Origin: a virus
Virus record (IMG/VR): IMGVR_UViG_3300036851_000360
Location: 1 to 64,000 of that record
Length of the DNA stretch: 64,000 nucleotides
Reading direction: 5' to 3' (one strand)
Part shown: positions 1-64,000 of the stretch, piece after piece
How positions within the stretch are numbered: the first letter of the stretch is position 1
Layout: each line of letters starts with the position of its first letter
Program-made: the position numbers and the translations under genes
The notes under the pieces: model-generated
Told to the model about the DNA's origin: nothing
Databases searched by the model: none
Seen by the model: only the letters and a program-made list of their open reading frames with translations

Positions 1-60
1 AGCACCACGCCATGCGTGCTGATCTTGCCTTCTTTTCCGACTACTGGGAGTGATGCCGAA

Positions 61-417
61 ATGGCGAAGCTGCCTGCGCCGACCAAACTGGGGCCGAAGG
101 CCCGCAAGGTCTGGACAGAGATCACCGGCGTCTACGACCTGCGCACCGACGAGCTGCTCGTGCTCGAGGATTGCTGCCGCGAGATTGACATTGTGGAGCG
201 GCTCGAGGAGGAGTTCCGTGACGCCCCGACGATGGTGAAGGGGTCGATGGGGCAGCTGGTGGCGTCGCCGATGCTGCAGGAGTTGCGCCAACATCGCGCC
301 GTCGTGGCCCGTCTGTTGAAGCAGCTGAACCTGCCGGACGAGGACGGCCGCCAGGGGCAGAGCACGTCGGATTTGGCGCGCAAGGCCGCGAACGCGCGCT
401 GGAGCCGTGGCGCGTAG
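61..417 (+). CDS. terminase small subunit (P27-like)
   Basis: Probable small terminase subunit, which binds phage DNA and recruits the large subunit for packaging. The 118-residue, charged, mostly helical protein lies directly upstream of the large terminase, overlapping it by 11 nt, which is the usual order. The N-terminal pattern KLGPKARKVWTEI followed by an acidic helix and a Cys-Cys pair fits the P27 small-terminase family. ATG 61 is preferred over an in-frame start at 16 because GGGAG lies 10 nt upstream and the residues before it look non-coding. Role is inferred from position and gestalt. Confidence 0.75.
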   Translation: MAKLPAPTKLGPKARKVWTEITGVYDLRTDELLVLEDCCREIDIVERLEEEFRDAPTMVKGSMGQLVASPMLQELRQHRAVVARLLKQLNLPDEDGRQGQSTSDLARKAANARWSRGA

Positions 418-2158
418 CCGCCTCGCGCGGAGCGATGACTTTGACGAGCTCGCCGAGATCGAGGCCTGGTACCGCCACGAACTGGCTCAGCCGGCGGCGC
501 TACCGGAGCTGGCGTGGGAGCCAGTGCGGATCGGCCCTACGTGGCAGATCGAGAACGGCCGCTGGGTGCTGCCTGAGCACACACTCGGCTGGGGCGTGCT
601 GGCCTGGCACGGTCGGTGGTTGCAGCAGTCGCGGGGGATCCCGTGGCGCCACACCCTCGAACAGGCGCGGTTCATCCTGTGGTGGTACGCCGTCCAGCCA
701 GACGGCCGTTTCGTCTACCGGGATGGCGTGTTCCAGCGCCTCAAGGGGCACGGCAAGGACCCGATCGGCGCCTGCTTGAGTCTCGGCGAGATGCTCGGCC
801 CCGTTCGCGTTGTCGACTGGGTGCGGGGCCAGCCGGTGGGCGGGGACGTCGAGGCAGCGTGGGTGCAGACCGCAGCTGTGTCGCTCGAGCAGACGAAGAA
901 CACGATGCGCCTGCTGCCGGGCCTGGTAACGGCTGAGGCGCGGCTGAAGTTCGGGCTGCAGCCGGGTAAGGAGCAGGCGTACGCGCTCGGGGATCAGCGG
1001 TTCATGCAGGCGGTGACGTCGTCGCCGTCCACGCTTGAGGGTGCGCGGTCGACGTTTGTGCTGATGAACGAGACCCACCACTGGTTGGAGAACAACCAGG
1101 GCCATGAGATGGCCGCGGTGATCGAGCGAAACAGCACGAAGTCCGCTGGTGGCGCTGCTCGCACGTTGCGGATCACGAACGCGTTTGAGCCCGGCGAGGA
1201 TTCGGTCGCGGAGATGGACCGCGAGTTGTGGGAGAAGGTCCAGTCCGGTGAGGCCGTGGACGTCGGCCTGCTGTACGACTCGCTGGAAGCACCGCCTGAG
1301 GCTCCACTGACTGCTGAGGCCGCACCGTCGGTGGTGGAGGCGATCCGCGGGGATTCGGTGTGGCTGGACACGACGAGCATCGTCAAGTCGATCCTGGACA
1401 TCCGGAATCCGCCGTCCCGTTCGAGGCGGTTCTGGTACAACCAGATCGTCGCCGCCGAGGACGCGTGGGCGGATCCGCTGCAGTGGGACGCGTTGGCTGC
1501 GGCGGGCCAGTTGGTGTTGCCGAACGAGCCGATCGTGGCGTTCTTCGACGGCTCCAAGTCGGACGACACCACGGGCCTGGTGGGCTGCAGGCTGTCCGAT
1601 GGGCATGTGTTCGTGATCGACGCGTGGGCGAAACCGGCGGGTGAGCGGGGCAAGGGCTGGGTCGTGCCGCGGGCGTCGGTCGATGAGGCTGTGACGGCGA
1701 TGTTCGACGCCTACAAGGTGGTCGCGTTCTTCGCGGACCCGTCGGACACCCGTGATGACACGGGTGAGCGGTTCTGGGAGCCGCTGGTCGACGATTGGCA
1801 TCAGCGGTATGGGCCGCAGTTGAAGTTGTGGTCGGTGCAGTCGGGGGATCGCCGGCACGCGATCGCCTGGGATATGCGCTCGGTTGAGCGGCAGAAGTTG
1901 TTCACGGAGGCTGCGGAGCGGTTCAGCGCGGAGATGGCGGCCCGGCTGTTTACCCATGATGGGGATCTGCGGCTCCGGCAGCACGTACGGAACGCCCGCC
2001 GCAGGCCGAACAAGTACGGCGTATCGCTGGGCAAGGAGCATCGTGAATCGGCCCGCAAGGTCGACTTGGCGGTGTGCGCGGTGGGCGCTCGGATGCTGCG
2101 CCGGCTGGTGCAGAACAAGGACACGTCGACGAAGCAGCGCTCCGGTCGTGTCTGGTGA
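407..2158 (+). CDS. terminase large subunit
   Basis: ATPase-nuclease motor that cuts concatemeric DNA and pumps it into the procapsid. The 583-residue length is typical. A deviant Walker A (KGHGKDP, about residues 113-119) and a Walker B-type strand with catalytic acid (FVLMNETHHW, about 217-226) mark the ATPase half. The C-terminal RNase H-like nuclease begins with the acidic strand IVAFFDGSKSDDTTG near residue 375 and continues with VAFFADPSD. The GTG start overlaps the small subunit, suggesting translational coupling. The fold assignment is secure; the packaging type (cos or pac) is not visible. Confidence 0.93.
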   Translation: MARSRLARSDDFDELAEIEAWYRHELAQPAALPELAWEPVRIGPTWQIENGRWVLPEHTLGWGVLAWHGRWLQQSRGIPWRHTLEQARFILWWYAVQPDGRFVYRDGVFQRLKGHGKDPIGACLSLGEMLGPVRVVDWVRGQPVGGDVEAAWVQTAAVSLEQTKNTMRLLPGLVTAEARLKFGLQPGKEQAYALGDQRFMQAVTSSPSTLEGARSTFVLMNETHHWLENNQGHEMAAVIERNSTKSAGGAARTLRITNAFEPGEDSVAEMDRELWEKVQSGEAVDVGLLYDSLEAPPEAPLTAEAAPSVVEAIRGDSVWLDTTSIVKSILDIRNPPSRSRRFWYNQIVAAEDAWADPLQWDALAAAGQLVLPNEPIVAFFDGSKSDDTTGLVGCRLSDGHVFVIDAWAKPAGERGKGWVVPRASVDEAVTAMFDAYKVVAFFADPSDTRDDTGERFWEPLVDDWHQRYGPQLKLWSVQSGDRRHAIAWDMRSVERQKLFTEAAERFSAEMAARLFTHDGDLRLRQHVRNARRRPNKYGVSLGKEHRESARKVDLAVCAVGARMLRRLVQNKDTSTKQRSGRVW

Positions 2159-2365
2159 CTACGAGTTCGCCCGGGCTACGGCCTCGGCCTCGGCGGGGAA
2201 CGCCTGGATGTACAGCCTCGTGATGTAGATCCGTCGCTCGGTTCGCCGGCGTCGGATCCACGCCCACTGCGGGAGTACTGCGAGCTGGGCTTGCCAGTAG
2301 TTGAACCGACTCTGCCAGAACCTGACCACAGCTTCGTCGTCCACGCCCGAATCGTAGGAGAGCAC
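2159..2365 (-). CDS. small antisense hypothetical protein
   Basis: A 68-residue ORF on the strand opposite the packaging/head operon, filling the gap between the large terminase and the next gene. It is rich in Trp, Arg and Tyr (SRFNYWQAQLAVLPQWAW), has strong G/C third positions, and its stop abuts the terminase stop. The GTG start has no clear Shine-Dalgarno, and its 5' end lies 2 nt from the next plus-strand start. No family recognised. It may be a moron-type gene expressed in the lysogen, or a spurious ORF. Confidence 0.45.
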   Translation of the reverse strand: MLSYDSGVDDEAVVRFWQSRFNYWQAQLAVLPQWAWIRRRRTERRIYITRLYIQAFPAEAEAVARANS

Positions 2366-2367
2366 CT

Positions 2368-2697
2368 ATGGCTGCGCTGACCGCCACCACCCTCACTCAC
2401 ACGGCGGCTGTGTCATGGCCGGCGTCGCCCGGCGTTGCAGCCGCGGCGGCGAACGGGGACACGATCCCGAACGGCGGCGAAACGATCCTGGTCATGAACA
2501 ACACAGCTGGGGCGTCGGCGACGGTGACGGTCCGGACGACGGTGAACGTGGATGGGTTGACGGCGCCGGTGCGGACGTTCACGGTGCCTGCGAACACGAT
2601 CCAGCTGGTGAAGCTGGGTCCGGTGTCGGTGTACGGGTCGTCGACGCGGGTGGATTGTTCGGCGACCTCGGTGCAGCTCGCCGCGTACGCGCTCTGA
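2368..2697 (+). CDS. putative virion decoration/structural protein
   Basis: A 109-residue, Ala/Thr/Val-rich protein predicted to be all beta, with no signal peptide or membrane segment. A good AGGAG lies 7 nt before ATG 2368. The strand-turn pattern (ATVTVRTTVNV, VRTFTVPANTIQLVKLGPVSVYG) resembles small beta-sandwich head decoration or fiber proteins, and the place between terminase and portal fits a virion component. Its C-terminal pattern partly resembles that of the next gene, so the two may be paralogues. Function is inferred. Confidence 0.6.
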   Translation: MAALTATTLTHTAAVSWPASPGVAAAAANGDTIPNGGETILVMNNTAGASATVTVRTTVNVDGLTAPVRTFTVPANTIQLVKLGPVSVYGSSTRVDCSATSVQLAAYAL

Positions 2698-2730
2698 CCT
2701 GCCGTTACCTGCCCGGGAGGAGGGTGAGAC

Positions 2731-3042
2731 GTGGCTGTGCATGTGGTCGCGGATAACCAGGTTGGTGTGCACAACTTGGCGTTGGCGGCGGGCACCGTGG
2801 AGGTCGTCCAGTTCGGTCAGGACGCCGACCAGGTCGAGGTCATCCAGATTTCCGGTGCTGACCCGGTGTATTTCACTACGGACGACTCAACCCCCAGTGT
2901 GCCGTCGGCGGGTGCGCCGTCGGCGTGCTACAGCACTCTGGCGCCGCTGCTTCCGGTGCTGCTGGATCCGCGGACGTGGCGGGCCACCAGTATCCGGCTG
3001 ATCTGCGCTTCGGCGGCGGTCGTGTCGGTTGTGCGTGCGTGA
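2731..3042 (+). CDS. putative small structural protein
   Basis: A 103-residue beta-rich protein (TVEVVQFGQDADQVEVIQIS ... VYFTTDD) with a GGAGG about 10 nt before GTG 2731. It overlaps the portal start by 1 nt (TGATG), so the two are probably translationally coupled. Similar beta-sandwich character to the preceding gene suggests a minor head component. No family recognised with certainty. Confidence 0.6.
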   Translation: MAVHVVADNQVGVHNLALAAGTVEVVQFGQDADQVEVIQISGADPVYFTTDDSTPSVPSAGAPSACYSTLAPLLPVLLDPRTWRATSIRLICASAAVVSVVRA

Positions 3043-4490
3043 TGCTGACCCCTGAGGGTGCGCGTGCCCTGGTCAAGGACGAACTGTTCAAGGGCTGGGA
3101 GAAGGAGCGCGAGCACCTCGACCGGATCGACAAGTGGTTCCGGTGGGAGCAGGAACGTGTCCAGTTGCCGCGGAAGGCGACGTTGGAGCACAAGCAGCTT
3201 GCGGAGTTGGCGAAGGTTCCGTGGCTGTCGTTGATTGTGACGGCGTGCGCGCAGGCCTTGTATGTGGACGGTTACCGGTCGGAGCTGGACCAGACCGATG
3301 AGGACGAGGCCGACGGTGAGGCGTCGGCGATGTCGCGGCCGTGGCGGGCATGGCTGGCGAACGGCATGGACCGCCGCCAGACCGCGGTGCACCGGGCTGC
3401 GCTGGGCTACGGCTACTCCTTCGTGAAGGTGTTGCCGGGTGAGGACCCGCTTTCGGGGCGGGACATGTCCGTCATCCGCGGTGTCTCCCCGCGGAAGATG
3501 TACGCGTTGTGGGAGGACGCCGCGGAGGACGACTGGCCGCGGTACACGCTGCAGGTGGTCGAGTCGACCCGCAACGGCAAGCACCTGGTGAAGGTGCTCG
3601 ATGACACGGCGGAGCACACGCTCGAGGTGGACGACCACGGCGACAAGGTCACCTACCTGGGTGTGCCGCGCGTGCACGATGCGGGGGTGTGCCCGGTGGT
3701 GCGGTACGCCAACATGCTGGATCTGGAGGGGCGCAGCCCTGGCGAGATCGAGCCGCATATCCCGAACGCGGCCCGGATCAACAAGACTGCCTACGACCGG
3801 CTGTTGGTGCAGCACTTCAACTCGTGGAAGGTCCGCACGATCGCCGGCCTGCAGGAACCGGAAGCTGGCGACGACTCGGCGCTGACGAAGCTGCAGCTGC
3901 GGCAGGACGACATCTTGATCGCCGAGGACGCGGACACCAAGTTCGGCACCTTGGACGAGACCACCCTCGATGGGTTCATATCTGCTCACCGCGCTGATGT
4001 GGAGACCCTGGCCGCGGTGTCGCAAACCCCGACCCACGAGCTGACCGGGCAGATGGCCAACCTCTCCGCGGAAGCTTTGGCCGCCGCGCGGGCGAGCCTC
4101 AACCAAAAGGTGACGGAGCGGCAGAAGTCCTTTGGCGCCTCGCACTCGCAGGTGCTGCGCCTCGCTGCGGCGTTGGAGAACGACGAGACCTATGCCACGG
4201 ACCCGACCGGTCGGGTGACCTGGCAGGACATGGAGATTCGTTCCATGTCCCAGGCCGCCGACGCGCTGGGGAAGCTCGCGGAGATGTTGGGGGTGCCCCC
4301 AACAGCGCTCTGGGCGATGATCCCGGGCGTCGAGAAGACCGACGTTACCGAATGGATCAAGCTCGCCGAGCAGGGCGACCCGATCTCGAAGATGCAGCAG
4401 CAGCTTGAGCGGCAGCGCATCACCACCGAGGCCAAGGCCCGCGCTGCCGCTCAACCGGCGCGGCCAGCGAGCAATGGCGTCAACGCCTGA
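3042..4490 (+). CDS. portal protein
   Basis: Dodecameric portal at the DNA-entry vertex. The 482-residue protein follows the terminase and precedes a MuF-like gene, as usual. It shows the SPP1 gp6/actinophage portal pattern: N-terminal helical clip region, a central stem segment (INKTAYDRLLVQHFNSWK), and a C-terminal crown with SQTPTHELTGQMANLSAEAL followed by long helices. ATG 3042 overlaps the upstream stop. A longer in-frame ORF from 2925 is rejected because it would overlap the preceding gene by over 100 nt. Confidence 0.92.
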   Translation: MLTPEGARALVKDELFKGWEKEREHLDRIDKWFRWEQERVQLPRKATLEHKQLAELAKVPWLSLIVTACAQALYVDGYRSELDQTDEDEADGEASAMSRPWRAWLANGMDRRQTAVHRAALGYGYSFVKVLPGEDPLSGRDMSVIRGVSPRKMYALWEDAAEDDWPRYTLQVVESTRNGKHLVKVLDDTAEHTLEVDDHGDKVTYLGVPRVHDAGVCPVVRYANMLDLEGRSPGEIEPHIPNAARINKTAYDRLLVQHFNSWKVRTIAGLQEPEAGDDSALTKLQLRQDDILIAEDADTKFGTLDETTLDGFISAHRADVETLAAVSQTPTHELTGQMANLSAEALAAARASLNQKVTERQKSFGASHSQVLRLAAALENDETYATDPTGRVTWQDMEIRSMSQAADALGKLAEMLGVPPTALWAMIPGVEKTDVTEWIKLAEQGDPISKMQQQLERQRITTEAKARAAAQPARPASNGVNA

Positions 4491-5451
4491 GGGCCGCCGC
4501 CTCACCGAGGAACACCGGCTCGCGCAGCAGCAGGTACGGGACGGGTTCCTCGCCGAGTTCATCGCCTTGTGGGTACTGCTGGACTCGGCCCGGCTGGACG
4601 AAACCGGACCTGGTTGGATCCGCGCGGTGACGCGGGCGGTTCAGGTGTTCCGGCTGCGGTCGGCTGAGGTGGCGACTCGTTACTACTGGGACTTCCGCGC
4701 AGCCGAGGCCCCCGCGCCGCCTGCGCGGCCACGCCTGGAATTGTCACCGGAACGGGCAACCCGGCCGGAGACTCCGCCACCCCCGTCTGCACCCAACACG
4801 GGGCGACCCCCTCGGCGTCGCCCGGATGGATCTCAGTCGCGGCGGGCTGCACCGGATGTGATCCCGTCTCCGCGCCGGTCTGAGGTGCGGTTCGAGTTTG
4901 ACGAGTCGCTGTTCCGTCCAGATGAGCGTCGCACCCGGATCGAGATCCCGGACATCGACTGGACGCCGCGGGACCGGGCGACCGAGGTGTCGCTGATCGT
5001 GACCGGGCCGGTGGGGCAGAAGTCGAAGCGGTCCCGCGGGAAGTCCGAGACGGTGGCGCGGGACGAGTCGTTCGTGGAAGCCGCAGGCGCAGCGTCGCGG
5101 CAGGTGCTCACCGGTGGCCGGCAGAGCCTGCTGACGCTGCTCGACGACGATCCGCAGGTGCGCGGCTGGATCCGGGTCACCGACGGAGATCCGTGTGCGT
5201 TCTGCGCGATGCTCGCCTCCCGCGGCCCGGTGTTCAAGTCGCAGGAGTCGGCCGGGTTCTCCGCGCACGACCACTGCGCCTGCACCGCCGAGCCCGTCTA
5301 TTACAACGACGCACCCTGGCCTGGTCGGGCGGCGGAGTTCCGTCGGCTGTGGCGTGAGCACATTGAGGGCCGATTCTCGGGTGCGGACGCACGCCGGGAG
5401 TGGCGGCGGTTGTACGAGCGGCTGCAGCGCGAGGCCCGGCAGATCGCCTAG
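4474..5451 (+). CDS. MuF-like minor capsid / head morphogenesis protein
   Basis: A 325-residue protein overlapping the portal end by 17 nt. An N-terminal helical portal-associated part is followed by a Pro/Arg-rich linker (about residues 80-140) and a C-terminal domain with the Cys/His arrangement DPCAFCAML ... HDHCACTAEPVY, seen in MuF-type minor head proteins. Such proteins enter the head with the DNA or help portal assembly. No toxin domain is fused to the end. The start is ATG 4474 rather than 4405, which would lie deep inside the portal gene. Confidence 0.8.
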   Translation: MASTPEGRRLTEEHRLAQQQVRDGFLAEFIALWVLLDSARLDETGPGWIRAVTRAVQVFRLRSAEVATRYYWDFRAAEAPAPPARPRLELSPERATRPETPPPPSAPNTGRPPRRRPDGSQSRRAAPDVIPSPRRSEVRFEFDESLFRPDERRTRIEIPDIDWTPRDRATEVSLIVTGPVGQKSKRSRGKSETVARDESFVEAAGAASRQVLTGGRQSLLTLLDDDPQVRGWIRVTDGDPCAFCAMLASRGPVFKSQESAGFSAHDHCACTAEPVYYNDAPWPGRAAEFRRLWREHIEGRFSGADARREWRRLYERLQREARQIA

Positions 5452-5711
5452 TCGGCTGGCGCTCCAGGGGCGTGACCGAACTCCTCGTGATACCGGCGCA
5501 GCCAGGCGGCGTAGTCCTTGGCGTACTGCGCGGTCTCGCGTTCGTAGCGCTCTTGCTCGTGCCGGTTGAACCGCGCGGTGTCTAGCGAGATCAGGATCCA
5601 GACGGGGATCCACAGGCCGACGGTGATCAGGATCAGGATCACGTGCAGGCCCGCGAGGTCTGGGCGCTGACGTGGCGGCAGGGGTCGGGTCGGCGGCGGC
5701 CCCATCGGCAT
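5448..5711 (-). CDS. small single-pass membrane protein, antisense to head operon
   Basis: An 87-residue protein on the opposite strand, filling the gap between the MuF-like gene and the scaffold. A Pro-rich N-terminus is followed by one hydrophobic segment (LAGLHVILILITVGLWIPVW, about residues 19-38) and a charged amphipathic tail rich in Arg, Glu and Tyr. ATG 5711 has GGGGA 9 nt upstream. Its end overlaps the MuF-like gene's end by 4 nt. Isolated, oppositely oriented membrane genes in late operons are often expressed from the prophage (superinfection exclusion or surface change), but that role is only inferred here. Confidence 0.6.
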   Translation of the reverse strand: MPMGPPPTRPLPPRQRPDLAGLHVILILITVGLWIPVWILISLDTARFNRHEQERYERETAQYAKDYAAWLRRYHEEFGHAPGAPAD

Positions 5712-5840
5712 GGTCACGTCCCCAGCGTCGCCCGAATCTGACTGATCGTTACCTGACTTCCGCCTGACGCAGGTGGATCTAGCGCTTCGGCGTAAGGCCG
5801 TGGGGCTGTTCGTAGTACCCGCAATGGGAAGGACGCCGTA

Positions 5841-6416
5841 ATGGCTGACGAGCACGACCAGAGCGACAACGAGTTAGACGGCATCAGGGACGACGAGGCG
5901 AAGCAGCTGCTCGCCGCCGCCGACGCACCGCCCGACCAGCCCGAGAAGCCCGATGTGGTGGACAAGGACTGGCAGGCCGAAGCCGAGAAGTGGCGCGGTT
6001 TGTCTCGCAAGAACGAGAAGTCGTTCAAGGACACCGCCGCGAAGCTCAAGCAATACGAGGACGCGAACAAGACAGAGTTGCAGCGCCTGCAAGAGGAACG
6101 CGACTCTGGCATGACCCGCGCCGAGAAGGCCGAGGCTGCGCTGAAGCGGCGGGAACTCGCCGAACAGTTCGCCCCCGAGCACGCCACGGTCGCACAGATT
6201 AAGGCTGTCGCGAAGCGGCTGTCCGGCGCGGACGACGACGAGCTCGAGGCGGACGCGAAGGAACTGTTCGAGCTCATCGCACCGGAACCGAAGGCGGCCC
6301 CGAAGGTCGCCGGTGCCCGGCCGAAGGAACGCCTGAAGGGCGGCTCTGAACCGGATGAAGCGCCCGAGGTCACGGACCCACGGAAGCTCGCGGACCTGAT
6401 CCCACGGCGCCGTTAA
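5841..6416 (+). CDS. capsid scaffolding protein
   Basis: Internal scaffold that templates coat assembly and then leaves the head. The 191-residue, highly acidic and basic protein has a long coiled coil (about residues 42-110), rich in Lys, Glu and Ala, and a basic C-terminal tail ending LIPRRR, the usual coat-binding end. It sits immediately before the coat gene. GGAAGGA precedes ATG 5841. Confidence 0.85.
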   Translation: MADEHDQSDNELDGIRDDEAKQLLAAADAPPDQPEKPDVVDKDWQAEAEKWRGLSRKNEKSFKDTAAKLKQYEDANKTELQRLQEERDSGMTRAEKAEAALKRRELAEQFAPEHATVAQIKAVAKRLSGADDDELEADAKELFELIAPEPKAAPKVAGARPKERLKGGSEPDEAPEVTDPRKLADLIPRRR

Positions 6417-6481
6417 CTAACCCCCGCTCGGCCAGCCACAGAGGCCGGTAGCGGTTCATCAACGCTCCCCAGGAGGTTTCT

Positions 6482-7696
6482 GTGGCTTCAACATTCATTA
6501 AGGCGGAGAAGATCGCCGCGCAGGCTCTCGGCCTTCTGGAGCGGGAGATCATCATCCCGGCTCTGGTGTGGCGCGACGCCGGCGGCAGCTTCCAGGGCGC
6601 GGCCGGTGACACCATCACGATCCGGGTGCCAGCCCGCACCCAGGCCCGCACCCGCCCGCTGCGCGGGACCCGCCCGACCACCTCCGAGGGTGCGGGCATC
6701 ATCACGATGGACGAGCTGACCGAGACCTCGGTCGACGTCACGCTCGACACCGCGGTCTACTCGGCGGTGCCGATCACCGATGAGGAGCTGTCGCTCGACA
6801 TCTCCGACTTCGGCGCGCAGATCGCGGAGCCGCAGGTTCGGGCGGTCGCCGAGGGCATCGAGAACGCGGTGGTCGCGGAGATGACCGGCGCGACCTATGC
6901 GACCACGCTCACCCTGGACACCTCGCAGCCGTACAAGACGGTCGTCGACGCCCGGGTGGCGTTGAACAAGGCGAACGTTCCGATGTCGGAGCGGGTGCTG
7001 GTGGTCGGCGCGGACCTTGAGGGGATCTTCCTGAAGTCCGACGAGCTGCACCAGGCGGACAAGGCTGGTACCGACTCGGCGCTGCGTGACGCCACCATCG
7101 GGTCGCTGGCCGGGTTCAACCGGGTCGTCGTGTCCAACGCGCTCCCTGCGAATGTGGGGTTCGCGTTCCACCGCACCGCGTACGTGCTCGGTATGCGTTC
7201 CCCGCTGGTGCCGGACGGCGCCACCTACGGTGCGTCGCGTAACGCGTTCGGTCTCGCTATGCGGTGGATCCGTGACTACGACTTCCGCAACGTGCAGGAC
7301 CGGTCGCTGTTCGACACCTACATCGGAACGAACGTGGTTGCGGACGGCGCCGACGAGGTCCAGACGGTGACGATCACCGGCACCCCGACGGGTGGCACGT
7401 TCACCCTGACCTGGAGTGGGCAGACCACCGCGGCGATCGCCTACAACGCCACTGCGGCGGCGGTGCAGTCGGCGCTGCTGGCGCTGTCGAACATGCCGGA
7501 GTCGTATGTGTCCGTGACCGGTGGTCCTGGCCCTGGCACTCCGTATTCGGTGCGGTTCGCCGACGGCGCCAACGTCGCCCAGATGACTGCCTCGGGTGCC
7601 GGCCTCACCGGCGGTACGAGCCCCGCCGTGGCGGTCGCGACCGCCACGGGTGGCGGGTCGGCGACGCTGGTCCGCGCGGTCAAGATCACGGTCTGA
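6482..7696 (+). CDS. major capsid protein with C-terminal Ig-like domain
   Basis: Main coat protein, HK97 fold of the P22-coat-like actinophage type. Residues 1-290 carry the coat domain, including an N-arm (MASTFIKAEKIAAQALGLLE) and an E-loop region (TQARTRPLRGTRPTT). Residues about 293-400 form an added domain (VQTVTITGTPTGGTFTLTWS ... AAVQSALLAL) of a type found as a repeated beta-sandwich appendage on actinophage virion proteins, probably displayed on the capsid surface. GTG 6482 follows a perfect AGGAGG by 5 nt, consistent with very high expression. Confidence 0.9.
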   Translation: MASTFIKAEKIAAQALGLLEREIIIPALVWRDAGGSFQGAAGDTITIRVPARTQARTRPLRGTRPTTSEGAGIITMDELTETSVDVTLDTAVYSAVPITDEELSLDISDFGAQIAEPQVRAVAEGIENAVVAEMTGATYATTLTLDTSQPYKTVVDARVALNKANVPMSERVLVVGADLEGIFLKSDELHQADKAGTDSALRDATIGSLAGFNRVVVSNALPANVGFAFHRTAYVLGMRSPLVPDGATYGASRNAFGLAMRWIRDYDFRNVQDRSLFDTYIGTNVVADGADEVQTVTITGTPTGGTFTLTWSGQTTAAIAYNATAAAVQSALLALSNMPESYVSVTGGPGPGTPYSVRFADGANVAQMTASGAGLTGGTSPAVAVATATGGGSATLVRAVKITV

Positions 7697-7699
7697 CCG

Positions 7700-8149
7700 G
7701 TGCTCCCGCTCGCGACGATCCCCGAACTCGAGGCGCGTCTCGGGCGGGTACTCACCGGGGCCGAGCTCGACCGGGCCAACGGATTGCTCGACGACGCCTC
7801 CGCCCTGGTGCGGGACGTTGCGGGCAAGACCTGGATCGACCCCGGCACCGGGCTTCTGGAGCCGGTGCCGGGGTCGATCCGATGGGTGGTGTTGCGGGCC
7901 GCCGAGCGTGCCATCCGGAACCCGCAAGGGTTCTCCTCGGAGTCGGCCGGTGACTACTCGTATCAGCGCACCGGGGTCGAACCCGGGGTGTACCTCACCG
8001 AAGGTGAGGAGAAGGCCATCCGGAAGGCCATCGGCAAGACCGGGTTGTGGACGCAGCCGGTGACCCGCGGCGACGAGTACCTGCACACCGTGTGGGGTGA
8101 GGACCAGTTCGGGGCTGAGCTGTTCCCGCTCGACGTCTACCGAGACTGA
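7700..8149 (+). CDS. head-tail connector (adaptor) protein
   Basis: A 149-residue protein in the position of the gp6/gp15-type adaptor ring that sits under the portal. The helical N-terminus (ATIPELEARLGRVLTGAELD), conserved Trp (KTWIDP) and a middle helix with bulky residues fit this family. It starts 3 nt after the coat gene at a GTG without a strong ribosome site, so it probably depends on coupling. Assignment rests on order and gestalt. Confidence 0.75.
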   Translation: MLPLATIPELEARLGRVLTGAELDRANGLLDDASALVRDVAGKTWIDPGTGLLEPVPGSIRWVVLRAAERAIRNPQGFSSESAGDYSYQRTGVEPGVYLTEGEEKAIRKAIGKTGLWTQPVTRGDEYLHTVWGEDQFGAELFPLDVYRD

Positions 8150-8163
8150 ACGGGGGGTCGGCC

Positions 8164-8508
8164 GTGCTGCTTGATCATGGCCCGCACACCGTGCAGATCT
8201 GGATGGAAGAGGAGATCACCGACTCCCGCGGCAACGTCGTCCGCCGACCTGTTGCGGATCCGGTGACCGTGACCGGATGTCTGGTGCATCCAGTGGCTTC
8301 CACCCGGGGTGCGTTCAGCGCGATCGATGTCCGGCAGGGCCAGCGTGTCGACGCCTCGTGGCGGCTGATGGCCCGCGACGCACCGCTCGGCTGGTGGTCG
8401 AAGGTCGAGTTCGACGGCAAGACGATGACAGTGCTGGGTGGGCCGCTCGTCTACACCATGTCCGACGGCACCCGGCACGTGTCCGCGACCCTGCAAGAGG
8501 AGCGCTGA
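8164..8508 (+). CDS. head-tail stopper protein
   Basis: A 114-residue beta-rich protein (HTVQIWMEEEITDSRGNVVR ... VEFDGKTMTVLGG) matching the small beta-barrel stopper (SPP1 gp16-like) that closes the DNA channel after packaging. Its place between adaptor and tail-terminator genes supports this. GTG start at 8164. Confidence 0.7.
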   Translation: MLLDHGPHTVQIWMEEEITDSRGNVVRRPVADPVTVTGCLVHPVASTRGAFSAIDVRQGQRVDASWRLMARDAPLGWWSKVEFDGKTMTVLGGPLVYTMSDGTRHVSATLQEER

Positions 8509-8509
8509 C

Positions 8510-8800
8510 ATGGCCATCGTCTATGCCTTCGCCACCGACGAGTACTTCGCGAAGCTGCCGGGTGTGCGGGGCGAGATCCGCAGCACCGCAAACGCTGGCG
8601 CGGGGCGGGCTGAGGCGATCCTGGCCGCGCACCGCGCCGAGGGGCACTCCCAGATCACCGTTACCCACGGCGGTCTCGACTACTTCGTCAGCCTGGACGA
8701 CACCCGCGGGGATCACGCCGCGGCAGCGATCGAGTATGGCCGTCGTGGTGGCAGGTCCGGGCGCACCGCCGGGATTCACGCGCTGCGGGGCGCGTTCTGA
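8510..8800 (+). CDS. neck protein (DUF5403-like)
   Basis: A 96-residue protein at the position of the HK97 gp10-like neck component. The opening MAIVYAFATDEYFAKLPGV and the following Ala/Arg helix resemble the actinophage DUF5403 group, known mainly from head-tail joining modules. ATG 8510 follows the stopper stop closely, with GAGGAGC upstream. The last base overlaps the next start. An in-frame start at 8438 is rejected because it lies within the stopper gene. Confidence 0.65.
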   Translation: MAIVYAFATDEYFAKLPGVRGEIRSTANAGAGRAEAILAAHRAEGHSQITVTHGGLDYFVSLDDTRGDHAAAAIEYGRRGGRSGRTAGIHALRGAF

Positions 8801-9228
8801 TGCCCCGTTTCGCTGTCGACTACCTCGACGTTCTCACCACTCTGCTGCGCGCTGAGCTGCCCGGGGTGAAGGTGATGACTCGGATCCCGGACCACATCAC
8901 CGAGCACCTACCGCTGGTTGTGATCCGCCGCGTGGGTGGTGATTCCCCAGCTCCGGAGTTCTTCGACCAGCCGTGGATCAACGTGCAGTGCTGGTGTGAA
9001 GACGACCGGGCCTCCGGCGTTGATGCCTTTCGACTCGCCGCGAACCTCGCCGACGACGTGCGCCGCGTGCTGTGGACGGCGTACCGCACCCAGCAAGTGA
9101 TCCACGGCTTGGGGTGGATCGGCTGGATCCGGGAAACCTCTGGGCCGCAAGAGGTCTCCGACCCTGACCTCGTGTTCTTGGGTCGCTACTCGGCCACGTA
9201 CGAGCTGCGCATCCGTTCCGCGGCCTGA
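8800..9228 (+). CDS. tail terminator protein
   Basis: A 142-residue protein in the place of the tail terminator, which caps the tail tube and docks it to the head. N-terminal helix (YLDVLTTLLRAELPGVKV), central strand LPLVVIRRVGG and the D-x-D helix region (SGVDAFRLAANLADDVRRVL) fit this family's alpha/beta fold. It lies directly before the major tail protein. Confidence 0.75.
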   Translation: MPRFAVDYLDVLTTLLRAELPGVKVMTRIPDHITEHLPLVVIRRVGGDSPAPEFFDQPWINVQCWCEDDRASGVDAFRLAANLADDVRRVLWTAYRTQQVIHGLGWIGWIRETSGPQEVSDPDLVFLGRYSATYELRIRSAA

Positions 9229-9300
9229 TCGCTTCCCCTGTTCCACGTCTCCGCTCCCCGGGGCGTGGCCCTTGTCATGCCCTGCTGAAAGGACGCCATT

Positions 9301-9843
9301 GTGGCACTCAACGATAGCGCGGTGATCATCCCGGGGACGGGTCAGATGTACATCGCCCCATCTGAGACCGCGCAGCCAGCCAGTCTCACTGCCCCCGCGG
9401 CGCCGTGGGTGAACCTGGGACACACGTCCCGCGAGGACGGTTTGACGATCACCCGTGACGGCGGGGACTCCGAGGTCATCGGGACTTGGCAGAACCCGTC
9501 CCTCCGGGAGCGCCGCGACCCCACCACGTTCGCGATCACTGCGTTCCTTCACCAGGTCGACAACGATGTGCTCGAGCTGTACTTCGGCCCGGGTGACGTC
9601 GCCACCGCGGACGAGTTCGGTGTCACCTCCGCGATCGCGACTGTGGAGAAGGCGCTGTACGTGCGGATCATCGACGGCACCAACGAGGTCGGCCTGTACG
9701 TGCCGAAGGTGTCGATCTCTTCGGAGGACGACGTCGAGATCGATGTCGAGGGGTTCCTCGCCTTCCCGGTCAGGATGACGGTCCTGCAGGCCACCGGCTC
9801 CAACCTGATGACGTTCCTCGGCCCCGAGCTCGGCGCCGCCTGA
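9301..9843 (+). CDS. major tail tube protein
   Basis: A 180-residue protein that should form the stacked hexameric tail tube. It is beta-rich, with the order-specific location between terminator and tail chaperones, and a characteristic N-terminal stretch (IPGTGQMYIAPSETA) as in other actinophage tube proteins. GAAAGGA lies about 8 nt before GTG 9301. The 72-nt gap before it shows no other gene. Confidence 0.8.
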   Translation: MALNDSAVIIPGTGQMYIAPSETAQPASLTAPAAPWVNLGHTSREDGLTITRDGGDSEVIGTWQNPSLRERRDPTTFAITAFLHQVDNDVLELYFGPGDVATADEFGVTSAIATVEKALYVRIIDGTNEVGLYVPKVSISSEDDVEIDVEGFLAFPVRMTVLQATGSNLMTFLGPELGAA

Positions 9844-9924
9844 TCGATCGGCGGGCGGCCCACCCCGAACCGGGTCGCCTGCCGATCTCCTCATGTCCAC
9901 GGTTCGGGAGATGGTTCGGGAGAC

Positions 9925-10350
9925 ATGACCACCAGCAAGGACGATCCCTCAGTCGTCGACCAGTTGGCCGACGACGCAGCCGCCCCCACCGAGTACCCGC
10001 CCGGTGTTCCCGAGTTGAAGACGATGCTGGCGATCCAGCCCCGGTCCCGCCGGGCCGCGTTCAAGCGGAAGTACGCCGAGGTCGCCGGGAACATGACCAA
10101 GGCGCGCGAGCTCGAAGCCGCCACCAAGAAGATCAAGAATGCGGATGAGCGGCAGGTTGCGCAGCTGAACCTTTGGGCCGAGATCGACGAGCTCAACCAG
10201 CTCATCGTCGACGCCCTGAAGATCGCCGCCGTCGATGAGGCGAAGTTCGATGCCTGGGCCGACGAGGTGTCCGACGAAGACCTGTCCGCCACGTTCGCCG
10301 TCTACCAGCAGCGAGCCCAGCCGGGGGAAGCGCCCAGCTCGACGAGCTGA
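9925..10350 (+). CDS. tail assembly chaperone, upstream ORF (lambda G equivalent)
   Basis: A 141-residue helical, charged protein with the features of the first tail-assembly chaperone, which coats the tape measure before tube polymerisation. It lies between the tube and tape-measure genes. Near its 3' end is the slip site GGGGGAA at 10323-10329; a -1 shift there opens the frame that runs to 10706, giving a longer G-T type fusion in a minority of translations. The unshifted product ends at 10350. Confidence 0.8.
   Translation: MTTSKDDPSVVDQLADDAAAPTEYPPGVPELKTMLAIQPRSRRAAFKRKYAEVAGNMTKARELEAATKKIKNADERQVAQLNLWAEIDELNQLIVDALKIAAVDEAKFDAWADEVSDEDLSATFAVYQQRAQPGEAPSSTS
10323..10329 (+). promoter_or_regulatory. 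programmed -1 frameshift slippery site
   Basis: The heptamer GGGGGAA, read G GGG GAA in the upstream frame, allows both tRNAs to re-pair one base back. The -1 frame is open from here to 10706 and the zero frame ends 21 nt later at 10350, the arrangement expected for tail-chaperone frameshifting. Confidence 0.7.
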
Positions 10351-10706
10351 TCGAGGAGCACGGGCGCGCCCTGCTGTACGACCTACAAGTCATCGGGGTG
10401 GACCTCCGGGACCTGTGGCGGCCGAACAGCAGGGTAACGCCCCGGTACGTGCTCTGGCTCGTCGGGCAGCTCCCCCAGGAGTCCGCGTTCGCTGCCTCGG
10501 CGCGCGGCGGCGCGGAGTTCCGTTCCTGGACACCGCCGCTCTACCTCCTCGCCGCGGTCGTGAACCTTCTCAACGCCGCGAACCGGCAGCGCGCCGGCAA
10601 GCGGACGCGTGAGCCGCTGGTGAAGCCGCCGACGGCGAAGTCGAAGCCGCGCGTGGTGACCGTCGCTCAGCTCGCTGCCCGACAGAGGGCGGCAGCCAAC
10701 AACTGA
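10329..10706 (+). CDS. tail assembly chaperone, frameshift extension (lambda T equivalent)
   Basis: Downstream -1 frame of the tail chaperone pair, probably translated only as a fusion to the gene at 9925 (about 260 residues in all). The new frame continues without a stop from the slip site with QLDELIEEHGRALLYDLQVI then GVDLRDLWRP, the typical helix of T-type domains, and ends in a basic tail. A GTG at 10398 lies too deep in the conserved helix to be the real start. The fusion would link the chaperone coat to tube subunits during tail assembly. Confidence 0.75.
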   Translation, partial: SAQLDELIEEHGRALLYDLQVIGVDLRDLWRPNSRVTPRYVLWLVGQLPQESAFAASARGGAEFRSWTPPLYLLAAVVNLLNAANRQRAGKRTREPLVKPPTAKSKPRVVTVAQLAARQRAAANN

Positions 10707-10729
10707 ACGCCCCACCGGGAGGTGCCTAC

Positions 10730-13700
10730 GTGACATCTCCCGGTGGGCGCGAGGTCGGCCGCGTCAGTATTCGCGTGCTGCCGGACACGGCCGGATTCCG
10801 GCAGCGCCTGCAGCGTGCCCTCGACGCAGCTGAGTCCGGGCTCGAGGTCGAGATCCCTGTCGAGTTCGACGTCGACCCAAACGAGCTCAAGGCCAAGCTT
10901 GCGGCGATCCAGGCGAGAGTGACGGTCCCAGTCGACCTGGAGCCGGACATCCCGAAGCTGCGCGCCCAGCTCGCAGCGCTGGACAACTCGCGGATCACGA
11001 TCCCAGTCGAGCTTGAGCTGCGCGACACGGCGCGGCTCAACGCTGTTCTTGCGAGGCTGAACAACCGGGCGATCCGGATCAACGTCCGGCTCAACGGCGT
11101 GAGCCAGGCGATCGCCCGCCTCACCGCGTTGGACGCGATCGTGCGTCGGCTCGACGGCCGCAACATCAGCATCAACATCGACGTCGACGCGGGAGCCGCG
11201 ATCGCGCAGATTGCCGCGATCGAGGCTGCGCTGGTCGGGGTGCGCGCGTCGCTGGGATCCGTCGGTACGTCGGGCAGTCAGTCCTTCAGCCGCATGGGCA
11301 GCGCCATCACGGCCGCCGTTGCTGCGGCGCTGCTGCTGCCGCCGATCGCCGCCGCCATCGCGGTGGCCGGGGCTGGGATCACCGCCGCCTGGGGCGCGAT
11401 CTCTACCGCGATCGTTGCGATCCCGCCCGCGATCTTGCTGCTGGCTGGCCCGATCGCGGCGGTGATAGCCGGCCTCGACGGGATCAAGGCCGCCGCGAAG
11501 ACGATCAAGCCCGAGTTCGACGCGATGCAGAAGGCGGTATCCGCCACCTTCGAGCAACGCATGATCCCGATCTTCGAGCGGCTGACGAAGACCTTCCCGC
11601 AGCTGACCAACGGGATGAAGGGGACAGCGATCTCGCTGTCCGACATCGCACTGCGGCTGACCGAAATGGTCACCTCAGCCGAGGGACTGACCCGGATCGA
11701 CCTAGTCTTCGCCAACATCAACCGGACGCTGGGCGACCTGTCGCCCGGCATCTCCGCGCTCGTCGACTCGTTCTTGATCCTCGGCTCCCAGGCTTCGATC
11801 TTCGACGTGCTCTCCGGCACGATCAACACGTTCGCCCAATCGTTCCGGCAGATGGTCATCGACGTCAGCGGCGAGGGCGGCGTCCTCGACGCGGCGATGC
11901 GCGGGCTGCAGGGCACGCTGGAGGGACTGGCCCGCGGCTTCGTCGACCTCGTGCGCAACGGCCTGGAGGTCTTCGCGGCCGCCGCGCCGGGCGTGAACGC
12001 GCTGATCGAGGAGATGACCGGCTTCTTCAACCGGTTCGACTGGACCTCGCTCGGGGCGTCGGTCGGCGGGGTGTTCCAGGGCCTCGCGGACGCCATCGCG
12101 GGCGTGCCGACGCAGACGATTCGGGACATCGAGACCGCGTTCGCCGACCTGTCGGCGGTGTTCCAGTCGACCGACTTCCAGGCCGACATTCAGGCCATGA
12201 TCGGCGCTATCCCTGAGGCCATCGGCCTGGTCAGGGACCTGACCGCAGCGTTCGGCGACGTTGGCGCGGGGGTGGCGACCGCGCTCGAAGCCTACGGCCG
12301 GGTCAAGGAGGCCATCGGTCAGGTCGATGAGGCGATCCAGACTGCGCTCCCCGGCTTCGACCTGTTCGGCACGATCATCCGCAACATCCCCGGCGTGAAC
12401 CTGGGGCCGCTCATCGGCGATCTGGCCGCCGGCTACAACGAGGTCACCGGCACCGTCGAGGAAGGCAGCACGAAGGCCGGCGACGCCGCCGCGAAGGGCA
12501 TGACCGACCTCGGCGCGAGGGCCGCGCTTGAGGGTGAGCGGGGCATGTCGCAGGTGCCGGGTGCCACAAAGGCCGGCCTGAAGGGCGTCGCACCCGCCGT
12601 CACGGAGGGGCTGACCCCGGCCGCGCAGGCGCTCGTCACCGCGTTCTCCCAGATGCCGCCGGTCGTGCAGGAGGGATTCGCCAGCCTCGCCCCGGCTGCG
12701 GCAGCAGGCATGGCCGTGCTGTCCGCCGCCATCACCGACGGCGGCGCCGACATGCAGGCGTCGCTCTCATCGAGCTTCGGCATCCTGGCCACCACCGCCA
12801 CCGACGGCATGACCACGATCTCGACCGCGATCACCGGTGGCGCGCCCCAGTGGAGCCTGGCCGTCGGCACGGCGATGCAGCAGGTCCAGCTGGTGTTCAA
12901 CACGTCGTTCAGTCAGATGGCCACCATCGCCGAGCAGGGCATGATCGGCGTGCAGACGGCGATGACGTCGGGGACGGCTGGCTGGTCGCTCGCGATCGGC
13001 CTCGCCATGCAAGCCGTGATGCTGGTGTTCACCACCTCGTTCTCGCAGTTCGCCACCATCGCCGAGCAGGGCATGATCGGCGTCCAGACGGCGATGACCA
13101 CCGGAACCGCGGGCTGGAGCCTGGCCGTCGGCCTCGCGATGCAGGCCGTGATGCTTGTACTCACCACCTCGTTCAGCCAGTTCGGGGTGATCGCCGAGCA
13201 GGGCATGATCGGCGTGCAGACCGCGATGACAGCCGGCACCGCAGGCTGGTCGCTAGCGGTCGGCGTCGCCATGCAGGGCGTCATGCTCGTGCTGACCACG
13301 AGCTTCTCGCAGATGGCGACGATCGCCACCGCAGGCATGCTCACGGTCCAGACCGCGATCACAGCCGGTGTCGCGCTCTGGGCCACCGCCTTGGCCACCG
13401 GGATGCTGCAACTGCACACCGTTGTGTCCAACGGCTTCCTGCAGATGGCTGCTATTGCCACCAACGGGATGGCGCTGTTCGCCGCGGCGATCAACATCGG
13501 GTTCGCCGGAGTCATCGCATCGGTCAACGCCGGCATGCTGCTGATCGTCGCCGCGGTGACCGTGGGGTTCGCGCAGATCGTCGCGGCCGTCACCGCTGGC
13601 ATGGCGCAGGTCGCGGCGGCGCTGCAACTGAACTGGGCAGCGGCGATCGCCGCCACCACGGCCGCGATGGCGCAGATGACCTCCGCCGTGCAGGTCGGCA

Positions 13701-14359
13701 TGCAGCAGATCACCACCGCCACCCAGCAGGGCATGCAGCAGGCCACTACTGCTGTCCAGCAGGGCATGCAGCAGATGGTGTCGGCGATCACGACCGGGAT
13801 GAACCAGGCCGTGTCCATTGTGCAGTCGGCGATCTCGAGGATGGTGTCCGCGCTCAACTCGGCCGTCGGCCAGTTCCGCGCCGCCGGCGCCAACATGGGT
13901 CAGGCCTTGGCCGATGGCCTCAACTCGAAGGCCGGGGCAGTCGAGGCGGCCGCCCGCCGACTCGCCAACGCCGCCGCAGCAGCGATGCGCGCGGCAGCGC
14001 AGATCCGCTCACCAAGCCGGATCAGCACCTACTTGGGCGAGATGTGGGGCGCGGGCTTCGTAGGCGGGCTCGACAACTCGGTCTCGGATGTTGAGCGGTC
14101 GGCCCGGGCTCTGGCCGACGCAGTCGTCGACGGTGTCTCCGGTGTGCAAGACGTCCTGGCGGGTGACGCGTGGGCGGCGGACTTCAACGCGAAGGTGAAC
14201 GCCCAGCTCGCCCAGCATGACACCACAGGCACGTCGGGCCAGACCGCGGGGAAGCAGATCGTCATCCAGACGACGATCAACAATCCGCAGGCTGAGCGGG
14301 GCAGCGACTCGATAGCACAGGTGCACCGGCGCCAGGCTGCGATGGGGATATTCGGATGA
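10730..14359 (+). CDS. tail tape measure protein
   Basis: The 1209-residue tape measure sets tail length; at roughly 0.15 nm per residue a tail near 180 nm is expected. A soluble N-terminal part of short repeating strands (VEIPVEFDVD, VTVPVDLEPD, ITIPVELELR) leads to a hydrophobic stretch (about residues 190-255: AAVAAALLLPPIAAAIAVAG and onward) that may act on the host membrane during DNA entry. Residues about 680-950 are tandem 44-residue repeats. The GTG start follows GGGAGG by 8 nt. No lytic domain is evident. Confidence 0.92.
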   Translation: MTSPGGREVGRVSIRVLPDTAGFRQRLQRALDAAESGLEVEIPVEFDVDPNELKAKLAAIQARVTVPVDLEPDIPKLRAQLAALDNSRITIPVELELRDTARLNAVLARLNNRAIRINVRLNGVSQAIARLTALDAIVRRLDGRNISINIDVDAGAAIAQIAAIEAALVGVRASLGSVGTSGSQSFSRMGSAITAAVAAALLLPPIAAAIAVAGAGITAAWGAISTAIVAIPPAILLLAGPIAAVIAGLDGIKAAAKTIKPEFDAMQKAVSATFEQRMIPIFERLTKTFPQLTNGMKGTAISLSDIALRLTEMVTSAEGLTRIDLVFANINRTLGDLSPGISALVDSFLILGSQASIFDVLSGTINTFAQSFRQMVIDVSGEGGVLDAAMRGLQGTLEGLARGFVDLVRNGLEVFAAAAPGVNALIEEMTGFFNRFDWTSLGASVGGVFQGLADAIAGVPTQTIRDIETAFADLSAVFQSTDFQADIQAMIGAIPEAIGLVRDLTAAFGDVGAGVATALEAYGRVKEAIGQVDEAIQTALPGFDLFGTIIRNIPGVNLGPLIGDLAAGYNEVTGTVEEGSTKAGDAAAKGMTDLGARAALEGERGMSQVPGATKAGLKGVAPAVTEGLTPAAQALVTAFSQMPPVVQEGFASLAPAAAAGMAVLSAAITDGGADMQASLSSSFGILATTATDGMTTISTAITGGAPQWSLAVGTAMQQVQLVFNTSFSQMATIAEQGMIGVQTAMTSGTAGWSLAIGLAMQAVMLVFTTSFSQFATIAEQGMIGVQTAMTTGTAGWSLAVGLAMQAVMLVLTTSFSQFGVIAEQGMIGVQTAMTAGTAGWSLAVGVAMQGVMLVLTTSFSQMATIATAGMLTVQTAITAGVALWATALATGMLQLHTVVSNGFLQMAAIATNGMALFAAAINIGFAGVIASVNAGMLLIVAAVTVGFAQIVAAVTAGMAQVAAALQLNWAAAIAATTAAMAQMTSAVQVGMQQITTATQQGMQQATTAVQQGMQQMVSAITTGMNQAVSIVQSAISRMVSALNSAVGQFRAAGANMGQALADGLNSKAGAVEAAARRLANAAAAAMRAAAQIRSPSRISTYLGEMWGAGFVGGLDNSVSDVERSARALADAVVDGVSGVQDVLAGDAWAADFNAKVNAQLAQHDTTGTSGQTAGKQIVIQTTINNPQAERGSDSIAQVHRRQAAMGIFG
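12776..13576 (+). repeat. tandem 132-bp repeats in tape measure gene
   Basis: In-phase 132-bp (44-codon) units begin at 12917, 13049, 13181 and 13313, with diverged units before (12776) and after (13445). Each encodes a version of ATIAEQGMIGVQTAMT ... AGWSLAVGLAMQAVMLV. Whole-unit gain or loss would change tail length in fixed steps. Confidence 0.85.
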
Positions 14360-15252
14360 CCAGCCCGCTGTACCCGCCGTTCTATCCGCCCGCCTACCCG
14401 GCCATACCGGCAGCTCCTCCGGTCCCGGAGGAGCTGCTGGTCAACGGGGTGAGCCTCGGCTCGTACTGCTACATGACCACCGACGTTTCCAGCCTCCTTG
14501 GTGTACCAGCCCGCCGAGGCGACGACGGCGTGGTGCCGGGCCGGCACGGGCGGATTCGCACGCCACAGAAGAAGTTCGATGTCGGCGAAGTCGTGCTGCC
14601 GCTGTGGGTGGTCGGTTGCCGTCCCGACGGGACGATCCCATCGACGGGGCGGATGGAACGGGAATTCTTCCGCCGCCGCGACGAGCTCCTCCGCCTGTTC
14701 TACGCCGATGACGTGACGTTGCAGTTCCGCCGCGCTGACGGGGTCGTGCTGTCCACGCGCGTCGAGGTCATTGACGTCATGGACTTCACCCGGCGTCGGG
14801 CGGAGCCGCTGGCGAAGGTGTCGGTGGCGCTTCGGCTCGCGGACGCGTTCTGGACCGAGGCCATCGACGTGGCGCAGACCATCACTGGAACCACCGGCAC
14901 GACGGTCGAGCTGACAGCATTTCAGGGCTCCACGGCGCCAATTGCGGATGCTCGGATCACGTTCACCGGCCCGGTGTCGAACCCGCGGCTCGCGGTCGGC
15001 CAGCGGTGGGTGCAATTCAACGGCGTGATCGTGGCTAGCCGGGAACTGGTGCTCGAGTGCGGGCACTGGCGGGCGTCGTCCGGGGCCGGGGCGGCGTGGT
15101 CGCCCGATCGGCGGCAGGTGTTCCGCGAGCCAGGTCCCGCGTGGCTGGAGATCCCGCCATCACCGGAGCCGCTGAACGTGGTCTTCACGCACACCGGGGG
15201 CGGCTCGGCGACGGCCGAGATCTCCGGCAACCGCAAGTTTCTGACGGCGTGA
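14356..15252 (+). CDS. distal tail protein (Dit-like)
   Basis: A 298-residue protein coupled to the tape measure by an ATGA overlap. The Pro/Tyr-rich N-terminus, a beta-sandwich region and the galectin-like C-terminal half (ADARITFTGPVSNPRL) fit distal tail proteins that join the tube to the tip. The motif RRDELLRLFYADDVTLQFRR is typical of actinophage minor tail proteins at this place. Confidence 0.75.
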   Translation: MTSPLYPPFYPPAYPAIPAAPPVPEELLVNGVSLGSYCYMTTDVSSLLGVPARRGDDGVVPGRHGRIRTPQKKFDVGEVVLPLWVVGCRPDGTIPSTGRMEREFFRRRDELLRLFYADDVTLQFRRADGVVLSTRVEVIDVMDFTRRRAEPLAKVSVALRLADAFWTEAIDVAQTITGTTGTTVELTAFQGSTAPIADARITFTGPVSNPRLAVGQRWVQFNGVIVASRELVLECGHWRASSGAGAAWSPDRRQVFREPGPAWLEIPPSPEPLNVVFTHTGGGSATAEISGNRKFLTA

Positions 15253-15262
15253 TGAGGGGCCG

Positions 15263-15697
15263 ATGAGCAATCTGTATGACAAGGCCCGCGAGGGTTTCGT
15301 CTCCGGCGAGATCGTTTGGAAGGACGGCGGGTCGGTCGTCAAGGCTCTGCTCGTCAGGGGCTATGCGTTCAGCGTCGCGCACAAGTTCGTGTCCGAGATG
15401 ATCGGCGCTGGCGGCACGATCGTCGCCAGCGACACCCTGAACTCGCTGACCAACACCAATGGGGTGTGCGACGCCGCGGACGCGGTATGGGAGGCGACGC
15501 CGGAGGGCACGGCGATCCCGCACATCATCCTCATCCAGGCCTCGGCGGTCACCGGTGGTGCGGATCTGCCGGCCTCACAGCAGCGGCTGATCGCGTGTAT
15601 CGACCGCGGTTCCGGGGTGACGCTCTCGATCACCCCGAACGGACAGAACATCACCGGCTCCTGGTCGCCAGGCGCGGACCGCATCTTCCGATTCTGA
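15263..15697 (+). CDS. minor tail protein
   Basis: A 144-residue protein opening MSNLYDKAREGFVSGEIVW, a pattern common in small actinophage tail proteins encoded next to fiber genes. Mixed alpha/beta, no signal peptide, GGGG before the ATG. It probably belongs to the tail tip; exact role unknown. Confidence 0.6.
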   Translation: MSNLYDKAREGFVSGEIVWKDGGSVVKALLVRGYAFSVAHKFVSEMIGAGGTIVASDTLNSLTNTNGVCDAADAVWEATPEGTAIPHIILIQASAVTGGADLPASQQRLIACIDRGSGVTLSITPNGQNITGSWSPGADRIFRF

Positions 15698-15707
15698 AGG
15701 GGAGAAC

Positions 15708-16997
15708 GTGGTCAACAGGTACTCGCCGCGGACGCCGGCCTGGGTGGACGGGCCGCAAGGGTTGGTGTTCGCGGCCGACGCGAACCGCTGGGAGCAGGGC
15801 ATCGAGGCGCTCGACAACGCCCTCGACGCCGCCGAGGGTCGGCTGGACGCGCTGCAGGCCGCGCTCGGAGGCATCACCGCCACCGGTGTCCCGGTAGTCA
15901 CTACCGCCACTCGCGGCACGCCCACCAAGGGCCGGATCGTCTTCGACGACGACCTGGATCAGTACATCGGCGGGACCGGGACTGCATGGATCGAACTCAG
16001 CGTCGGCGAGGAGGTCCCCGGCCCCGGTTCCGGGACCGCACCGACCGGGCTGACCGCGGTCACCCAGCCGGACAACTCGATCGTCGTGAGCTGGAACCCG
16101 GTGGTGGGTGCGACCCACTACAAGCTGTACGAGATCCGCTCCCCGGGCGGCGTCTCGGGCGCGGACAACATCACCACGACCTCGACCACGCGCACCCCTA
16201 GCTCGATGGGCAACTACGAGTACTGGGTGACCGCCTTTGTCGGCGGCGTGGAGTCGGCGCAGTCCAACCACGGGCTCTGCGTGCTGCCCTACAGCACCGG
16301 CGGCGGCGGTGGAGGTGGTTCCGGCAGCACGCCGGCGCAGCTGCTCGCGCTCGGATCGACCGGCGGCAAGTGGAACCTAGGTGTCGGTTACCCGTCCGGG
16401 CACGTCGACATCGCACCGTCCACGTTGGAGGGCGGCTGGACGGAAGCCCCGTACTTCTACGTCAATGAGGCCGGGACCAAGGTCCACTTCCAGGTCCCGA
16501 TGAACGGCGGGCGCACGAGCTCCAATACGAAATATCCCCGGTGCGAGCTGCGCGAGTACATCGGTAGCTCCAAGGCGGCGTGGTCCGGGTCGTCCGGAAC
16601 GCATGTGATGTCCGGGCGGACCACCGTCCTGCACATGGAGTCCGGCAAGCCGGAGATGGTCGTCGCGCAGATGCACGACGGGTCGGATGACACCCTGCAG
16701 ATCCGGGTCGAGGGCACGACGTGGCGCGCGTCGATCAACGGCACCGAGCACTCCACCACGCTGGGCACGTTCTCGACGGGCACCGAGGTGGCGTGGGAGA
16801 TCCGGGTGGTCAACGGCACACTCACGATCAAGATCAACGGCACCACGAAGATCACAACCAACCCAGGATACGGCTCAGGGCAGTACTTCAAGGTGGGCTG
16901 CTACGCACAGCAGAACAACACCTCCGATGGCGGCGGCAACCCCGACAACGGGTACGCGTCCTGCGAACTGCGGGACCTCGTAGTTACGCACAGCTGA
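15708..16997 (+). CDS. tail protein with FN3 and PL7 alginate-lyase-like domain
   Basis: A 429-residue virion-associated depolymerase candidate. Residues 1-55 look like a tail-attachment coiled segment; about 104-190 form a fibronectin type III-like domain; a Gly/Ser linker (202-212) leads to a PL7 alginate-lyase fold (about 215-429). PL7 signatures are visible: YPRCELREY, VVAQMHD (the Q-x-H site) and YFKVGCYAQQN. It would cut uronic-acid polymers in the host coat. GGGGAGAAC precedes GTG 15708. The end overlaps the next gene (TGATG). Confidence 0.8.
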   Translation: MVNRYSPRTPAWVDGPQGLVFAADANRWEQGIEALDNALDAAEGRLDALQAALGGITATGVPVVTTATRGTPTKGRIVFDDDLDQYIGGTGTAWIELSVGEEVPGPGSGTAPTGLTAVTQPDNSIVVSWNPVVGATHYKLYEIRSPGGVSGADNITTTSTTRTPSSMGNYEYWVTAFVGGVESAQSNHGLCVLPYSTGGGGGGGSGSTPAQLLALGSTGGKWNLGVGYPSGHVDIAPSTLEGGWTEAPYFYVNEAGTKVHFQVPMNGGRTSSNTKYPRCELREYIGSSKAAWSGSSGTHVMSGRTTVLHMESGKPEMVVAQMHDGSDDTLQIRVEGTTWRASINGTEHSTTLGTFSTGTEVAWEIRVVNGTLTIKINGTTKITTNPGYGSGQYFKVGCYAQQNNTSDGGGNPDNGYASCELRDLVVTHS

Positions 16998-19900
16998 TGG
17001 CGACGATCTATGTCTCCACGACCGGAAGCGACGGCAACGCGGGCACGACGCCGGGCTCACCCAAGCTGACCCTCGGCGGTGGGCTGGCCGCCGCGAGCGC
17101 CGGGGACACGGTGCAGGTCGCGTCCGGCACCTATAGCGGCAACTTCATCACCAGCAAGGGCGGATCGTCGGGGAACTTCATCACGATTCGCTCCGAGGTG
17201 AAGCACGGTGCGAAGATCAGTGGCAACGACGGCACCTCGAACGAGTCCGCGGTCGAGATCAACCACGCCTACATCCGCGTCCAGGATTTCGAGATTACCG
17301 GCACGGCCGGGTCGGGCCTCCGGAACGGTGTGATCGTCAACGCGGACAACGTCGAGGTCATCGGCAACCACATCCACACCACCTGCCAGTTTTTGACCGA
17401 AGGGACTTCTTGGCAGGGCGGCGCCGGGATCGACTTCTGGGGCGCGTCGCGGACGAACGTCTTGGTCGACGGCAACCGCATCCACCACATCGGGGCGCCG
17501 GGTAGCACCCAGCAACTGGTGCACGGCCTGTACCCAGCACAGCCGGCGACGAACTGCCGCATCGTCAACAACGTGGTCTACGACTGCGAGGACTACGGCA
17601 TCCAGCCGTACCCGGAGGACGAGGCCACCGGCTGGAAGATCGTCAACAACACGGTGGTCGCGTGTGGGCGCGGCATCCGCACCGGCGACAACACAATCGT
17701 CCGCAACAACATCAGCTACAACAACAAGGCGAACAACTTCGACGTCCGCGGCTCCGGCAGCACCCTGTCGAACAACATCTCGGGCGGCTCCGGCTCATCC
17801 AGCATGTCCGGGGTCACCGTCGCCAACCCGCTGTTCACCAACTACTCGGCCCGGGACCTGACTTTGGCTGCGGGGAGCCCCGCCCTGGACGCGGGCACCG
17901 CCACCGACGCCCCGGCCACCGACGTCGCCGCCACCGCCCGTCCGCAGGGGTCTGCGGTGGATGCTGGTGCCTACGAGAAGCCAGCCGCCGTCGGAGGCGG
18001 GACAGGCGCGCCGTACACGCTCGCGTTCCCCGACGGGACGCCCTACCCGACGATCCCGGCCGGTACGACCGTGGTCAATGTGTCGACGTCGTCGGCCTTG
18101 TCCTCGGCGTTGTCGTCGGCGACCGCCGGGCAGCGGATCGTGCTCGCGGACGGGTCGTACTCGGGCGCGTTCTCGATGTCCGGGCGGGCAGGCACGGCGG
18201 CGGCCGGGATCTCGGTTGAAGCGGCCAACGTCGGCGGTGCGACGTTCGCGACCGGATCGACGTTCCGGGTCACGAACTGCTCGTACGTGACGATCTCGGG
18301 TCTGATGTTCAACTGGCAGGGCGAAGGCGAGACCTTTCAATTCCGTGGCACGTCACACCACTGTCGGCTCACCCGCTCCACGTTCGGCCCGACCACGCAC
18401 GCCGAGTCGTCCGGTGTGCAGACCTGGGTTTTCATCGGGGACGACTGCTACCACATCCGGATTGATCACAACGAGATCCGGAACAAGGGAACGAGCGGCA
18501 ACGGCGTCCGGGTGTACGGCTCGTTCGCGAAGGTCGACGCCGGCCAGGGCTCGAGCGCCGGTTGCCGGTGGGTGCGCATCGACCACAACATCTTCCGGTC
18601 GATCAAGCCTGAGGTGGGCAACGACAAGGAACCGGTGCGCTACGGCGTGTCCACGATGTCGCGGACGATCAGCAACGGCGTCATCGAGCGGAACCGCTTC
18701 GAGGACTGCATCTGTGAACCTGAGGTCATCTCGGTGAAGATGGGCGGCATCCGGACCACCGGTAACACCATCTACCGGTGCGCGGGTGGGCCGGTGATCC
18801 GTCACGGCACCAACTCGGTCATGAGCGATAACTACGTGGTGGACCGGGTTGACACCTTCGGCACCACCATCGGCTCCGGCGGCATCCGGTTCTACGACGC
18901 GGATCACGAGGTTGCCTACAACTACATTGACGGTGTCTTTGGCGGGAACTTCCAAGGCCCGCTGCTGCTGGACACCGGCGACGCCGAGGGCTCGAGCACG
19001 AACCTGTCCGGGCACTGGCGGGTCATCGGCGCCGACGTGCAGCGGAACGTGATCGTCGACTGCCCCGAGGGCATCCGGATCGGCGATAACTATTCGTCGG
19101 TGCCACGGGACTGCCGGATCCAACACAATCTCGTGGTCGATGCCGACTCCGGCGCCGCCATCACCCAGCGGGTCGCTCCGTCTAACACGGTGCTGGACGG
19201 AACGAACGTCTACTACGCCACCACGACCGCGGCGGGGATGACCCAAGACGCGGACACGATCTGGCGCAAGCCGGGATTCGGACCCCGGCTGACCTACCTG
19301 GAGCAGGCCGACGTCGGCCCGGCCGGGGACCTCGGGGACACCGACGGAACCGGTGTTGAGGCGGGCGGTATCGCCGCCGACCCGGCCGACATCCTGAACA
19401 TCGGGGCCGACGAGGGCCAGAACCATTTCCAGCTGCAGTACGCCCTCGACGGCAGCACCGGCAACGACATCACCATCACACAGTTCGACGACGTCGCTGC
19501 CGGGTTCACCGCCGACCCGTACTTCAAGGTCGTCACGAACCTCGATGGCGCACCTGCGGTGCAGTTCCGGGTGCGGGCGGACGCGGCCACTACGACAGGT
19601 TCGTCGACACCGCGCTCGGAGCTACGGGAGACCCGCGCCGACGGCACCGAGATGGCGTTCGACGCCATGCACGGCGACCATTCGCTGCGCACTCGGGTCC
19701 GGATCACCCACCTGCCAGCGGGTGACCCCGAGGTCGTCGTGGCGCAACTGCACAACGGCGTCACCGGGGACCGGATCGCGATCCGCACACAGCTGGTGTC
19801 CAGCCAGATCAAGTTGCTGTGCCGGATCAACGGCACCCAGGTGGATCCCCGGTTCGACGAGTCCTACGCGGTGGGCGACGAATTCGAGGTCTTCGTCAAG

Positions 19901-20986
19901 GTGCTGGACGGTGGGCTTGTCGAGGTCTACTACAACGGCGTCACCGAGCCCACGGTCACCGGCCAGCTGGCCGCGAGCGGAGCGGGCGCCTCCTGGTACT
20001 GGAAGCTGGGGGCATACGCGCAGTTCGACGAGACCACCACGTCGGCCACCGAGTACGTGTCGGTCGAGCACCGCGACCTGCAAGTCACCCATGGCGGCGG
20101 CCGGGTGGACGCAGGCGCGGACGCGCAGGTGATCACGGGGCAGGCATTCACTCGGCTGGCGCAGGAGCTCGGTCTCACCGGGGTCACGGCCCGCCGTTGG
20201 ACGATCGTGTCTCGGCCGCTGCCGCCCGACCCGGAACCCGACCCGGGTCCGGGCGACCCGGGGGACATGACGATCGCCGCGGTCCGGCACGGCTGGGGCA
20301 CTCCGCACGCGTTGTCCGACGAGTTCGACTACACCGGCCCGCCGAACTCGACGAAGTGGAAGCTGCCCGGCGCGGACTGGGCCGGGCACAACGGCAACGG
20401 TCGTCGCCGCCCGGAACGGCAGACCGTCGCCGACGGGAAGTTCGTCATGACCGGGCTGCAGAACGGCGACACGGGGTGGTGTCAACATCGGCTGGACGTG
20501 CAGTACGGCCGCTGGGAGGCGCGGGTTCGGAGCTTCGCCGGGGCCCCGTCCGCGGGCGAACCGGACTCCACGTCGAACGGCAACGACTATCACCCGCTGC
20601 TGCTGCTGTGGCCGCAAAGCAACTCCCGTCAAACCGATGGCGAATATGACTGGATGGAAAACGGGGCGCCAGGCGAAAACACGCTTGAGGCGTTCATCCA
20701 CTACCCGCATCCAGGCACGAGCGTGGTTCAGCAGGAGCACTTCGAGCGGCCCAACAGCAGCCTGAGCCAGTTCCACAACATCGCCATGGAGTGGACCTCT
20801 CAGCACATCAAGGGCTTCTTCGACGGCGTGGAGTGGTTCTCCGTGAGCGGGGGTGCGAACAGCGTGCGACGCAACATCCAAACCATGCCCGCGGGTCACG
20901 CGGTGATACAGCTCGACGACTTCGACGGCACCAATCAGACGCCAGCAACGATCGAGCTCGAATGGTTCCGTTATTACAGTCTGTGA
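16997..20986 (+). CDS. multidomain tail depolymerase: beta-helix, PL6, PL7, GH16
   Basis: A 1329-residue tail protein with several carbohydrate-active folds in a row. Residues 1-330: right-handed beta-helix (DUF1565/pectate-lyase type). About 350-640: second beta-helix with PL6 chondroitinase-B-like signatures (VISVKMGG with the Lys, PVIRHG with the Arg). About 805-1031: PL7 domain (TPRSELRET, VVAQLHN, YWKLGAYAQFD). About 1034-1074: first half of a PKD/Ig-like domain. About 1095-1329: GH16 domain with the catalytic E-x-D-x-x-E (GEYDWMENG). The stop TGA at 20984 is followed in the same frame by the next ORF, which begins with the missing half of the PKD-like domain. Codons at the GH16 end are less GC-rich than neighbours, suggesting recent acquisition. 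Confidence 0.8.
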   Translation: MATIYVSTTGSDGNAGTTPGSPKLTLGGGLAAASAGDTVQVASGTYSGNFITSKGGSSGNFITIRSEVKHGAKISGNDGTSNESAVEINHAYIRVQDFEITGTAGSGLRNGVIVNADNVEVIGNHIHTTCQFLTEGTSWQGGAGIDFWGASRTNVLVDGNRIHHIGAPGSTQQLVHGLYPAQPATNCRIVNNVVYDCEDYGIQPYPEDEATGWKIVNNTVVACGRGIRTGDNTIVRNNISYNNKANNFDVRGSGSTLSNNISGGSGSSSMSGVTVANPLFTNYSARDLTLAAGSPALDAGTATDAPATDVAATARPQGSAVDAGAYEKPAAVGGGTGAPYTLAFPDGTPYPTIPAGTTVVNVSTSSALSSALSSATAGQRIVLADGSYSGAFSMSGRAGTAAAGISVEAANVGGATFATGSTFRVTNCSYVTISGLMFNWQGEGETFQFRGTSHHCRLTRSTFGPTTHAESSGVQTWVFIGDDCYHIRIDHNEIRNKGTSGNGVRVYGSFAKVDAGQGSSAGCRWVRIDHNIFRSIKPEVGNDKEPVRYGVSTMSRTISNGVIERNRFEDCICEPEVISVKMGGIRTTGNTIYRCAGGPVIRHGTNSVMSDNYVVDRVDTFGTTIGSGGIRFYDADHEVAYNYIDGVFGGNFQGPLLLDTGDAEGSSTNLSGHWRVIGADVQRNVIVDCPEGIRIGDNYSSVPRDCRIQHNLVVDADSGAAITQRVAPSNTVLDGTNVYYATTTAAGMTQDADTIWRKPGFGPRLTYLEQADVGPAGDLGDTDGTGVEAGGIAADPADILNIGADEGQNHFQLQYALDGSTGNDITITQFDDVAAGFTADPYFKVVTNLDGAPAVQFRVRADAATTTGSSTPRSELRETRADGTEMAFDAMHGDHSLRTRVRITHLPAGDPEVVVAQLHNGVTGDRIAIRTQLVSSQIKLLCRINGTQVDPRFDESYAVGDEFEVFVKVLDGGLVEVYYNGVTEPTVTGQLAASGAGASWYWKLGAYAQFDETTTSATEYVSVEHRDLQVTHGGGRVDAGADAQVITGQAFTRLAQELGLTGVTARRWTIVSRPLPPDPEPDPGPGDPGDMTIAAVRHGWGTPHALSDEFDYTGPPNSTKWKLPGADWAGHNGNGRRRPERQTVADGKFVMTGLQNGDTGWCQHRLDVQYGRWEARVRSFAGAPSAGEPDSTSNGNDYHPLLLLWPQSNSRQTDGEYDWMENGAPGENTLEAFIHYPHPGTSVVQQEHFERPNSSLSQFHNIAMEWTSQHIKGFFDGVEWFSVSGGANSVRRNIQTMPAGHAVIQLDDFDGTNQTPATIELEWFRYYSL

Positions 20987-21019
20987 TTGGCGGGAGTCAA
21001 CGGCGATGAGGCAGCTGTT

Positions 21020-24000
21020 GTGACCGGCCCGATCGATAGCGACGCCGAACTCAACTGGGTCGCCCCGACCACCACCGGCACCTACGTCATCCGCTACGCG
21101 GTCGACGCGAACGAGGGCACGTTCAGCGACGACGTAGTCGTCACGGTGGTGGACGCCCCAACCGGCCCGCAGACGGTTCACCTGGACTCGATCCCATCCC
21201 GGGCGGCCATCGGCGAACCCACCATCGTCATCGACCAGCCGGCTGGCGCGACCCCGACCATGCTCGGCGTCAACACCGTCCTGGGCGAGACATTCTTCCT
21301 GGGCTACAACCCCCAAGTCCCGACCGGCCCGCAGACCGTCCACCTGGACTCGATCCCATCCCGGGCGATCGTCGGCGAGCCGACGGTCACGGTGCGCCCG
21401 GCGCCACTGCCGGTCGTCGTCAACCTGGACTCGATCCCGTCGCGGCTGCGGATCGGTGCCCCGTCGGTGACGGTTGGGAACGCCCCACCGGACCAGCCGA
21501 TCACCGACCTGACCCTCTCGCTGTTCGCGATCGACCCGGCCACCGGGTACGGGATCCCGCTCCCGGATTTCGAGTCCCTCACGCTGTCGCCGTTGCGGAA
21601 CTCCGGCGGCTCGATCAGCCTGGACTACCCGGAGGACGGCGAGAACTTCGCGGTCCTGCGAGCCGCGATCACCAACGGCCGCGACGTCGAGGTCGAGATC
21701 TGGGTGTCCGGCACCTCCCGCGGTGCCCTGCGCGGCTATCTACAGGAAGCCCAGGGCGACGACACGGCCGAGGACGGCGCGTGGACGTTCGCCGGCGGCT
21801 TCCTCGGGTTGCGCATGGACGAGGCGTGGATCCGCCCGCAGGAACAGGGCCCGCTCGTCCCCGATGACGACGACAACCCGGACAACGACCAGCACGCCAA
21901 CGAGAAGCGTGAACTGATCTTCAACGCGTCGACCGCGGGTACCGTGATGGCCACGGCCATGACCCAGGCCCACACCCGCAACGCACTGAGCGACATCGTC
22001 TGGGACTTCACCGCCACCCACGACTCCGACGGCACCCCCTGGCCACAGGTGATCACCACCCGGTTCAGCCCGGGCGCCAGCTACAAGCAGCTACTGGATC
22101 GGCTGGTCACCCTCGGACTCGCCGAGTGGGACGTGCAGTGGAGCGGCGCCCACCGGGTACTGAGGATGTGGGTGCCGGAGGGCCGGGGCACCGACCTGTC
22201 CGACGACGCGGTACCGGTGGTACTGCAGCACGGGCAGAACATCCTGGACGCCCCCCGACGCTGGTCGGTGCGCGAGGCCGGCACGACGGTGATGGTGGCC
22301 GGCGCGGACGGCCTCTACGACGAGGCATCGGACGCGACCGCGCTCACCCGCCGGGGTCGGCGGATCGAGCGGTTCGTGTCGGCGAACAACCTGGCCGACG
22401 CGGGCGCGGTCACCGCTTACGCGCTCAACCAGCTCCCACTGGTCACCACCGGGCTGCACGAGGTCACGCACGGGATCGGGTTCCTGTCCGGCTCGCCACG
22501 GCCGATCGTCACCTACGACGTCGGGGACTGGGTGCTGTCCGAGTCCGGGGACACCCAGGAACGGTTGCGGGTGGTGCAGTGGACGTTGACCGTCGACAAC
22601 GATGGGGGCCTGTCCGGGACGGTCACACTCAACGACACCGTCACCGACGCCCTGGTGCGGTTGCAGGCCCGCCTGGACGCCATCACCTCCGGTGAGACGG
22701 TCGTCGGCACGAGCGAGCCGTCGTCGGGGAACCTGTCGGACATCACCCCGCCCGCCGCGCCGGAGGGCCTGGTCGTCTCCTCGATCGCCTACCAGGACCC
22801 GGCGCACACCAACACCCTCGCGTCGGTCACGGTGGGCTGGCTGCCGGTCGTCACCAACGCCGACGGTTCGAACTACCCGCAAGTCCAGGCCGCGCGCTAC
22901 CTCCTGCTTCAGATGGAGGATCTGGAGAACAACCCGCCGGACCCCGACGATCCCGACGACGACAGGATGATCGACCAGGACACCTGGACCTGGGCGGACT
23001 GTCCCCAGGTGGTCCAGGACTACGCGGGGGTGCTGCGCCAGGAGTGGGTCGCTGACGGCAGCCCGGCGGGCGTGGAGACGTGGCTGCAGTCCTACGTCGC
23101 CGAGTTCTCCGCCACCCCGACGGCGACCGACGACGTGGCTGGCTACAAGGTGCGCTACGCCTACCTCGGCCTGGATCAGGTCGGCGGGATCCCGAGTTCG
23201 GACCCGTTCCCTGACGACGACCGGGTCTACTACGAGGCCACCCCGTCGAACGGCATCTCGGGCACGTCGTGGACGTTCGGCGGGGTCGAGGCCGGCGCGA
23301 ACCTGCGCATCGAGGTGCAGGCGTTCGACCGGTCCAGCAACCACGGGCCGTGGGCGTCGATCGGGCACGACACCGCCATCGACGACACCCCGCCGCCCCG
23401 CCCCGGACCGCCCGGGATCACGGCGTCGTTCCGCGGGGTGCACATCACCTGGGACGGGCTCGGCCAGATCGGCGAGCCGATGCCGATGGACTTCGACCAC
23501 GTCGAGGTGTGGATTAGCCAGTCTGCGGACTTCTCCACGGCAGCGTCCACGGCTGGGTTGGCTACCGCGTTCGACCCGTTGAACCCGAACCCGCAGCATG
23601 TCGGGGACCTGTTCGCGGCCGGGACTCATCCGGTGCAGGACATGCTGTACGAGGTCGGCTACTACGCGGCTCTGCGGGCGGTGGACCGGTCGGGGAACGT
23701 GTCGCTGATGTCGGCGGCCGGCGGGCCAGCCACGGCGGAGAAGCTGTTCTCCGACGACCTGCGCGATCAGATCATCAACGACTCCTCGATGATCGCCGCG
23801 CAGACCATCGGCACGTTGCATGTTGTCGACGGTGCGATCATCACCGCGAAGATCGCCGATCTTGCGGTGAACAACGCGAAGATCGCCGACCTCGAGGTGG
23901 GCAAACTCCGCTCCGGGACGATGATCGCGCAAGTCACGATCGCCGGGAAGTTCCGCACCCACGAGTCCGACGCCGCGAACCGGGTCGAGTTCGACGCCGC

Positions 24001-24904
24001 AGGGCTGCGGCTCTACCGCGGCTCGACCGTCGTTGGGTCGTGGAACGTCACCGACGGATCCATGCTGATCACGGGAACGTGGCGCACCGGGCTGACCGGG
24101 GAACGCGCCGAGGGCCACCCGGACGGCTCGGTCCGCTGGTACCCCCAGTCCGGGTCTAACTACTCCCAGATAGCGAACTTCGGCAACGACGTCGTGTGGC
24201 GCGGCCCTCTCGACACAGCCGGCCGCTCCGGGCGGATCAATGTCAACGCCCTTGGTGTCGGGTTGAACTTCTCCGCCGAGTCGGAGATCCCCAGCAACCT
24301 CCGCGCAGAGATCGCCGTGTTCGACCGCCGGGCCCGCATCACCAGCCCATTCGCAGCGTTCGAGGTGAACGGGAAGCTGGACAACCCCGCCGGCGGGCCA
24401 CGCCGGTTCCAGTTCTCCCAAACCTCCGCGTCCGGGACGACGCTGCCGTACTCATACCTGTCGTACATGGCCTCCTCCTCGTCAGGTCGGGGCGGGTTCT
24501 GGGGTAACGGCGCTGGCATCAAGATGGAGGCCGGTCAGGTTCTGGTCACCGGCGACGAGCTCGACGGGTTCGGCGTCATCAAGGCGAACGAGTTCGCGGT
24601 CGCCTCCAGCGCGCAGATCAAACGCGACATCGTGGACGTCGACGACGAGGCGGTTCCGCTTGACCCGGAGCAGGTGTTCCGTGACGCCCCGGCGGTGCAG
24701 TTCAACTACGTCGACGACGCCCCCGATGTGCCGCCGCGGCTGGGTGTGCTCGCCGAGCAGATGCCGGAACTGATGCGACACGTCGGCCCTGACGGCAAGG
24801 GCGGTGTGGTCCTGTCAGTTGGGGTGACGAGCCAGCTCGCCCTCCAACACGCGGCGCTCCGCCGCATCATCGCCCGCCTGGACGCCCTGGAAGGAAGCCT
24901 GTGA
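21020..24904 (+). CDS. tail hub / minor tail protein with C-terminal S74-type chaperone
   Basis: A roughly 1294-residue tip protein. It begins with half an Ig/PKD-like domain, then three LDSIPSR repeats (from 21181, 21342 and 21424), then the actinophage central hub region (LTLSLFAIDPATGYGIPLPD ... LTLSPLRNSGGSISLDYP), FN3-like domains, a trimerising fiber part and a C-terminal S74 intramolecular chaperone (AQIKRDIVDVDDEA ... LGVLAEQMPEL). Such chaperones guide trimer folding and are then released by self-cleavage. GTG 21020 with GAGG 8 nt upstream is chosen; the frame is open back to the stop at 20986, with a TTG at 20987 that lacks a ribosome site. Confidence 0.8.
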   Translation: MTGPIDSDAELNWVAPTTTGTYVIRYAVDANEGTFSDDVVVTVVDAPTGPQTVHLDSIPSRAAIGEPTIVIDQPAGATPTMLGVNTVLGETFFLGYNPQVPTGPQTVHLDSIPSRAIVGEPTVTVRPAPLPVVVNLDSIPSRLRIGAPSVTVGNAPPDQPITDLTLSLFAIDPATGYGIPLPDFESLTLSPLRNSGGSISLDYPEDGENFAVLRAAITNGRDVEVEIWVSGTSRGALRGYLQEAQGDDTAEDGAWTFAGGFLGLRMDEAWIRPQEQGPLVPDDDDNPDNDQHANEKRELIFNASTAGTVMATAMTQAHTRNALSDIVWDFTATHDSDGTPWPQVITTRFSPGASYKQLLDRLVTLGLAEWDVQWSGAHRVLRMWVPEGRGTDLSDDAVPVVLQHGQNILDAPRRWSVREAGTTVMVAGADGLYDEASDATALTRRGRRIERFVSANNLADAGAVTAYALNQLPLVTTGLHEVTHGIGFLSGSPRPIVTYDVGDWVLSESGDTQERLRVVQWTLTVDNDGGLSGTVTLNDTVTDALVRLQARLDAITSGETVVGTSEPSSGNLSDITPPAAPEGLVVSSIAYQDPAHTNTLASVTVGWLPVVTNADGSNYPQVQAARYLLLQMEDLENNPPDPDDPDDDRMIDQDTWTWADCPQVVQDYAGVLRQEWVADGSPAGVETWLQSYVAEFSATPTATDDVAGYKVRYAYLGLDQVGGIPSSDPFPDDDRVYYEATPSNGISGTSWTFGGVEAGANLRIEVQAFDRSSNHGPWASIGHDTAIDDTPPPRPGPPGITASFRGVHITWDGLGQIGEPMPMDFDHVEVWISQSADFSTAASTAGLATAFDPLNPNPQHVGDLFAAGTHPVQDMLYEVGYYAALRAVDRSGNVSLMSAAGGPATAEKLFSDDLRDQIINDSSMIAAQTIGTLHVVDGAIITAKIADLAVNNAKIADLEVGKLRSGTMIAQVTIAGKFRTHESDAANRVEFDAAGLRLYRGSTVVGSWNVTDGSMLITGTWRTGLTGERAEGHPDGSVRWYPQSGSNYSQIANFGNDVVWRGPLDTAGRSGRINVNALGVGLNFSAESEIPSNLRAEIAVFDRRARITSPFAAFEVNGKLDNPAGGPRRFQFSQTSASGTTLPYSYLSYMASSSSGRGGFWGNGAGIKMEAGQVLVTGDELDGFGVIKANEFAVASSAQIKRDIVDVDDEAVPLDPEQVFRDAPAVQFNYVDDAPDVPPRLGVLAEQMPELMRHVGPDGKGGVVLSVGVTSQLALQHAALRRIIARLDALEGSL
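21161..21480 (+). repeat. three LDSIPSR-coding repeats
   Basis: Near-identical segments begin at 21181, 21342 and 21424, the first two preceded by the same accggcccgcagac stretch. Each encodes a short beta unit (V-x-LDSIPSR ... IG-x-P-x-V). This is a repeat type seen in actinophage tip proteins, probably an extended stalk. Confidence 0.7.
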
Positions 24905-25053
24905 CACACGGCCCAGAGATCAACGTGTCTGAGGTCATCGCCGAGCTCGACCCGCTCGGGAAGGCGTTGTTCGACGCCGCCTTGGAACGGGTGCGGGTGC
25001 GGCGTCTGCAGGAGCGGATCGCTGAGCTTGAGCAGCAGCAGGAAGGGGTCTGA
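24901..25053 (+). CDS. small tail-region helical protein
   Basis: A 50-residue ORF starting at GTG 24901 with a GTGA overlap with the hub gene and ending 2 nt before the next gene. The product (VSEVIAELDPLGKALFDAAL, then a coiled coil ending RLQERIAELEQQQ) resembles short coiled-coil proteins found between hub and fiber genes in actinophages. It may be an assembly factor or tip subunit. Confidence 0.75.
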   Translation: MTHGPEINVSEVIAELDPLGKALFDAALERVRVRRLQERIAELEQQQEGV

Positions 25054-25055
25054 AC

Positions 25056-27230
25056 GTGCCGACTTCGTTCCCCACGTTCGTTGACACCCCGGAAGGGGAA
25101 GAGCCGGAGCCGGGCACCCCAGACGCCGACGCCGCCTACCTGAACAGCGTCAACGTCGCGATCAACACGCTCGAGAACACGCTGCCCGGCAAGGTCGACG
25201 CTGGCACTCTCGCCACGGTAGCCAGCTCCGGCGCCTACACCGACCTGATCGGTTCACCGTTCATCCCGACCGCGCCGAGCCACATCGGCGCGCAGCCGGC
25301 CGGCACCTACGTGGTGCCCGGCGATCTGGCGGCGTACGCCCCGGTCGCACACACCCACGCCGCGCCGAACAAGGTCCCCGTGGGCAGCATCAACGCCACC
25401 GGCACCCCCACTGCCTCGACGTTCCTGCGTGGTGACGGCACCTGGTCGCCGCCCCCACCGGACATCAGCGGCGGGATCAGCGGCGCGGTTGGCGACGGAG
25501 TCGTCGACGACACCGTCGCGATCAATGCTGCGCTCACGGCCGCCCGCACCGGTGGTGGCGGTCTGGTGAAAGGCGCCCCCGGCAGCACCTACCTGATCAA
25601 CGCGCCGTTGGTCATCGGGTCGAACACCGTGCTGGATATGACCGGCTGCCGGGTGGTGCTCGACCCGGCGGTGACCCAGTCCAACATGCTGAACAACCGT
25701 GCGGTCTCCACGTCGAACCGCACGGTCACCGACGGCGCGATCGCCGCCGCCGCGAACATCCTGGTGTCCGCTGCGGCCGCTTGGACGTCGGCCGACATCG
25801 GCCGCAGCGTGCACATCCCCGGCGCTGGCTGGGAGCTGCACGGCGGGGACGAGACCCCGGTCTGCGCCACGATCCTCTCAGTGTCGGGCACGGACGCCGA
25901 GCTGGACACCGTTGCCGGTACGACCGTTGTCGGCGCCACGGTGACCATCTACAACCGCGACGAGAACATCTTGGTGACCGGCGGTACCTGGGACGCGGGG
26001 GCCAACGAAGGCGGCGCCGACAACACCGGGCGACACATCCTGCGATTCCGCCGCATCGACGACCTGACGGTGCGGGACCTTCGGGTCGAGTGCACCGGCG
26101 GGAAGTACGCGATCACCCCCGGCGACTGCAACCGCGTGAAGATCACCGACTGCTCGTTCGACACCAGCTCCGACGGCATCCACTTCCACGGCCCGGCACG
26201 TGGCATCACGATCCGCGGGATCACCGGCGTCATGGGCGACGACTCGGTCGCGATCGGCACCGACGACATCCCGCAATATCAGGACGTCGCCGGGCCCATC
26301 AGCGAAGTGGTCATTGAAGACGTCGACTGCGTCACCGACATCAACATCGTGAAGATCTACACCCGGATCGGGATCGACCTGAACAACATCACGATCCGCA
26401 ACATCCGCGGGCGGAGCCTCGGCGAGTTCACCGGCATCACCCTTGTCGACGGGACCATGGACAACATCCTGGTCGACGGCGTGAACATCACCGGCCCGGC
26501 GGGCGGCATCTTCCGCTCGGTGATGCTGGCCTGCTCGAGCTCGAAGGCCACCGTCCGCAACGTCGTGTCTAGCGGCGGGTTCCTGTGCCAGGTCGTCACC
26601 GGGTTCACCGTCGACTCCCTGCTCGTGCAGGGCGCGGTGCACAGCTCACCCACCAGTGGCGATCACATGGTCGTCATCGATGGTTCCGTCGGCCACCTGT
26701 CGGTCTCCGACTTCTCCTGCACGCTCCCCGCCAGTGCGTCTCTCGTCCGCATGACCAACGGGGCCAGCATCGGCGCCGCCTACATCTCCGACGGTGTCCT
26801 CACCGGCGTCACCCACGGCTCGTTCCTCGACGCGCAGGTGTCATCCGGCACCCTCGGGCGGGCCGTGCTCCGCGGGCTCCGGGGCAGCAGCATTGCGTTT
26901 GGGTTCGCCACCAGCATCTCCGGGGAGGTGAACCTGTCGGACGTCGACCTGTCCGCAGCGATCGGACTGGTGTACGTGGCGGGCGGCAACCTAGTGATCC
27001 GCAACGGGCAGGGCATCACCGGAACGGCTACAGCCAGCTTCCGCGATGCCGGCACTCTCGCTGTCCGGGCCCCCGACTTCCCCATCGATCTCGACCTGGC
27101 CAACAGCCGATCCGCCGGCGACCGGGCCTTCAACGTCGACGCTGGCCTGTCCTGCGGTGTCGGCCCGGTGGTGTTCAACGGGACCGCCTGGGTGAACGTC
27201 GCCTCCGGCGCCACGTACACGCCGGCCTGA
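25056..27230 (+). CDS. tail fiber with GH28-like pectin-lyase-fold domain
   Basis: A 724-residue fiber. The N-terminal part has the tail-fiber signature TFLRGDGTWSPPP (about residues 124-136), a trimer neck. From about residue 145 a right-handed beta-helix starts with GDGVVDDTVAINAALTAA, the common pectate-lyase superfamily entry. Coils carry GH28-like elements: TSSDGIHFHG and MGDDSVAIGT (Asp-Asp) and VKIYT. The catalytic set is not complete enough to assert hydrolysis, so it may bind rather than cut. GGAAGGGG precedes GTG 25056. Confidence 0.75.
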   Translation: MPTSFPTFVDTPEGEEPEPGTPDADAAYLNSVNVAINTLENTLPGKVDAGTLATVASSGAYTDLIGSPFIPTAPSHIGAQPAGTYVVPGDLAAYAPVAHTHAAPNKVPVGSINATGTPTASTFLRGDGTWSPPPPDISGGISGAVGDGVVDDTVAINAALTAARTGGGGLVKGAPGSTYLINAPLVIGSNTVLDMTGCRVVLDPAVTQSNMLNNRAVSTSNRTVTDGAIAAAANILVSAAAAWTSADIGRSVHIPGAGWELHGGDETPVCATILSVSGTDAELDTVAGTTVVGATVTIYNRDENILVTGGTWDAGANEGGADNTGRHILRFRRIDDLTVRDLRVECTGGKYAITPGDCNRVKITDCSFDTSSDGIHFHGPARGITIRGITGVMGDDSVAIGTDDIPQYQDVAGPISEVVIEDVDCVTDINIVKIYTRIGIDLNNITIRNIRGRSLGEFTGITLVDGTMDNILVDGVNITGPAGGIFRSVMLACSSSKATVRNVVSSGGFLCQVVTGFTVDSLLVQGAVHSSPTSGDHMVVIDGSVGHLSVSDFSCTLPASASLVRMTNGASIGAAYISDGVLTGVTHGSFLDAQVSSGTLGRAVLRGLRGSSIAFGFATSISGEVNLSDVDLSAAIGLVYVAGGNLVIRNGQGITGTATASFRDAGTLAVRAPDFPIDLDLANSRSAGDRAFNVDAGLSCGVGPVVFNGTAWVNVASGATYTPA

Positions 27231-27255
27231 CGCACACGCAAGCAGGGGAGCCCCG

Positions 27256-27966
27256 ATGGCTATTCGGTTCGACGCAGCCGGAGATCGCGTCTACATCGCC
27301 ACCACGCTGCCAAACCCCGCAACGACGGGGTTGACGATCCTCGGGTGGTGGCGGGTACGGGTCGACCGCGACGACTACTCGGCCTACTACCGGACCTCCG
27401 CGGCCGGGACGTCGATCCACACCGTTGAAACCACCTCCACCGGGCTTGGGGTGAACATCTTCACCCCGTCCGGGGAGATCACCGACACCTACATCAACGC
27501 GGTCGACGAGTGGGTGGGGATCGCGGTCGTCGACAACGGGTCCGGCACGGTCACCCAGTACGTCCGCCCGGATGGGGGTGCGACCACGTCGAACAGCGGC
27601 GCGATCGCCTCCGGCACACCTGACCTGTTGTGTGTCGGCGGCCGGTCACAGTCCGACGCCACGGAGTGGTTCAACGGCGCTGCTACGCACGTCCGCGTGT
27701 TCGCCGACGCGCTCACCCAGGCCGAGATCGAGGACGAGTGGGCGTCGGCGAACCCGGTGCTGACAGCGTGGGCGGACTACCCGTTTCAGTCCGACATCCA
27801 GGACGCCTCAGGGAACGGCCGGCACCTCACCGCCGTGTCCGGCACGCCAGCGTTCGAACCGGGGCCGCTACCGGCCGACTCGACCACGGCGACCAGGTCG
27901 CGGGTTCTGACGCATGCCCGTCCACGTCTCGTCCGCGGTCGGACCCGCGCTGGCCGCAGACCATAG
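27256..27966 (+). CDS. LamG/concanavalin A-like tail-associated protein
   Basis: A 236-residue protein with a single concanavalin A-like (LamG) domain: AIRFDAAGDRVYIA, LTILGWWRVRVDRDDYSAY, then WFNGAATHVRVFADALTQAE near the end of the domain. These domains bind glycans or peptides. The C-terminal 35 residues are Arg-rich and low-complexity. It continues the tail-tip operon and may be an accessory receptor-binding protein. GGGGAG lies 6 nt before the ATG. Confidence 0.7.
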   Translation: MAIRFDAAGDRVYIATTLPNPATTGLTILGWWRVRVDRDDYSAYYRTSAAGTSIHTVETTSTGLGVNIFTPSGEITDTYINAVDEWVGIAVVDNGSGTVTQYVRPDGGATTSNSGAIASGTPDLLCVGGRSQSDATEWFNGAATHVRVFADALTQAEIEDEWASANPVLTAWADYPFQSDIQDASGNGRHLTAVSGTPAFEPGPLPADSTTATRSRVLTHARPRLVRGRTRAGRRP

Positions 27967-27991
27967 CAACCCCGATCGGAGGCCCGGCCGG

Positions 27992-28330
27992 GTGGACGCG
28001 GTCCTGACCACGCTCATCGGGGCAGCCCCACAACTCGGTGTCGGCGGCATCCTCCTCACCCTGCTGGCGTTGTTGATGCGCCGGGAGTCGCAGGACCGGG
28101 CTGACTACCGCACCCAGATCGCGGAGCTGTCGTCCCGGCACGCCGACGAGTTGAGGCGGATCAACGAGTCGCACGATGCGGAACTCGCCGAACTGCGTGT
28201 GGAGATCAAAGGTTTGCGGGTGCAGCTCGACGAGGTCAACCGGAAACTCGACGAGGAACGTGGCCTGAGGCGGGCAGCGGAGGACTCCATGCGACCCCGG
28301 CACCGGCGCACCCCAGGCGACACCCCATGA
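27992..28330 (+). CDS. membrane-anchored coiled-coil protein
   Basis: A 112-residue protein with one hydrophobic segment (about residues 12-28, [15 protein letters not shown]) followed by a long charged coiled coil ([10 protein letters not shown] ... [13 protein letters not shown]). GTG 27992 with GGAGG 9 nt upstream is preferred to ATG 27914, which would overlap the previous gene by 53 nt. It may be a holin-like or spanin-like accessory or an anchored virion protein; the sequence alone does not decide. Confidence 0.65.
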
Positions 28331-29022
28331 ACCGGGCCCGGCACCGGCTGCAACTGTGGACCCGGAACCGGATGGTGATGCTCGCCGTCGCCGCCACGGC
28401 GGTGCTGTTCATCGTCGCCGCGTCAGTGTGGGCCCAGCTCGGGCAGCAGGCCGCGCAGCAGCAGACCGGGGTAGTGGAACAGCAGCGCGACCAGGCGACC
28501 GAGCAACGAGACGACGCCGCCGCGCAGGCCGTGTCCCTCGCCGAGCAGATCAAGGCGGCGTGCGGGGACGGGTCCCTGTCAGGGGCAGTGTGTGAGCAGG
28601 CGGAGCAAGTCGCTGCAACACCCGTCCCTGGACCGGTTGGACCCCAAGGCGTCCCCGGGGCGTCTGGGCAACCCGGGACAGCCGGCGAGCCCGGCGCGGC
28701 TGGACCTGCTGGACCGACCGGGACGGCTGGCGACCCGGGGGCTACTGGCCCTGCCGGGCCCGCCGGCACGGATGGCCGGGATGGTGTGGACGGCGCGGAT
28801 GGTGTCGACGGGCAGGATGGCGAGCCTGGTCCAGCTGGCCCGGCAGGTCCACAAGGACCGACTGGCGAGCCTGGAGAGGACGGCCAGGACGGCGACGACG
28901 GGCCCCAAGGCCCACCCGGTGAGCCGCCAGCCTCCTACACGATGACCATCCTTGGGATCACGTACACGTGCACCCGCACCGGCGGGGACAACACCTCGCC
29001 CACATACACCTGCTCGACCTGA
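28327..29022 (+). CDS. collagen-like membrane-anchored protein
   Basis: A 231-residue protein: basic N-terminus, transmembrane helix (about residues 16-36, [20 protein letters not shown]), coiled-coil stalk (38-80), then about 100 residues of Gly-X-Y collagen repeats (from [20 protein letters not shown] to PQGPPGEPP) and a short Cys-containing C-terminal cap (YTCTRTGG). Coupled by ATGA to the upstream gene. Collagen repeats are known in phage fibers, but an N-terminal anchor suggests it may instead be shown on the infected cell surface. Confidence 0.75.
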
Positions 29023-29067
29023 GCAGCTCTGATCCTTGCAGTTCAACGTCACCTTCTGGGAGACACC

Positions 29068-29766
29068 TTGAAGAAGATCGTCGTACCCGCTGCTGCCCTC
29101 GCGCTGTCTCTTATGACAGTTGGCGCGGGCCTGGCGCAGGCGGCGGAGCCGGCCAACTGCGCCGACGCCATAACCGCTCTCCAGCGCGCCGACTCGGACC
29201 ACCGCGCTGCTGTCGCCGCGGACGACAAGGCCGCCGCGGCGGAGAAGGCCGTCGACGACCTCGAGCGGGCAGAGGATCGGCTCGCGGACGCCGAGCGGGA
29301 TCTGGCGGCTGCGCGGGACACGCTCACGCGGGCCAAGGACCGTCTCGCCGATCTGAAGAAGCCCGGCGATGGCCCTGACGACAACACCACTCAGGAGCCG
29401 GGTGAGACCATCGGGAGCGAGCAGCAGATCGCCGACGCGCAGTCCGCTGTCGACGCCGCGGAGGACAAGGTCGATGACCTCACCGTCGTGCGCAACGACC
29501 GCCTGGAGGAGCGCAACGACGCTGTCGATCTGGAGAACGACGGCGACGCCGACGACCTGCAGGACGAGGCCGACAAGACCGACGCCGCCGCGCTGAAGAA
29601 GGCGGTCGACGAGGCGCGGGACGACTTCAACCGGATCTGCATCGACGAGGACGACCCCACCGACGACGTCACTACGACGCCCGCCACCCCGACGCCGGCG
29701 CCTGACGTGGACGTCACCGTCGTGACCCCCCGCGGGGGCGTGGCCACCGGCGGCGGTCCTGCGTGA
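29068..29766 (+). CDS. secreted coiled-coil protein with sortase-type C-terminal tail
   Basis: A 232-residue exported protein. A clear signal peptide (MKKIVVPAAALALSLMTVGA, cleavage after AQA) is followed by two long acidic coiled coils and a Thr/Pro linker. The C-terminus ends TPRGGVATGGGPA, which resembles the P-x-G-G-V-x-T-G tails of proteins encoded beside actinobacterial class E/F sortases. The next gene is a sortase overlapping by 4 nt. TTG 29068 has GGGAG 5 nt upstream. Inference: a surface protein processed by the phage sortase, altering the host wall. Confidence 0.7.
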   Translation: MKKIVVPAAALALSLMTVGAGLAQAAEPANCADAITALQRADSDHRAAVAADDKAAAAEKAVDDLERAEDRLADAERDLAAARDTLTRAKDRLADLKKPGDGPDDNTTQEPGETIGSEQQIADAQSAVDAAEDKVDDLTVVRNDRLEERNDAVDLENDGDADDLQDEADKTDAAALKKAVDEARDDFNRICIDEDDPTDDVTTTPATPTPAPDVDVTVVTPRGGVATGGGPA

Positions 29767-30410
29767 CCCAACGCCTCCTGTTCAGCGCGGCCCTCGGCGC
29801 CATTCTGGCCGGGGCCGCGCTGGTCGCCTGCACGACCACGGCCCAGGTGGTGGAGGATCTGCCGTCGGGTGGTGCGGCTGCAAGCTCGGTGCAGGCACCT
29901 GAGTTCGTTGAGGTTGCGGAGCCGACGGCGATCCGGATCCCGAAGATCGGGGCCAGTTCGGAGCTCGACGAGCTCGGGTTGAACGCCGACGGGTCCCTGC
30001 AGGTGCCGCCCGTTACGGATCCGTTGACCGCTGGCTACTACGCCGGCGCAAAGCCGGATGAGTCCGGGGACGAGGTCTTGCCTGGCGAGCTGGGCGCGGC
30101 GGTGGTCGCGGCTCATGTCGACGGCGTGATCAACGGGAAGAAGGGCCAGCCCGGGTTGTTCTTCCGGCTGCACCAGCTTGAGCCCGGCGACGAGATCTTC
30201 ATCGATCAGGCCGATGGCGGTCAGCTGCGGTTCCTCGTCGACCGCGTCGAAACCCACAGCAAGGACCGCTTCCCCTCCGACGCAGTCTATGGACCGACTG
30301 AGCGGCCAGAGCTGCGGCTCGTGACCTGCGGCGGATCGTTCTCGAGGACGTCAGGACATTACCTCTCCAACGTCATCGCGTTCGCGACCCTGGCGCCCGA
30401 GCAGCAGTGA
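29763..30410 (+). CDS. class F-like sortase
   Basis: A 215-residue transpeptidase candidate that would attach a secreted partner to the cell wall. The N-terminal signal ends in a lipobox-like LVAC (Cys23). The sortase domain shows IRIPKIGASSEL, catalytic His118 in AAHVDG and Cys189 in RLVTCGGSF. An Arg at 195 follows; the Arg that often lies just after the GHY motif is Leu here, so activity should not be assumed. It overlaps the upstream secreted protein (GTGA), its likely substrate. Sortases are uncommon in phage genomes. Confidence 0.82.
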   Translation: MTQRLLFSAALGAILAGAALVACTTTAQVVEDLPSGGAAASSVQAPEFVEVAEPTAIRIPKIGASSELDELGLNADGSLQVPPVTDPLTAGYYAGAKPDESGDEVLPGELGAAVVAAHVDGVINGKKGQPGLFFRLHQLEPGDEIFIDQADGGQLRFLVDRVETHSKDRFPSDAVYGPTERPELRLVTCGGSFSRTSGHYLSNVIAFATLAPEQQ

Positions 30411-31108
30411 TCGGTCGGTGCGCGTCCTGTCTGCACCGCCGTTCCGAGCACGACTACCCCCGCCCCAACGCTGGCTGCAGCCGATGCCTCTGTCCGATGT
30501 GGTTTGCGCCGATCTGGCTGCTCGGGTGGCGGGCGCTCAACCAGTGGCTCGCCGAGAAGGTGTGGAGGATCCCACGTGACCAGCCCGCACATTCCCGGCC
30601 GAGCCCAGCTAGCGCGGTGCCAGACGGAGGCGGCGTTCTGGCGGAACTACGCCGCCCTCGCCCGGTTCGCCCGGCCGGATCATCTGCCACCGCTGCGGAA
30701 CCAGAACCGCCGTCGTCTGTGGCCTCGCCCGCCGTGGCATCGGGCGTCCACACCGGCGGCGATTCCGCAGCAGCGGGCAGTCCCGCAAGGTTTGCCGCCG
30801 CGGTCCCGGATCGGGTTGCCGAGACGGTGAAGCAGTTCTGGGCCTGGCTGTTCCTGCCGCGCCGGGTCCTGTCGGCGATGGAGCGCGACATCGCCCGCGT
30901 GCAGTGGGCGCAGACCGAGACTCTGACCAGGTTGAAGGAGTTGAAGACGATGACCGTTGTGGTTGCCAAGCCGGGTGATCGCGGAGCGGCTCTGGCGGAA
31001 CTGTGGCAGGTGCGGGATCTCCTCGCCGAGAGTGACCCGGACCTCGCAGCCCGCCTCCACGCTGTCTATAACGCGCTCGTGGTCGCCCACCCGGGCGACG
31101 CGGGCTGA
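30407..31108 (+). CDS. Cys-rich N-terminus, helical C-terminus; possible mosaic frame
   Basis: A continuous 233-codon ORF coupled by GTGA to the sortase. Residues 1-60 hold a zinc-binding pattern (CASCLHRRSEHD ... CSRCLCPMW) and aromatic helix. Residues 140-233 form a charged helical region (AMERDIARVQWAQTETLTRL). Between them (about 30570-30810) third-position G/C falls sharply, and other frames look more gene-like. It may therefore be two genes read as one: a zinc protein at the 5' end and a separate gene starting near GTG 30827. Confidence 0.5.
   Translation: MIGRCASCLHRRSEHDYPRPNAGCSRCLCPMWFAPIWLLGWRALNQWLAEKVWRIPRDQPAHSRPSPASAVPDGGGVLAELRRPRPVRPAGSSATAAEPEPPSSVASPAVASGVHTGGDSAAAGSPARFAAAVPDRVAETVKQFWAWLFLPRRVLSAMERDIARVQWAQTETLTRLKELKTMTVVVAKPGDRGAALAELWQVRDLLAESDPDLAARLHAVYNALVVAHPGDAG
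30576..30830 (+). CDS. possible overlapping small gene, frame-disturbed
   Basis: An 84-codon ORF in another frame over the low-G/C-third-position stretch of the gene at 30407. It has an excellent GGAGG 7 nt before GTG 30576, and a convincing first part (TSPHIPGRAQLARC, TEAAFWRNYAALARFARP). After about 30680 its codons look poor while the third frame becomes gene-like with a CHRCGTRTA motif, suggesting a frameshift inside an original zinc-finger gene. Its stop overlaps a GTGA. Confidence 0.35.
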   Translation: MTSPHIPGRAQLARCQTEAAFWRNYAALARFARPDHLPPLRNQNRRRLWPRPPWHRASTPAAIPQQRAVPQGLPPRSRIGLPRR

Positions 31109-31110
31109 CC

Positions 31111-31152
31111 GGTGCCCCGCCCTTCTGTGCTCCCCATGGAGGGCGGGGCACC
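31111..31152 (+). terminator. strong hairpin, probable terminator
   Basis: A perfect 12-bp inverted repeat (GGTGCCCCGCCC at 31111-31122, its complement at 31141-31152) starts 3 nt after the stop at 31108, between two convergent genes. There is no T-run, so it may end transcription in both directions by a hairpin-dependent or Rho-assisted route. Confidence 0.65.
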
Positions 31153-31160
31153 ACCCCCCG

Positions 31161-31466
31161 CTACTGCGCAACGGGGATCCGCGGGCGCCACTCGCCCAGC
31201 ATCCGCCGCCCGATCATCCGCTTGACGGAAACCCACTGGCGGCCGTCGACGGGGCAGGTCCACAGCGTGCCGGATCGCAGGTCTGCTGGGTCTCCTTCAG
31301 GCTGGCATGTATGTGCCTCAGTGGACGGAGCCGCATCCTCGACCTGCGCCGTCAACCACTCGTGGGCGTCCTCAAGCGACTCGAAGTCGTGTCGCTCGAC
31401 GTAGGTGTCCTTGTTGGTGTCGCGGTAGATCTCGATCGTCACTCGGTACTCGCGAGTCTGCTCCAC
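31161..31466 (-). CDS. small hypothetical protein, opposite strand
   Basis: A 101-residue protein convergent with the exported-protein cluster. The N-terminal half is a mixed strand-helix domain (REYRVTIEIYRDTNKDTYVE, then SLEDAHEWLTAQVEDAA); the C-terminal half contains HTCQPEG ... WTCPVDG, a possible zinc site, and a basic helix. GTG 31466 has AGGA 7 nt upstream. No family recognised. Isolated opposite-strand placement before the lysis genes suggests its own promoter and possibly prophage-stage expression. Confidence 0.6.
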   Translation of the reverse strand: MEQTREYRVTIEIYRDTNKDTYVERHDFESLEDAHEWLTAQVEDAAPSTEAHTCQPEGDPADLRSGTLWTCPVDGRQWVSVKRMIGRRMLGEWRPRIPVAQ

Positions 31467-31499
31467 ACGCAGTTCCTACCAGCTGGTCAAGGAGGATGG

Positions 31500-31739
31500 A
31501 TGGGCGACTGGTATCTCGGCAACGACAACCGCTGGCACTACGACAAGAACGCACCCAGCCCGGGCCAGCAGCCAGCGGTGACGATGATGCACCCCGTCGT
31601 CCATCCCACACCGCCCGCCGAGCCTGTCTTCGCCGGCGACGTCGGGGACTGGGTCGACCCCAACGCCCCCGACCCCACCCCCGACGAGATCGCCGACCCG
31701 GAACACTCCGACTACGTCGACCCCTGGTTCGGGCCGTGA
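31500..31739 (+). CDS. small acidic protein before endolysin
   Basis: A 79-residue Pro/Asp-rich protein (MGDWYLGNDNRWHYDKN ... DPNAPDPTPDEIADPE). AAGGAGG lies just before ATG 31500, and the stop overlaps the endolysin start (GTGA), so expression is tied to lysis. It has no membrane segment or signal. Function unknown; the aromatic start resembles short surface-associated domains with paired Trp. A longer in-frame ORF back to 30957 overlaps two other genes and is rejected. Confidence 0.65.
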   Translation: MGDWYLGNDNRWHYDKNAPSPGQQPAVTMMHPVVHPTPPAEPVFAGDVGDWVDPNAPDPTPDEIADPEHSDYVDPWFGP

Positions 31740-32467
31740 CCCTGCTGCGGACGTACGAGCCCGCGAGGACCTGCACCGGCGGGCCCGAGCCGGGGGCGAA
31801 GGCGTTGATGGCGTGGTTTCTCGGCGCGTTCGGGTCGCAGGGCGGGAAGAACCTCGGCATCTACAACTGCCGGTCCGTCCGCGGTGGGTCCACCACGAGC
31901 TTGCACGGCGAGGGCCGGGCTTGCGACCTCGGTATCAACCCGCACGGCGCCCCCTACGGAACCCTCCTCGCCGAACGACTGCGGCTCAGCTCGGGCGAGC
32001 TCGGCATCCAGTGCCTCATCTGGAACCGGCGCATCTGGTCCGGCTCCTACCCCGATGCGGGCTGGAGGCACTACTCCGGCACCAACGCCCACGTTGAGCA
32101 TATTCACTTGGAGCTCTCAAGGGTGGCCGCGCGGAGCCTCACGCCAGCGCAGATTCAGCGAGTCCTGTCACCCGCCTCGCCCACCGCACGAGCGCCGTTG
32201 CCTCAGCCTGCGCCCCGCCCGCCAGTTCGGAAGGACGAACAGGTGTACATCAAGCACCAGCCCGACCCGACCAAGCCGGACATCTGGACCGCCCTGCTCG
32301 TGGGCCCGTTCTTCATCGGGCTGAACGCGAACGAGGCCCGTTCCGCAGACGGTGAGATCCAGCGGGGCGCGACCTGCCAGTGGGTGGAACGCGCGACGTG
32401 GGACGACCTGGACCGCCGCAGCATGGCCATCGCCCGCATTACCCCGAACACCCCCGGAGCGCAGTGA
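31736..32467 (+). CDS. endolysin, M15/LAS-type peptidase
   Basis: A 243-residue peptidoglycan hydrolase. The catalytic domain (residues 1-130) has the LAS metallopeptidase signature: STTSLHGEGRACD gives zinc ligands His57 and Asp64, and VEHIHLEL gives His124, as in M15 D,D-carboxypeptidase and ARV-1 VanY-like lysins. A Pro-rich linker (150-165) leads to a C-terminal domain (about 168-243) of unknown type, perhaps wall-binding. No signal peptide, so release should depend on the holin gene downstream. Coupled to the upstream gene by GTGA. Confidence 0.82.
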   Translation: MTLLRTYEPARTCTGGPEPGAKALMAWFLGAFGSQGGKNLGIYNCRSVRGGSTTSLHGEGRACDLGINPHGAPYGTLLAERLRLSSGELGIQCLIWNRRIWSGSYPDAGWRHYSGTNAHVEHIHLELSRVAARSLTPAQIQRVLSPASPTARAPLPQPAPRPPVRKDEQVYIKHQPDPTKPDIWTALLVGPFFIGLNANEARSADGEIQRGATCQWVERATWDDLDRRSMAIARITPNTPGAQ

Positions 32468-32520
32468 TCATGGGGGAGCACAGCCTGGTCAACGACCGGG
32501 ACGACACAACCGGAGGAACC

Positions 32521-32859
32521 GTGAATGTGCTTGGACGCGAGCCCGCGCAGTGGATCGGACTCCTGTCCGCCGCTGTCGCCCTGTTCTCTTCGCTCATCTT
32601 CCCGCTCGACGTCGGGCAGCAGGGCGCCGTGATCGCCGTCGCCACTGCCGGGTTCGGAATTGCGGGCGCGTTGGCGGTGTCGGCGGAGAAGGCTGCGCCG
32701 TTGGTCGCTGGCCTGGTGCAGTCGGTGATCGCCTTGGCGCTTGCCTTCGGGTTGCAGCTTCCCCCGGAGGTCCAGGGATCGATCATGGCGTTCGTTGCCG
32801 CAGGAGTGGCGTTCTACCTTCGCACTCAGGTCACCGCACCAGTACCCGCAGACGCCTAA
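32521..32859 (+). CDS. holin
   Basis: A 112-residue membrane protein with three to four hydrophobic segments (IGLLSAAVALFSSLIF; GAVIAVATAGFGIAGALAV; VAGLVQSVIALALAFGL; GSIMAFVAAGVAFYL) and the opening NVLGREPAQW common among actinophage holins. It would open the membrane to let the endolysin out. GTG 32521 follows GGAGG by 4 nt and is preferred; an in-frame ATG at 32470 would add 17 residues. Placed directly after the endolysin and before a terminator. Confidence 0.8.
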   Translation: MNVLGREPAQWIGLLSAAVALFSSLIFPLDVGQQGAVIAVATAGFGIAGALAVSAEKAAPLVAGLVQSVIALALAFGLQLPPEVQGSIMAFVAAGVAFYLRTQVTAPVPADA

Positions 32860-32905
32860 CCCCCCGAGCTCGCCCGGCGGGATCCCCGTCACGCCGGGCA
32901 GACGG

Positions 32906-32945
32906 AGAGCGGCCCCTTGCCTACGTGGGCAGGGGGCCGCTCTTT
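32906..32945 (+). terminator. terminator closing the late operon
   Basis: A 16-bp stem with one G-U pair (arms 32906-32921 and 32928-32943, core GAGCGGCCCC / GGGGCCGCTC) with a 6-nt loop, followed by TTTC. It separates the rightward late genes from the leftward block that ends at 32960, and could work in both directions. Confidence 0.85.
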
Positions 32946-32959
32946 CGTGCGTTCAGAGG

Positions 32960-33370
32960 TCAGCGGTGGCGCCGTTCCAGGACTTCGCGTGCACGAGCGT
33001 GGTCCGCTGTGGTCAGCGGTGTTGGCGCGGCGACCGCTGCGTGGATGCGCTCGTACCAGCCGTCCAGGATCAGACCGACCGGCACCTCTTCCCAGTCGAT
33101 CGGGCCGACCAAGCGGGTCAGGCCCGCGATGCGGGACACCACGTTCTCGCAGTTGATCGACCAGTTGCCGTTCAAGGCGTGCTGCCGAGCGTCTCGCAAG
33201 TCGGACCAGGCCAACTTGAGCAGCCAACGGAGCGCCGAGTCGGGCGTGGCGTACTCCTCGTCCACCTGGCTAGCCGCCTCGTCGATGTACTCCAGCGGGT
33301 CGCGTTCCCGCCACCGTTCCCTGAGGTCGGCTGCGGTCAGCTCCACGTACTCGGTCACGGTGCTCCTCAC
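32960..33370 (-). CDS. hypothetical protein at end of leftward block
   Basis: A 136-residue, Trp/Asp/Arg-rich helical protein (TAADLRERWRERDPLEYIDE ... SDLRDARQHALNGNWSINCE). It ends 15 nt from the terminator and its start overlaps the previous leftward gene by 4 nt. The pattern resembles hypothetical proteins carried by actinobacterial plasmids and phages, but no function is known. Confidence 0.7.
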   Translation of the reverse strand: MRSTVTEYVELTAADLRERWRERDPLEYIDEAASQVDEEYATPDSALRWLLKLAWSDLRDARQHALNGNWSINCENVVSRIAGLTRLVGPIDWEEVPVGLILDGWYERIHAAVAAPTPLTTADHARAREVLERRHR

Positions 33371-33639
33371 CAGTCGAAGTACTCGTCGTAGTCGCCTTCA
33401 CCGGCTGTCGGCGATTTCCCCTCGAACGACCGGACGTGACCGGGCCAGTAGTAGGGCGCTGCCGCGGTGCGCTCACCGTTCGGGCTGAGGATGTCCCGCA
33501 GCTCGACGCACCACTCGACCGGGATCACCTCGTCGTGCAGATCCTGCCCGAGGTGCTCGGACAGCAGCCATTGGATGTCGTCGGGCTGCAGCATGCCAAG
33601 ATCGGCGGCGAGATCAGGAGCGGTCATACCCTCAGCCAT
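33367..33639 (-). CDS. hypothetical acidic protein
   Basis: A 90-residue acidic protein (APDLAADLGMLQPDDIQWLL ... EGDYDEYFDW). ATG 33639 has GGAGGGAGAAG upstream and overlaps the preceding leftward gene by 8 nt. No motif recognised; the strongly acidic C-terminus could mimic nucleic acid, but this is speculative. Confidence 0.65.
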   Translation of the reverse strand: MAEGMTAPDLAADLGMLQPDDIQWLLSEHLGQDLHDEVIPVEWCVELRDILSPNGERTAAAPYYWPGHVRSFEGKSPTAGEGDYDEYFDW

Positions 33640-33898
33640 GGGGCTTCTCCCTCCGGAAACGTCGGGCGCCGTCCTCGCGCACCGTGCCATCCCAGTAGTA
33701 GGTGACAGCGTCGTAGAGCACCGCCTTGGATGCCTCGGTCAGTCCGAGGCCGGGTTGGGAGTCGTAGTCCTTCACCGCGACCCGGCGGCCCTCGGGGATC
33801 TCGAGGCGGCCGTAGCGTAGTTGGTCCGCGCTCACTTTGAACTCGCGACCGTCGTACGGCCCCCCGATGACCACGGCAAGGACCACTTCGTCAGCCAC
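33632..33898 (-). CDS. hypothetical protein
   Basis: An 88-residue protein beginning MADEVVLAVVIGGPYDGREF, a pattern common to many short actinophage and plasmid proteins (strand, GGPxDGxE turn, strand). It overlaps both neighbours and is part of a leftward four-gene unit. Function unknown. Confidence 0.7.
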   Translation of the reverse strand: MADEVVLAVVIGGPYDGREFKVSADQLRYGRLEIPEGRRVAVKDYDSQPGLGLTEASKAVLYDAVTYYWDGTVREDGARRFRREKPHG

Positions 33899-34322
33899 GG
33901 TTCACCTCCGTGTCCGGCGCCCACTCGGCCCTGTACGAGCCGTGACCAGCGTAGGGGAGAGCGAGCAGGCGCAGGGTCGGGCATGGCCACTCTAGGTAGC
34001 TGTCCCACGGCACCGGCGCGTGATCACAGAGTGTGCAAGTCCACCGGTACGGCGGACCACCCTCGACCCCACGCGGCTTGTGTAAGTCGATGATCCGCCG
34101 TTTCGCCTGTACCTCCGCGAGAACCCGCGCCGGATCCCACAGGGCGATGTGCCGAGCGTCCCGCTTCCGGTCGGCGACGTGGACGAGCTCGTCGTCAGGC
34201 CACCGGCAAACGTCTTCCTCCTCGGAGAGCCACCTCTGCCCCTCGTAGTGCGCGTCCTGCGCCACCTGCTCGTCCTCGTCGACCCGTTCCTTGAGGAAGG
34301 CCTCGAGCTCGTCACTCACCAA
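33891..34322 (-). CDS. DUF6221-like protein
   Basis: A 143-residue protein with the arrangement of the actinobacterial DUF6221 group: acidic N-terminal helix (DELEAFLKERVDEDEQVA), central VADRKRDARHIALWDPARVL then EVQAKRRIIDLH, and a C-terminal region with Cys residues and LLALPYAGH. The family is common on actinobacterial mobile elements and phages; its biochemical role is unknown. First gene of the leftward unit that ends at 32960. Confidence 0.75.
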   Translation of the reverse strand: MVSDELEAFLKERVDEDEQVAQDAHYEGQRWLSEEEDVCRWPDDELVHVADRKRDARHIALWDPARVLAEVQAKRRIIDLHKPRGVEGGPPYRWTCTLCDHAPVPWDSYLEWPCPTLRLLALPYAGHGSYRAEWAPDTEVNRG

Positions 34323-34351
34323 CGATCTCCGTCCGCTCGTAGCCTGCGATA

Positions 34352-34537
34352 ATGCCGCACTTCCGCCCCTACCAGGTCATCCCCGGTCACCCCATCACCA
34401 TCACGATCACCGCCGTGGACGGTGGGCGGGCCGAGGTGGTCGGGACGGTAGCCAAGGTGACCGACGTCGCGAGCCCGTCCACTGTGCTGCGGATGGAAGT
34501 CGTCGACGCCCACGTTCGGCCGCTACCAGCGAAGTAG
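34352..34537 (+). CDS. small beta-rich hypothetical protein
   Basis: A 61-residue rightward ORF between two leftward genes: MPHFRPYQVIPGHPITITIT followed by alternating strands. Codons are strongly G/C at third positions. No good ribosome site is visible before ATG 34352. No family recognised. Confidence 0.45.
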   Translation: MPHFRPYQVIPGHPITITITAVDGGRAEVVGTVAKVTDVASPSTVLRMEVVDAHVRPLPAK

Positions 34538-34538
34538 G

Positions 34539-34748
34539 TCACCTCTTCGATCCTCCCAGCTTCTCCGCGGCCAGCGCCGCCGAGTACAGGGTGCACGGCG
34601 ACTTCACCTTCCCCGACGAGTCCCCGCCGCTCGGGCACTTCGGGCAGCGCCCATCCGCCCCCGGCTTGTGCTCGGTGAGGATCTTCCTCGTCGTGTCGTG
34701 CCTCAGAATGAACCGCACCAGGTCCCCCGACAGGTCCTGGGCGCTCAC
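34539..34748 (-). CDS. small zinc-binding hypothetical protein
   Basis: A 69-residue protein with HKPGADGRCPKCPSGG ... SPCTLYSAAL, a compact Cys/His site seen in many short actinobacterial plasmid and phage proteins. GTG 34748 with GAGG 5 nt upstream is chosen over longer in-frame starts, which would overlap the divergent promoter region of the gene at 34837. Confidence 0.6.
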   Translation of the reverse strand: MSAQDLSGDLVRFILRHDTTRKILTEHKPGADGRCPKCPSGGDSSGKVKSPCTLYSAALAAEKLGGSKR

Positions 34749-34836
34749 CCCACCCTCAACATGTAGTGCTGCATTCGTGTGCTCCCCACACTGGTTGTGT
34801 TGGTTCCTGTCATGGTCTGGCCGCATACTGCAAGCC

Positions 34837-35250
34837 ATGGCGGAGACAGCGCAGATACCTGCCTGGGTGGCGGTCACCCCCCGGGCGGTTGTCGACTGCC
34901 ACTGGATCGCCCACCAGGTAGCCGCCGAGGTCGGCAGGGCGTCCGTCCACGGTGAGGTGTGCTCGATCCTCGACTGGGTCACCACAGACCTCCCCGACGA
35001 GGCCGCTGTTCATGCGCGGGTGGTAGGCGACGACACCAGCACTCTCGCGTGGCTCCTCGGGTTCACCCCCGTCCCGCCGATCGAGCTGCCCCGACGCAAC
35101 CCCGACGGCACCGTCGTGACAGTCGAGCAGGTCACGGCTGAGCTGCTGGTCGGGAAGACGGGGATGCCGGAGCAGCGCATCGCCGCCGAGAACCAGGCCC
35201 ACCGCCAGGTCGCCCGGTGGCGGCGTCTCGCGTCCCTGGTGCCGCACTAG
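34837..35250 (+). CDS. hypothetical protein
   Basis: A 137-residue rightward gene set against the leftward transfer block, its end facing the gene at 35247. Globular alpha/beta composition (VDCHWIAHQVAAEVGRASVH ... LLGFTPVPPIELPRRNPDG). ATG 34837; the frame is open further upstream, but only the part from here looks coding. No family recognised; it probably has its own promoter in the 34749-34836 gap. Confidence 0.6.
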   Translation: MAETAQIPAWVAVTPRAVVDCHWIAHQVAAEVGRASVHGEVCSILDWVTTDLPDEAAVHARVVGDDTSTLAWLLGFTPVPPIELPRRNPDGTVVTVEQVTAELLVGKTGMPEQRIAAENQAHRQVARWRRLASLVPH

Positions 35251-35579
35251 CGCCTCACTCGTGCGGCACCAGCGTCTTCGGCGGGTGCAGGTGTCCACTC
35301 CGCCGGCCGCTGCTCCGGGATCCGCGGCAACCCCGGGAAGTCGCCTTCCCGCGATCTGGCCCACTCGTCCCGGTCCCCGTACGGCGGGTACCGCACCTTC
35401 TGCAGCTCCGTGTACTCGCCGGGCAGTTCGTGGGTGCGGTGGTACTGGCCGCCGGCGTAGTCGTCGTAGGACTGCATCCGGTCCGAGCGGAGCTCGAGTG
35501 CCAACCGGGCGGCGACGACGAGTTCATGGTCGTGGGGGAGCTGCGACAGCTTCAGCCCCAGGTCTGCGGCGTCACTCAT
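35247..35579 (-). CDS. hypothetical protein coupled to relaxase
   Basis: A 110-residue protein whose ATG overlaps the relaxase stop (ATGA), so it is translated with it. N-terminal helix (DAADLGLKLSQLPHDHELVV) then a Tyr/Arg-rich region (YDDYAGGQYHRTHELPGEYT) and a Pro-rich tail. It may be a transfer accessory. No family recognised. Confidence 0.65.
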   Translation of the reverse strand: MSDAADLGLKLSQLPHDHELVVAARLALELRSDRMQSYDDYAGGQYHRTHELPGEYTELQKVRYPPYGDRDEWARSREGDFPGLPRIPEQRPAEWTPAPAEDAGAARVRR

Positions 35580-38500
35580 GCCCGTTCCCTCACTCGTGCC
35601 TGCTCGTCTGCCATCTCGGGTGCGGCCAGCCACCGGGTTTGCCGTTCGGCCTCTTCCTCCGCCGCCCGCATCTCGTCGGCGCGGTCACGGTCGGTGCGCT
35701 CAAGGAGGGACTCGCGGGCTCGTCTCACCGAGTCCGCCACCGCATCCGCTGCCGGCACTTCCCGCCGGATGCGTGGGTCGTGTTCCGTCGGATCCGCGAT
35801 CGCAACGTCGCGGATGTCCGCCACAGCTGTCTCGAGGGGCTTCCGCGGCACGGGCAGTTCATGGACGTGCTCGCCGACGAGATCTTCCTCGTGGATCGGG
35901 CGGCGTTCATCGTCGGCGACCCGGTCGGCTTCCTCCGCCGCCAACCACTCCGCCATCGTGGTCCGATCCTCTGGGCGGGCCAGGTCAACTTCGCGGCGCG
36001 CCAACTCCGCCTTGGCACGCTCACCCGAATCACGGGTGCCGGCGGTGTGGAGGAACCACGCGGTCCGCTCCTTGTCTGCGACCTCAAGGTTGAGCTTCAA
36101 CTGTTCGAGCTGTGCCGCTTCCTGTTCAGCCTTGACTGCCGCCTCGAGGACCCCCCGCTTCTCGTCGCCTTCGAGGGTTTCGGCGTGCGCCCGCCACAAC
36201 CCGACCTGGTTTCGACGGTCCGCCAACTGCTCGGAGGTGGCCGCGAGTTCGTCCGCGACATAGCGGGGGGCCCACAGCTGTTCCCGTTCCCATGCCGCGG
36301 CCCGGGCGAGAAGCTGCCCGTCGGACTGCATCGCCTCCTCCGGCCCGACATCCGGCAGGCCGAGAGCGTCGTGGGCGGTCGCCCAGATCGCGCGCTTCTC
36401 CGCCAGCCCTGCGGCGGGGGCAGGGCCGAGCGGGTCATGCTCGTCCGTGTACTCGGCGCCCTCCCGGGACGCGGCTGCCCAACCGGCGCGGGACTCCCAC
36501 ACCGCCCGCCGTAGCGGATCCTCCGGGACCGGCCCCAGTGTCTCCATCGCCCAGGGTGGACGTTCCTCCGCCACCCTTGCGCCGAGCTCGTGACGCCGCT
36601 CATCAGCCTTGTCGGCTTGTTTCTCAAGCCAACCGCGCCACACGTCGCTCACCCCGGCGGGGATGAGGTCCCGGTAGGAGGTGATCCGCGGGATCTGTTT
36701 CCCGAGGGTGTTGCGGATGCGGGCGTGCAGCACCTGCGCTGCTCTCTCAGCGCCAGCCAGGGACTTCCCTTCCAGCGCGTCGCGGAGCACGCCCTCGGGG
36801 TTGTGGCCAGAAACCTCCGCGTTGCGGAGGAGTCGCTCCACAGCGCTCATCGCCTGGTCCGCGGCCAGCGCCTCACGTTGTTCAGGGGTGATGACGCCTT
36901 CCGCGGCGAGCCGATCCAGGCGGGTTGAGGTCGCGCCGGCGGTGGCCTCGTTGATCCCAACGAGTAGCCGGTCGACGTTGCGGAAGGTGGACTGCTCGTC
37001 CTCGATGGCCTGCTCGCGCTGGGCGATCGCCCCCCGTTCCTCCTCGGCGTTCTTGAATGAGTCCGCGAGGACAGCCTTTGCGGTGCGACCCTCGACCTCC
37101 TGCGCTTCCCCGACGGGCGCGTCGGAGGCCAGCTGCTTGGTGGTGACCCACGCTGTGTTCGACTCCCGGCCGCGTGTCATCCCCACGTAGGTGCCGGTGA
37201 GGTCGTGCCCGGTGTCGACGGTGCGGCCCTGTGCGGCGTGCAGGGTGGAGGCGTAGGCGAGGGACAGGTGCTTCTCGACGTAGCTGGCGCTCAGAGTTAG
37301 CGCGACCCCCTTGCTGGTCTCCACCCGCAGTGCCCCGTCGGCGAGGAAATGAGTCACCCGGTACGTCTGCCGGTTGATCAACGGGAGAGGGTTACGGCCG
37401 AGGCGCCAACTGTTCTTTCGTGCCTGCACAAGGTCGCCGATCCCGGCGATGTTGCCGTCTTTGCCGAGACGTACACCGCGTTCGGACACCTTCCCCAACC
37501 GGACGAGCTCGGCCCGGAGCTGGGCGTTCACCTGGGCGGCCTGGTCGTTGCTGCGGACCAACAGCAGGGACTTTTTCCCTGCGAGGGTGTCCGCCAGCCA
37601 CGCCTGCCCTGCCTTGTGCTCGGCCTGTTCGGTTGTGCCGCAGCCACGCAACCGGCCGTGCTTGTCGTACTCGTCGAGGGCTGCGACATTCCCTTCACGC
37701 CACAGCAGCGACGCCGTGCGTTCCCACTCCTCCTGGAACCGCCACACCTGCGTCAGCTCGTAGGACCGTGCCGTGCGACGGAGATCAGCGAACACCCCAC
37801 CGGCCTCGACTGAACGCATCTGCCGTGCGTCGCCGACTGGCAGGAGTTTCGCCCCAACCTCCTCGCACCGCTGCACCAGATCGGCCATGTCCCGGGTGGA
37901 TGCCATCCCCGCCTCGTCCACCACGACCAGGTCACCGGCTCGCAGTTGTAGGGAGTCGTCGTTCTCGACCGCGAGGCGCCACCGGTCGAAGTTGAACGAC
38001 TCCACCCCCTCTTCAGCCATGACGTCGGCGGCGTTCTGCGAGGCGGCCAGCCCGAACGTGCGGCGGCCATGTTCGGCCCACGCGCCCGCGATCAGCCCGA
38101 CAGTTGTCGACTTGCCAGTACCGGCGGCAGCGGAGATGGTTTCCACGTAGGCGCCGGAGGTGAGGACGCCGCAGATCGCGGCCTCCTTGTCCGCCCCCAA
38201 CGTCTCGTCCGCCGCCTCGTTGTAGCGGCGGATGAACGCATCCACCTGCGCCTGGCTCAGCTTCGCCGCCCCAGTCCTGACAGCTGCCTGCTCAGCGATC
38301 CGCTCCTCGGCGATCTGCCCGACTGTGGCGAACTGGGCGGAACCGGGACGCTGGAACGCGGACAGATCACCGGCCAACCGGAACTCGGCTGGCAGGCCGT
38401 CAACCGACTCTTTGGCGACAACGACCTTGGCTTCGGCGAGGGCCTTGTCGGCGAGCCGCTCCAACATCGCGGGGATGTCACCGGCGGGGACACCGAGGTT

Positions 38501-39799
38501 CGCGGGGAGCGCACCCGAGATCGCGAAGATCAGATCGGAGCGGGTCCACACGTGCTCGTTTTTCCCGACTTCCCACAACGCCGCCTTGATCACCTGAGAG
38601 GGGGAGACTTCATCCGCCCGCCCTTGCCCCTTCAGCGCGAGGACGTCGTGGGCGACCTGCTCCAACCCGCCCACCATCTTCGTGCGGGCCTCACGCTCCC
38701 ACCGGTCCAACCGCTGTTCCGCGGTCTCCCCGGTGTGCGACTTCCCCTTCCTCGTCAACAGGGTGGCGCGTTCGGCGATGTACTGCCGCTCCAACGGCGA
38801 CACGGACCGGCCGTGCTGCTCCTCGTACTCGCGGATCAACTGCTCCGTCTTCGCGGTGACCGCGTGGGACCGCTTCGAAAACAGGTCCATGAGCTGCTGC
38901 GGCACACCCGCGATCTCGCGGATGATCCCGTCCTTGCGGGCGTCGCGGGTCACAAACCGGACCCCCAACGTGCGGGCGAGCTCGGCCTCCATGACCCGCT
39001 CACCCACCGCGGCGGCAGCCCACTTGTGCAGCGTCAACGCCGCCCCGTCGACCCGGCCCCACTTCCCATCAGCGCGTTCGTGAACGTTCAGGATCGCCTG
39101 GTGCACATGCAGCTGTGGATCCCGCTCCCGGGAGTCGTGCTGCAGGAACTGGGCGACGATGAACCCCTTCTGCTCCATCCAGCGACCCGCACCGGAGGAG
39201 TGGTTCCCAACCCGGGCGTACGCGTTCGCCTCGAGGTAGTCGACACTTGCCGACGCGCCAGCCATCGCTGCGCCCTCAACCGCGCTGAGCATGGCCCGCC
39301 ACGATGCCGCCTCCTGATGACGTCCTGCACCAGCGGCGACGTTCATCGCCCGCTCGAAGGCGACCGCCAGGAGGGTCACGGACTTCGGGACCGAGAAGGT
39401 GGCATCCCAGAACGCCACCGCCTGCCGCGACTCCCGCTCCGCCGCAGCCTGAAGTTCGGCTCGCCGCTCCGGGCCCGCATCGGGCTCCTTCGCGAGCGCC
39501 TCTTTGTAAATCTCGTCCGGTGACCGGTAGCGGCGGTGGGCGGGAGCCAACGCCCGCGCCTCCGCCCACATCTCCCGGTGATGGGTGGCCTCGTCGCGAG
39601 GGTCGAGCAGACGGGCGTAGATCGCCTCCATCAGATCGGAGTTGACCTCGCCCGCCAGCCCGAGAGCCTGGGCGCCCCGCCCATGCCAGCCGCCGGGCGG
39701 TTCACCCGCGGCTACGGCACCCGTGTAGTAGCCCTCCCGCCCGGTCGACACCGGTCCGGTCAGGTACCCCACCGAGTAGCCCTTGGTCACCTTGAACAC
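35576..39799 (-). CDS. traA: MobF relaxase-helicase (TraA/TrwC type)
   Basis: A 1407-residue conjugative relaxase that would nick one strand at oriT, stay bound to the 5' end and unwind it for transfer. The N-terminal TrwC domain has candidate tyrosines (Tyr8, Tyr12, Tyr24, Tyr25), the DATFSVPKSVTLL motif (about 132-144) and a histidine triad (His221 and His231/His233 in DPQLHVHQAI). The C-terminal SF1 helicase has Walker A AAAGTGKS (about 557-564), Walker B LVVVDEA (about 624-630) and late motifs STLHAAQGRTVD and YVGMTRGRESNTAW. Full length and intact. GTG 39799. Linked to a coupling ATPase upstream. Such an enzyme is unexpected in a phage genome. Confidence 0.93.
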   Translation of the reverse strand: MFKVTKGYSVGYLTGPVSTGREGYYTGAVAAGEPPGGWHGRGAQALGLAGEVNSDLMEAIYARLLDPRDEATHHREMWAEARALAPAHRRYRSPDEIYKEALAKEPDAGPERRAELQAAAERESRQAVAFWDATFSVPKSVTLLAVAFERAMNVAAGAGRHQEAASWRAMLSAVEGAAMAGASASVDYLEANAYARVGNHSSGAGRWMEQKGFIVAQFLQHDSRERDPQLHVHQAILNVHERADGKWGRVDGAALTLHKWAAAAVGERVMEAELARTLGVRFVTRDARKDGIIREIAGVPQQLMDLFSKRSHAVTAKTEQLIREYEEQHGRSVSPLERQYIAERATLLTRKGKSHTGETAEQRLDRWEREARTKMVGGLEQVAHDVLALKGQGRADEVSPSQVIKAALWEVGKNEHVWTRSDLIFAISGALPANLGVPAGDIPAMLERLADKALAEAKVVVAKESVDGLPAEFRLAGDLSAFQRPGSAQFATVGQIAEERIAEQAAVRTGAAKLSQAQVDAFIRRYNEAADETLGADKEAAICGVLTSGAYVETISAAAGTGKSTTVGLIAGAWAEHGRRTFGLAASQNAADVMAEEGVESFNFDRWRLAVENDDSLQLRAGDLVVVDEAGMASTRDMADLVQRCEEVGAKLLPVGDARQMRSVEAGGVFADLRRTARSYELTQVWRFQEEWERTASLLWREGNVAALDEYDKHGRLRGCGTTEQAEHKAGQAWLADTLAGKKSLLLVRSNDQAAQVNAQLRAELVRLGKVSERGVRLGKDGNIAGIGDLVQARKNSWRLGRNPLPLINRQTYRVTHFLADGALRVETSKGVALTLSASYVEKHLSLAYASTLHAAQGRTVDTGHDLTGTYVGMTRGRESNTAWVTTKQLASDAPVGEAQEVEGRTAKAVLADSFKNAEEERGAIAQREQAIEDEQSTFRNVDRLLVGINEATAGATSTRLDRLAAEGVITPEQREALAADQAMSAVERLLRNAEVSGHNPEGVLRDALEGKSLAGAERAAQVLHARIRNTLGKQIPRITSYRDLIPAGVSDVWRGWLEKQADKADERRHELGARVAEERPPWAMETLGPVPEDPLRRAVWESRAGWAAASREGAEYTDEHDPLGPAPAAGLAEKRAIWATAHDALGLPDVGPEEAMQSDGQLLARAAAWEREQLWAPRYVADELAATSEQLADRRNQVGLWRAHAETLEGDEKRGVLEAAVKAEQEAAQLEQLKLNLEVADKERTAWFLHTAGTRDSGERAKAELARREVDLARPEDRTTMAEWLAAEEADRVADDERRPIHEEDLVGEHVHELPVPRKPLETAVADIRDVAIADPTEHDPRIRREVPAADAVADSVRRARESLLERTDRDRADEMRAAEEEAERQTRWLAAPEMADEQARVRERA

Positions 39800-39805
39800 T
39801 ACGGT

Positions 39806-40006
39806 TCAGCTCCGCACCCGCGCGTACTGCTGCAGCCGGGCGTTCGGGGTCGCGTCGAACGTCCACGACGCCGGCGTGAGCAGCTCGCACACGTTGGCGA
39901 TCGCCGCCCGGGCGGCCTGCCGCGCCATGTCGGTGCGGTAACCCATCGGGTGGGTTTGCGCCCCCCACGAGTTCGGCACCCCCCACCGCACGTATCCGTT
40001 GTCCAT
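39806..40006 (-). CDS. small hypothetical protein upstream of relaxase
   Basis: A 66-residue protein (MDNGYVRWGVPNSWGAQTHP ... ARQAARAAIANVCELL), ATGA-coupled to the gene before it and ending 6 nt before the relaxase start. Its position directly ahead of the relaxase suggests an accessory or regulator, but no DNA-binding motif is certain. Confidence 0.65.
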   Translation of the reverse strand: MDNGYVRWGVPNSWGAQTHPMGYRTDMARQAARAAIANVCELLTPASWTFDATPNARLQQYARVRS

Positions 40007-40266
40007 CAGCGGGCCCGCCCGTCGGTGTTGTCCGGGCAGGCGGGCAGCCAAGAGATGACCTGCTCGGCGGTCAGGCCGACCCGCTCAAGGGCAGCGAAAT
40101 CGGCAGCGTCAGGGGTCTCGACGAAGTCGCCATACACGGCATGCCGTTGGATTCGGCCCTTCGCGTCGCCTGCGTCCGCCCACGCCCAGTTGAGTTCCTG
40201 CTCGGCGATCCGCTCGGCCCGCTCCTCGGCGGTGAGTTCGTCGTCAGGGTGGAAGTTCTCGGTCAT
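40006..40266 (-). CDS. small acidic helical protein
   Basis: An 86-residue acidic protein (DDELTAEERAERIAEQELNW ... LERVGLTAEQVISWL). It overlaps both neighbours by ATGA junctions. Function unknown; length and position match small accessory genes of relaxase operons. Confidence 0.65.
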   Translation of the reverse strand: MTENFHPDDELTAEERAERIAEQELNWAWADAGDAKGRIQRHAVYGDFVETPDAADFAALERVGLTAEQVISWLPACPDNTDGRAR

Positions 40267-40523
40267 CGGGCCCGTCCTTCCTCGGCGGGCTGGCCGCGGT
40301 ACTCGATCCACGAGGCCGTGCCGTACGGGTTCTCCGTGATCCAGTTGGCGCTGGCGTTTGCCAGCGCGTCGTCACGGTCGGCGCCGCGGATCCCGTCGTC
40401 GTGGCTGGTGCCGTTCGGCCAGTGCACGGTCACGTCGTGCCAGGGCTGGCCCTGCTGGGCCTGCCGTTCGGCGTAGGCCGCCTCGATCTCGGCCGCGATC
40501 TGCGGATCGGTCAGGTCTGCCAT
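40263..40523 (-). CDS. small hypothetical protein, first gene of relaxase operon
   Basis: An 86-residue protein (MADLTDPQIAAEIEAAYAER ... RDDALANASANWITENPYG). GAAGGAAG precedes ATG 40523. It begins the unit 40523 to 35247 that contains the relaxase. No family recognised. Confidence 0.65.
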   Translation of the reverse strand: MADLTDPQIAAEIEAAYAERQAQQGQPWHDVTVHWPNGTSHDDGIRGADRDDALANASANWITENPYGTASWIEYRGQPAEEGRAR

Positions 40524-40559
40524 GTGGATCTTCCTTCCTGTGTCGTTCACACCGCTGGA

Positions 40560-40689
40560 TTGGCCAATGCATCGGTGTGGCTTCCTTCTTTGAGCTGTTA
40601 TGGGATCTTGGGGACGTGTGGTGATCTTGAGTAGATGGATCTTGTGAGGTGAGTGGATCTAGATAGATAGAGATCGGTTAGAGGTTGTT
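40560..40689. promoter_or_regulatory. AT-richer repeat region; candidate oriT or operator
   Basis: The gap between the coupling-protein operon and the relaxase operon is clearly richer in A/T than its surroundings. It holds GATCTTG at 40604, 40623 and 40638 and GATCTAG at 40656, spaced 15-19 bp, plus an inverted pair gatct/agatc at 40656-40675. Such repeats next to relaxase genes are typical of transfer origins or regulator sites. It must also contain the promoter of the relaxase operon. The exact nick site cannot be told from sequence. Confidence 0.4.
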
Positions 40690-41370
40690 CTATGGCCTGC
40701 GGAGCTTGAGTTCTCGGTGCTTGCGTGCGTCCTCGAGCTGCTCGTCGGTAGGCGCCGGCGGGAGGCCGGTGGTGCTCCACGCTTCGGCGACCGCATGGAT
40801 GTGGCCGGCAAGCGGCGCCGCGAGGGGCTCCTTAGCTGCCTGACCTGCTGGTTTGTGGTCCTGAAGGCTGCACGACCCGAGGTGTTTGCGGACCCGCTCG
40901 ACCAGGCGCGGCATGGACTGGTCGTGCCACATGCCCTGCGCTACCGGGTCGTCCTGCGACCCGTACGCCTTCGCGTGGTACCGGCGCAGCCACAGGAGCT
41001 CTTCGATCAGCCAGGGGTGCCAGGCCCAGCAGGAGGGCAGTTCGTTCCCGGGATACCGCAGGTAGACGGCGTTCAGCCACGTCTCGAGGTCGCGCAGACG
41101 CTCGTCAAGTTTCTCGGGGTCTTCACCGACCTGCAGTAGCCACGCCCGTCCGTCGTCCTTCCCTCCTGGCGCGAGGAGGGCGACGAGGCCTTCCTCGAGG
41201 TGCCGGAAGGCCTTCCACATCCCCCGGAGTTCGTCGTCCCACCCGCGTGCGTCGCCCAGTTCCTGCAGCCGGCGGGAGTGCCGGTCGAGCTCCCGCCCGA
41301 TCGTCTGGGCGTCGAGCGGCTGGGTGGGCTCCTCGGGTGGGGGTCCTGCGGGAGGGTCAGTGGGTGGCAT
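40690..41370 (-). CDS. hypothetical transfer-associated protein
   Basis: A 226-residue protein following the coupling ATPase, overlapping it by 14 nt. The Pro-rich N-terminus is followed by a helical domain (IGRELDRHSRRLQELGDARG) and a Trp-rich core (CWAWHPWLIEELLWLRRYHA) with features like the DUF4913-type proteins of actinobacterial conjugative elements. Role unknown; operon context suggests DNA transfer. Confidence 0.7.
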   Translation of the reverse strand: MPPTDPPAGPPPEEPTQPLDAQTIGRELDRHSRRLQELGDARGWDDELRGMWKAFRHLEEGLVALLAPGGKDDGRAWLLQVGEDPEKLDERLRDLETWLNAVYLRYPGNELPSCWAWHPWLIEELLWLRRYHAKAYGSQDDPVAQGMWHDQSMPRLVERVRKHLGSCSLQDHKPAGQAAKEPLAAPLAGHIHAVAEAWSTTGLPPAPTDEQLEDARKHRELKLRRP

Positions 41371-43201
41371 TGGTCAGCTCCCGGTCGGGTGCGGCACCCA
41401 CGGGTACAGGTGTCTGTGGGTGGGTGGGTGCTGGGAGGTCGATGGGTGCGGGTGCCGGGAGCGCAACGGGGTGGGTGACCAGGTGGGTGGGAGATGGCCG
41501 GGAGAACACCCGGCGGGCACCCACACCCACGAGGCGGGTGAGAACCGATGGGTGTCGCTTCCACACGGGGATGACCCGCCCGATCACGATGGGCATGTCG
41601 CCCGTGTAGACGATGGCCTTCCACTTCGGGAGGCTCGCCAGTTGTCCCACGGACAGCACAGGCGCTTTGCGCACGGACGTGGAGGTGATGTCGCCGTCGC
41701 CGTTGCGGGTGACGACGGTTTCGTCGCGGTCGCCGGCGAGGTCGGAGAAGGCCTTCAGGCCACCGACGGCTTTGTTGCCGCCGATGTACATGAGCACGTT
41801 GGAGTTGTTGATGAGCCGCTCGGCTCCGGCCTCGCCGTACTTCGCGATCATGTCGGCGTAGGACTGGAACACCGGCATCAGCTGGATGCCGGAGCCGCCG
41901 AAGTCTCCGGACCAGTCGGGCAGCGGGACGGGGCAGACCCGGGCGGCCTCGTCGAGCGGGAACCGGATCGGCGGGTCGAGCCGCCCCCGGCACGCCCCCT
42001 CAAACGACGGCAGCGCTGCGAGACGGCGGGCTTCGCGGGCGATATACCCGGTCAGCGCTTGCAGCAGCGGAGCAGTGTTCGCCTCATGCCTGCCCAACAA
42101 ATACACGGTGCCCTTGCCGCGGATCAGTTCGGCAACGTTGAACGGGGCGGCCCCCTTGGTGGAGGCGGCCGCCGCCGGCGAGTGGAGCCACTGCAGTGCG
42201 GGCAAGATCCCGGTGGTGATGCTCGAGCGGGTGGTCGGGTTCAGGCCGATGAACTGATCGACGGCGGGCCGGAACGACGGGACCGGGGACGCCTGGAGAA
42301 GTTCATGTACCTCATCGCCGATGTGGTCGGGATTCGCGACCCAGCGGAGGATGTCGTGGCAGTCCCGGGTGCCCTCGGACAGGCCGGCGGCGTGGAGGAA
42401 CGCGGCGAACACCCGCCGGGACTGGGCATCCCAGTCCGCCGAGTCTCCGCGTACACCCTCCCGCTCGGGGATCATGTCTGCGGCCCGGTCGATCGCCACC
42501 GTGGGGTCGTCGCACCCGTGGACGGGGTCGAAGCTGATCGTGGAGTCGACTTCACCCACCCAGGCCGGGTTGTACACCCAGATGGGACCCGTCTTCGCCC
42601 GCAGCTCCCGGGTCTGGTCGTAGAGGTCGGTGCGGGTGGAGGTGGTGACTACGGCCCCGGGGGCGTCGATGACGGGGGTTCCGAGGAGGGCGGTCTTGCC
42701 TCGGCGGGGGCCCGCGACGATGAGTACGACGTCTTCGGCCGAAGCCCACACCCGCATCCCGGCCGCCCGACACAGCAGCACACCCAGCTCCCGGGTGGGT
42801 GTGCGCCACCGCTTCACCCACCCGGCATCCCGTAGGTGCGGGCGGACAGCGCGGGCCTTGCGGTGCATCGCCCACCAGGAGGTGCCGCGGGCGACCTGTA
42901 AGGGGGTGGCGACGCCCGAGCGCCGGCGGGCCTTCTCGCCCCACCGGGTGACGGTGCGGGCCGTCCCGCCGCGCCACCACACCACCCCCGCCACGCAGGC
43001 GACGCCTGCAATGGTGAGGACACCGGCGAGGGTGAGAGCCCCATGGCTCATGTACAGCCACGCGGAGACGCCGACACCGCCGCCGATGCCGACCTTGCGG
43101 GAACTGCCGGCCAGACCGCGCTTGAGCTTGCGGATCCAGTCGCCCACGAAGATGGCGGCGGCCACACCTGCGGTGACGAGGACGACGAACTCGGCGGTCA
43201 C
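41357..43201 (-). CDS. type IV coupling protein (VirD4/TraG-like ATPase)
   Basis: A 614-residue inner-membrane ATPase that would bring the relaxase-DNA complex to the transfer channel. Two N-terminal membrane segments (about residues 2-21 and 44-75) precede the motor domain with Walker A AGPRRGKTALLG (164-170) and Walker B RFPLDEAARV (415-420), plus TGILPALQWL and NNSNVLMYIGG motifs usual in TraG/VirD4 proteins. It is not an FtsK/TraB-type translocase. The C-terminal 60 residues are Pro/Thr-rich. GTG 43201 overlaps the upstream stop (GTGA); the longer ORF to 43282 is rejected. Confidence 0.9.
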   Translation of the reverse strand: MTAEFVVLVTAGVAAAIFVGDWIRKLKRGLAGSSRKVGIGGGVGVSAWLYMSHGALTLAGVLTIAGVACVAGVVWWRGGTARTVTRWGEKARRRSGVATPLQVARGTSWWAMHRKARAVRPHLRDAGWVKRWRTPTRELGVLLCRAAGMRVWASAEDVVLIVAGPRRGKTALLGTPVIDAPGAVVTTSTRTDLYDQTRELRAKTGPIWVYNPAWVGEVDSTISFDPVHGCDDPTVAIDRAADMIPEREGVRGDSADWDAQSRRVFAAFLHAAGLSEGTRDCHDILRWVANPDHIGDEVHELLQASPVPSFRPAVDQFIGLNPTTRSSITTGILPALQWLHSPAAAASTKGAAPFNVAELIRGKGTVYLLGRHEANTAPLLQALTGYIAREARRLAALPSFEGACRGRLDPPIRFPLDEAARVCPVPLPDWSGDFGGSGIQLMPVFQSYADMIAKYGEAGAERLINNSNVLMYIGGNKAVGGLKAFSDLAGDRDETVVTRNGDGDITSTSVRKAPVLSVGQLASLPKWKAIVYTGDMPIVIGRVIPVWKRHPSVLTRLVGVGARRVFSRPSPTHLVTHPVALPAPAPIDLPAPTHPQTPVPVGAAPDRELTNATH

Positions 43202-43452
43202 GACCGCGCCCCTGCCCGCTGGCTGTAGGTGTGGCGCAACTCCAGGGACGTCCCGAACGCGCAGATGAGCGCGAAGATCCATGACTGCGGTGTCGCGTAG
43301 ACGAGGACCGCACCCAGCGCGAGCGTGGACGCCCCCATGAACCCGGCGCTGAGGGCGCCTGCCGGGATGCTGATCCAGCTACGGGTGGTCACCCGGGAGA
43401 TGACGGAGAGGCCGACCGACAGAGCGAAGTACGAGAGCAGAAGGCTGATCAT
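43198..43452 (-). CDS. small membrane protein in transfer operon
   Basis: An 84-residue protein with hydrophobic helices at about residues 2-20, 27-50 and 53-68 (LLLSYFALSVGLSVI; GALSAGFMGASTLALGAVL; SWIFALICAFGTSL) and a basic tail. Overlaps both neighbours by 4 nt. Possibly part of a membrane complex with the coupling protein. Confidence 0.7.
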   Translation of the reverse strand: MISLLLSYFALSVGLSVISRVTTRSWISIPAGALSAGFMGASTLALGAVLVYATPQSWIFALICAFGTSLELRHTYSQRAGARS

Positions 43453-44360
43453 GCGGGCTGGTGTCCGTTCACGGAGAGGCTCTTCACGAGCTGCTTGGCG
43501 GTGTGCTCGGTGACGCCGAGCTTCTTCTGGAGGACGACACGACCGGCACCACCGGCGATGAGTTCGCGGGCCTTGTCGAGGTCAATGTCCCGTGGGGGTG
43601 CGACCGGACCTCGTGACGAGGTCTCCTTGCCTCGCGACGAAGTACCATCCGGTGTCGTCGTAGCCCGGGGTGCGGTCTGCCAGCGCAGCGACAGGCCGTT
43701 GTCGTCGACCTGGGAGAGATCGGGAACGACGACGTCCTCAACCCGCTCGAGCGCGGGGACGTCGACCCGGCCAACGGTGTGAGCGTCCTGTCGCCGTGCC
43801 CGCTCGACCCGGTACGACTCCCATGCTTCACGCGGGTCGGTGATGCCCTGGTCGATGGACCAGCGGCGGGCACCCAACGTGCGCCACGGGAAGTGCCGCC
43901 ACCGCTCGGCCGAGAACAGGGCCCCGGTGTCGTCGAGGCGGCCTTCGACGCTCAGCTGAATGTGGTGGGCGCGGCGGGTGTGCAAGCCCCACAGCCAGGG
44001 GCTGGACAGGGAGAACAGGGCGAACATGACCGCTGCCGGGCTGGGTGCCCAGCCGGTGGAGAAGTGGCTGTAGTTGACGGCGGCGGCCACACCTGCGAGG
44101 AGGTAGGACCAGCGCCGATACTTGGCGGCGGTGGCGGTGTCCTTCCGTAGGAGGGCGTCGTGGGCGTGCCACTGCACGTACAGGGAGATGGATTCGAACG
44201 CCGCCGCAGCCCCGCCGGCGATGACCACTGTCAGCGGGAACCAGTCCTGTCGGAACGCGTCGAGCCCGAACTGGAACTGGCCGTAGACGGCGAAGCAGGT
44301 GACGAGGGAGATTGGGGCGACGGTCCGCCAGGTCACGTCGTCGCTACGGCTGGTGTCCAT
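43449..44360 (-). CDS. DUF2637-like membrane protein with C-terminal helix-turn-helix
   Basis: A 303-residue protein. The N-terminal half has about four membrane helices in the pattern of DUF2637/SpdB-type plasmid-spread proteins of actinobacterial conjugative elements (VAPISLVTCFAVYGQFQFGL; FPLTVVIAGGAAAAFESISL; SYLLAGVAAAVNYSHF; VMFALFSLSSPWLWGL). The C-terminal part, after a flexible linker, ends in a putative helix-turn-helix (ARELIAGGAGRVVLQKKLGV then TEHTAKQLVKSL). It may bind DNA at the membrane during transfer. Family match is by pattern. Confidence 0.75.
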   Translation of the reverse strand: MDTSRSDDVTWRTVAPISLVTCFAVYGQFQFGLDAFRQDWFPLTVVIAGGAAAAFESISLYVQWHAHDALLRKDTATAAKYRRWSYLLAGVAAAVNYSHFSTGWAPSPAAVMFALFSLSSPWLWGLHTRRAHHIQLSVEGRLDDTGALFSAERWRHFPWRTLGARRWSIDQGITDPREAWESYRVERARRQDAHTVGRVDVPALERVEDVVVPDLSQVDDNGLSLRWQTAPRATTTPDGTSSRGKETSSRGPVAPPRDIDLDKARELIAGGAGRVVLQKKLGVTEHTAKQLVKSLSVNGHQPA

Positions 44361-44653
44361 CAGGACCGGCCGTCCCTACCCCGGCCGACCCGCCGCGGGA
44401 TGATGAACGCCAGGTTGACCAGGGCGATCACGAACCCCAGCAGGCCCACGGTGAACACGAACTGGGCGGCCCCGGTGGTCAGCCACAGCTCGCGCATCGG
44501 AATGCCAACCACCACGGCGGCGACAGGTGCGCCGGGGAACAGCCACAGCCCGGACTCCTTGAAGTCGGAGTGCCGTGGGGGCAGGTCGAGCCGAGGCAGC
44601 GGCTGGGTGGGCTGCTCTGAGCGGGGGGCAGCCTCGTGGGCTGGGGCGCTCAT
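44360..44653 (-). CDS. small membrane protein in transfer operon
   Basis: A 97-residue protein with two hydrophobic segments (about residues 42-58 and 63-85: WLFPGAPVAAVVVGIP; AAQFVFTVGLLGFVIALVNL) after a soluble N-terminus, and a basic C-terminus. ATGA overlap with the next gene. A longer ORF to 45076 covers other genes and is rejected. Confidence 0.7.
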   Translation of the reverse strand: MSAPAHEAAPRSEQPTQPLPRLDLPPRHSDFKESGLWLFPGAPVAAVVVGIPMRELWLTTGAAQFVFTVGLLGFVIALVNLAFIIPRRVGRGRDGRS

Positions 44654-44868
44654 CGGGCCCACCCCTCGACCACGTCGGCGGCCTCGGCCTCCCACGTGGC
44701 GTCCAACCCGTCTCGGGCGAACTGCGAGAGGCCCCCGTCGTAGTGCCGCTCGACACCGCGCAGGATCTCCGTGTCGGACATCTCCAGGATGTCCTCGGGG
44801 TTTTCCTTCCAGCTGCAGTCGAGGACCCAGTCGCGGGCGGCCTGAACGAACTCGGGGTGGCTGCTCAT
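44650..44868 (-). CDS. small acidic protein
   Basis: A 72-residue acidic, Trp-containing helical protein (FVQAARDWVLDCSWKENPED ... GVERHYDGGLSQFARDGLDA). Overlaps both neighbours by 4 nt. The composition resembles short proteins common to actinobacterial mobile elements. Function unknown. Confidence 0.65.
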   Translation of the reverse strand: MSSHPEFVQAARDWVLDCSWKENPEDILEMSDTEILRGVERHYDGGLSQFARDGLDATWEAEAADVVEGWAR

Positions 44869-45164
44869 CGGGCCCGCCCCTCGGCGAACCGGCCGGTGGT
44901 GAACACGGCGGCCTGCGCGTCCCACGCCTGGTGGGGGTGTTCGACCTGGGCGTGTTCTCGGATCGTGGCCTGATTGCGCTGGCCTGCGATGGCCGCCAGG
45001 CGGTCGTAAAACTGGCTGAGGGTCGCGAAGTACGGGCGGCCGAGGTCGGCTCGGCTACGGTCGGCATGCCAGGCATCGCCGCGGGTGCCGAGGTCGCGCC
45101 ACAGGTCGGTGAGGGACCTGCTGTCCGGCGTGGTGCCGGTATCGGGTGGGCTGTCAGACTGCAC
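44865..45164 (-). CDS. hypothetical protein in transfer operon
   Basis: A 99-residue protein (SLTDLWRDLGTRGDAWHADR ... LSQFYDRLAAIAGQRNQATI). GTG 45164 with AGGAAGGA 8 nt upstream is chosen over in-frame 45242. A hairpin lies just upstream at 45200-45234. Function unknown. Confidence 0.6.
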   Translation of the reverse strand: MQSDSPPDTGTTPDSRSLTDLWRDLGTRGDAWHADRSRADLGRPYFATLSQFYDRLAAIAGQRNQATIREHAQVEHPHQAWDAQAAVFTTGRFAEGRAR

Positions 45165-45199
45165 GTGCCTGTTCCTTCCTGGGAGGTTGGTTCGGGTAG

Positions 45200-45234
45200 G
45201 GCCCCGGCGGGAGTTGCAGCTCCGTGCCGGGGCC
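45200..45234 (-). terminator. intra-operon hairpin, possible attenuator
   Basis: A strong stem-loop (GGCCCCGGC with GCCGGGGCC as outer arms, GGAG/CTCC inside) lies between the stop at 45239 and the ribosome site of the gene at 45164. With no T-run on the minus strand, it may lower rather than end transcription into the transfer operon. Confidence 0.5.
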
Positions 45235-45238
45235 GTCT

Positions 45239-45418
45239 TCACCGGGCGGCCGCATCCTCAGGTGCTGGTGCGACGGACTTCCAAATGCTGGCCAGCTGCT
45301 GGGCGTCACCCCGCTGATACGCGGCCTCCGCGGAGGCGAACAGTTCGTCCGCGCACGTGAACCGGTGCGACCCGGCAACCGCCTTGATCCGCGCGAGGAG
45401 GGTTTCGAGGTCGGTCAC
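45239..45418 (-). CDS. small helical protein
   Basis: A 59-residue ORF starting at GTG 45418, overlapping the upstream stop (GTGA). Product: MTDLETLLARIKAVAGSHRF then TCADELFASAEAAYQRGDAQ and a short C-terminus ending PEDAAAR. Codons fit the neighbours. Second gene of the leftward transfer operon; function unknown. Confidence 0.7.
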   Translation of the reverse strand: MTDLETLLARIKAVAGSHRFTCADELFASAEAAYQRGDAQQLASIWKSVAPAPEDAAAR

Positions 45419-45597
45419 CGGGTCACCGCCGTGGGGCGGGCCAGGAACACCGTCACGTCACCGCTGTTGCGGAGCTGCGTCAGCAACGTCAGCAGGCACA
45501 CCCAGCAGATCTGGCCGGCGCCGACCTCGTCGACGGTTGGGATGAGGGCACGGTCCCGGCCGGCACGTTTACCGCAGGTGGAGCAGGTGTTCGCCAT
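45415..45597 (-). CDS. small zinc-ribbon protein, first gene of transfer operon
   Basis: A 60-residue protein with two CxxC pairs (NTCSTCGKRAG and QICWVCLLTLL), a zinc-ribbon pattern. GGAG precedes ATG 45597. It starts the leftward unit that carries the coupling protein, divergent from the HTH-NUDIX gene. Could be a regulator or adaptor. Confidence 0.7.
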   Translation of the reverse strand: MANTCSTCGKRAGRDRALIPTVDEVGAGQICWVCLLTLLTQLRNSGDVTVFLARPTAVTR

Positions 45598-45704
45598 GCC
45601 AGGTCTCCTCACTGGGTCAACCGATCGTGTTGCCTACCCTCCCAGATCTGTGCAATCTTTGCAAGGTGTTCGTCCTCTGTGTGGTGTGTGGGAGGGTTGG
45701 GTGG
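45598..45704. promoter_or_regulatory. divergent promoter region with TGCAA dyad
   Basis: The gap between the leftward transfer operon and the rightward HTH-NUDIX gene contains the dyad-like tgcaatctttgcaagg near 45650-45665, a plausible operator for the MerR-like domain of the NUDIX protein. Core promoter elements are not clear. Confidence 0.4.
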
Positions 45705-46307
45705 ATGACAGATCCACGCCAACTACTCAGCAGCGTCCAGGCCGGCAAAGAGCTAGGCCTAGCTGCGAGCACGCTGTGGCGCTGGCACCACAGCGGGAAA
45801 ATTCGAGCCGACTTCGTGACACCCGGCAAGCACCTGCGCTGGGACGTCGACCGGCTCAGGCGCTTCCTCGCCAACCCCGACATGGAGGAACTGAACGTGC
45901 CCGAGCCGGCCTCGAACCCAGAGCACCCGTCTGTCGTCGCCGCGATCGTCACCTCACATCTCGGCGTCCTCGCGGGACGGCGCAACGACGGCAGGCCGCC
46001 ATGGACGTTCATCGCCGGCGAGATCGAACCTGGCGAGTCGCAGATAGACGCCGCCGTGCGAGAGGTTAAAGAGGAAACGGGGCTGCTTGTCCGGGCCGGG
46101 CATCACGAGATCGGCCGACGGGTGCACCCGAAGACCCGCCGCACGATGATCTACCTGGCGTGCACCCCGACGCATGGCACCGACGTGTTCGTCGGCGACG
46201 AGGACGAGCTCGCCGAGGTGCGGTGGCTGTCGCTCGAGGAGGCGGACGAGCTGCTGCCGGGGATGTTCGAGCCGGTCCGCGAGCACCTCGGCCGGGTCAT
46301 CTCCTGA
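45705..46307 (+). CDS. HTH-NUDIX protein, Pif-like
   Basis: A 200-residue two-domain protein. Residues 1-55 form an excisionase/MerR-type helix-turn-helix (LLSSVQAGKELGLAASTLWR). Residues about 75-200 form a NUDIX hydrolase with an intact box at 105-127 (GEIEPGESQIDAAV then REVKEETGL). In the integrative element pSAM2, the NUDIX protein Pif blocks incoming transfer between cells that already carry the element. The same fusion beside transfer genes here suggests an immunity or transfer-control role. GGGAGGG precedes ATG 45705. The substrate is unknown. Confidence 0.85.
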   Translation: MTDPRQLLSSVQAGKELGLAASTLWRWHHSGKIRADFVTPGKHLRWDVDRLRRFLANPDMEELNVPEPASNPEHPSVVAAIVTSHLGVLAGRRNDGRPPWTFIAGEIEPGESQIDAAVREVKEETGLLVRAGHHEIGRRVHPKTRRTMIYLACTPTHGTDVFVGDEDELAEVRWLSLEEADELLPGMFEPVREHLGRVIS

Positions 46308-46354
46308 CCGGACCGCAGGCTGTCATACGACTGTCCAAGTTGACTAAGCGCAGG

Positions 46355-46543
46355 TCAGCCGCGCGGGTGTCGCGATCCCTGCCGTAGGTGCACCGGCTCG
46401 GCGATGGAACAGCCGATCGGTTCGTGTGCGTACTTCGGCAGCTCGGCATGTAGCCAGCCGACGTTCTCCAGCCACTCGATGGGGCGCCGGCAGTTGGCGC
46501 AGGCGTAGGGCGGCCCGTCGCAATCCGGACACGGCTGCATCAT
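46355..46543 (-). CDS. small zinc-finger protein
   Basis: A 62-residue protein with CPDC ... CANC at residues 5-18 and a following aromatic segment (IEWLENVGWLHAELPKYAHE). Leftward, convergent with the HTH-NUDIX gene. ATG 46543. Probably zinc-binding; function unknown. Confidence 0.65.
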   Translation of the reverse strand: MMQPCPDCDGPPYACANCRRPIEWLENVGWLHAELPKYAHEPIGCSIAEPVHLRQGSRHPRG

Positions 46544-46559
46544 TTGGAATCTCGATCCT

Positions 46560-46580
46560 TCACATGAGGCTGGTCAGGCG
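46560..46580. repeat. direct repeat copy 1 (matches 47178-47198)
   Basis: The stretch TCACATGAGGCTG(G)TCAGG here recurs at 47178 with one mismatch in the shared part. In the second copy it is the extreme 3' end of a tyrosine recombinase remnant. The two copies bracket about 620 bp containing two small genes. Confidence 0.6.
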
Positions 46581-46751
46581 TTATCGGACATCCGTGCTCG
46601 CGTCGCGGCCGACCTCGCGCTCCAGGGCGCGAGTGACGAGCGCGAGCACGGTCTCACCGTTCGCCGCCGCGGCGGCCCGCACGCGATTGACCAGGTCGCG
46701 GTGCAGCCGCCAGGTCACGGCCCGTTTGTCGGGGTGCGGTCGGTTGGCCAT
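46581..46751 (-). CDS. ribbon-helix-helix regulator
   Basis: A 56-residue protein with the Arc/CopG-like pattern: basic strand (KRAVTWRLHRDLVNRVRAAA) followed by two helices (NGETVLALVTRALEREVG). Likely a dimeric DNA-binding regulator. ATG 46751, TAA at 46581. The upstream GAGGAG lies 5 nt before the start. Targets unknown; the nearby inverted repeat at 47127-47174 is one candidate. Confidence 0.75.
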   Translation of the reverse strand: MANRPHPDKRAVTWRLHRDLVNRVRAAAAANGETVLALVTRALEREVGRDASTDVR

Positions 46752-46808
46752 GGATTACTCCTCGGGGGACGAGGCGGACCCCACCAGAGTGGGGTCCGCC
46801 TCTTGCGG

Positions 46809-47033
46809 TCAGAGCACCGTGACCCGGTGCCCGCGGGCGAGGGTGCGAACCTCGCTCGAATCCAGGGCGTAGTCCACGAACCGCACGCCCTGGCGGACGG
46901 CCGTGACCTCCAGGCCGACCGGCTGAAAGCCGTTGCGCGTGCGGCGGTACTCGCGCACCACCATGCCCTCCAGTAGGTCCTCAACCGCCACGTCGGCGGT
47001 CGGGTTGGCGACCTGCGGGTCGAGAGCGAACAT
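46809..47033 (-). CDS. small hypothetical protein
   Basis: A 74-residue mixed alpha/beta protein (VAVEDLLEGMVVREYRRTRN ... GVRFVDYALDSSEVRTLARG). GAGGAGGGG precedes ATG 47033. It forms a likely two-gene leftward unit with the RHH regulator. A longer ORF to 47174 runs through the inverted-repeat region and is rejected. Confidence 0.65.
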   Translation of the reverse strand: MFALDPQVANPTADVAVEDLLEGMVVREYRRTRNGFQPVGLEVTAVRQGVRFVDYALDSSEVRTLARGHRVTVL

Positions 47034-47126
47034 GGCCCCTCCTCGGGGTCCGGGCGGCCCCCGGCTGGGGCCGCACTGGGCGGGTGTCCGTCTCGATGAG
47101 AGAAACATATCCGCCCAGGTAGGGCG

Positions 47127-47174
47127 GTGGCAAGCTACCCGCTGCAAGTTCACTCGGTTGGGGTAGCAAGCCAC
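47127..47174. repeat. 14-bp inverted repeat, candidate operator
   Basis: GTGGCAAGCTACCC (47127-47140) and GGGTAGCAAGCCAC (47161-47174) form an inverted repeat with only the two central bases of each arm unpaired, separated by 20 bp. It lies in the 144-bp gap upstream of the leftward gene at 47033, beside the tyrosine recombinase remnant. Candidate operator or recombinase accessory site. Confidence 0.6.
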
Positions 47175-47177
47175 CCG

Positions 47178-47399
47178 TCACATGAGGCTGATCAGGGCAT
47201 TGGTGAGCGCGTTGCCGGCCTTGTCCGCGCGTGCGCGCCGGGCTCGGTCGTACCGGAGCGTGGTCGACAGGTACCGGTGGCCGAGCTGCATCTGTACGTC
47301 TCCGACGGACGCGCCGGTGTCGAGCATCAGCGTGGCGCAGGTGTGGCGGAGCCCGTGCATGGTGCGGAAGTCCTGACCCGCGAGCCGTGAACTTGCTGG
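47178..47399 (-). pseudogene. tyrosine recombinase C-terminal remnant
   Basis: The last 60-73 codons of a phage-type tyrosine integrase: AGQDFRTMHGLRHTCATLML then GASVGDVQMQLGHRYLSTTL. The catalytic box (R and H of HGLRHT, H of LGH, Tyr of TLRYDRA) is present, but the rest of the catalytic domain and the N-terminus are missing. A stop at 47400-47402 closes the frame and the serine integrase gene region begins just beyond. It is a decayed earlier integration system. Confidence 0.85.
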
Positions 47400-47420
47400 T
47401 CAGGGCGCTATAAGGTTCAC
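47387..47420. other. candidate attP next to serine integrase
   Basis: Serine integrase attachment sites are usually short imperfect inverted repeats directly beside the integrase gene. Here GTGAACTT and AAGGTTCAC pair across about 17 bp, 48 nt before the integrase start and at the break point of the tyrosine recombinase remnant. Length and place fit; there is no direct proof. Confidence 0.3.
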
Positions 47421-47467
47421 ATGGTACTAGCGAAACCCGAGCTCGCAGATGGACTACTATCCCCCAT

Positions 47468-48955
47468 GTGTCCGACTCGTACAGGCCGAGGCCGCGCGCA
47501 GGGCAGTACCTGCGCGTCAGCCTGGACCGCTCCGGCCGTGCCCGGTCCGTCGACGAACAGCAAGTTGACAACGAGCGGGCCGCCGGCGAGCACGGATGGG
47601 AGATCGTCGCCAACTACGCCGACCCCAACCGGTCCGCAAGCCGATACGCAACGAAGCTGCGGGAGAACTACCTGCGCCTGCTCGAGGACATCCGCAAGCG
47701 CGAGCTTGACGTCCTGATCATTTGGGAGCCGTCGCGCGGATCCCGCAAGGTGTCGGAGTGGGTGGAGCTCATCGAGGTCGCCGAGACAGCGGCGGTCAAG
47801 TTCCACGTCACGTCCCACGGACGTACCTACGACCCTGCGAGGCCACGTGACCGGCGCTCTCTCCTCGAGGATGCTGTCGACTCTGAGTATGAGTCGGGGA
47901 AGAACTCGGAGAGGGTGAAACGCTCGACCGCTGCCTCGGCCGAGGCAGGCCGCCCGTTCGGGTCGATCCCCTTTGGGTACCGGCGGGAGTACGAGGCTGG
48001 GTCGACCAGCCCGACCGCACAGGTCCCCGACCCTGAGACAGCCCCTGTCGTCCAGGAGATTGTCGCCCGCATCCTGGCGGGCGACCCGCTGCACCGGATC
48101 GCGATGGATTTGAACCGACGGGGTGTGTTGACACCGCAGATGGTCCGCGACCGCCGTCTCGGGCGTGAGGGTGTGCGCCGGGGTGGCTGGAACAACCCGA
48201 AGATTCGGAAGTTGTTGTCGTCGCCGACGATGGCGGGGTGGCGGGTTCATCAGGGCGAGGTGTTCGGCCCGGCGATGTGGAAGCCGCTCGTCGCTCCGGC
48301 GGACCACGCGGCCGCGCTGGCGATCATCAACGATCCGAGCCGGCGGACGCAGCGGGGGACGGAGCCGAAGTTCCTGCTGTCGGGGATCGCGGAGTGTGGG
48401 GTGTGCGGCGGCTGGTTGCGCCGCTTTCCCAACCGTGGGCACCAGTCGTACGGCTGCGCGGGACGGAACAACCAGAACGACGGACATGTGGTGCGCCGCG
48501 CGGAGCATCTCGACGCGATGGTGGTGAAACGTGTCGTGGAGCGTCTGCGGGACCCGGGCCTGGCGGAGGGGCTGGCGCGGCGGAGAGCAGCGGCGGATGA
48601 GTCCGCTGCGGAGGCGGCGCGGGAGCTGGCGGCTCTGCACAGGCAGCTCGCCGACTACGAGGTGAAGGCGCAGCAGGGCGGCGTGTTGGCGGCCTCGTTC
48701 GAGCGGGTCGCGCTGGGAATCGCTCAGCAGATCGAGGCCGCGCGGGCGCGTCTGGTGACGTCGGCGGTTGTCCCAGCGGGCGTACTGGATTTGGCCGGCC
48801 CGGATGCCGCCGTACGGTGGGCGGCCATCCAGGACGACATTGTGAAGCAGCGTCTCATTGTGCGTTCGCTCGTGCAGGTGATTGTGCATCGGTCGAATGC
48901 GCCGCGTGGGTCGCGGGTGTTTGACGAGTCGTCGGTCGAGATCGTGGATCGTTAG
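47468..48955 (+). CDS. int: large serine integrase
   Basis: A 495-residue serine recombinase that joins phage and host attachment sites. The catalytic domain has Ser18 in QYLRVSLDRSG with SVDEQQ downstream and the conserved Arg-rich EPSRGSRK. The recombinase domain (about 160-290) is followed by a zinc ribbon (CGVCGGWL ... YGCAG) and a coiled coil (about 375-430) that normally controls direction. GTG 47468. Intact and probably active; it replaces the broken tyrosine recombinase next door. No obvious recombination directionality factor is recognised. Confidence 0.93.
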   Translation: MSDSYRPRPRAGQYLRVSLDRSGRARSVDEQQVDNERAAGEHGWEIVANYADPNRSASRYATKLRENYLRLLEDIRKRELDVLIIWEPSRGSRKVSEWVELIEVAETAAVKFHVTSHGRTYDPARPRDRRSLLEDAVDSEYESGKNSERVKRSTAASAEAGRPFGSIPFGYRREYEAGSTSPTAQVPDPETAPVVQEIVARILAGDPLHRIAMDLNRRGVLTPQMVRDRRLGREGVRRGGWNNPKIRKLLSSPTMAGWRVHQGEVFGPAMWKPLVAPADHAAALAIINDPSRRTQRGTEPKFLLSGIAECGVCGGWLRRFPNRGHQSYGCAGRNNQNDGHVVRRAEHLDAMVVKRVVERLRDPGLAEGLARRRAAADESAAEAARELAALHRQLADYEVKAQQGGVLAASFERVALGIAQQIEAARARLVTSAVVPAGVLDLAGPDAAVRWAAIQDDIVKQRLIVRSLVQVIVHRSNAPRGSRVFDESSVEIVDR

Positions 48956-49251
48956 AGGTCGCTGGGGAGCGGTGGTACGAGTACGAGGCGCCGTTCGTGG
49001 CGGGCGGCGGGTGTTGCTGCCGGCCCGCAGAGCAGGAGGTTGAGGAACTGGCCGAGCTGCCAGGCCTGGTTGAGCGGGTGCGCGTTTTTGCGGATGTAGA
49101 CGGTGCGGGTGTAGTCGTTCAGTTCGCCGAGGATCTCGTCGGACATCTCGACGTACTGGACGGTGACCCCGATGCTGCGGAGCACTTCGACGAGGTCGAG
49201 CATCTCGTTCAGGTGCTGGCGTGGATCTGGCTGCGCTGCCGCAACACCCAT
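48952..49251 (-). CDS. degenerate ImmA/IrrE-like protein
   Basis: A 99-residue protein (YTRTVYIRKNAHPLNQAWQL, then GQFLNLLLCG) resembling short actinophage proteins with part of the ImmA/IrrE layout. The metallopeptidase HExxH is absent, LGQFL standing in its place, so it is unlikely to be a protease. ATG 49251 with AAGG 8 nt upstream. Convergent with the integrase, between it and the repressor; in other phages such genes accompany the repressor. Confidence 0.6.
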   Translation of the reverse strand: MGVAAAQPDPRQHLNEMLDLVEVLRSIGVTVQYVEMSDEILGELNDYTRTVYIRKNAHPLNQAWQLGQFLNLLLCGPAATPAARHERRLVLVPPLPSDL

Positions 49252-49365
49252 CGGGAGACCTTCTTTCACTCGCCTGGCTGTGTGGTGGGAGGGCCGTCCG
49301 GGGTCTGGGGTCAGCCTGTCGGGTCGGCACGTGCCGACCCTTCTTCGGCCATGCGGACGTGCACG

Positions 49366-49818
49366 TTACTCAGTTCCGCCACCGTCGGCGACCCTTCGAT
49401 CACTGCTGGTTGGTGGGGTGTGGGGTTCTTCGATGGGTGCATCCTCGGTGTACCAGCGGAAGTAGCCGGTTTGTCCGGGGTGGATGGGTTCGTCGGCTTC
49501 TCGTCGGGAGGCTAGGCGGCGGGCTAGTTCGGCGACGAGTTCGAGGTCGTGGGCTTCGCCGAGCCTAGGCCCGAGGTCGGCGGGGGCGATGTCGGGTGTG
49601 GGCTCGGCTGTTTCGACTGTTTTGGCTGGTTCGTCGGTGAGGGAGTCGTGGAGGTACTCCTCGAGCCGTTCGATGTTGGGGGAGCGGTGGACCTGGCCGC
49701 GCTCGATGCGGGCGACGGTCTTGGGGTCGATTTGGAGGATCTCGGCGAGTTCGCGGCGGCTGAGTCGCCGGCGTTCGCGTGCTCGTCGGAGGTGTTCGCC
49801 TCTGATGGTGTCGTTCAC
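49366..49818 (-). CDS. XRE-family immunity repressor
   Basis: A 150-residue protein with an N-terminal helix-turn-helix (LRRARERRRLSRRELAEILQ then IDPKTVARIERGQ) and an acidic C-terminal half (HDLELVAELARRLASRREAD) without a recognisable S24 peptidase. Divergent from a Cro-like gene, so it is the likely lysogeny repressor. GTG 49818 is preferred over ATG 49881 because an 18-bp sequence shared with the early promoters lies just upstream (49832-49849) and would otherwise be coding. Not an autocleaving repressor by sequence. Confidence 0.82.
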   Translation of the reverse strand: MNDTIRGEHLRRARERRRLSRRELAEILQIDPKTVARIERGQVHRSPNIERLEEYLHDSLTDEPAKTVETAEPTPDIAPADLGPRLGEAHDLELVAELARRLASRREADEPIHPGQTGYFRWYTEDAPIEEPHTPPTSSDRRVADGGGTE

Positions 49819-49831
49819 GGCCCCGGAGTCT

Positions 49832-49859
49832 AGGGCACAATAGGACACACGCGGTGTCC
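49832..49859. promoter_or_regulatory. operator O1 of the immunity region
   Basis: Contains agggcacaataggacaca (49832-49849), identical to the sequence at the early promoter, followed by an inverted GTGTCC that makes a GGACAC/GTGTCC dyad at 49843-49859. It sits directly upstream of the repressor start, so it probably mediates autoregulation. No TTGACG is found 17 bp before the CACAAT here. Confidence 0.65.
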
Positions 49860-49963
49860 CTACCAGGTTGTTTTCAGACATGCCTAGGCTCCCCGTCTGT
49901 CCCCGTCACAGCTCTGAGAGTGACTGATCAGGGCAGAAAAGGCCAGTCCTAGCAATGACAGCA

Positions 49964-50000
49964 TTGACGGGCGGGACACGTAAGGGCACAATAGGACACA
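49964..50000 (+). promoter_or_regulatory. early promoter PR with operator O2, leaderless start
   Basis: TTGACG (49964-49969), 17-bp spacer, CACAAT (49987-49992), then 7 nt to ATG 50000. The transcript would begin at or next to the ATG, a leaderless message. Two GGACAC half-sites 20 bp apart (49974 and 49994) flank the -10 box, one inside the spacer and one over the start, so a bound repressor would block the promoter. Confidence 0.75.
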
Positions 50001-50263
50001 TGTACAGCCGACTGATCGACGCCGAGGCGTTCCTCGCCCGCTGCGCCGCGGCCGACTTGACCCTGAAGGAGCTCGCCGAGCGGAGCCTTCTCTCCGAAAG
50101 CATGGTCAAGAAGGTCTGCTACGGCCGCCGGCAACTCGCCGACCACGCCGCCCACCGGGTCGCGAAGGTCCTCGGGTGTCATCCCAACGACTTCTCCGTC
50201 CCCAAGCCGGTCGACCGCCCGCCAGCGCCGAACCCTGACCTGTCCGACTGCGAAGCGGCATGA
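50000..50263 (+). CDS. Cro-like helix-turn-helix protein
   Basis: An 87-residue XRE-type DNA-binding protein (DLTLKELAERSLLSESMVKK, then VCYGRRQLADHAAHRVAKVL). First gene of the rightward early operon, divergent from the repressor. ATG 50000 abuts the promoter; the longer ORF from 49955 is rejected because it would start inside the promoter. Likely the lytic-side regulator of the switch. Confidence 0.8.
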   Translation: MYSRLIDAEAFLARCAAADLTLKELAERSLLSESMVKKVCYGRRQLADHAAHRVAKVLGCHPNDFSVPKPVDRPPAPNPDLSDCEAA

Positions 50264-50418
50264 CCTACGACGAGGCCCTCGCCATCCTCGGCCCCGAGCT
50301 GGTTGCCCGCATGAACGAGCGCCTCGGCCCGCCCGCTCCGCTGTCCGAGGAGCAGATCACGCTGCTCGTCGGCATCCTCGGCGACCTCCCAGACGAACCG
50401 TCTGCCACCGCCGCCTGA
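50260..50418 (+). CDS. small early protein
   Basis: A 52-residue ORF coupled by ATGA to the Cro-like gene: MTYDEALAILGPELVARMNE ... LSEEQITLLVGILGDLPDEP. Helical and acidic. Codon use matches the neighbours. No function known. Confidence 0.7.
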   Translation: MTYDEALAILGPELVARMNERLGPPAPLSEEQITLLVGILGDLPDEPSATAA

Positions 50419-50436
50419 ACCCCGCAACACGACGCA

Positions 50437-50464
50437 GCCCCCCACCGCCGTAACGGTGGAGGGC
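50437..50464 (+). terminator. hairpin after first early genes
   Basis: Stem-loop GCCC-CCACCG / CGGTGG-GGGC with loop ccgtaa, 18 nt after the stop at 50418. No T-run follows. It may act as a weak terminator or processing site between the switch genes and the next early unit. Confidence 0.45.
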
Positions 50465-50497
50465 TAGTCGAACGACCACAAAGGAAGGCTGCCCCAA

Positions 50498-50683
50498 GTG
50501 ATCGTCGATCCCACGATACCTGCCCGACCGGATGATCAGGCTGGCCGGCATCGAGTTCGCCGTGGCGCCACGTGCCCCGACACGGGTCGCATCGTCGGTA
50601 AGACGTTGCCCCAGTTCAGGGCGAAGGCGATCATCCGCCGCAACGAGGGCGACCTTGAGCCGCGCACCCGGCGGGCACGATGA
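50498..50683 (+). CDS. small basic early protein
   Basis: A 61-residue Arg-rich protein (RHRVRRGATCPDTGRIVGKT ... KAIIRRNEGDLEPRTRRAR). GGAAGG lies before GTG 50498 and the stop overlaps the next ATG. Possibly nucleic-acid binding; no family recognised. Confidence 0.6.
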   Translation: MIVDPTIPARPDDQAGRHRVRRGATCPDTGRIVGKTLPQFRAKAIIRRNEGDLEPRTRRAR

Positions 50684-50886
50684 GCGGCGCGGGCCACAGC
50701 GCATGCGCTGACTACGTCCGCCGCTTCTTCGACGAGCAGGGCATCGAGGTGACCATCGCGACCGTCCCACCACTGGTCGCCGGGACGTACACCGAGCCAG
50801 GCATGACCTGCCCTCACGGCACGACCTACTGGTTCGAGCCGACTGGTGACCAGATCGCGGCGTGGGCTCGGGACGGTGTCGCATGA
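50680..50886 (+). CDS. small early protein
   Basis: A 68-residue protein (SACADYVRRFFDEQGIEVTI ... YTEPGMTCPHGTTYWFEPTG) with a CPHGTTYWFEPT pattern common to short actinophage proteins. ATGA junctions on both sides. Function unknown. Confidence 0.65.
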   Translation: MSGAGHSACADYVRRFFDEQGIEVTIATVPPLVAGTYTEPGMTCPHGTTYWFEPTGDQIAAWARDGVA

Positions 50887-51068
50887 GGGCTGGCGGCTGC
50901 TATGTCGAGACGTTCGTCGAGGACGACGGCGGATGGGGCTGGCAGTGCTTCGACTGCGAGACCGAAGGTGCCGGGTTCGCCAACCTCGGGGCAGCTGAGG
51001 CGGCTGGTGAGCACCACCGCGTCGAGGTCGCCACCCAGGAGCTCATCGAGGAGGGGGAACTGCCGTGA
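50883..51068 (+). CDS. small early Cys-containing protein
   Basis: A 61-residue protein (MRAGGCYVETFVEDDGGWGW then QCFDCETEGAGF) with a CFDC pair, possibly zinc-binding. Overlaps its neighbours by 4 nt. Function unknown. Confidence 0.65.
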   Translation: MRAGGCYVETFVEDDGGWGWQCFDCETEGAGFANLGAAEAAGEHHRVEVATQELIEEGELP

Positions 51069-51361
51069 CCACCAAACGCCGCAACGCGCCGATGCCTGCC
51101 CGGCGGATGCGTGAGGCCGTCACTCTGGCTGCTGAGCTGGAGTTGCGTGTGGAGAACCAGCGTCTATGGGAGCAGTTCGTGGCGTCGACCGCCGACGTGG
51201 ACTGGCTGCGTGAGGAGCGCGACGAGTGGCGTGCTGCCGCGCACGAGGCTGAGGGTGATGTGGCGGCGCTCCGTCAGATCCTTTCGGTGCAGAGCGACAC
51301 GATCGCTGCCCTGCGCGAGCAGCTCGGCACGGCGCACGAGGACGGAGGGCGAGACCGATGA
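51065..51361 (+). CDS. coiled-coil early protein
   Basis: A 98-residue protein, basic at the N-terminus (TTKRRNAPMPARRMREAVTL) and then a continuous coiled coil to the end. Start and stop overlap the neighbouring genes. Function unknown. Confidence 0.65.
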   Translation: MTTKRRNAPMPARRMREAVTLAAELELRVENQRLWEQFVASTADVDWLREERDEWRAAAHEAEGDVAALRQILSVQSDTIAALREQLGTAHEDGGRDR

Positions 51362-51537
51362 GCGACGAGACTTCAGTCATCTACCACGTCATCTCGTACG
51401 CCGACTGGGCGAACCTGGGGTGGACGGACTGCTGTCACCGCCTGGTGGCCGAGCTTCCGAAGGACGACGTGTGCGTGCCGCCGGGGGACCGCGAGCCGGG
51501 TGCGATGCGCTGCGACGGAGGGCGAGACCGATGAGCG
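51341..51537 (+). repeat. 24-bp direct repeats at gene junctions
   Basis: Identical 24-bp sequences at 51341-51364 and 51514-51537 (beginning GACGGAGGGCGAGACC) each span the last codons of one gene and the ATGAGC start of the next. Their distance equals one small gene, so that gene could be gained or lost cleanly by recombination. Confidence 0.8.
51358..51534 (+). CDS. small early protein between direct repeats
   Basis: A 58-residue ORF (MSDETSVIYHVISYADWANL ... CCHRLVAELPKDDVCVPPGD) with several Cys residues. It lies exactly between the two 24-bp repeats and overlaps the neighbouring genes by 4 nt. Function unknown; its cassette-like boundaries are notable. Confidence 0.65.
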   Translation: MSDETSVIYHVISYADWANLGWTDCCHRLVAELPKDDVCVPPGDREPGAMRCDGGRDR

Positions 51538-51824
51538 TGCACCGACCCGAGGTGGTCGCCCAGTGCATCGCACAGGTGCGGGCCTGGCAGGGCAGTTCGA
51601 ACGAGGGGCTGGCACCGACCCGGACGCAGTGCGGCGTGCTCGCCGACGAGGTCGAGCGGCAGCGCGCCCCGATCGACTGGCCGCCCCGGTTCCGCGCCGC
51701 CGCGGACGCAGCCAGGGCAGCGGGCTACGTGGACGCCGCCGAGCACTTCCGCGCGCTATCCAACAACGTGGCACTGGACGTGGTCGAGGCCATCGGGCGC
51801 GCGCTGCGCGGAGAGACGTCGTGA
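51531..51824 (+). CDS. small helical early protein
   Basis: A 97-residue helical protein (SVHRPEVVAQCIAQVRAWQG ... AAAADAARAAGY type helix near residue 65, AEHFRALSNNVALDVVEAIG at the end). Overlaps its neighbours by 4 nt. No family recognised. Confidence 0.65.
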   Translation: MSVHRPEVVAQCIAQVRAWQGSSNEGLAPTRTQCGVLADEVERQRAPIDWPPRFRAAADAARAAGYVDAAEHFRALSNNVALDVVEAIGRALRGETS

Positions 51825-52006
51825 CCGCCGTCGCTGTCCTTGCCGCCGCTGCGCTGGCTGTGGCTGGCCCGGATCTGGTGACGATCGCGGGGGTGCTGCG
51901 CGGACGGGTTGGTCATCGGGTGCCGCGTGTGGGGTGGCTGGTCGGTGTCGTTGTCGCCACTCACACCGCTCTGGTTGTTGCGGGTCTGTCGAGGGGGATG
52001 TCGTGA
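51821..52006 (+). CDS. small membrane protein, early region
   Basis: A 61-residue protein with two hydrophobic segments (AVAVLAAAALAVAGPDLVTI and VGWLVGVVVATHTALVVAGL). GTGA overlap with the previous gene and TGATG with the next membrane gene. May act on the host membrane early in infection, for example in exclusion. Confidence 0.65.
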   Translation: MTAVAVLAAAALAVAGPDLVTIAGVLRGRVGHRVPRVGWLVGVVVATHTALVVAGLSRGMS

Positions 52007-52176
52007 TGGACATGTTGTGGGCGGTTTACGGGTTCGGTTGGGTGCCGTGGGTGTTGGTCGCCTGGGTTGCGGTGGCTGTGGTGGTGGGCCTGGTTGTGGG
52101 GCGGATTGTGCGCCGGCGGGACAAGCAGGTGCCGCCGACGGTGCCTCCGTCTTCGGGGGCCGGCGGGCTGCCGTGA
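52006..52176 (+). CDS. small single-pass membrane protein, early region
   Basis: A 56-residue protein with one membrane helix (WVPWVLVAWVAVAVVVGLVV), a basic stop-transfer (RIVRRRDK) and a Pro/Ser tail. Overlaps the previous small membrane gene by 1 nt, suggesting a pair. Last gene before a terminator. Confidence 0.65.
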   Translation: MDMLWAVYGFGWVPWVLVAWVAVAVVVGLVVGRIVRRRDKQVPPTVPPSSGAGGLP

Positions 52177-52200
52177 CGGGGCTGTAGCTGGGACGATGGG

Positions 52201-52242
52201 GCGCCGGGCAACCTTGAGGGGTGGCCCGGCGTCTTCTTTGTT
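52201..52242 (+). terminator. intrinsic terminator of early operon 1
   Basis: Stem GCGCCGGGC (52201-52209) with GCCCGGCG (52224-52231), extended inward by ACC/GGT, followed by TCTTCTTTGTT. It ends the rightward operon just before the second early promoter. Confidence 0.8.
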
Positions 52243-52269
52243 GGGTGTCTTAGTCTGTCCCTTCCACCC

Positions 52270-52306
52270 TTGACGGGTAGGACACTTTAGGGCACAATGG
52301 GACACA
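52270..52306 (+). promoter_or_regulatory. second early promoter with operator O3, leaderless start
   Basis: Same architecture as the promoter at 49964: TTGACG (52270-52275), 17-bp spacer, CACAAT (52293-52298), 7 nt, ATG 52306. GGACAC half-sites start at 52280 and 52300, again 20 bp apart. The 18-bp core differs from the other two copies at one base. The matching design implies control by the same repressor. Confidence 0.75.
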
Positions 52307-52611
52307 TGGCTGCCCCACTACCCAGCACCACCCCGGAGCCCCAGCTCCGCCCCCCTGAGATCCCCGCCCCTGCCCCGCTGTGCGCGATGTGGCAGGGCCG
52401 CTGCGGTAACCCCGCCCACCTCATCGTCCACACCACGAAGCGAATCGGATCCCACGACGAGCCCATGTCGTGGCTGGTGTGCGACGCCACCCCCTGCTGG
52501 GACGCCGCACGCCGACACGCCGAGACGTACGGGCTCCGGTACGTGGACTCCCGCCGGATCACTCCCGCCGACATCGAAGCCATCACGAGGCGCGAGGCGG
52601 TGGCGGCATGA
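52306..52611 (+). CDS. first gene of early operon 2
   Basis: A 101-residue protein: Pro-rich N-terminus, then CAMWQGRCGNPAHLIVHTTK ... WLVCDATPCWDAARRHAETY with four Cys and several His, probably zinc-binding. Start ATG 52306 is leaderless by analogy with the gene at 50000; ATG 52297 would overlap the -10 box. Function unknown. Confidence 0.65.
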   Translation: MAAPLPSTTPEPQLRPPEIPAPAPLCAMWQGRCGNPAHLIVHTTKRIGSHDEPMSWLVCDATPCWDAARRHAETYGLRYVDSRRITPADIEAITRREAVAA

Positions 52612-53087
52612 ACACCACTGCACTTCCGGGTCGAACCGACGAGCTACTCGACGCGCAGACCACCGCCATCGCCTTCATCCGCGAGCACGGCCTCTACGCC
52701 GACAGCATCGACCTTCGCCTGGGTTCCACCACCGCCCGCCGGTGGAACCGGGAGACGCAGGACTTCGACCGTCCCTGCATGCCAATCAGGGCCACGGTCT
52801 GCATGTTCCGCCACCCGGAGGAGTTCCTCCGCTGGGCTGATGCGCTCCCGCCCGCGGACGTCCTCGTCAAGCGCCGCGACGGGGACACCTGCCTGAATCT
52901 GTACAGCGACCACGCCAACATCACCTGGGAGATCGCGTCGGGCATCAGCCGCCCTGAGACGGGGCCGCATCTGCCGGGGATCCCTGCGCCGTGGACGCGC
53001 AACCGGCGCCGTGCACTCACCGATCACGGCCGGATCTCCGCCGAACAGCTCCGCACCGTCCTGGCGACGCTGGGTGGTGCGTCATGA
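52608..53087 (+). CDS. hypothetical early protein
   Basis: A 159-residue globular protein (AQTTAIAFIREHGLYADSID, then LRLGSTTARRWNRETQDF ... VLVKRRDGDTCLNLYSDHAN). Coupled to the previous gene by ATGA. No catalytic motif recognised. Confidence 0.65.
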   Translation: MNTTALPGRTDELLDAQTTAIAFIREHGLYADSIDLRLGSTTARRWNRETQDFDRPCMPIRATVCMFRHPEEFLRWADALPPADVLVKRRDGDTCLNLYSDHANITWEIASGISRPETGPHLPGIPAPWTRNRRRALTDHGRISAEQLRTVLATLGGAS

Positions 53088-53275
53088 CCACCTATCTGAT
53101 TGACCAGCGCGTGCAGGTGTTCATGCCCGACGTCCAGCGCCTCGTCCCCGGCCTCGTCCTGTCGGCCACCACCAGCTGTGTGCGGGTCTCGCTCGATGAC
53201 CGCATGGCTGTGGTGTCGGCGGACCCGGCTGACCACTTCCGCATCCACCCCATCGAGGCGGTGACCCATGCCTGA
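53084..53275 (+). CDS. small beta-rich early protein
   Basis: A 63-residue protein with an SH3-like strand pattern (TTYLIDQRVQVFMPDVQRLV, then PGLVLSATTSCVRVSLDD). Overlaps the neighbours. Function unknown. Confidence 0.65.
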   Translation: MTTYLIDQRVQVFMPDVQRLVPGLVLSATTSCVRVSLDDRMAVVSADPADHFRIHPIEAVTHA

Positions 53276-53540
53276 CAACGACCTCGCCCGCGCCGTGGAG
53301 TGGGCCGAGCGTGCCGGCCAGCTCCGGTACTTCGTCCAAGAGCTCGTCGCCCTCGCCCGGCTCCACAACGCCCCCACCGGGTTCGTGGCGGAACAGGTCG
53401 CGCAACTCGCCGCCCAGGCCGAGCGGACCGAAGGGCTCGGTCTCGACGAGGAGGCGATCGCCCGGTCGGCAGAGACCCGGCAGCTCGCCGCCGACCTACA
53501 CCGGTCCCGCCGTCCGCGAAAGGGGCGCCGTGATGCCTGA
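53268..53540 (+). CDS. small helical early protein
   Basis: A 90-residue helical protein (ARAVEWAERAGQLRYFVQEL ... QVAQLAAQAERTEGLGLDEE) with a basic tail. Overlaps both neighbours by 8 nt. Function unknown. Confidence 0.65.
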   Translation: MPDNDLARAVEWAERAGQLRYFVQELVALARLHNAPTGFVAEQVAQLAAQAERTEGLGLDEEAIARSAETRQLAADLHRSRRPRKGRRDA

Positions 53541-53739
53541 GCGTCCCTGTCTCTGCTCAGGCGGTTTCACGTGCACACAGCACTTCACCGCCCAGGCCCG
53601 CCGACTGATGGCCGACAACAAGCTGGACGCGTTGGCGAAGGACTTCGTCGGCATCGATGACGACCAGTGGTGCGTCCTCGTCTACCTCCACGTCCAGGAC
53701 GACCTGGACCTCCTCCTGTTCGAGGGCGGCGCGTCGTGA
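53533..53739 (+). CDS. small Cys-containing early protein
   Basis: A 68-residue protein beginning MPERPCLCSGGFTCTQHFTA, a compact Cys/His motif, followed by an acidic alpha/beta part (DDDQWCVLVYLHVQDDLDLL). Overlaps the neighbours. Function unknown. Confidence 0.65.
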   Translation: MPERPCLCSGGFTCTQHFTAQARRLMADNKLDALAKDFVGIDDDQWCVLVYLHVQDDLDLLLFEGGAS

Positions 53740-53960
53740 AACCGATCCGCCATCCGGTCCAGACCACGTTCGTGGTGGGGCTCGAGCACTGGGTTGTCGT
53801 CCAACGCAACACCAAAGGCGGCTGGCGGGTCGTGGAGATCGCCGAACACGCCAGTCACATCGATTCCACCCATGTGTGGCGCCGCGACGCCGAAGTCGTC
53901 GCTGCCGCCATCGCGGTCGTCCGCAGTTTCAACACCCTCACCGCCGAGGACCACCGATGA
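53736..53960 (+). CDS. small early protein
   Basis: A 74-residue alpha/beta protein (TTFVVGLEHWVVVQRNTKGG ... RRDAEVVAAAIAVVRSFNTL). GTGA and ATGA couplings. Function unknown. Confidence 0.65.
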   Translation: MKPIRHPVQTTFVVGLEHWVVVQRNTKGGWRVVEIAEHASHIDSTHVWRRDAEVVAAAIAVVRSFNTLTAEDHR

Positions 53961-54229
53961 CCAACGCCAGCAGCGCTCTGCCGCACATCAACCTCGAGCT
54001 CGACGCTTACAAGCACCCCCACTTCGACGAATGGTGCTACGGCGAGGACCGCGGCCCATGGCAGGGCGGCTACCCGGTTGTCGCACAGCCCCGCTTCGAG
54101 GACGCCGGCCGGGTGTTCCAGGCGGCCGTCGACATCAAGTACCTCCGTCTTGAGCGCGACCAGCTACCCGAGTTCATCGCCTGGCTGACCGCCGTCTACC
54201 ACGCCACCAGCGAGGAGACCGGGTCGTGA
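53957..54229 (+). CDS. small early protein
   Basis: A 90-residue protein rich in aromatics and acidic residues (YKHPHFDEWCYGEDRGPWQG ... RLERDQLPEFIAWLTAVYHA). Overlaps neighbours by 4 nt. Function unknown. Confidence 0.65.
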   Translation: MTNASSALPHINLELDAYKHPHFDEWCYGEDRGPWQGGYPVVAQPRFEDAGRVFQAAVDIKYLRLERDQLPEFIAWLTAVYHATSEETGS

Positions 54230-54384
54230 CCAACACCAACAGCGTCAGCTCGGACGACGCGTTCATCGACGGCATCGCCGCCATGCCCGCCTCAGACCAG
54301 CGCGGCGCCCTCATCGACGTCGTCCTCGACACCGCCACCTGGCAGATCGCCCAGCCGTCCGATGTGGACGGGAGGGCCCGGTGA
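54226..54384 (+). CDS. small acidic early protein
   Basis: A 52-residue ORF starting at GTG 54226 (MTNTNSVSSDDAFIDGIAAM ... LIDVVLDTATWQIAQPSDVD). GTGA overlap at both ends. Codon use fits the operon. Function unknown. Confidence 0.65.
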   Translation: MTNTNSVSSDDAFIDGIAAMPASDQRGALIDVVLDTATWQIAQPSDVDGRAR

Positions 54385-54548
54385 ACGGCTACCTCGACGA
54401 GGACTTGCCCCGCGATCAGCACTCGCTGGCGTGCCCCATCTGGCAGTCGGACGACCCCGCCGACGAATGCGACTGCGGCGCTGGTGACTTCCAGGTCGGC
54501 GTGCAGCAGAAGCTCGAGCGGTTCGAGTCGTACGAGGGGGTGCGGTGA
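54381..54548 (+). CDS. small Cys-containing early protein
   Basis: A 55-residue ORF (MNGYLDEDLPRDQHSLACPI ... DDPADECDCGAGDFQVGVQQ) with CP and CDCG elements, possibly zinc-binding. GTGA overlap with the previous gene. Function unknown. Confidence 0.65.
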   Translation: MNGYLDEDLPRDQHSLACPIWQSDDPADECDCGAGDFQVGVQQKLERFESYEGVR

Positions 54549-54599
54549 CGGGCGAACACAGCGGACCTGCCCAACGACTCCGACTGCCTCCAGGCCCAT

Positions 54600-55064
54600 A
54601 TGTCCGACGCCTCGTGCCACTGCTCGCGCGCCGACTGGCTGGACGAGATGGTGCCCCGAGCGCGGGCCCGTACCGAGCTGCTCACCCACCTTGAGCGGTG
54701 GGCACGGGAGCGGGAGATCTTCGAGACCGGCGACCTGGAGCGGGCGTGCCGGGTCAACGTGCCCATGCCGACCGAGCCGCACCAAATCGCCTGGGAGATA
54801 TCGCCTCATCTGCGGGAATACCTGCGGATGGGCGGGAACATGGCCCAGTCGATCGTGCGCCAGACCTACCAGCAGATGGCGGTACGCGCGATCAACATGC
54901 GCAAGGAGTGCGCAGTCCGGCTCGCCGCGCTTGAGGCGGCGAAGCCGAAGGCTGCCCCCGAACCGGAACCCGCACCGCGACCGGCTGGTCTGGCCGAGCA
55001 GCTCGCCATGGCCATACCGGCCGGCGGTGTCGTCACCCTTCAGACGGCGGGGGAGCGGCTGTGA
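54600..55064 (+). CDS. hypothetical helical early protein
   Basis: A 154-residue protein: short Cys/His N-terminus (SDASCHCSRADWLDEMV), a helical middle with LLTHLERWAREREIFETGDL and MAQSIVRQTYQQMAVRAINM, then a Pro/Ala linker and short C-terminal segment. The frame is open upstream to 54549 and looks coding there, but no start codon is available before ATG 54600, so the 5' end may have been disturbed. Function unknown. Confidence 0.65.
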   Translation: MSDASCHCSRADWLDEMVPRARARTELLTHLERWAREREIFETGDLERACRVNVPMPTEPHQIAWEISPHLREYLRMGGNMAQSIVRQTYQQMAVRAINMRKECAVRLAALEAAKPKAAPEPEPAPRPAGLAEQLAMAIPAGGVVTLQTAGERL

Positions 55065-55098
55065 TGAGTGGGCCTGACCCCGAACACCGGGGGCTGTG

Positions 55099-55488
55099 AT
55101 GTCCGACTGCTGCGGTGGGTGCGGTTCGTCGATGGTCCCCCGATCGTCAGGGGAATCCCGCGTCGACACACACGAGGGCCGCGGCCTGTGCCCTCCCTGC
55201 TACCGCCAAGCCCACTACACGGGCCGGTTGGACGAGTACCCGCGGCGGAGCTGGTCCCGGGAAGACGTGATGTCCGAGTGGGATCTGCTCCGGTCGGAGG
55301 GCTACACGCGTCGCGTCGCCGCTGACCGGTTGGGCATGAGGTGGGAGACGTTCGACCGCGCCTACTGGCGGGCCAGGGCAGCGGGTGATCCGCGGGCGGT
55401 GCCGGAGCAGGTGGCCAGCGACGCCGGCATCTGGACCATCCCCCCGACCCTGCGGCCACACGATCACACCATCGGGAGGGTGAAGTGA
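55099..55488 (+). CDS. zinc-finger/HTH-like early protein
   Basis: A 129-residue protein with an N-terminal Cys cluster (MSDCCGGCGSSM) and CPPCYR further on, a zinc-finger layout, and a C-terminal helix-turn-helix-like region (LRSEGYTRRVAADRLGMRWE then TFDRAYWRARAAG). It overlaps the WhiB gene by 4 nt. Probably a DNA-binding regulator. GTG 55096 and ATG 55099 are both possible starts. Confidence 0.7.
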   Translation: MSDCCGGCGSSMVPRSSGESRVDTHEGRGLCPPCYRQAHYTGRLDEYPRRSWSREDVMSEWDLLRSEGYTRRVAADRLGMRWETFDRAYWRARAAGDPRAVPEQVASDAGIWTIPPTLRPHDHTIGRVK

Positions 55489-55769
55489 ACTGGCGATCAC
55501 AGGCGGCGTGTCTCGACGCCGACCCGGAGTTGTTCGCCGAGCAGAACAGCCACTCGACCGCCGACTGGACGCAGCTTCAGCGCACAGCGGATACGTACTG
55601 CCGTTTCTGCCCTTCCCTCCTTGAGTGCCGAGCTGAGGGGGACGCGAACCAGGAACGCGGCATCTGGGGCGGCCGATACCGCCGTGAACGGCACGGCAAG
55701 GTCAAGATGCGCACCCTCGTGGTCGTCGACACCCGCAAGCCGCGTATGCCGGCGAGGGCAGCGTCATGA
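55485..55769 (+). CDS. WhiB-family iron-sulfur regulator
   Basis: A 94-residue WhiB-like protein, a family limited to actinobacteria and their phages. Four Fe-S cysteines are present: Cys9 (QAACLDADPELF), the CxxC pair Cys39/Cys42 (YCRFC) and Cys48, followed by the GIWGG turn (59-63) and a basic C-terminus. Phage WhiB proteins can interfere with host WhiB partners of sigma factors. Coupled by overlap to a LuxR-type regulator. Confidence 0.9.
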   Translation: MNWRSQAACLDADPELFAEQNSHSTADWTQLQRTADTYCRFCPSLLECRAEGDANQERGIWGGRYRRERHGKVKMRTLVVVDTRKPRMPARAAS

Positions 55770-55984
55770 ACCTCAGCCCCCGCGAATGGGACGTCCTCGT
55801 CGGCACAGCAGAGGGACTCACCGACGAAGAGATCGGCGCCCGCCTCTACATCACAGCCGGCACGGTGAAGATGTACGCCCGCCTACTGCGGGCCCGGCTC
55901 GGCGCCCGCAACCGCGCCCACGCCGTATCGATCGCCTACCAGCGGGGGCTGCTGGCCACCTCGTTCGAAGAGGTGGCGGCGTGA
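55766..55984 (+). CDS. LuxR-type HTH regulator, DNA-binding domain only
   Basis: A 72-residue protein that is just a GerE/LuxR helix-turn-helix: LSPREWDVLVGTAEGLTDEE, then IGARLYITAGTVKMYARLLR. There is no receiver or ligand domain. ATGA overlap with the WhiB gene suggests the two act together on transcription. Length fits phage stand-alone LuxR-HTH proteins. Confidence 0.8.
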   Translation: MNLSPREWDVLVGTAEGLTDEEIGARLYITAGTVKMYARLLRARLGARNRAHAVSIAYQRGLLATSFEEVAA

Positions 55985-55988
55985 CCTC

Positions 55989-56171
55989 CTACGCCTCCGG
56001 GTCGACGCGCTTCGGGAGCCGAGCTCCGGGCTCGCGCAGCAGCCAAGCGATGACCTCGTTCAGCACCGCCGAGCGGTTCCGCTCGCCGTATGCCGTGCCG
56101 AACTTCTCCCACCGCTCCTTGTCGACGCGGAGGGACCGCACCGGGGTGTGGTCGGGGTTCGGGGACGGCAC
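55989..56171 (-). CDS. ribbon-helix-helix regulator
   Basis: A leftward RHH-type protein (VRSLRVDKERWEKFGTAYGE, then RNRSAVLNEVIAWLL), 60 residues from GTG 56171. The frame is open to a TTG at 56222, which would include one of the GTGTCCATAC repeats; the shorter start leaves that repeat upstream as an operator. It ends 5 nt from the LuxR gene, convergent. Probably a repressor of itself and of the rightward replication operon. Confidence 0.65.
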   Translation of the reverse strand: MPSPNPDHTPVRSLRVDKERWEKFGTAYGERNRSAVLNEVIAWLLREPGARLPKRVDPEA

Positions 56172-56189
56172 GGCGTCGAGCGTAGGTGC

Positions 56190-56302
56190 GTGTCCATACG
56201 CAGCACAAACGTTGTCGCCCAACCGGGCCTCCTCGCGTCCCTACAAGTGGACCACGGGGCCGCTTTGCGTGTCCATACAAGCCTGCGATATCGTGTCCAT
56301 AC
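56190..56302. promoter_or_regulatory. GTGTCCATAC repeat operators and divergent promoter
   Basis: Three exact copies of GTGTCCATAC (56190, 56269, 56293) and a diverged copy (gcgtccctacaag near 56236) lie between the leftward RHH gene and the rightward recombination operon. A promoter-like pair TTGCGT (56265) and GATATC (56287) overlaps two of the copies. The repeats share GTGTCC with the immunity operators. Confidence 0.65.
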
Positions 56303-56333
56303 ACGAACATCCGTTTACCTGTGGGGAAGCCGC

Positions 56334-56654
56334 ATGACCCAGCCGAACGCGATACCCATCGACGACCTCGCAACCTGGGTCGCCGCCTACCGCGAAGCGT
56401 GTCGTAACCGTGATCAATGGGGCGAAGTCGCCGACCGCGCCAAACAGCAGATCACCCAGCAACTCGAGCGCAACGCCGCCGACATCGGCACCGTCGACGG
56501 CCGCCCCGCGGTGAAGTGGACGGCCGTCACCACCCTCCGCCTCGACACCAAGGCACTCAAGGAGAAAGACCCCGAGCTCGCCGAGCGGTACACCGTCGAG
56601 ACCACGAGCCGCCGCTTCACCGTCCTCGACACCGGTGAGCCCGGGGCCGCGTGA
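56334..56654 (+). CDS. recombination-associated phage protein
   Basis: A 106-residue protein with an N-terminal helix (LATWVAAYREACRNRDQWGE) and the C-terminal pattern VDGRPAVKWTAVTTLRLDTK ... YTVETTSRRFTV, also seen at the end of, or next to, YqaJ/RecB-type phage nucleases. It starts the operon with the RecB-like nuclease. ATG 56334 is chosen; upstream sequence is the operator region. Confidence 0.7.
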   Translation: MTQPNAIPIDDLATWVAAYREACRNRDQWGEVADRAKQQITQQLERNAADIGTVDGRPAVKWTAVTTLRLDTKALKEKDPELAERYTVETTSRRFTVLDTGEPGAA

Positions 56655-56749
56655 TGTGCACCTGCCGCGACCCCCTCGACCCGTGCGCACACTGCCAACG
56701 GCGGATCGACGACGCCGAGCACGCCCGCGAATACGGGCGTGACGTCTGA
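56654..56749 (+). CDS. tiny Cys-rich protein
   Basis: A 31-residue ORF (MCTCRDPLDPCAHCQRRIDD and 11 more residues) with C-x-C ... CAHC, a mini zinc-binding pattern. It is fitted exactly between two genes with TGATG overlaps at both ends, supporting reality despite its size. Confidence 0.5.
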   Translation: MCTCRDPLDPCAHCQRRIDDAEHAREYGRDV

Positions 56750-57531
56750 TGCAGCTGTCCGCGTTCGTGCCCCCGCAGCCCGACGGGCACCCCATCGCCG
56801 CCGCGCTTCGTCAAGCTGTTCTCGACCAGTCCAACCTGGCCCCGCGCAGCCTGCAGCGGGCGCTCGGCCCATCCGAGTACGGCGAACCCTGTTCCCGGCG
56901 CCTCGCCTACCGGCTCATGGATGAACCGAAGACAAACACGGACTCCGACCCGTGGGCCAGCATCGTCGGCACCGCCACCCACGCCTGGCTTGCTGACGCG
57001 CTCCTCGCCGACAACGAGCGTTCCGGAGAACTGCGGTGGCTTGTCGAACGTCGCCTCGAGGTCCGCCCCGGGCTCGAAGGGTCCTGCGACGCCTACGACG
57101 TTCGCCGACACGCCGTTGTCGACCACAAGGTCGTCGGCCCCAGCAAGCTACGCGAGTACAAGATCTCCGGCCCATCGGAGCAGTACCGCAAACAGGTCCA
57201 CATCTACGGGAAGGGCTACCGGCGCCTCGGCCTACCCGTCCGTGAAGTTGCGATCGCGTTCTACCCCCGAGCAGGGCAACTGTCCGGGATGCACGTGTGG
57301 TCCGAACCGTTCAACGAGGCCATCGCCGACGAAACCATCGCCCGCGTCGACACCGTGCTGCAGCTCGTCGTCGAGATGGACGTCGAACACCACCCCGAGC
57401 ACTACAAAGCGATCCCACGCCAGCCCGGCCGGAACTGCCTCTACTGCCCGTGGATGCGCCCGGGCCCCGACACCGGCCGCGCATGCCCCGGTGACACCCA
57501 ACTCCCCGCGGCCCCTCCGGCCGTGGCCTGA
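56749..57531 (+). CDS. RecB/Cas4-like PD-(D/E)XK exonuclease
   Basis: A 260-residue nuclease probably acting in phage recombination. The core has an early helix with YGEPCSRRLAYRL, GTATHAWLADALL, the active site LEGSCDAYD ... AVVDHKVVG (Asp and Asp-x-Lys), a QVHIYGKGYRRLG helix and a C-terminal CLYCPW/ACPG cysteine set, as in Cas4/AddB-type iron-sulfur nucleases. Followed by a putative single-strand binding protein. Function by family. Confidence 0.85.
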   Translation: MQLSAFVPPQPDGHPIAAALRQAVLDQSNLAPRSLQRALGPSEYGEPCSRRLAYRLMDEPKTNTDSDPWASIVGTATHAWLADALLADNERSGELRWLVERRLEVRPGLEGSCDAYDVRRHAVVDHKVVGPSKLREYKISGPSEQYRKQVHIYGKGYRRLGLPVREVAIAFYPRAGQLSGMHVWSEPFNEAIADETIARVDTVLQLVVEMDVEHHPEHYKAIPRQPGRNCLYCPWMRPGPDTGRACPGDTQLPAAPPAVA

Positions 57532-57556
57532 GAAACCCGAAACAGGAGACAGGAAC

Positions 57557-58183
57557 ATGGAACTCGGCACCTTCGCGCCCCGCCCCCGTGAAGAGATGGT
57601 CGGCGACCAGCTGCAGGCAAAGGAAGCCATCGGCAAGACGCTCGTCGTGTTCGTCCGCGAACACAAGACCGGCATCAAGACCAAGTTCAACCAGGACCCC
57701 AAGGAGAAGGGCTACAAGCCCGACGGCGGGGACGGAGTCATCGTCGACGTCGCCGACGTCAACACCAACGAGGTATGGATCGACGTGTTGTGGCTCAACG
57801 GGGCTGTGGTGGACAACCTCGCCCCGTACGTCGGGCAGGCCGTCCCCATTGAGCTGGTGTGGACGCCCAGCCAGAAGGGCGGCAACCCGTTCATCGGTGT
57901 TGCAGCCCTCGAGGGTCTCCGACTGCAGACGGCGCAGCAGTGGGCCGCAGCGAACCCCACCCGGTTCGACACCGAGCGGGCGCAGCGTAAGGCTACCGTC
58001 GACGCACACGTCGCACCTGCGGCCGCCGCGCCAGCCCCGCTGCTGACGGTTCCGGTTGCCCCCGCGGCCGCACCCCCGGCCCCTGCTGCACCGGCTCCGG
58101 CTGCGGCGCTCAACCCGAACGACCCAGCAGTCGCGCAGCTCCTCGCACAGCTCCAGGCACAGCAGACGACAGCCGCCTCCTAG
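57557..58183 (+). CDS. putative OB-fold ssDNA-binding protein
   Basis: A 208-residue protein with a beta-barrel-like N-terminal domain (VVFVREHKTGIKTKF ... DVADVNTNEVWIDVLWLNGA ... YVGQAVPIELVWTP) and a long Ala/Pro-rich C-terminal tail. This layout and the position after a recombination nuclease suit a single-strand binding or recombination mediator protein. AACAGGAGACAGGAAC precedes ATG 57557. Assignment by gestalt. Confidence 0.6.
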   Translation: MELGTFAPRPREEMVGDQLQAKEAIGKTLVVFVREHKTGIKTKFNQDPKEKGYKPDGGDGVIVDVADVNTNEVWIDVLWLNGAVVDNLAPYVGQAVPIELVWTPSQKGGNPFIGVAALEGLRLQTAQQWAAANPTRFDTERAQRKATVDAHVAPAAAAPAPLLTVPVAPAAAPPAPAAPAPAAALNPNDPAVAQLLAQLQAQQTTAAS

Positions 58184-58185
58184 AA

Positions 58186-58248
58186 CGACGGGCGGTGAGC
58201 CTGCCGCCTCGGCTGCACAAGTCGAGGCGGCGGACTGAACGCCCGTCG
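58186..58248. promoter_or_regulatory. nested double hairpin
   Basis: Outer arms CGACGGGCG (58186-58194) and CGCCCGTCG (58240-58248) enclose inner arms CCGCCTCG (58204-58211) and CGAGGCGG (58223-58230). It fills most of the 105-bp gap after the stop at 58183. No T-run follows, so it is more likely a structured RNA, processing site or protein-binding cruciform than a simple terminator. Confidence 0.7.
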
Positions 58249-58288
58249 CTCCCCAAGCACACACGGGCAGGAACGGAAGAGGTGACCC

Positions 58289-58879
58289 ATGACGCCGAGG
58301 AAGTCCGGCATCCCCACTGAGTATTCCGGGACCACGTTCCGGTCCCGTCTCGAGGCCCGGTGGGCCCGATTTTTCGACGGCATCGGCTGGAACTGGGAGT
58401 ACGAACCGTTCGACGCGGACGGCTACATTCCCGATTTCCTCATCCTCGGCCGCTCCTCTCTCCTCATCGAGATCAAGCCCTACGGCGACCTGAGGATGCT
58501 TGTCGAGGAGGCTGATCGGGTCCGGCCCCTCGTTGGGCTCGGCTGGTCCGGGCACTTCGCGGTGTTCGGTGTCAACCCACTCCTCGACCTGAACGGCTCG
58601 ATGGGGCGTCCTGGACCAGGGGTCTATGTGACCGGCGGATCCGACTGGGGATCACCCGCAAGCGAGTCCGCGCTCGGTTGGACCGACTGTGGCTATGTCA
58701 CGAACTACGGCAGCCACGGGCAGGAATGCGGTGCCATGTCCGTGTTCCACCAGACGGACAGCTACCAGGCGATCCCATGCGGCCACGCAGATGGGGACCA
58801 CCACCTCGGCGAACCTCAACTCAGCTACATCAACACCATCTGGACCGCCGGACGCGACGCGACGAAGTGGTCGGCGTGA
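58289..58879 (+). CDS. PD-(D/E)XK endonuclease
   Basis: A 196-residue nuclease with a TnsA/VSR-like core: FRSRLEARWARFFDGIGWNW, then YIPDFLIL ... LLIEIKPYG (Asp, then Glu-x-Lys). The C-terminal half has Cys/His residues (GHGQEC-like stretch, CGHADGDHH) that may bind metal. It overlaps the primase-helicase start (GTGA). Probably a DNA-end or flap nuclease in replication or recombination. Confidence 0.8.
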   Translation: MTPRKSGIPTEYSGTTFRSRLEARWARFFDGIGWNWEYEPFDADGYIPDFLILGRSSLLIEIKPYGDLRMLVEEADRVRPLVGLGWSGHFAVFGVNPLLDLNGSMGRPGPGVYVTGGSDWGSPASESALGWTDCGYVTNYGSHGQECGAMSVFHQTDSYQAIPCGHADGDHHLGEPQLSYINTIWTAGRDATKWSA

Positions 58880-61416
58880 CGAGCGCAGACACCACCTACG
58901 ACGGGGCCCTCGCCTGGTGGGACGCGGGCTGCAGCGTCGTCCGCGTCGCCCTCGACGGCACCAAGCGCCCCGACGGCGTCTGGAAGCAGTACCAGCGCGA
59001 ACGCGCCGACCGCGACACCATCCACCGATGGTTCACCGCCGGCCACTCCGGCGTCGGCATCGTCTGCGGCGCCGTGTCCGGCAACCTCGAAATGCTTGAG
59101 CTCGAGGGCCGCGCCATCACCGAGGGCGTCCTGCAGCAGATGGTCGCCGCGTGTGACCAGCTCGGCGTCGGCGACCTGTGGCGCACCCTCACCACCACCT
59201 GCGCAGAAGCCAGCCCCTCCGGCGGCCTCCACGTCTTCTACCGCGTCCCCGACGGCGTCGCCGGCAACACCAAGCTCGCGCAACGCCTCGCCCACGACGA
59301 CGAGTACACCGCCGAGGAACACGAACTCGCAGCCAAGGGCAAGACCATCGTCCGCGGCCTCATCGAAACCCGCGGCGAAGGCGGCTTCGTCGTCGTCGCC
59401 CCCAGCCACAGCACCGTCCACCCCACCGGCAAGCCCTACACCTTCATCGCCGGCAACCCCGCCACGATCCCCACCATCACCGGGGAACAGCGCGACCTCC
59501 TGCACATCGCCGCCCGAACCTGCGACCAGCTCCCGGCACCCGCAGCCATCCCCGAACCCGTCATCCTCGAGCAGCGCCGCACCGACGGAGGCACCAGCCC
59601 CGGCGACGACTACAACACCCGCGGCTCCTGGGCCGAACTGCTCACCGAACACGGATGGACCCGAGTGTGGGGCGACCACACCCGCACCTACTGGCGCCGC
59701 CCCGGCAAGAACTTCGGCATCTCCGCCGTCACCGGCGGCACCGAAGGTGACTACTTCTACTCCTGGACAACCTCCAGCGTGCTCCCCGCCGAAGAGGCCA
59801 TGTCGAAGTGGCGGGTGTACGCCGTCCTCGAACACGCAGGCGACTTCCACGCCGCAGCCAAGACACTCAAGAGCCGCGGCTACGGGCAGGCCCCACCGCC
59901 GCCCACCCGGCCCGTACTCACCACCGTCCCCATGGGCAGCAGCACCCACACCAACGGCAGCAGCGCCCTCGCCCCGCAGGTTGCAGAACAGGCCTCAAAT
60001 AATATTCCGGCCGACGCCACCCTCGAACGTTCCGACGACGGCAACGCCCTCGCCCTCGTCGACCAGTACGGCACCCGCATCCGGTACTGCCCCGAACGCG
60101 GCCGCTGGCTGCACTGGACCGGGAACCGGTGGGAATGGTGCCCCTCCGGCGGCGGTGTCGTCCGTGAGTACGCCAAGCACATCGCCCGCAGCCTCCCCGA
60201 CGACGACAACGCGGCGATGAAGCACAAGCAGCGCAGCCTCGGCGCCATAGGCACCACGGCCATGCTCATCCAGGCCGCCACCGACCAACGTGTCGTCGTC
60301 GCACTCGACGAGCTCGATGCCCGCCCCTACGAGCTCAACACCCCCGTCGGGATCGTCGACCTTCGCACCGGCGACACCAGCCCTGCCGACCCCACCCACC
60401 TGCACACCCGCATCACTAAAGCCGCACCCGACGCGGACGCAGACCCCAGCAGGTGGCTCACCTTCCTCGCAGACACCTTCGAAGGCCACCAAGAGCTGCC
60501 CGCCTACATGCAGCGCCTCGTCGGCTACTCCGTCACCGGTGTCGTCCGCGACCACGTGCTGCCGTTCCTGTTCGGCGCCGGCGCCAACGGCAAGGGCGTG
60601 TTCCTCGAGACCATGCGTGCCGTCCTCGGCGACTACGCCACGACCGCGCCGTCCGGGTTCCTGATGGCGAAAAACTACGCCGGCCACGAAACCGAGATCG
60701 CCCGTCTCGCCGGAGCGCGCATGGTCGTCTGCTCCGAAATCAACGAAGGCGACCGGTTCGACGAAGCCAAGGTCAAGCAGCTCACCGGCGGAGACGCGCT
60801 GACCGCACGGTTCATGCGGCAAGACCACTTCACGTTCACCCCGACCCACAAGCTGTGGCTGATGGGCAACCACCAGCCCTCCGTCACCTCCGGCGGCCAC
60901 TCGTTCTGGCGGCGGCTGCGGATCGTGCCATTCGTCAACACTGTGCCCGAGGAGAAGCGGGTCGACGACCTGCAGGGAATCCTCGCCACCCAGCACGGCG
61001 GCGCCATCCTGCACTGGATCGTCACCGGCGCTGCGGCCTACTTCACCGACGGTCTCCAGGAACCCGAGTCGGTGCGCGCCGCAACCGAGGAATACGCCAA
61101 CGAGCAGGACACGGTGGCTCGGTTCGTCGCGGACCGATGCCACCTCGGGCCCCGCGAACATCTGCGGATGAAGGTCGGGACCTTGCGGGCGGCCTACGAG
61201 GCATGGTGCTCCGACGAGGGCGACCCAGCGGTGAAACCACGCACGTTCGGCCTGACCCTGCGCACCCGGTTCGGAGTGGAGGCGACCCGGACGAATCGGG
61301 ACCGCTTCTACACCGGCATCGCCCTGCTCGCGGAGCGTGACGAAGAGGAGGGTGACCGGCCCGACGATGCGTCACCCGCACCTGAGAGGCGGGACCTGGC
61401 GTGGGGCCTCGGGTGA
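58876..61416 (+). CDS. bifunctional primase-polymerase / SF3 helicase
   Basis: The 846-residue replication protein. The N-terminal prim-pol domain (about 1-190) shows GVGIVCGAVSGNLEMLELEG, where the usual Asp-x-Asp is Glu-x-Glu, and SPSGGLHVFYR. The C-terminal half is a D5_N/P4-type superfamily 3 helicase with Walker A FGAGANGKGVF (about 564-574), MVVCSEINEG, and KLWLMGNHQP sensor. Together these prime and unwind DNA at an origin, probably the repeat region just downstream. GTG 58876 overlaps the nuclease stop. Likely sufficient, with host polymerase, for phage or plasmid-like replication. Confidence 0.9.
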   Translation: MTSADTTYDGALAWWDAGCSVVRVALDGTKRPDGVWKQYQRERADRDTIHRWFTAGHSGVGIVCGAVSGNLEMLELEGRAITEGVLQQMVAACDQLGVGDLWRTLTTTCAEASPSGGLHVFYRVPDGVAGNTKLAQRLAHDDEYTAEEHELAAKGKTIVRGLIETRGEGGFVVVAPSHSTVHPTGKPYTFIAGNPATIPTITGEQRDLLHIAARTCDQLPAPAAIPEPVILEQRRTDGGTSPGDDYNTRGSWAELLTEHGWTRVWGDHTRTYWRRPGKNFGISAVTGGTEGDYFYSWTTSSVLPAEEAMSKWRVYAVLEHAGDFHAAAKTLKSRGYGQAPPPPTRPVLTTVPMGSSTHTNGSSALAPQVAEQASNNIPADATLERSDDGNALALVDQYGTRIRYCPERGRWLHWTGNRWEWCPSGGGVVREYAKHIARSLPDDDNAAMKHKQRSLGAIGTTAMLIQAATDQRVVVALDELDARPYELNTPVGIVDLRTGDTSPADPTHLHTRITKAAPDADADPSRWLTFLADTFEGHQELPAYMQRLVGYSVTGVVRDHVLPFLFGAGANGKGVFLETMRAVLGDYATTAPSGFLMAKNYAGHETEIARLAGARMVVCSEINEGDRFDEAKVKQLTGGDALTARFMRQDHFTFTPTHKLWLMGNHQPSVTSGGHSFWRRLRIVPFVNTVPEEKRVDDLQGILATQHGGAILHWIVTGAAAYFTDGLQEPESVRAATEEYANEQDTVARFVADRCHLGPREHLRMKVGTLRAAYEAWCSDEGDPAVKPRTFGLTLRTRFGVEATRTNRDRFYTGIALLAERDEEEGDRPDDASPAPERRDLAWGLG

Positions 61417-61433
61417 CGGATCAGGCGCTTCAA

Positions 61434-61714
61434 TGCGTCACCCCTCGGGGTGACAGAGGTGACGCATCGTTTCAAGATCACGCCGTCGCTTCATGGAGTG
61501 ATCTACGAATCATCCGTCACCAGCGTCATCGAACAGACTGCCCACAGGCCCGGGTGACGCAAGTGACGCAACTTCTGACTTATCAGAGCCGTAGGAATTT
61601 CGGTGACACAGGTGACGCATCGTTTCAAGATCACCCCTCGCGCATGCGCGCAAGGACCCTGATAAGGGAAGTTGCGTCACCTGTGTCACCCCGTCACCGA
61701 GACGAGGTGACACA
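61434..61714. other. candidate replication origin (iteron-like repeats)
   Basis: GTGACGCA or its complement occurs at 61434, 61459, 61554, 61563, 61612 and 61673, and GTGACACA at 61603, 61682 and 61707. A 33-bp direct repeat with one mismatch lies at 61449-61481 and 61602-61634. A larger inverted repeat pairs 61553-61586 with 61659-61690. Between its arms lie a locally A/T-richer stretch and the palindrome CGCGCATGCGCG. It contains no gene and directly follows the primase-helicase, the usual origin position. Confidence 0.75.
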
Positions 61715-61716
61715 CA

Positions 61717-62169
61717 GTGGTCGCTAACTCGCGACACCTCGTCACCACCACCCCACGACGAACCACCTGCCACCGATGCAAACGCATCGTCCTCGAAGGC
61801 ACCGAGATGGGCGCCCCCTACTGCGTCGACGCCATCCCCCTCAACCTCCCCGGCGAACTCGATGCGCGCCTCAACGGCCGCAACACCTACCGAATCCTCG
61901 CCGGCCGGATCGCCCTCCGCGAACCCGACGACATCGCCGCCGACACCCGCAAAGGACGCCCCCCCGTCTGCGCCACACACAGCTGCGCGCCCATCAACCC
62001 GGCGCACATCGACCCCAACCACGTCGCCACCTTCGCCACCTTGATCGCCGAGACACCCAAACAGACACCAGACGAGACAAACGAGCAACACACCATGTTC
62101 GTCCTCAGCGGCGAGCTCCGCGGAACACGCCTCATCGCAGTCACCGACACCGACCGCCCACCCTTTTAA
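61717..62169 (+). CDS. Cys-containing hypothetical protein
   Basis: A 150-residue protein with an N-terminal zinc-like pair ([14 protein letters not shown]) and later CATHSC, then a Thr/Asp-rich stretch and a C-terminal strand region. GTG 61717 starts at the edge of the repeat region. Function unknown; the place suggests a link to replication. Confidence 0.65.
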
Positions 62170-62179
62170 GGAGAACCAG

Positions 62180-62416
62180 ATGCCCCGGCTCACGCCACGC
62201 CAGCACCGCATCCTCACCTACATCCGAGACCACACCCGCGAAGTCGGCTACCCGCCGACCGTCCGCGAGATCGGCGAGCACACGGGGCTGGCCTCCACCG
62301 CCTCCGTGCACCGGCATCTGCTCCGGCTTGAGGAGAAGGGGCTTCTGCGCCGAAGAGCAGCCGGACGTTCCCGTGCCGTCGTCCTCACCAGGCCCACCGC
62401 GCCTGAGGCGGCGTGA
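62180..62416 (+). CDS. LexA-type winged-helix protein, DNA-binding domain only
   Basis: A 78-residue protein equal to the LexA N-terminal domain: [20 protein letters not shown], then [20 protein letters not shown]. The S24 autoprotease/dimerisation domain is missing, so it cannot be cleaved by RecA. It may bind SOS boxes or a phage operator constitutively. AAGGAGAAC precedes ATG 62180. Confidence 0.85.
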
Positions 62417-62745
62417 CCGAACCTCAGCCGCTCGGCCGTCTCCTCCCCGGAGTGCTCGCCGACCTTGCCCGACGTCACGGCCACCACCCACCCACCACCC
62501 TCACAGACAGGACACCCATGACCGAGAAGATCCGCATCATCCCGGGGTGGACGCTCCAGGCCCGCTACGACGACGAGCGCCTGCTGCATGTCGAGCCGAG
62601 CCACAACCACGAGGTCTCCATCAAGATCGGCGATCAGGAGGCTGTGTTCGTTGACGGGCTCGACCTCCTCCGCGTCGTGTCGAAGGTCGTGCTTGAAGGG
62701 CTGTATGGGCCGTCGCCGACCGAGACCGATCGGGGTGCCGCGTGA
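62413..62745 (+). CDS. hypothetical protein
   Basis: A 110-residue ORF, GTGA-coupled to the LexA-like gene. Residues 1-35 ([19 protein letters not shown]) differ in character from the later alpha/beta part ([20 protein letters not shown] ... [20 protein letters not shown]). ATG 62518 with AGGAC upstream is an alternative start for the second part. Function unknown. Confidence 0.65.
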
Positions 62746-63083
62746 ACGCCGCCAACCCCATCGACGTCGACTCGCTACTCGCTTCGCTCGACCCAGCGCT
62801 GGCCGATTCGGGGGAGAACCAGTGGGGCAGCGCGAACCTCGAGAGCTGCGGCGAGTGCCCGTCCTGCGCGCCCGACCCGCTCTACGAGGCCGCGAACCTG
62901 CTGTTCCGGCACCGTCACAACCTCGCCCCCGACGTGCTTCGCACCCTCGCCAGCGTCTGGCAGTGCGGGTCGGCTTCCCGGTACGGCGAACCCCACGAAG
63001 AGTTCTGGGCCGACCAGGACGACTTCTACGCCGGCCACGACGTCGACGAGTGCGAGGCCGAGAACCAGGCAGGTGCCGCGTGA
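62742..63083 (+). CDS. acidic Cys-containing protein
   Basis: A 113-residue acidic protein with CGECPSCAPD near residue 36-45 and helices (DPLYEAANLLFRHRHNLAPD). GTGA couplings at both ends. Function unknown. Confidence 0.65.
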   Translation: MNAANPIDVDSLLASLDPALADSGENQWGSANLESCGECPSCAPDPLYEAANLLFRHRHNLAPDVLRTLASVWQCGSASRYGEPHEEFWADQDDFYAGHDVDECEAENQAGAA

Positions 63084-63292
63084 TCCGCTGCGCGCGCTGC
63101 AAGCGCTTCACGAGCAACAACGTCGCCCTCCGCGGATTCGACGCGATCAAATCCGCCCACGGTGACTGCAAACGCTGCGGGCCCAAAGTCCCCGTCGATT
63201 GGGAGCACTGGGAGGACTGGGGTTGGTCCGACGATGAGGAAGAGGCGTTCGCCGACCGGCTCATCGCAGCGATCGAGGCAGGTGCCGCGTGA
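63080..63292 (+). CDS. small zinc-binding protein
   Basis: A 70-residue protein with CARCKRFTSNN and CKRCG (zinc-ribbon-like) and an acidic C-terminus (WSDDEEEAFADRLIAAIEAG). Overlaps neighbours by 4 nt. Function unknown. Confidence 0.7.
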   Translation: MIRCARCKRFTSNNVALRGFDAIKSAHGDCKRCGPKVPVDWEHWEDWGWSDDEEEAFADRLIAAIEAGAA

Positions 63293-63495
63293 ACGCCCTC
63301 GACCGCGCCCAAACCTACGCCGCGATCTTCCTCCAGGCCGGTGACCGCTGGCGCAACTACGTGCCCGTCGACGCAACCGTCACCGGCGACACCGTCCACC
63401 TCCAAGGCATCCGCATGGAACGCGGCAACAACGGGTGGCGGCTCGAAACCAACGACGAGGCGTGGATCGTCCGCGCGAAGGAGACGGCAGCGTGA
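63289..63495 (+). CDS. small hypothetical protein
   Basis: A 68-residue beta-rich protein (NALDRAQTYAAIFLQAGDRW ... ATVTGDTVHLQGIRMERGNN). GTGA overlap at both ends. Function unknown. Confidence 0.65.
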   Translation: MNALDRAQTYAAIFLQAGDRWRNYVPVDATVTGDTVHLQGIRMERGNNGWRLETNDEAWIVRAKETAA

Positions 63496-63893
63496 CCGCC
63501 ACAACAGCCACCTACGTTGAGTACGAGCTCCCGGGCGTGTTCGTCGCCGAGCAGGACCGCCGACCCGTCTCCAGCCGGGATCCACGAAAGGCAGCCGAGA
63601 CTGCGCCGCGACAGGCGTTCGCGTTCACCTTCTACGACGTCGTAGTCGCCACCGCCTACGTCGACGACGAGGAGGTCACCACAACCAGCCGGAGCCGGAG
63701 CCGCAGCGGCCGCTATTTCATCGACGGCGAGCAGTTCGACGCCGCTGGAGTCGAGGCGCTCCCGGGGGACCACCACATCTTGCTCGCGAACATGCGCGGC
63801 AACGGGTGGGAGCACGTCGTCCGCTGCCGGACCGGAAACTTCCAGCCGATGCAGCCGGGTGACGAGATTGTCTCGACTGGTGGTGCCGCGTGA
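63492..63893 (+). CDS. hypothetical protein
   Basis: A 133-residue beta-rich protein (TYVEYELPGVFVAEQDRRPV ... FAFTFYDVVVATAYVDDEEV) with a Ser/Arg patch (TTSRSRSRSGRYF). GTG 63492 is chosen over 63435, which lies within the previous gene. Function unknown. Confidence 0.65.
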   Translation: MTATTATYVEYELPGVFVAEQDRRPVSSRDPRKAAETAPRQAFAFTFYDVVVATAYVDDEEVTTTSRSRSRSGRYFIDGEQFDAAGVEALPGDHHILLANMRGNGWEHVVRCRTGNFQPMQPGDEIVSTGGAA

Positions 63894-64000
63894 CCGCCCG
63901 GATCTGCTGGTGGTGCGGTCAACTCGACGACCTGCGGCCACACCCCCGCACCGGCGCCCCGCAGCGCTGTCCCTGCAACGCGAACACCGTCACCCCGTTC
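63890..64000 (+). CDS. zinc-ribbon protein, cut by window end
   Basis: The first 37 codons of a gene starting at GTG 63890 (GTGA overlap): TARICWWCGQLDDLRPHPRT then GAPQRCPCNAN, a CxxC ... CxC zinc-binding pattern. The rest lies beyond the window. Confidence 0.6.
   Translation, partial: MTARICWWCGQLDDLRPHPRTGAPQRCPCNANTVTPF

Follow-up and report, generated by a model that had tools for sequence, protein, structure and literature searches.

Alginate lyases of about 30–37 kDa have been recorded from Pseudomonas PT-6 and Azotobacter phages (PMC5380687); the lyase strategy is the same as in the tail tip described here, although their hosts are Gram-negative. Two solved enzymes of family PL7, ALY-1 (1uai) and AlgAT5 (5zqi), have in common with our PL7 domains the fold-defining sequence with R-x-E-L-R, Q-x-H, and YxK. 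Both are secreted bacterial enzymes, whereas the domains here belong to tail proteins of a phage, whose host would not have to produce alginate. AlyGC (5gkd) and chondroitinase B (1dbg) have the beta-helix, the Lys/Arg pair, and the Ca-ligand region in common with our PL6 domain; unlike them, it lies inside a tail protein and is split over two genes in sister phages. We know of no multi-lyase chain of this type. The tailspikes of Sf6, HK620, and P22 are virion-type beta-helix spikes like the one found here, but their hosts are Gram-negative. PKD domains of the KIAA0319/AAVR type and of collagenase are matched in fold (Z 9–10) by two joint halves from our locus; they are single chains, whereas the PKD domain here is interrupted by a GH16 domain and a gene boundary. 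Teichuronic acid of Streptomyces is the species-specific receptor of umbrella toxins, by lectin binding (PMC13274773); a uronic-acid wall polymer is thus bound there, whereas cleavage is proposed here. A depolymerase tail is of a known kind; what is unusual is the layout with split domains. Searches of the literature on actinophage lyases, PKD domains in tail tips, and split tail genes found nothing on point.

Virus, host, and related tail tips

The window analyzed comprises 64,000 bases of the 72,180-base IMG/VR record IMGVR_UViG_3300036851_000360. TerL, portal, protease, major capsid, and tail proteins are encoded within it. The nearest named phages according to the portal were those of Corynebacterium, Gordonia, and Mycobacterium (~50%), and a prophage of Amycolatopsis matched at 55%. 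An actinobacterial host is thus most likely, placed from these sequences only to the level of Actinomycetota. The virus is a soil-type, temperate siphophage, probably of actinobacteria, and positions 15708–27966 encode its tail tip (Table 1).

A portal scan yielded 63 IMG/VR contigs, in and around which searches with the hub, the enzyme protein, and the FN3-PL7 protein were then performed. Sister tail tips were recovered from L074, L081, L084, and L078. Of 43 related records, many of which are fragmentary, 9 had a PL7 domain; in L075 it is located in another gene. With the two parts of the PKD domain designated PKDn and PKDc and the parts of PL6 named likewise, the window encodes beta-helix 1-PL6-PL7-PKDn-GH16 in one gene and PKDc-hub in the next. 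L074 is organized in the same way, without beta-helix 1 and with a cysteine-rich ORF inserted upstream. The order in L081 is PL6n-X, then PL6c-PL7-PKDn-GH16, then PKDc-hub. In L084, PL6n-X is followed by a chain of 1776 aa comprising PL6c, GH16, and hub, so that GH16 is physically tied to the hub there. L078 has PL6n-X and a gene beginning with PL6c that runs to the contig end.

Used as single queries against viral and genome collections, the hub and enzyme proteins had no relatives; it was the portal query that opened the clade. Among 50,697 GenBank phage records, tblastn revealed no relative of PL6, PL7, or GH16, and megablast and tblastn against GenBank phages gave only weak matches to the hub (24–38% identity). 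Six genomes whose prophage portals are related gave no match to the FN3-PL7 profile. PL7-like proteins of 31–38% identity occurred in 9 of 394 actinobacterial genomes; the domain type is therefore present in the phylum, with no recent donor seen.

Table 1. Features of the tail-tip block and its surroundings (positions in the window)
Feature	Position	Strand	Remarks
Tape measure gene	10730-14359		directly 5' of the tail-tip block
FN3 + PL7 tail-tip protein, 429 aa	15708..16997	+	PF08787; orthologues in 4 IMG/VR phages
PL7 domain of FN3-PL7 protein	about 16368-16991	+	PF08787 6.9e-36
Multi-enzyme protein, 1329 aa	16997..20986	+	beta-helix 1 - PL6 - PL7 - PKD N-half - linker - GH16
N-terminal beta-helix-like region	16997..18004	+	sequence pattern only
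PL6 / chondroitinase B domain	18080..19057	+	PF14592 1e-36; AlyGC, chondroitinase B by profile
Site RVDTFGT	18845..18865	+	PL6 split into two genes here in L078, L081, L084
Second PL7 domain, in multi-enzyme protein	19424..20092	+	PF08787 7.2e-25
PKD N-terminal half	20099..20221	+	AF2 model, VIA-align to PKD structures; kept in 3 phages
GH16 domain, between PKD halves	20267..20983	+	ExDxxE intact
TGA stop of multi-enzyme protein	20984..20986	+	
Tail hub	21020..24904	+	GTG start, SD GATGAGG; aligns with ATG/GTG starts of L074/L081; FN3
PKD C-terminal half	21020..21157	+	about first 45 hub residues; AF2 model, VIA-align
S74-type intramolecular chaperone motif	about 24605	+	C-terminal end of hub
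Right-handed beta-helix tailspike	25056..27230	+	
LamG/concanavalin-like protein	27256..27966	+	PF13385 2e-8
Large serine recombinase	47468-48955		

Enzymatic domains and candidate substrates

An earlier note on this DNA had described consecutive genes for an FN3-PL7 protein, a beta-helix/PL6/PL7/GH16 protein, a hub, a beta-helix fiber, and a LamG protein; this order and the domains were confirmed. Two gene starts were revised: the enzyme gene starts at ATG 16997 and not further upstream, and the hub more likely begins at GTG 21020, with its Shine-Dalgarno sequence GATGAGG, than at TTG 20987. Two PL7 domains with intact motifs indeed lie in different proteins (ORFs 15708–16997 and 16997–20986). 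They scored 124.6 and 88.5 bits, respectively, with PF08787 (cut-off 29.7) and carry RCELRE, QMH, and YFKVGCYAQ in the first and RSELRE, QLH, and YWKLGAYAQ in the second. Both align with ALY-1 and AlgAT5 (profile E-values with solved structures from 1e-17 to 3e-38). The glucuronan lyase 7nde was also among the matches; hence, PL7 need not mean alginate. The PL6 domain (127.3 bits with PF14592; cut-off 24) has kept the Lys and Arg of AlyGC (EVISVK, RHG), the latter aligned to AlyGC R241. The region preceding it, which resembles a beta-helix, had no Pfam match and is missing from the counterpart gene of L074.

The match of the GH16 domain to PF00722 was weak (0.0047; 16.8 bits, cut-off 22); its homologue in L084, 66% identical, exceeded the curated cut-off (6.7e-9; 35.9 bits), and a profile of four GH16 sequences matched solved laminarinases at 6e-7. 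ExDxxE takes the form GEYD(W/F/Y)(M/Y)E in all four sequences, GEYDWME in the window. Except for AlyGC R241, we assign the catalytic roles of the PL7, PL6, and GH16 motif residues from what we take to be general for these families. A recent swap of GH16 between the window and L081 was considered in view of their 93% protein identity and rejected: synonymous divergence was similar to that of the flanks, and DNA identity was merely moderately higher than in the flanks. The high protein identity appears to reflect constraint, not recent transfer.

Alignment to solved enzymes revealed the motifs in place, and both PL7 domains, PL6, and GH16 of the window look catalytically competent as judged from these residues. 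The broad glycan-active set that had been proposed was thus borne out. We regard it as rather improbable that most of the domains lack catalytic activity and serve, like lectins, solely to bind glycans of the host. In the second PL7 domain of L074, Phe replaces the catalytic first Tyr of YxKxGxYxQ, and therefore at least one homologue may be binding-only; the fiber without GHG and RIK (see below) fits the same explanation. Against it stand the motifs, which are intact in each of the four window domains, and the low dN/dS of GH16 and PL6.

The fiber gene encodes a spike whose N-terminal part is common to L074 and L081 and whose C-terminal part is exchanged there. The best structure match of the spike model, which had a mean pLDDT of only 49, was the Sf6 tailspike (Z 26.0, rmsd 3.1, 324 residues); polygalacturonases followed with Z of about 22.7–22.9. 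By inspection, the GH28 motifs GHG and RIK were not found in the fiber or its homologue, and SSD and GDD are present. Of the GH28-like fiber suggested earlier, the beta-helix fold stands, with phage tailspikes as best matches, but not the GH28 motifs.

Polysaccharide lyases cut where a uronic acid is linked through its C4. The earlier note had reasoned that an actinobacterium is not expected to make alginate and had proposed an undescribed polymer as a possible substrate. The enzyme set is real, but that step is not needed: teichuronic acids have already been described for Streptomyces and other Actinomycetota (PMC13274773). The repeat in S. griseus is ->3)GalNAc-alpha(1->4)-ManNAc3NAcA-beta(1-> (PMC13274773). 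ManNAc3NAcA is an O4-substituted mannuronic-acid derivative, and the bond type therefore suits lyases. Since actinobacterial teichuronic acids with 4-linked mannuronic-acid derivatives are known, the alginate paradox is not needed either. The most economical assumption is that teichuronic acids of Actinomycetota are the lyase substrate, with a hypothetical fit of the PL6 and PL7 pockets to the diamino derivative. Matrix polymers of soil neighbors, including alginate, may also be candidate substrates.

Domains divided between genes

GH16 sits inside a PKD domain, the halves of which are encoded by two separate genes, an arrangement that the earlier note had overlooked. RVDAGAD...RRWTIVSRP directly precedes GH16, and after the stop the sequence continues with TGPIDSDAELNW...GTYVIRY...GTFSDDVVVTV. 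GH16 has a PKD half on either side in the window, L074, and L081, phages about 70–75% identical, and the same GH16-stop-hub junction in L074 and L081 led us to reject a chimeric assembly. The hub start codon lies at an identical residue in the three phages (GTG, ATG, and GTG), preceded by an SD-like sequence in the window and L081; in L074 it is part of an ATGA overlap. At these junctions the start either overlaps the stop or is found within 36 nt of it. The in-frame codons 5' of the hub start, VNGDEAAV in the window and FEGEELQP in L081, look like remnants of the uncut PKD domain.

Readthrough or bypass of the TGA, which would fuse enzyme, PKD(GH16), and hub into one chain about 2,640 residues long, would agree with GH16 and hub being in the same frame in the window and L081. 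We consider it very unlikely, given two consecutive stops in L081 and SD-like sequences at the hub starts; the L074 hub is read in another frame, its start lying within the ATGA overlap, and cannot be joined, which excludes shared readthrough. Removal of GH16 within an intron or intein deserves almost no credence. An in-frame ORF inside a coding sequence and ending in a stop does resemble an intron ORF, but no Rfam group I or II intron family was found over 14000–30000 at E up to 1, the stop/start overlap of L074 leaves no space for intron RNA, new start codons are present, and GH16 and hub form one chain in L084.

AF2 was run on a single chain spanning both PKD halves, with TGA read as W. Both halves were modeled with pLDDT of 62–82, and the 274-residue GH16 between them remained unmodeled. 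In VIA-align, the two ends of the model jointly matched the AAVR PKD as one domain (Z 10.0, rmsd 2.6; 91 of 95 residues aligned, model range 1–357). Further PKD matches were KIAA1837 (Z 9.4), KIAA0319 (9.2), and collagenase (9.2). Foldseek on the same model gave nothing at E below 0.001 because the GH16 part is unmodeled; the PKD match thus rests on VIA-align. The PKD profile PF22352 scored 14.1 bits on the joined halves, under its cut-off of 27 and mainly on the C-terminal half; the domain is therefore filed as PKD-like by fold only. The halves are predicted to be complementary, by a single-chain model that favors their pairing and says nothing of their meeting across chains.

The PKD halves are under the weakest selection of the block: dN/dS over 86 codons was 0.50 (CI 0.30–0.84), 0.65 (0.36–1.14), and 1.29 (0.73–2.24). 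Decay to relics is therefore possible. The halves may be non-functional leftovers of the GH16 insertion, the enzyme being held by another contact or released free, an explanation we find unlikely though still to be reckoned with. It would account for the relaxed constraint, for the hub start codons trimming the PKD remnant, and for the retention of GH16 and hub in L084, the hub of which has no PKD. It does not sit well with halves that are full-length and recognizable in all three phages and that jointly give a confident PKD fold. An ancestor with an intact PKD was not found in further viral scans.

PL6 provides a second case. Its beta-helix is unbroken in the window, L074, and solved enzymes and is cut in L078, L081, and L084, where an N-terminal part, a Pro-rich linker, X (a second beta-helix), and a stop are followed by a C-terminal part restarting with (M/V)ATFGTTIG. 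The L081 halves compared with the unsplit window copy had dN/dS of about 0.22, and the unsplit pair 0.24–0.38; both halves thus seem to be constrained no less than the unsplit pair. Neither part is a whole PL6, so that the enzyme, if it is active in these phages, would depend on its parts coming together in trans. The split PL6, with its normally constrained halves, makes it less likely that the PKD halves are mere relics.

Proposed docking and its significance

With moderate confidence, we propose that the block is a depolymerase apparatus the enzyme chain of which docks on the hub by completing the split PKD domain, an assembly that we infer. A GH16 cassette that brought along a stop codon would have been inserted into a loop of a PKD domain that formerly joined enzyme and hub, leaving the PKD N-terminal half on the enzyme chain and turning the C-terminal half into the hub start. 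The enzyme polypeptide (16997–20986) would then not be covalently joined to the hub (21020–24904). The halves, made side by side, would reassemble in trans as one PKD fold and dock the enzyme chain on the hub. On the virion, where these proteins are presumably located, the two PL7 domains and PL6 would cut a uronic-acid-containing surface polymer by beta-elimination, and GH16 a neutral glucan or galactan. The surface layer would be thinned in this way, the spike and the LamG protein would bind or cut a further receptor, and the hub could reach the cell wall.

More tentatively, and with somewhat less than even expectation, the PKD and PL6 cases may be instances of fold complementation among these phages, in which cassettes of linker, enzyme, and stop enter loops of resident domains and divide the gene, after which the halves act as snap joints between polypeptides. 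If true, this would be a recurring means by which tails acquire enzymes while very long proteins are avoided.

No record was found of phages of high-GC actinobacteria with alginate-lyase-type enzymes, which makes the domains described here candidate tools for teichuronic acids; these and other uronic-acid wall polymers are currently without good enzymes. If the split domains reassemble, tails would gain enzymes by insertion with the polypeptide link kept, and the halves would represent natural docking pairs.

Inserts and a repeated leader around the PL6 genes

An HNH-like, cysteine-rich ORF separates the FN3-PL7 gene from the PL6 gene in sister tail-tip locus L074. Small, unrelated inserts occupy the gap in sister loci L081 and L084, so the gap looks like an insertion hotspot. 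Near-identical copies of the leader CACAGAGTAGGAGCC(G/A)CGTGGCCA, with SD and GTG start, precede the N-part of the split PL6 domain in L081 and L084 and its C-part in L084. Such a leader is a possible recombination substrate behind the gene splits.

Feature coordinates
Feature	Record	Positions
HNH-like ORF	L074	3611-4558
Leader	L081	about 11436-11465
Leader	L084	about 11575-11600
Leader	L084	about 13560-13590
PL7 fusion	G034, L079	9048-11096 (reverse)
Common spike N-terminal region	window	25056-25450
Common spike N-terminal region	L081	19688-20090
Major capsid ORF	window	6482-7696
Collagen-like protein	window	28327-29022
Large serine recombinase	window	47468-48955

PL7 variants and spike exchange

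In the second PL7 of L074 (SWFFKVGAHAAF), the catalytic-type Tyr is replaced by Phe and the second Tyr by His, with the remaining domain conserved; this copy possibly only binds. Phage locus L079 fuses PL7, a histidine-phosphatase-like region and the same second beta-helix as in the split-PL6 phages. The tailspikes of the window and L081 have a common N-terminal region and different C-terminal bodies, a receptor-module swap of the usual type.

Other genes of the window

The C-terminal stretch of the major capsid protein (residues about 287-394), matching PHROG tail/sheath families, is probably an Ig-like domain. The collagen-like protein is encoded a short distance past the LamG protein. The window encodes a large serine recombinase, so this is probably a temperate phage, and the recombinase's attachment site could point to the host.

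Follow-up and report, generated by a model that had tools for sequence, protein, structure and literature searches.

An Ig/PKD-like domain apparently divided between two adjacent phage tail genes around a GH16 domain

Why should a large phage tail gene end directly behind a GH16 domain, with a second tail gene opening just after it, and why should each carry beside this junction what looks like half of an Ig/PKD-like domain? The question is raised by a 64,000-nucleotide stretch (here called the window) of an IMG/VR virus record 72,180 bases long (IMGVR_UViG_3300036851_000360). Its tape measure protein has matches in 1008 phage records, which by name are actinobacterial phages except for 4, which makes an actinophage the most likely identity of the virus. 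Gene 1 (16997..20986; this and all window features given below lie on the plus strand) encodes an N-terminal beta-helix-like part, a PL6-like (Chondroitinas_B) domain with its C-terminal extension (18020..19420), a PL7-like (Alginate_lyase2) domain (19421..20095), the first Ig/PKD-like half (20096..20218), a Pro/Asp-rich linker of 16 residues (20219..20266), and the GH16 domain (20267..20983), and it closes with a TGA stop (20984..20986). After a 33-base spacer with GAGG upstream of the start (20987..21019) follows gene 2 (21020..24904), whose product is a large tail protein weakly matched by tail fibre families and whose N-terminal part (21023..21157) contains the second half. Scans of IMG/VR recovered three other contigs (L001, L004, and L006), two of which, L001 and L004, repeat the order of the window (PL7, first half, GH16, stop, second half, tail body). 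The divided arrangement, with separate stops and starts, is thus common to the window, L001, and L004. L001 and L004 match gene 1 only from about its residue 340 onward, the window having an extra N-terminal beta-helix-like part at 16997-18010.

As a reference for the two flanks, we used a profile of 86 positions derived from the Ig/PKD-like domains of five Streptomyces phages (see below), with their insert left out and with no window sequence included. On this profile, gene 1 of the window takes up positions 2-41, and positions 47-86 are matched by gene 2; the corresponding segments are 2-44 and 45-86 in L001 and 2-40 and 48 or 49-86 in L004. Joined over profile positions 2-86, the halves score 48.7 (window), 42.8 (L001), and 47.8 (L004) bits, against a maximum of 11.4 bits in a shuffle control that covers the joined sequence of the window only (1982 of 2000 shuffles scored). 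A comparison of the joined domain with the Streptomyces-phage domain by hhalign gave a probability of 98.8, and the homology extends over the whole length of the latter. Among 1512 stop-to-stop segments from the window and the three relative loci, the first four places by profile score go to the gene 2 starts of all three genomes and to gene 1 of the window; the gene 1 halves of L004 (9.5 bits) and L001 (5.4 bits) rank 6th and 13th, and hence the first half is weak by itself in those two relatives. Over the entire length of the four records, the profile had no hits besides these two halves in the window, L001, and L004, and none at all in L006. Core residues in the patterns R-x-W-x-I-V-S and Y-x-x-R-Y are common to the window-type halves and the Streptomyces-phage domains. 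By these comparisons, the matching halves that the first-pass annotation had proposed on either side of the GH16 domain and its stop were recovered, and the view that the flanks represent complementary pieces of one Ig/PKD-like domain is well supported.

The Streptomyces phages came to notice when the joined halves of the window, used as a query against phages, gave a weak pointer to gp58 of Streptomyces phage Ponzi (L015, 3149-5632), in which a GH46 chitosanase lies inside an Ig/PKD-like domain. A search with the Ponzi domain recovered 30 records, exclusively from Streptomyces phages, 29 of which bear a chitosanase or glycoside hydrolase annotation, while the remaining one, from Scarif, has a Glyco_hydro_46 note. 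In all five that we examined in detail (Ponzi, Scarif, Rima, Psst1, and DrGrey; L015 and L018-L021), an insert of 256 residues occupies a later loop, the domain is uninterrupted at the break point of the window, and a profile of the window type in the reverse search finds both halves flanking the chitosanase. Rimavirus and related Streptomyces phages (e.g., Rima gp21 and Ponzi gp58) are therefore like the window in bearing an enzyme inside the same, profile-homologous Ig/PKD-like domain but differ from it in the enzyme (GH46), in the loop, which is a later one, and in having no stop, so that a single protein results. With Pfam, the joined window domain matches K319L-like_PKD only partially (E = 0.016) and the Ponzi homologue matches it at 1-84 of 84 (E = 5.9e-5), while the joined Ponzi domain spans almost the full length of K319L-like_PKD, Big_9, and PKD across the break point; all of these matches fall under the cut-offs. 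Searches of phages by tblastn with the joined halves of the window or L004 returned weak hits only, including Ponzi and Scarif, and a generic hand-written Ig consensus gave no match. The check suggested by the first-pass annotation, namely, relatives that lack GH16 and have an uninterrupted domain, yielded none at this locus in either the viral (IMG/VR) or the genome scans, and the continuity at the break point is that of the Streptomyces-phage domains.

The GH16 domain at the end of gene 1 is genuine as judged from profiles and a structural model. Its match to Pfam PF00722 (E = 0.0043, 17 or 20.2 bits) lies below the cut-off of 22, and that of its L006 homologue (38.8 bits) lies above it. A GH16 profile search of the PDB retrieved GH16 glucanases, and in Foldseek a model of low mean confidence, which has the GH16 beta-jelly-roll fold, found GH16 structures (laminarinases) as its best matches (E = 1.6e-9). 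The ExDxxE motif, which we take to be the GH16 catalytic motif, is present as EYDWME (E126-x-D128-x-x-E131) and is invariant in all four GH16 homologues. The domain thus shares profile, fold, and motif with the GH16 endo-beta-1,3-glucanases/laminarinases (LamA; PDB code 4bq1), from which it differs in belonging to a phage tail protein; its activity is putative, and we infer that it acts on a host surface glucan. The lower GC content that had been noticed at the GH16 end is real (59.4% at 20627-20983, in the lowest 0.3% among windows of equal length), but the same end shows a weaker dip in L001, L004, and L006 (63.0, 66.1, and 63.6%). Since it recurs in all of the relatives, the low GC is a trait of this GH16 and no mark of a recent insertion into the window genome. 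A recent transfer of GH16 between the window and L001, to which a protein identity of 93% pointed, found no support, since synonymous sites have diverged as much here as in the flanking regions (pS of 0.44 versus 0.33-0.50). L004 additionally encodes a second, different GH16 domain downstream (16244-17086; 62.8 bits, above the Pfam cut-off).

At the gene boundary, the first-pass annotation had seen two ORFs in the same frame parted by nothing but a TGA. The ORF at 16997-20986 is indeed closed by TGA and the frame is open from 20987 to 24904, but the most probable start of gene 2 is GTG 21020 rather than the position directly after the stop, where the mechanically called ORF begins with TTG 20987. 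The M-T-x-P-I-D start of gene 2 is conserved, being initiated by GTG in the window and L001 and by ATG in L004, and the predicted ribosome pairing is moderate at these three starts (-5.6, -7.9, and -7.0) and absent at TTG 20987, although these energies fall inside the range of random in-gene sites (5% at -8.0). Nor is the shared frame general: in L004 gene 2 lies in a frame different from that of gene 1, its start sharing an ATGA with the gene 1 stop, while L001 has a TAG and then a TGA, with the same frame on both sides and a GAGGAG stretch before its GTG. The spacing between the genes varies accordingly (33 bases in the window, 27 in L001, and an overlap in L004), and the in-frame stop as such is incidental. 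The insert codes for the linker and GH16 only and contains nothing of an intron, intein, or homing endonuclease; Rfam found no intron family, its one subthreshold match lying elsewhere. Direct repeats at the two junctions reached scores of 6, 6, and 7, which are attained by 73, 80, and 51% of random pairs, so that none goes beyond chance.

The history that we favor, and consider moderately probable when taken as a whole, is that the insertion of a module split one tail gene, the halves of the interrupted domain persisting to form, possibly, a noncovalent joint. The ancestor would have been an actinophage-like siphovirus with one large tail protein, in which an Ig/PKD-like domain stood between a polysaccharide lyase part and the tail body. 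A module comprising the linker, GH16, a stop codon, and a new start signal would then have entered the loop that follows the R-x-W-x-I-V-S strand. Two products would have resulted: a lyase protein that carries half of the Ig domain shortly before its terminal GH16 and, opening with the other half, a protein of the tail body. The origin of the arrangement by insertion, as such, is likely. The corresponding proposal of the first-pass annotation, that an inserted linker, GH16, and stop cut one tail gene in two, is supported at the level of the domain family, where adjacent, nonoverlapping halves lie on a continuous profile, but is unproven for the locus itself, the scans having yielded no orthologous empty site. 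The most distant relative, L006, bears on the sequence of steps. It has the C-terminal PL6 part, GH16, and the tail body in one ORF, with neither PL7 between them nor an Ig half, which shows that this tail region can exist as one gene and that GH16, fused here to the tail body without a stop, is not by itself the cause of the split. That L006 possesses GH16 but neither the Ig halves nor PL7 at this place counts against the favored history, in that it permits more than one order of events.

The same contig lends something to the idea that an intact domain never existed at this locus and that separate module swaps, with breakpoints within Ig domains, brought the halves together around GH16: L006 has GH16 at the same place without an Ig half, and PL7, the beta-helix segment, an opposite-strand ORF, and the Ig halves all vary among the four relatives. 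We nevertheless regard this course as improbable, because independent breakpoints would have had to meet by chance for the halves to be adjacent and nonoverlapping on the profile in three relatives. It has also to be asked whether the two genes are functionally one, with the stop read through or bypassed by a frameshift or an intron to give a single fusion of about 2600 residues, an alternative that the first-pass annotation had left standing. The common frame on both sides in the window and L001 would permit this, but gene 2 is out of frame in L004 and two stops stand in a row in L001, so that such a fusion is unlikely; with the conserved residues at the gene 2 start and the absence of an Rfam intron family, we rejected read-through, frameshift, and intron alike as highly improbable. 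Finally, what could be said for an error of sequencing or assembly is the metagenomic nature of the related contigs and the unknown origin of the virus record to which the window belongs. A separate stop and start at the same place in three contigs about 30% apart in protein sequence leave this explanation a negligible chance, and it was discarded.

If module insertion did split the gene, the two half domains might be no more than relics, or otherwise used, with the GH16 protein held by other domains or released. The lengths of the halves are constant in the window, L001, and L004 (41 and 45 codons), with no indel in either half, and the lengths of the linker (16, 12, and 16 residues, respectively) and of the gene spacing differ among the three. 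Protein identities among these relatives are 61-73% and 56-67% for the halves and 70-72% for the tail body. Columns that are conserved in the Streptomyces phages are invariant in 25 of 38 cases versus 18 of 41 elsewhere (one-sided P = 0.04 for both halves together and 0.11 and 0.17 singly). Substitutions in the halves show no concentration at third positions, and pN/pS in the same three pairs is 0.49-1.29 for the halves versus 0.47-0.53 for the body. Selective constraint on the halves is therefore likely as we read these data, but the evidence for it is weak and the halves evolve somewhat faster than the neighboring body, which speaks for relics. Structure prediction also yielded no fold, the AlphaFold models having mean pLDDT values of 44.3 for the read-through stretch and 33.8 for the gene 2 start (low confidence). 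The lack of indels across three genomes whose tail bodies are about 30% divergent and the core residues held in common with the Streptomyces-phage domains argue the other way, and we consider the relic outcome rather unlikely.

Under the favored history of a split by insertion, the half domains would still co-fold and keep the enzyme protein anchored to the tail by noncovalent contacts. In the usual Ig topology, strands A-C would come from the first half and the later ones from the second, so that each sheet would contain both chains; and because the stop adjoins the start, the production of the two chains side by side would be favored. On both grounds, the halves may complete one domain that tethers the enzyme protein. 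We tentatively suggest that the locus encodes a natural split-domain joint, in which two tail proteins translated separately from adjacent stop and start codons would interlock via one Ig fold, the tail gaining an enzyme and a protein boundary without losing the attachment; this specific proposal is possible but less secure than the insertion itself.

The shuffling of enzyme and Ig-like domains is common in the tail spikes and fibers that serve as phage receptor-binding proteins (PMC10684548), and domain shuffling is what the window shares with these mosaic proteins; the division of one domain between two genes by an enzyme is not described in the part of that article available to us. Likewise, an Ig-like part that lambda carries within gpJ as a fusion is encoded on its own in other phages (PMC12309495), but as far as the accessible part of that source goes, it is the whole domain that stands apart in such tail spikes, while in the window the domain itself is divided. 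We found no Ig domain split in two around an enzyme in the literature searched, which left most subscription journals outside. The exchange of entire domains is known from phage tail proteins; in the present case, a single domain is split over two of them, its parts separated by an enzyme and a gene boundary, in three diverged relatives. Should the halves still co-fold, the locus would parallel in nature the split-protein tags made by engineering and would explain how an enzyme can be added to a tail with the attachment kept. With the chitosanase of the Streptomyces phages as the other case, Ig/PKD-like tail domains stand out as places of enzyme insertion.

A second interrupted domain is found nearby, and it counts in favor of the insertion history. 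The PL6-like domain, intact in the window and L004, is broken in L001 and L006 by a beta-helix segment plus a stop, and the rest of it restarts as a new ORF (7206-8846 and 8846-10981 in L001; 5837-7543 and 7878-13025 in L006). The restart occurs at an identical residue in both (M-A-T-F-G-T-T-I-G-S), via a TGATG overlap in L001 and after a stretch with an opposite-strand ORF in L006. As the first ORFs of L001 and L006 are only 52% identical, the PL6 interruption is not recent. Cysteine-rich ORFs near the tail genes of L004 (5991-7010) and L006 (3364-4221) look HNH-like by eye and have no Pfam match at 0.01. In L006, the ORF between both PL6 parts is a small one on the opposite strand (7543-7880). 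Within the one tail region, the PL6-like domain is seen both occupied by an insert with stop and restart (L001 and L006) and empty (the window and L004).

Follow-up and report, generated by a model that had tools for sequence, protein, structure and literature searches.

Why would a phage carry a sortase gene, and how would the enzyme hold a substrate that has no membrane anchor? Both questions are raised by two overlapping genes in a 64,000-nucleotide stretch of viral DNA (the window), which is part of an IMG/VR record of 72,180 bases (IMGVR_UViG_3300036851_000360; GC content 68%). To our knowledge, sortases have been treated as bacterial enzymes. The record encodes a large terminase (TerL), portal, capsid, tape measure, and tail-fibre proteins, a holin, and a serine integrase; judged by its genes, it is a temperate actinophage. 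Its terminase shares at best 53% identity with those of known phages, and no DNA-level relatives of the tested 24 kb were found among the 50,697 phage records of INPHARED. The locus includes the following features:

27992..28330, +, small membrane/coiled-coil gene, matching in position an upstream gene that is conserved in related phages
28327..29022, +, collagen-like membrane-anchored protein (PF01391, E=1e-16; phage tail-fibre PHROGs), a conserved neighbour by position
29053..29067, +, Shine-Dalgarno-like stretch (GGGAGA) preceding the TTG start of the partner gene, read from the sequence
29068..29766, +, partner gene: secreted putative sortase substrate of 232 aa, TTG start, with signal peptide, helical hairpin, and disordered Pro/Asp-rich linker
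29728..29763, +, C-terminal motif PRGGVATGGGPA (P221-A232), no helix or basic tail after it, predicted cut Thr227/Gly228
29763..29766, +, 4-nt overlap (GTGA) between the end of the partner gene and the beginning of the sortase gene, an arrangement typical of translational coupling
29763..30410, +, class-F-like sortase of 215 aa, GTG start, predicted lipoprotein, with His118, Cys189, Arg185, and Asn203
30407..31108, +, downstream ORF with a zinc-ribbon-like CxxC/CxxC start and a 4-nt overlap with the sortase gene (approximate gene boundaries)
31736..32467, +, endolysin-like gene, putative function by position and homologues, no Pfam match
32464..32859, +, holin (phrog_9752, E=1e-21)

Sortase family, fold, and active site

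The gene at 29763-30410 encodes a real sortase, as established by family, fold, and catalytic residues. The protein matches Pfam PF04203 with 60.1 bits (gathering cut-off 26.6, E=2.4e-16) and, along its full length, the NCBIfam class F model NF033748 (E=9.3e-47); the latter score, 158.5 bits, is 7.5 bits short of the curated cut-off of 166, and thus we name the protein class-F-like. Its closest annotated relatives in sequence searches are actinobacterial class F sortases, and bacterial members of this class are about 35-54% identical to it. The AlphaFold model (pLDDT 86.6) matches 7f87 (SrtA) with Z 15.5 and rmsd 2.1 A over 128 aligned residues, and a sortase E with Z 14.9; a sequence-based search for a close solved class F structure yielded none. 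The N-terminus contains a hydrophobic stretch followed by the lipobox LVAC with Cys23 (SAALGAILAGAALVAC; pattern [LVI][ASTVI][GAS]C). An earlier note on this DNA, made from the letters alone, had proposed a sortase-like gene with catalytic His118 and Cys189 and a lipobox-like N-terminus, overlapping the preceding gene by 4 nt, and all of these elements were confirmed, the overlap at 29763-29766. The same overlap recurs in most viral relatives.

Among 119 aligned sequences, the cysteine of the TC motif (Thr188-Cys189) is present in all and the histidine in 115, and the 29 viral sequences retain both without exception. An arginine four residues N-terminal of the catalytic cysteine (Arg185) occurs in 118 of the 119 sequences and in 28 of the 29 viral ones, and the position equivalent to the catalytic arginine on strand beta8 is occupied by asparagine (Asn203) in 111/119 by hand alignment. 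Thus, the catalytic set is apparently not the textbook one, and the asparagine at the usual arginine site together with the near-invariant Arg185 may be a peculiarity of the class F active site. The dN/dS ratios between phage sortases, approximately 0.44 and 0.57 with synonymous sites fairly diverged, point to purifying selection.

The secreted partner

The product of the upstream gene was described in the earlier note as a secreted coiled-coil protein ending in PRGGVATGGG. Its secretion is indicated by a signal peptide read from the sequence (KKIVVPAAALALSLMTVGAGLAQA) with a basic start, hydrophobic core, and AQA/A site, and the motif is in place, but the protein runs two residues past TGGG and ends in VTVVTPRGGVATGGGPA. 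The coiled-coil description is compatible with the helical hairpin that is predicted, with moderate confidence, to precede a disordered acidic and proline-rich linker. The window's partner has no Pfam match and lacks the Excalibur calcium-binding domain that is found in three of nine partner homologues. A similarity to spanins (phrog_1403, E=4e-4) was attributed to the coiled coil, and this identity was rejected.

A single site in the window matches the DNA pattern of the terminal motif, and none was found in any of 100 shuffles. With canonical substrates of the LPXTG type the partner shares an N-terminal signal peptide and an x-T-G motif near the C-terminus; it differs in the motif itself, GGVxTGGG, and in what follows it, since inspection of the sequence revealed no transmembrane helix or basic tail after the motif. 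The predicted cut between Thr227 and Gly228 follows from LPXT/G chemistry. The missing membrane anchor of the partner is the main puzzle of this locus.

Pairing of the sortase and motif genes

The gene directly upstream of the sortase encodes a secreted protein with the motif within a few residues of its end in 23 of 29 viral loci; one further locus has a canonical anchor, and five are atypical (e.g., L101 ends in PQGGVQTDGGVE, and the partners in L109, L115, and L203 are extended by a hydrophilic stretch). The strongest test of the pairing is the reverse one: a scan of 2.9 million viral contigs for the motif DNA only (GVxTGGGP(A/G)-stop) returned eight contigs, and a sortase gene follows directly in 8/8. 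Similarly, the motif terminates 23 of the 877 genes called in the viral loci, 20 of which stand directly before a sortase. In an alignment of nine partner homologues, pairwise identity is 76% in the final 12 columns and 33% in the body; such conservation of the tail far above the body is expected if the enzyme reads the tail. Thus, the pairing of sortase and partner in phages is, at the level of sequence, well supported, as is the earlier proposal that the partner is the likely substrate. The search of phage genomes for adjacent sortase and motif genes that the note had suggested recovered such pairs in IMG/VR, and no class F sortase in INPHARED.

The same data bear on a different role, in which host surface proteins are the main targets of the sortase, which would compete with host substrates or re-route them, and the upstream protein serves as a decoy substrate or regulator. 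Class F sortases and proteins with related motifs are indeed common in actinobacteria; however, a host-directed enzyme would have no need of a phage motif so tightly tied to the adjacent gene (8/8), and we regard this role as unlikely.

A putative tail-less sorting signal shared with bacteria

Comparison of viral and bacterial partners revealed two types of C-termini: (i) the canonical type, and (ii) a tail-less type that ends in the motif. Of the classifiable viral partners, 23/24 are tail-less and 1/24 is canonical, whereas in the 80 closest bacterial loci, with 90 sortases, 50 partners are canonical and 27 tail-less (p=5.6e-8, with related sequences treated as independent). Plasmid-borne bacterial class F sortases that were examined mostly adjoin proteins in which the motif is followed by a hydrophobic helix and an end rich in arginine. 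The earlier note had assigned the tail to an actinobacterial type often found adjacent to sortases; the adjacency is correct, but most bacterial partners have the helix and basic anchor that the phage partner lacks. A phage-only origin of the tail-less signal was rejected, given that 27 of the 90 bacterial sortases likewise have tail-less partners; two of these 27 (L176 and L185) are prophage-borne. Since tail-less partners account for approximately a third of the bacterial pairs nearest to the phage ones, the signal is an existing subtype and not a phage invention. In the loci compared, this subtype is common in Pseudonocardiaceae, and phages use almost no other form. In bacteria, a lipobox accompanies 26/27 tail-less and 22/50 canonical partners (p=3.7e-6, simple count); a tree-aware test on independent pairs (median p=1) did not support this association, which is therefore given as a description only.

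The tail-less class F pairs of Amycolatopsis, Lentzea, Crossiella, Kutzneria, and other Pseudonocardiaceae resemble the phage pair in the extreme C-terminal motif and in the lipobox sortase encoded just downstream, and differ in being chromosomal, in their protein bodies, and in the motif, often KPKGAPETGGG. Four Lentzea copies among them have lost the catalytic histidine, which is replaced by arginine (L124:11875-12504, L128:11229-11861, L129:11136-11783, and L136:11162-11791); these paralogues are possible pseudoenzymes. Actinobacterial class F sortases in general (NF033748; SrtF1-4) share with the window's enzyme the sequence, the His and Thr-Cys core, and a neighbouring secreted gene, whereas the latter is phage-borne, scores below the class cut-off, has a lipoprotein form, and has a tail-less partner. 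In Actinoplanes missouriensis, deletion of all four class F sortases (SrtF1-4) produced no phenotype, the physiological roles of the class are not known, and the products of the neighbouring genes have a helix and a basic end but no recognised sortase motif (PMC13251363).

Distribution in phages and bacteria

Class-F-like sortases were found on at least 31 other IMG/VR contigs, 28 from alignment-based scans and 3 added by the motif scan, and in one prophage of a cultured Pseudonocardia. A phrog_9-type terminase is present in 13 of the 28. Scanning the viral contigs with one sequence only (P0002) returned nothing; alignments were needed to detect the viral sortases. No class F sortase was detected in the 50,697 INPHARED records by tblastn with three different class F queries, no PHROGs family matches the sortase, and the BFVD viral structure library contains no fold match at E<=0.001. 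A search of the open-access literature for phage sortases found nothing relevant. The phage pair is real, recurs, and seems not to have been described before in any of the resources searched.

In the phylogenetic tree, the window sortase falls inside an all-phage clade of 6-7 sequences (99/88, 100/84). The phage label requires at least six changes on the tree, and thus the gene has probably moved repeatedly between phages and bacteria. Pseudonocardia oceani KRD185 has two copies of the cassette (L176, L185), one in a prophage on the chromosome and one on the 61-kb 'plasmid pPoc2'. A stretch of 20.5 kb is identical between the two elements, and each contains a terminase and a serine integrase; from this gene content, pPoc2 is probably an excised circular prophage. 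The strain is a cultured lysogen carrying the cassette and hence offers a test system.

As the nearest non-viral relatives are bacterial, one might consider that a chromosomal operon of the host was misbinned with viral sequence, or that the locus is the flank of a prophage. The cassette is, however, flanked on both sides by phage structural and lysis genes, in an order kept in several other contigs and in the P. oceani prophage, and this synteny refutes misbinning, to which we assign next to no likelihood. The claim that the sortase is phage-encoded is strongly supported by the structural, lysis, and integrase genes of the record and by the phage-only clade.

Genomic context and timing

Four related contigs (L097, L100, L101, and L197) share a common order: tail-fibre genes, small membrane gene, coiled-coil or collagen-like gene, substrate, sortase, small genes, lysin, and holin. 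A small zinc-ribbon-like ORF that overlaps the end of the sortase gene recurs (window 30407-30580, L100:10558-10716, and L214:681-830, with a similar ORF after the sortase in L101) and possibly belongs to the cassette.

In the sister phage G001, whose terminase is 82% identical, the syntenic region lacks the pair, and a different pair lies approximately 30 kb away. Thus, the pair is an accessory cassette that was acquired more than once, which suggests that it has a useful function. It lies outside the late lysis operon in G001, L104, L106, L110, and L200; elsewhere, it stands beside terminase/portal-like genes (L104) or replication and DNA-metabolism genes, and in L200 it lies close to an HTH regulator and is encoded on the opposite strand from the lysis genes. 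These varied positions make a general lysis function unlikely; placement next to lysis genes is, in the genomes compared, common and not universal. The timing in late infection that the earlier note had offered fits the gene run of the window but not several relatives, which have the pair elsewhere than among late or lysis genes.

The accessory presence of the pair at a syntenic site, its several genomic positions in unrelated phages, and the arrangement in L200 are also what would be seen for a moron expressed in lysogeny, i.e., a lysogenic-conversion cassette that provides a new surface protein (for adhesion, biofilm, or hyphal aggregation) and has no direct anti-phage role. In the clade of the window, on the other hand, the pair lies within a contiguous forward run of genes from tail to lysis, and no sigma-70-like promoter was found by a scan that is weak for actinobacteria. 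We retain the moron as a possible, though not the expected, explanation.

Position directly after the tail-fibre and collagen-like genes might instead suggest that both proteins are virion components, or that a virion fibre, for instance the collagen-like protein encoded next to the pair, has the partner ligated to it. The signal peptide and lipobox would send both proteins out of the cytoplasm, where virions are assembled, and in other phages the pair adjoins terminase/portal or DNA-metabolism genes; a virion role is thus very unlikely.

Proposed surface-display pathway

Based on these data, we propose that a lipid-anchored sortase joins the exported helical partner to the host envelope and probably alters phage adsorption, a reading that we hold to be rather probable as a whole and in which export, cleavage, acceptor, and role are inferred. 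The pathway of this two-gene surface-display cassette would include the following steps: (i) the host exports both proteins, as the signal peptides suggest, (ii) the lipobox places the sortase, lipid-anchored, at the outer face of the membrane, (iii) the sortase recognises the exposed C-terminal GGV-x-T/GGG of the co-translated partner and cuts its tail (VVTPRGGVATGGGPA) between Thr227 and Gly228, and (iv) the partner is transferred to an amino group of the envelope, most likely that of a peptidoglycan precursor. Because the partner has neither a membrane helix nor a basic tail, the sortase would have to capture a soluble or just-exported protein. An anchor-free secreted partner could diffuse off before sorting, which argues against display, as do the non-textbook catalytic set, the varied timing, and the absence of a phenotype in the A. 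missouriensis deletion; translational coupling through the 4-nt overlap and the lipid anchor of the enzyme could compensate for the missing anchor. Should a sorting signal work in this way, an exception would have to be made to the textbook view of how substrates are retained.

The displayed partner would most likely alter the encounters of the cell with other phages, by superinfection exclusion or by preventing re-adsorption of progeny. Phage surface-modifying genes that block adsorption are known, e.g., T5 Llp; the proposed outcome is the same, whereas the phage pair would achieve display covalently, via a dedicated transpeptidase. The changed adsorption is the weakest step of the proposal and is put forward tentatively, as are the wall remodelling and the changes in receptor exposure or adhesion suggested in the earlier note. 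The occurrence of the same kind of pair in approximately thirty other phage genomes suggests that phages redecorate the surface of infected cells. More speculatively, class F sortases may have an anchor-free mode, in which the ~11 C-terminal residues of a secreted, soluble protein form the entire signal, and which temperate actinophages have repeatedly adopted for covalent decoration of the envelope and blocking of phage adsorption; in this extended form we would sooner doubt the proposal than accept it. If the display reading is true, phages alter the surface of the host by attaching proteins to it covalently, and the compact phage-borne cassette provides a natural enzyme-substrate pair with the candidate recognition motif PxGGVxTGGG.

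Mobilisation genes and a repeat junction

The window also encodes a 1407-aa TrwC relaxase/TraI-type helicase (35576-39799, -) and a TraG/TraD-type coupling protein (41357-43201, -), a mobilisation module in a temperate phage. The relaxase has only weak partial matches in INPHARED, e.g., in phage Adler, and is present in the related phages G047 and G050. As these two phages have both relaxase and sortase, and as the relaxase and coupling protein genes of the window are 5-13 kb from the pair, the latter might be part of a conjugation module, with the partner as a mating-pair adhesin. The distribution largely refutes this link: of 28 other viral records with a sortase, some of them fragments, just 2 have a TrwC relaxase, and we consider the link extremely unlikely.

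Close to the contig end, at G000 70946-71021 (L086:8947-9022), two exact copies of window segments adjoin, one of 44 bases (window 55230-55273, reversed) and one of 33 bases (window 16007-16039); their side-by-side arrangement is possibly an assembly artefact.
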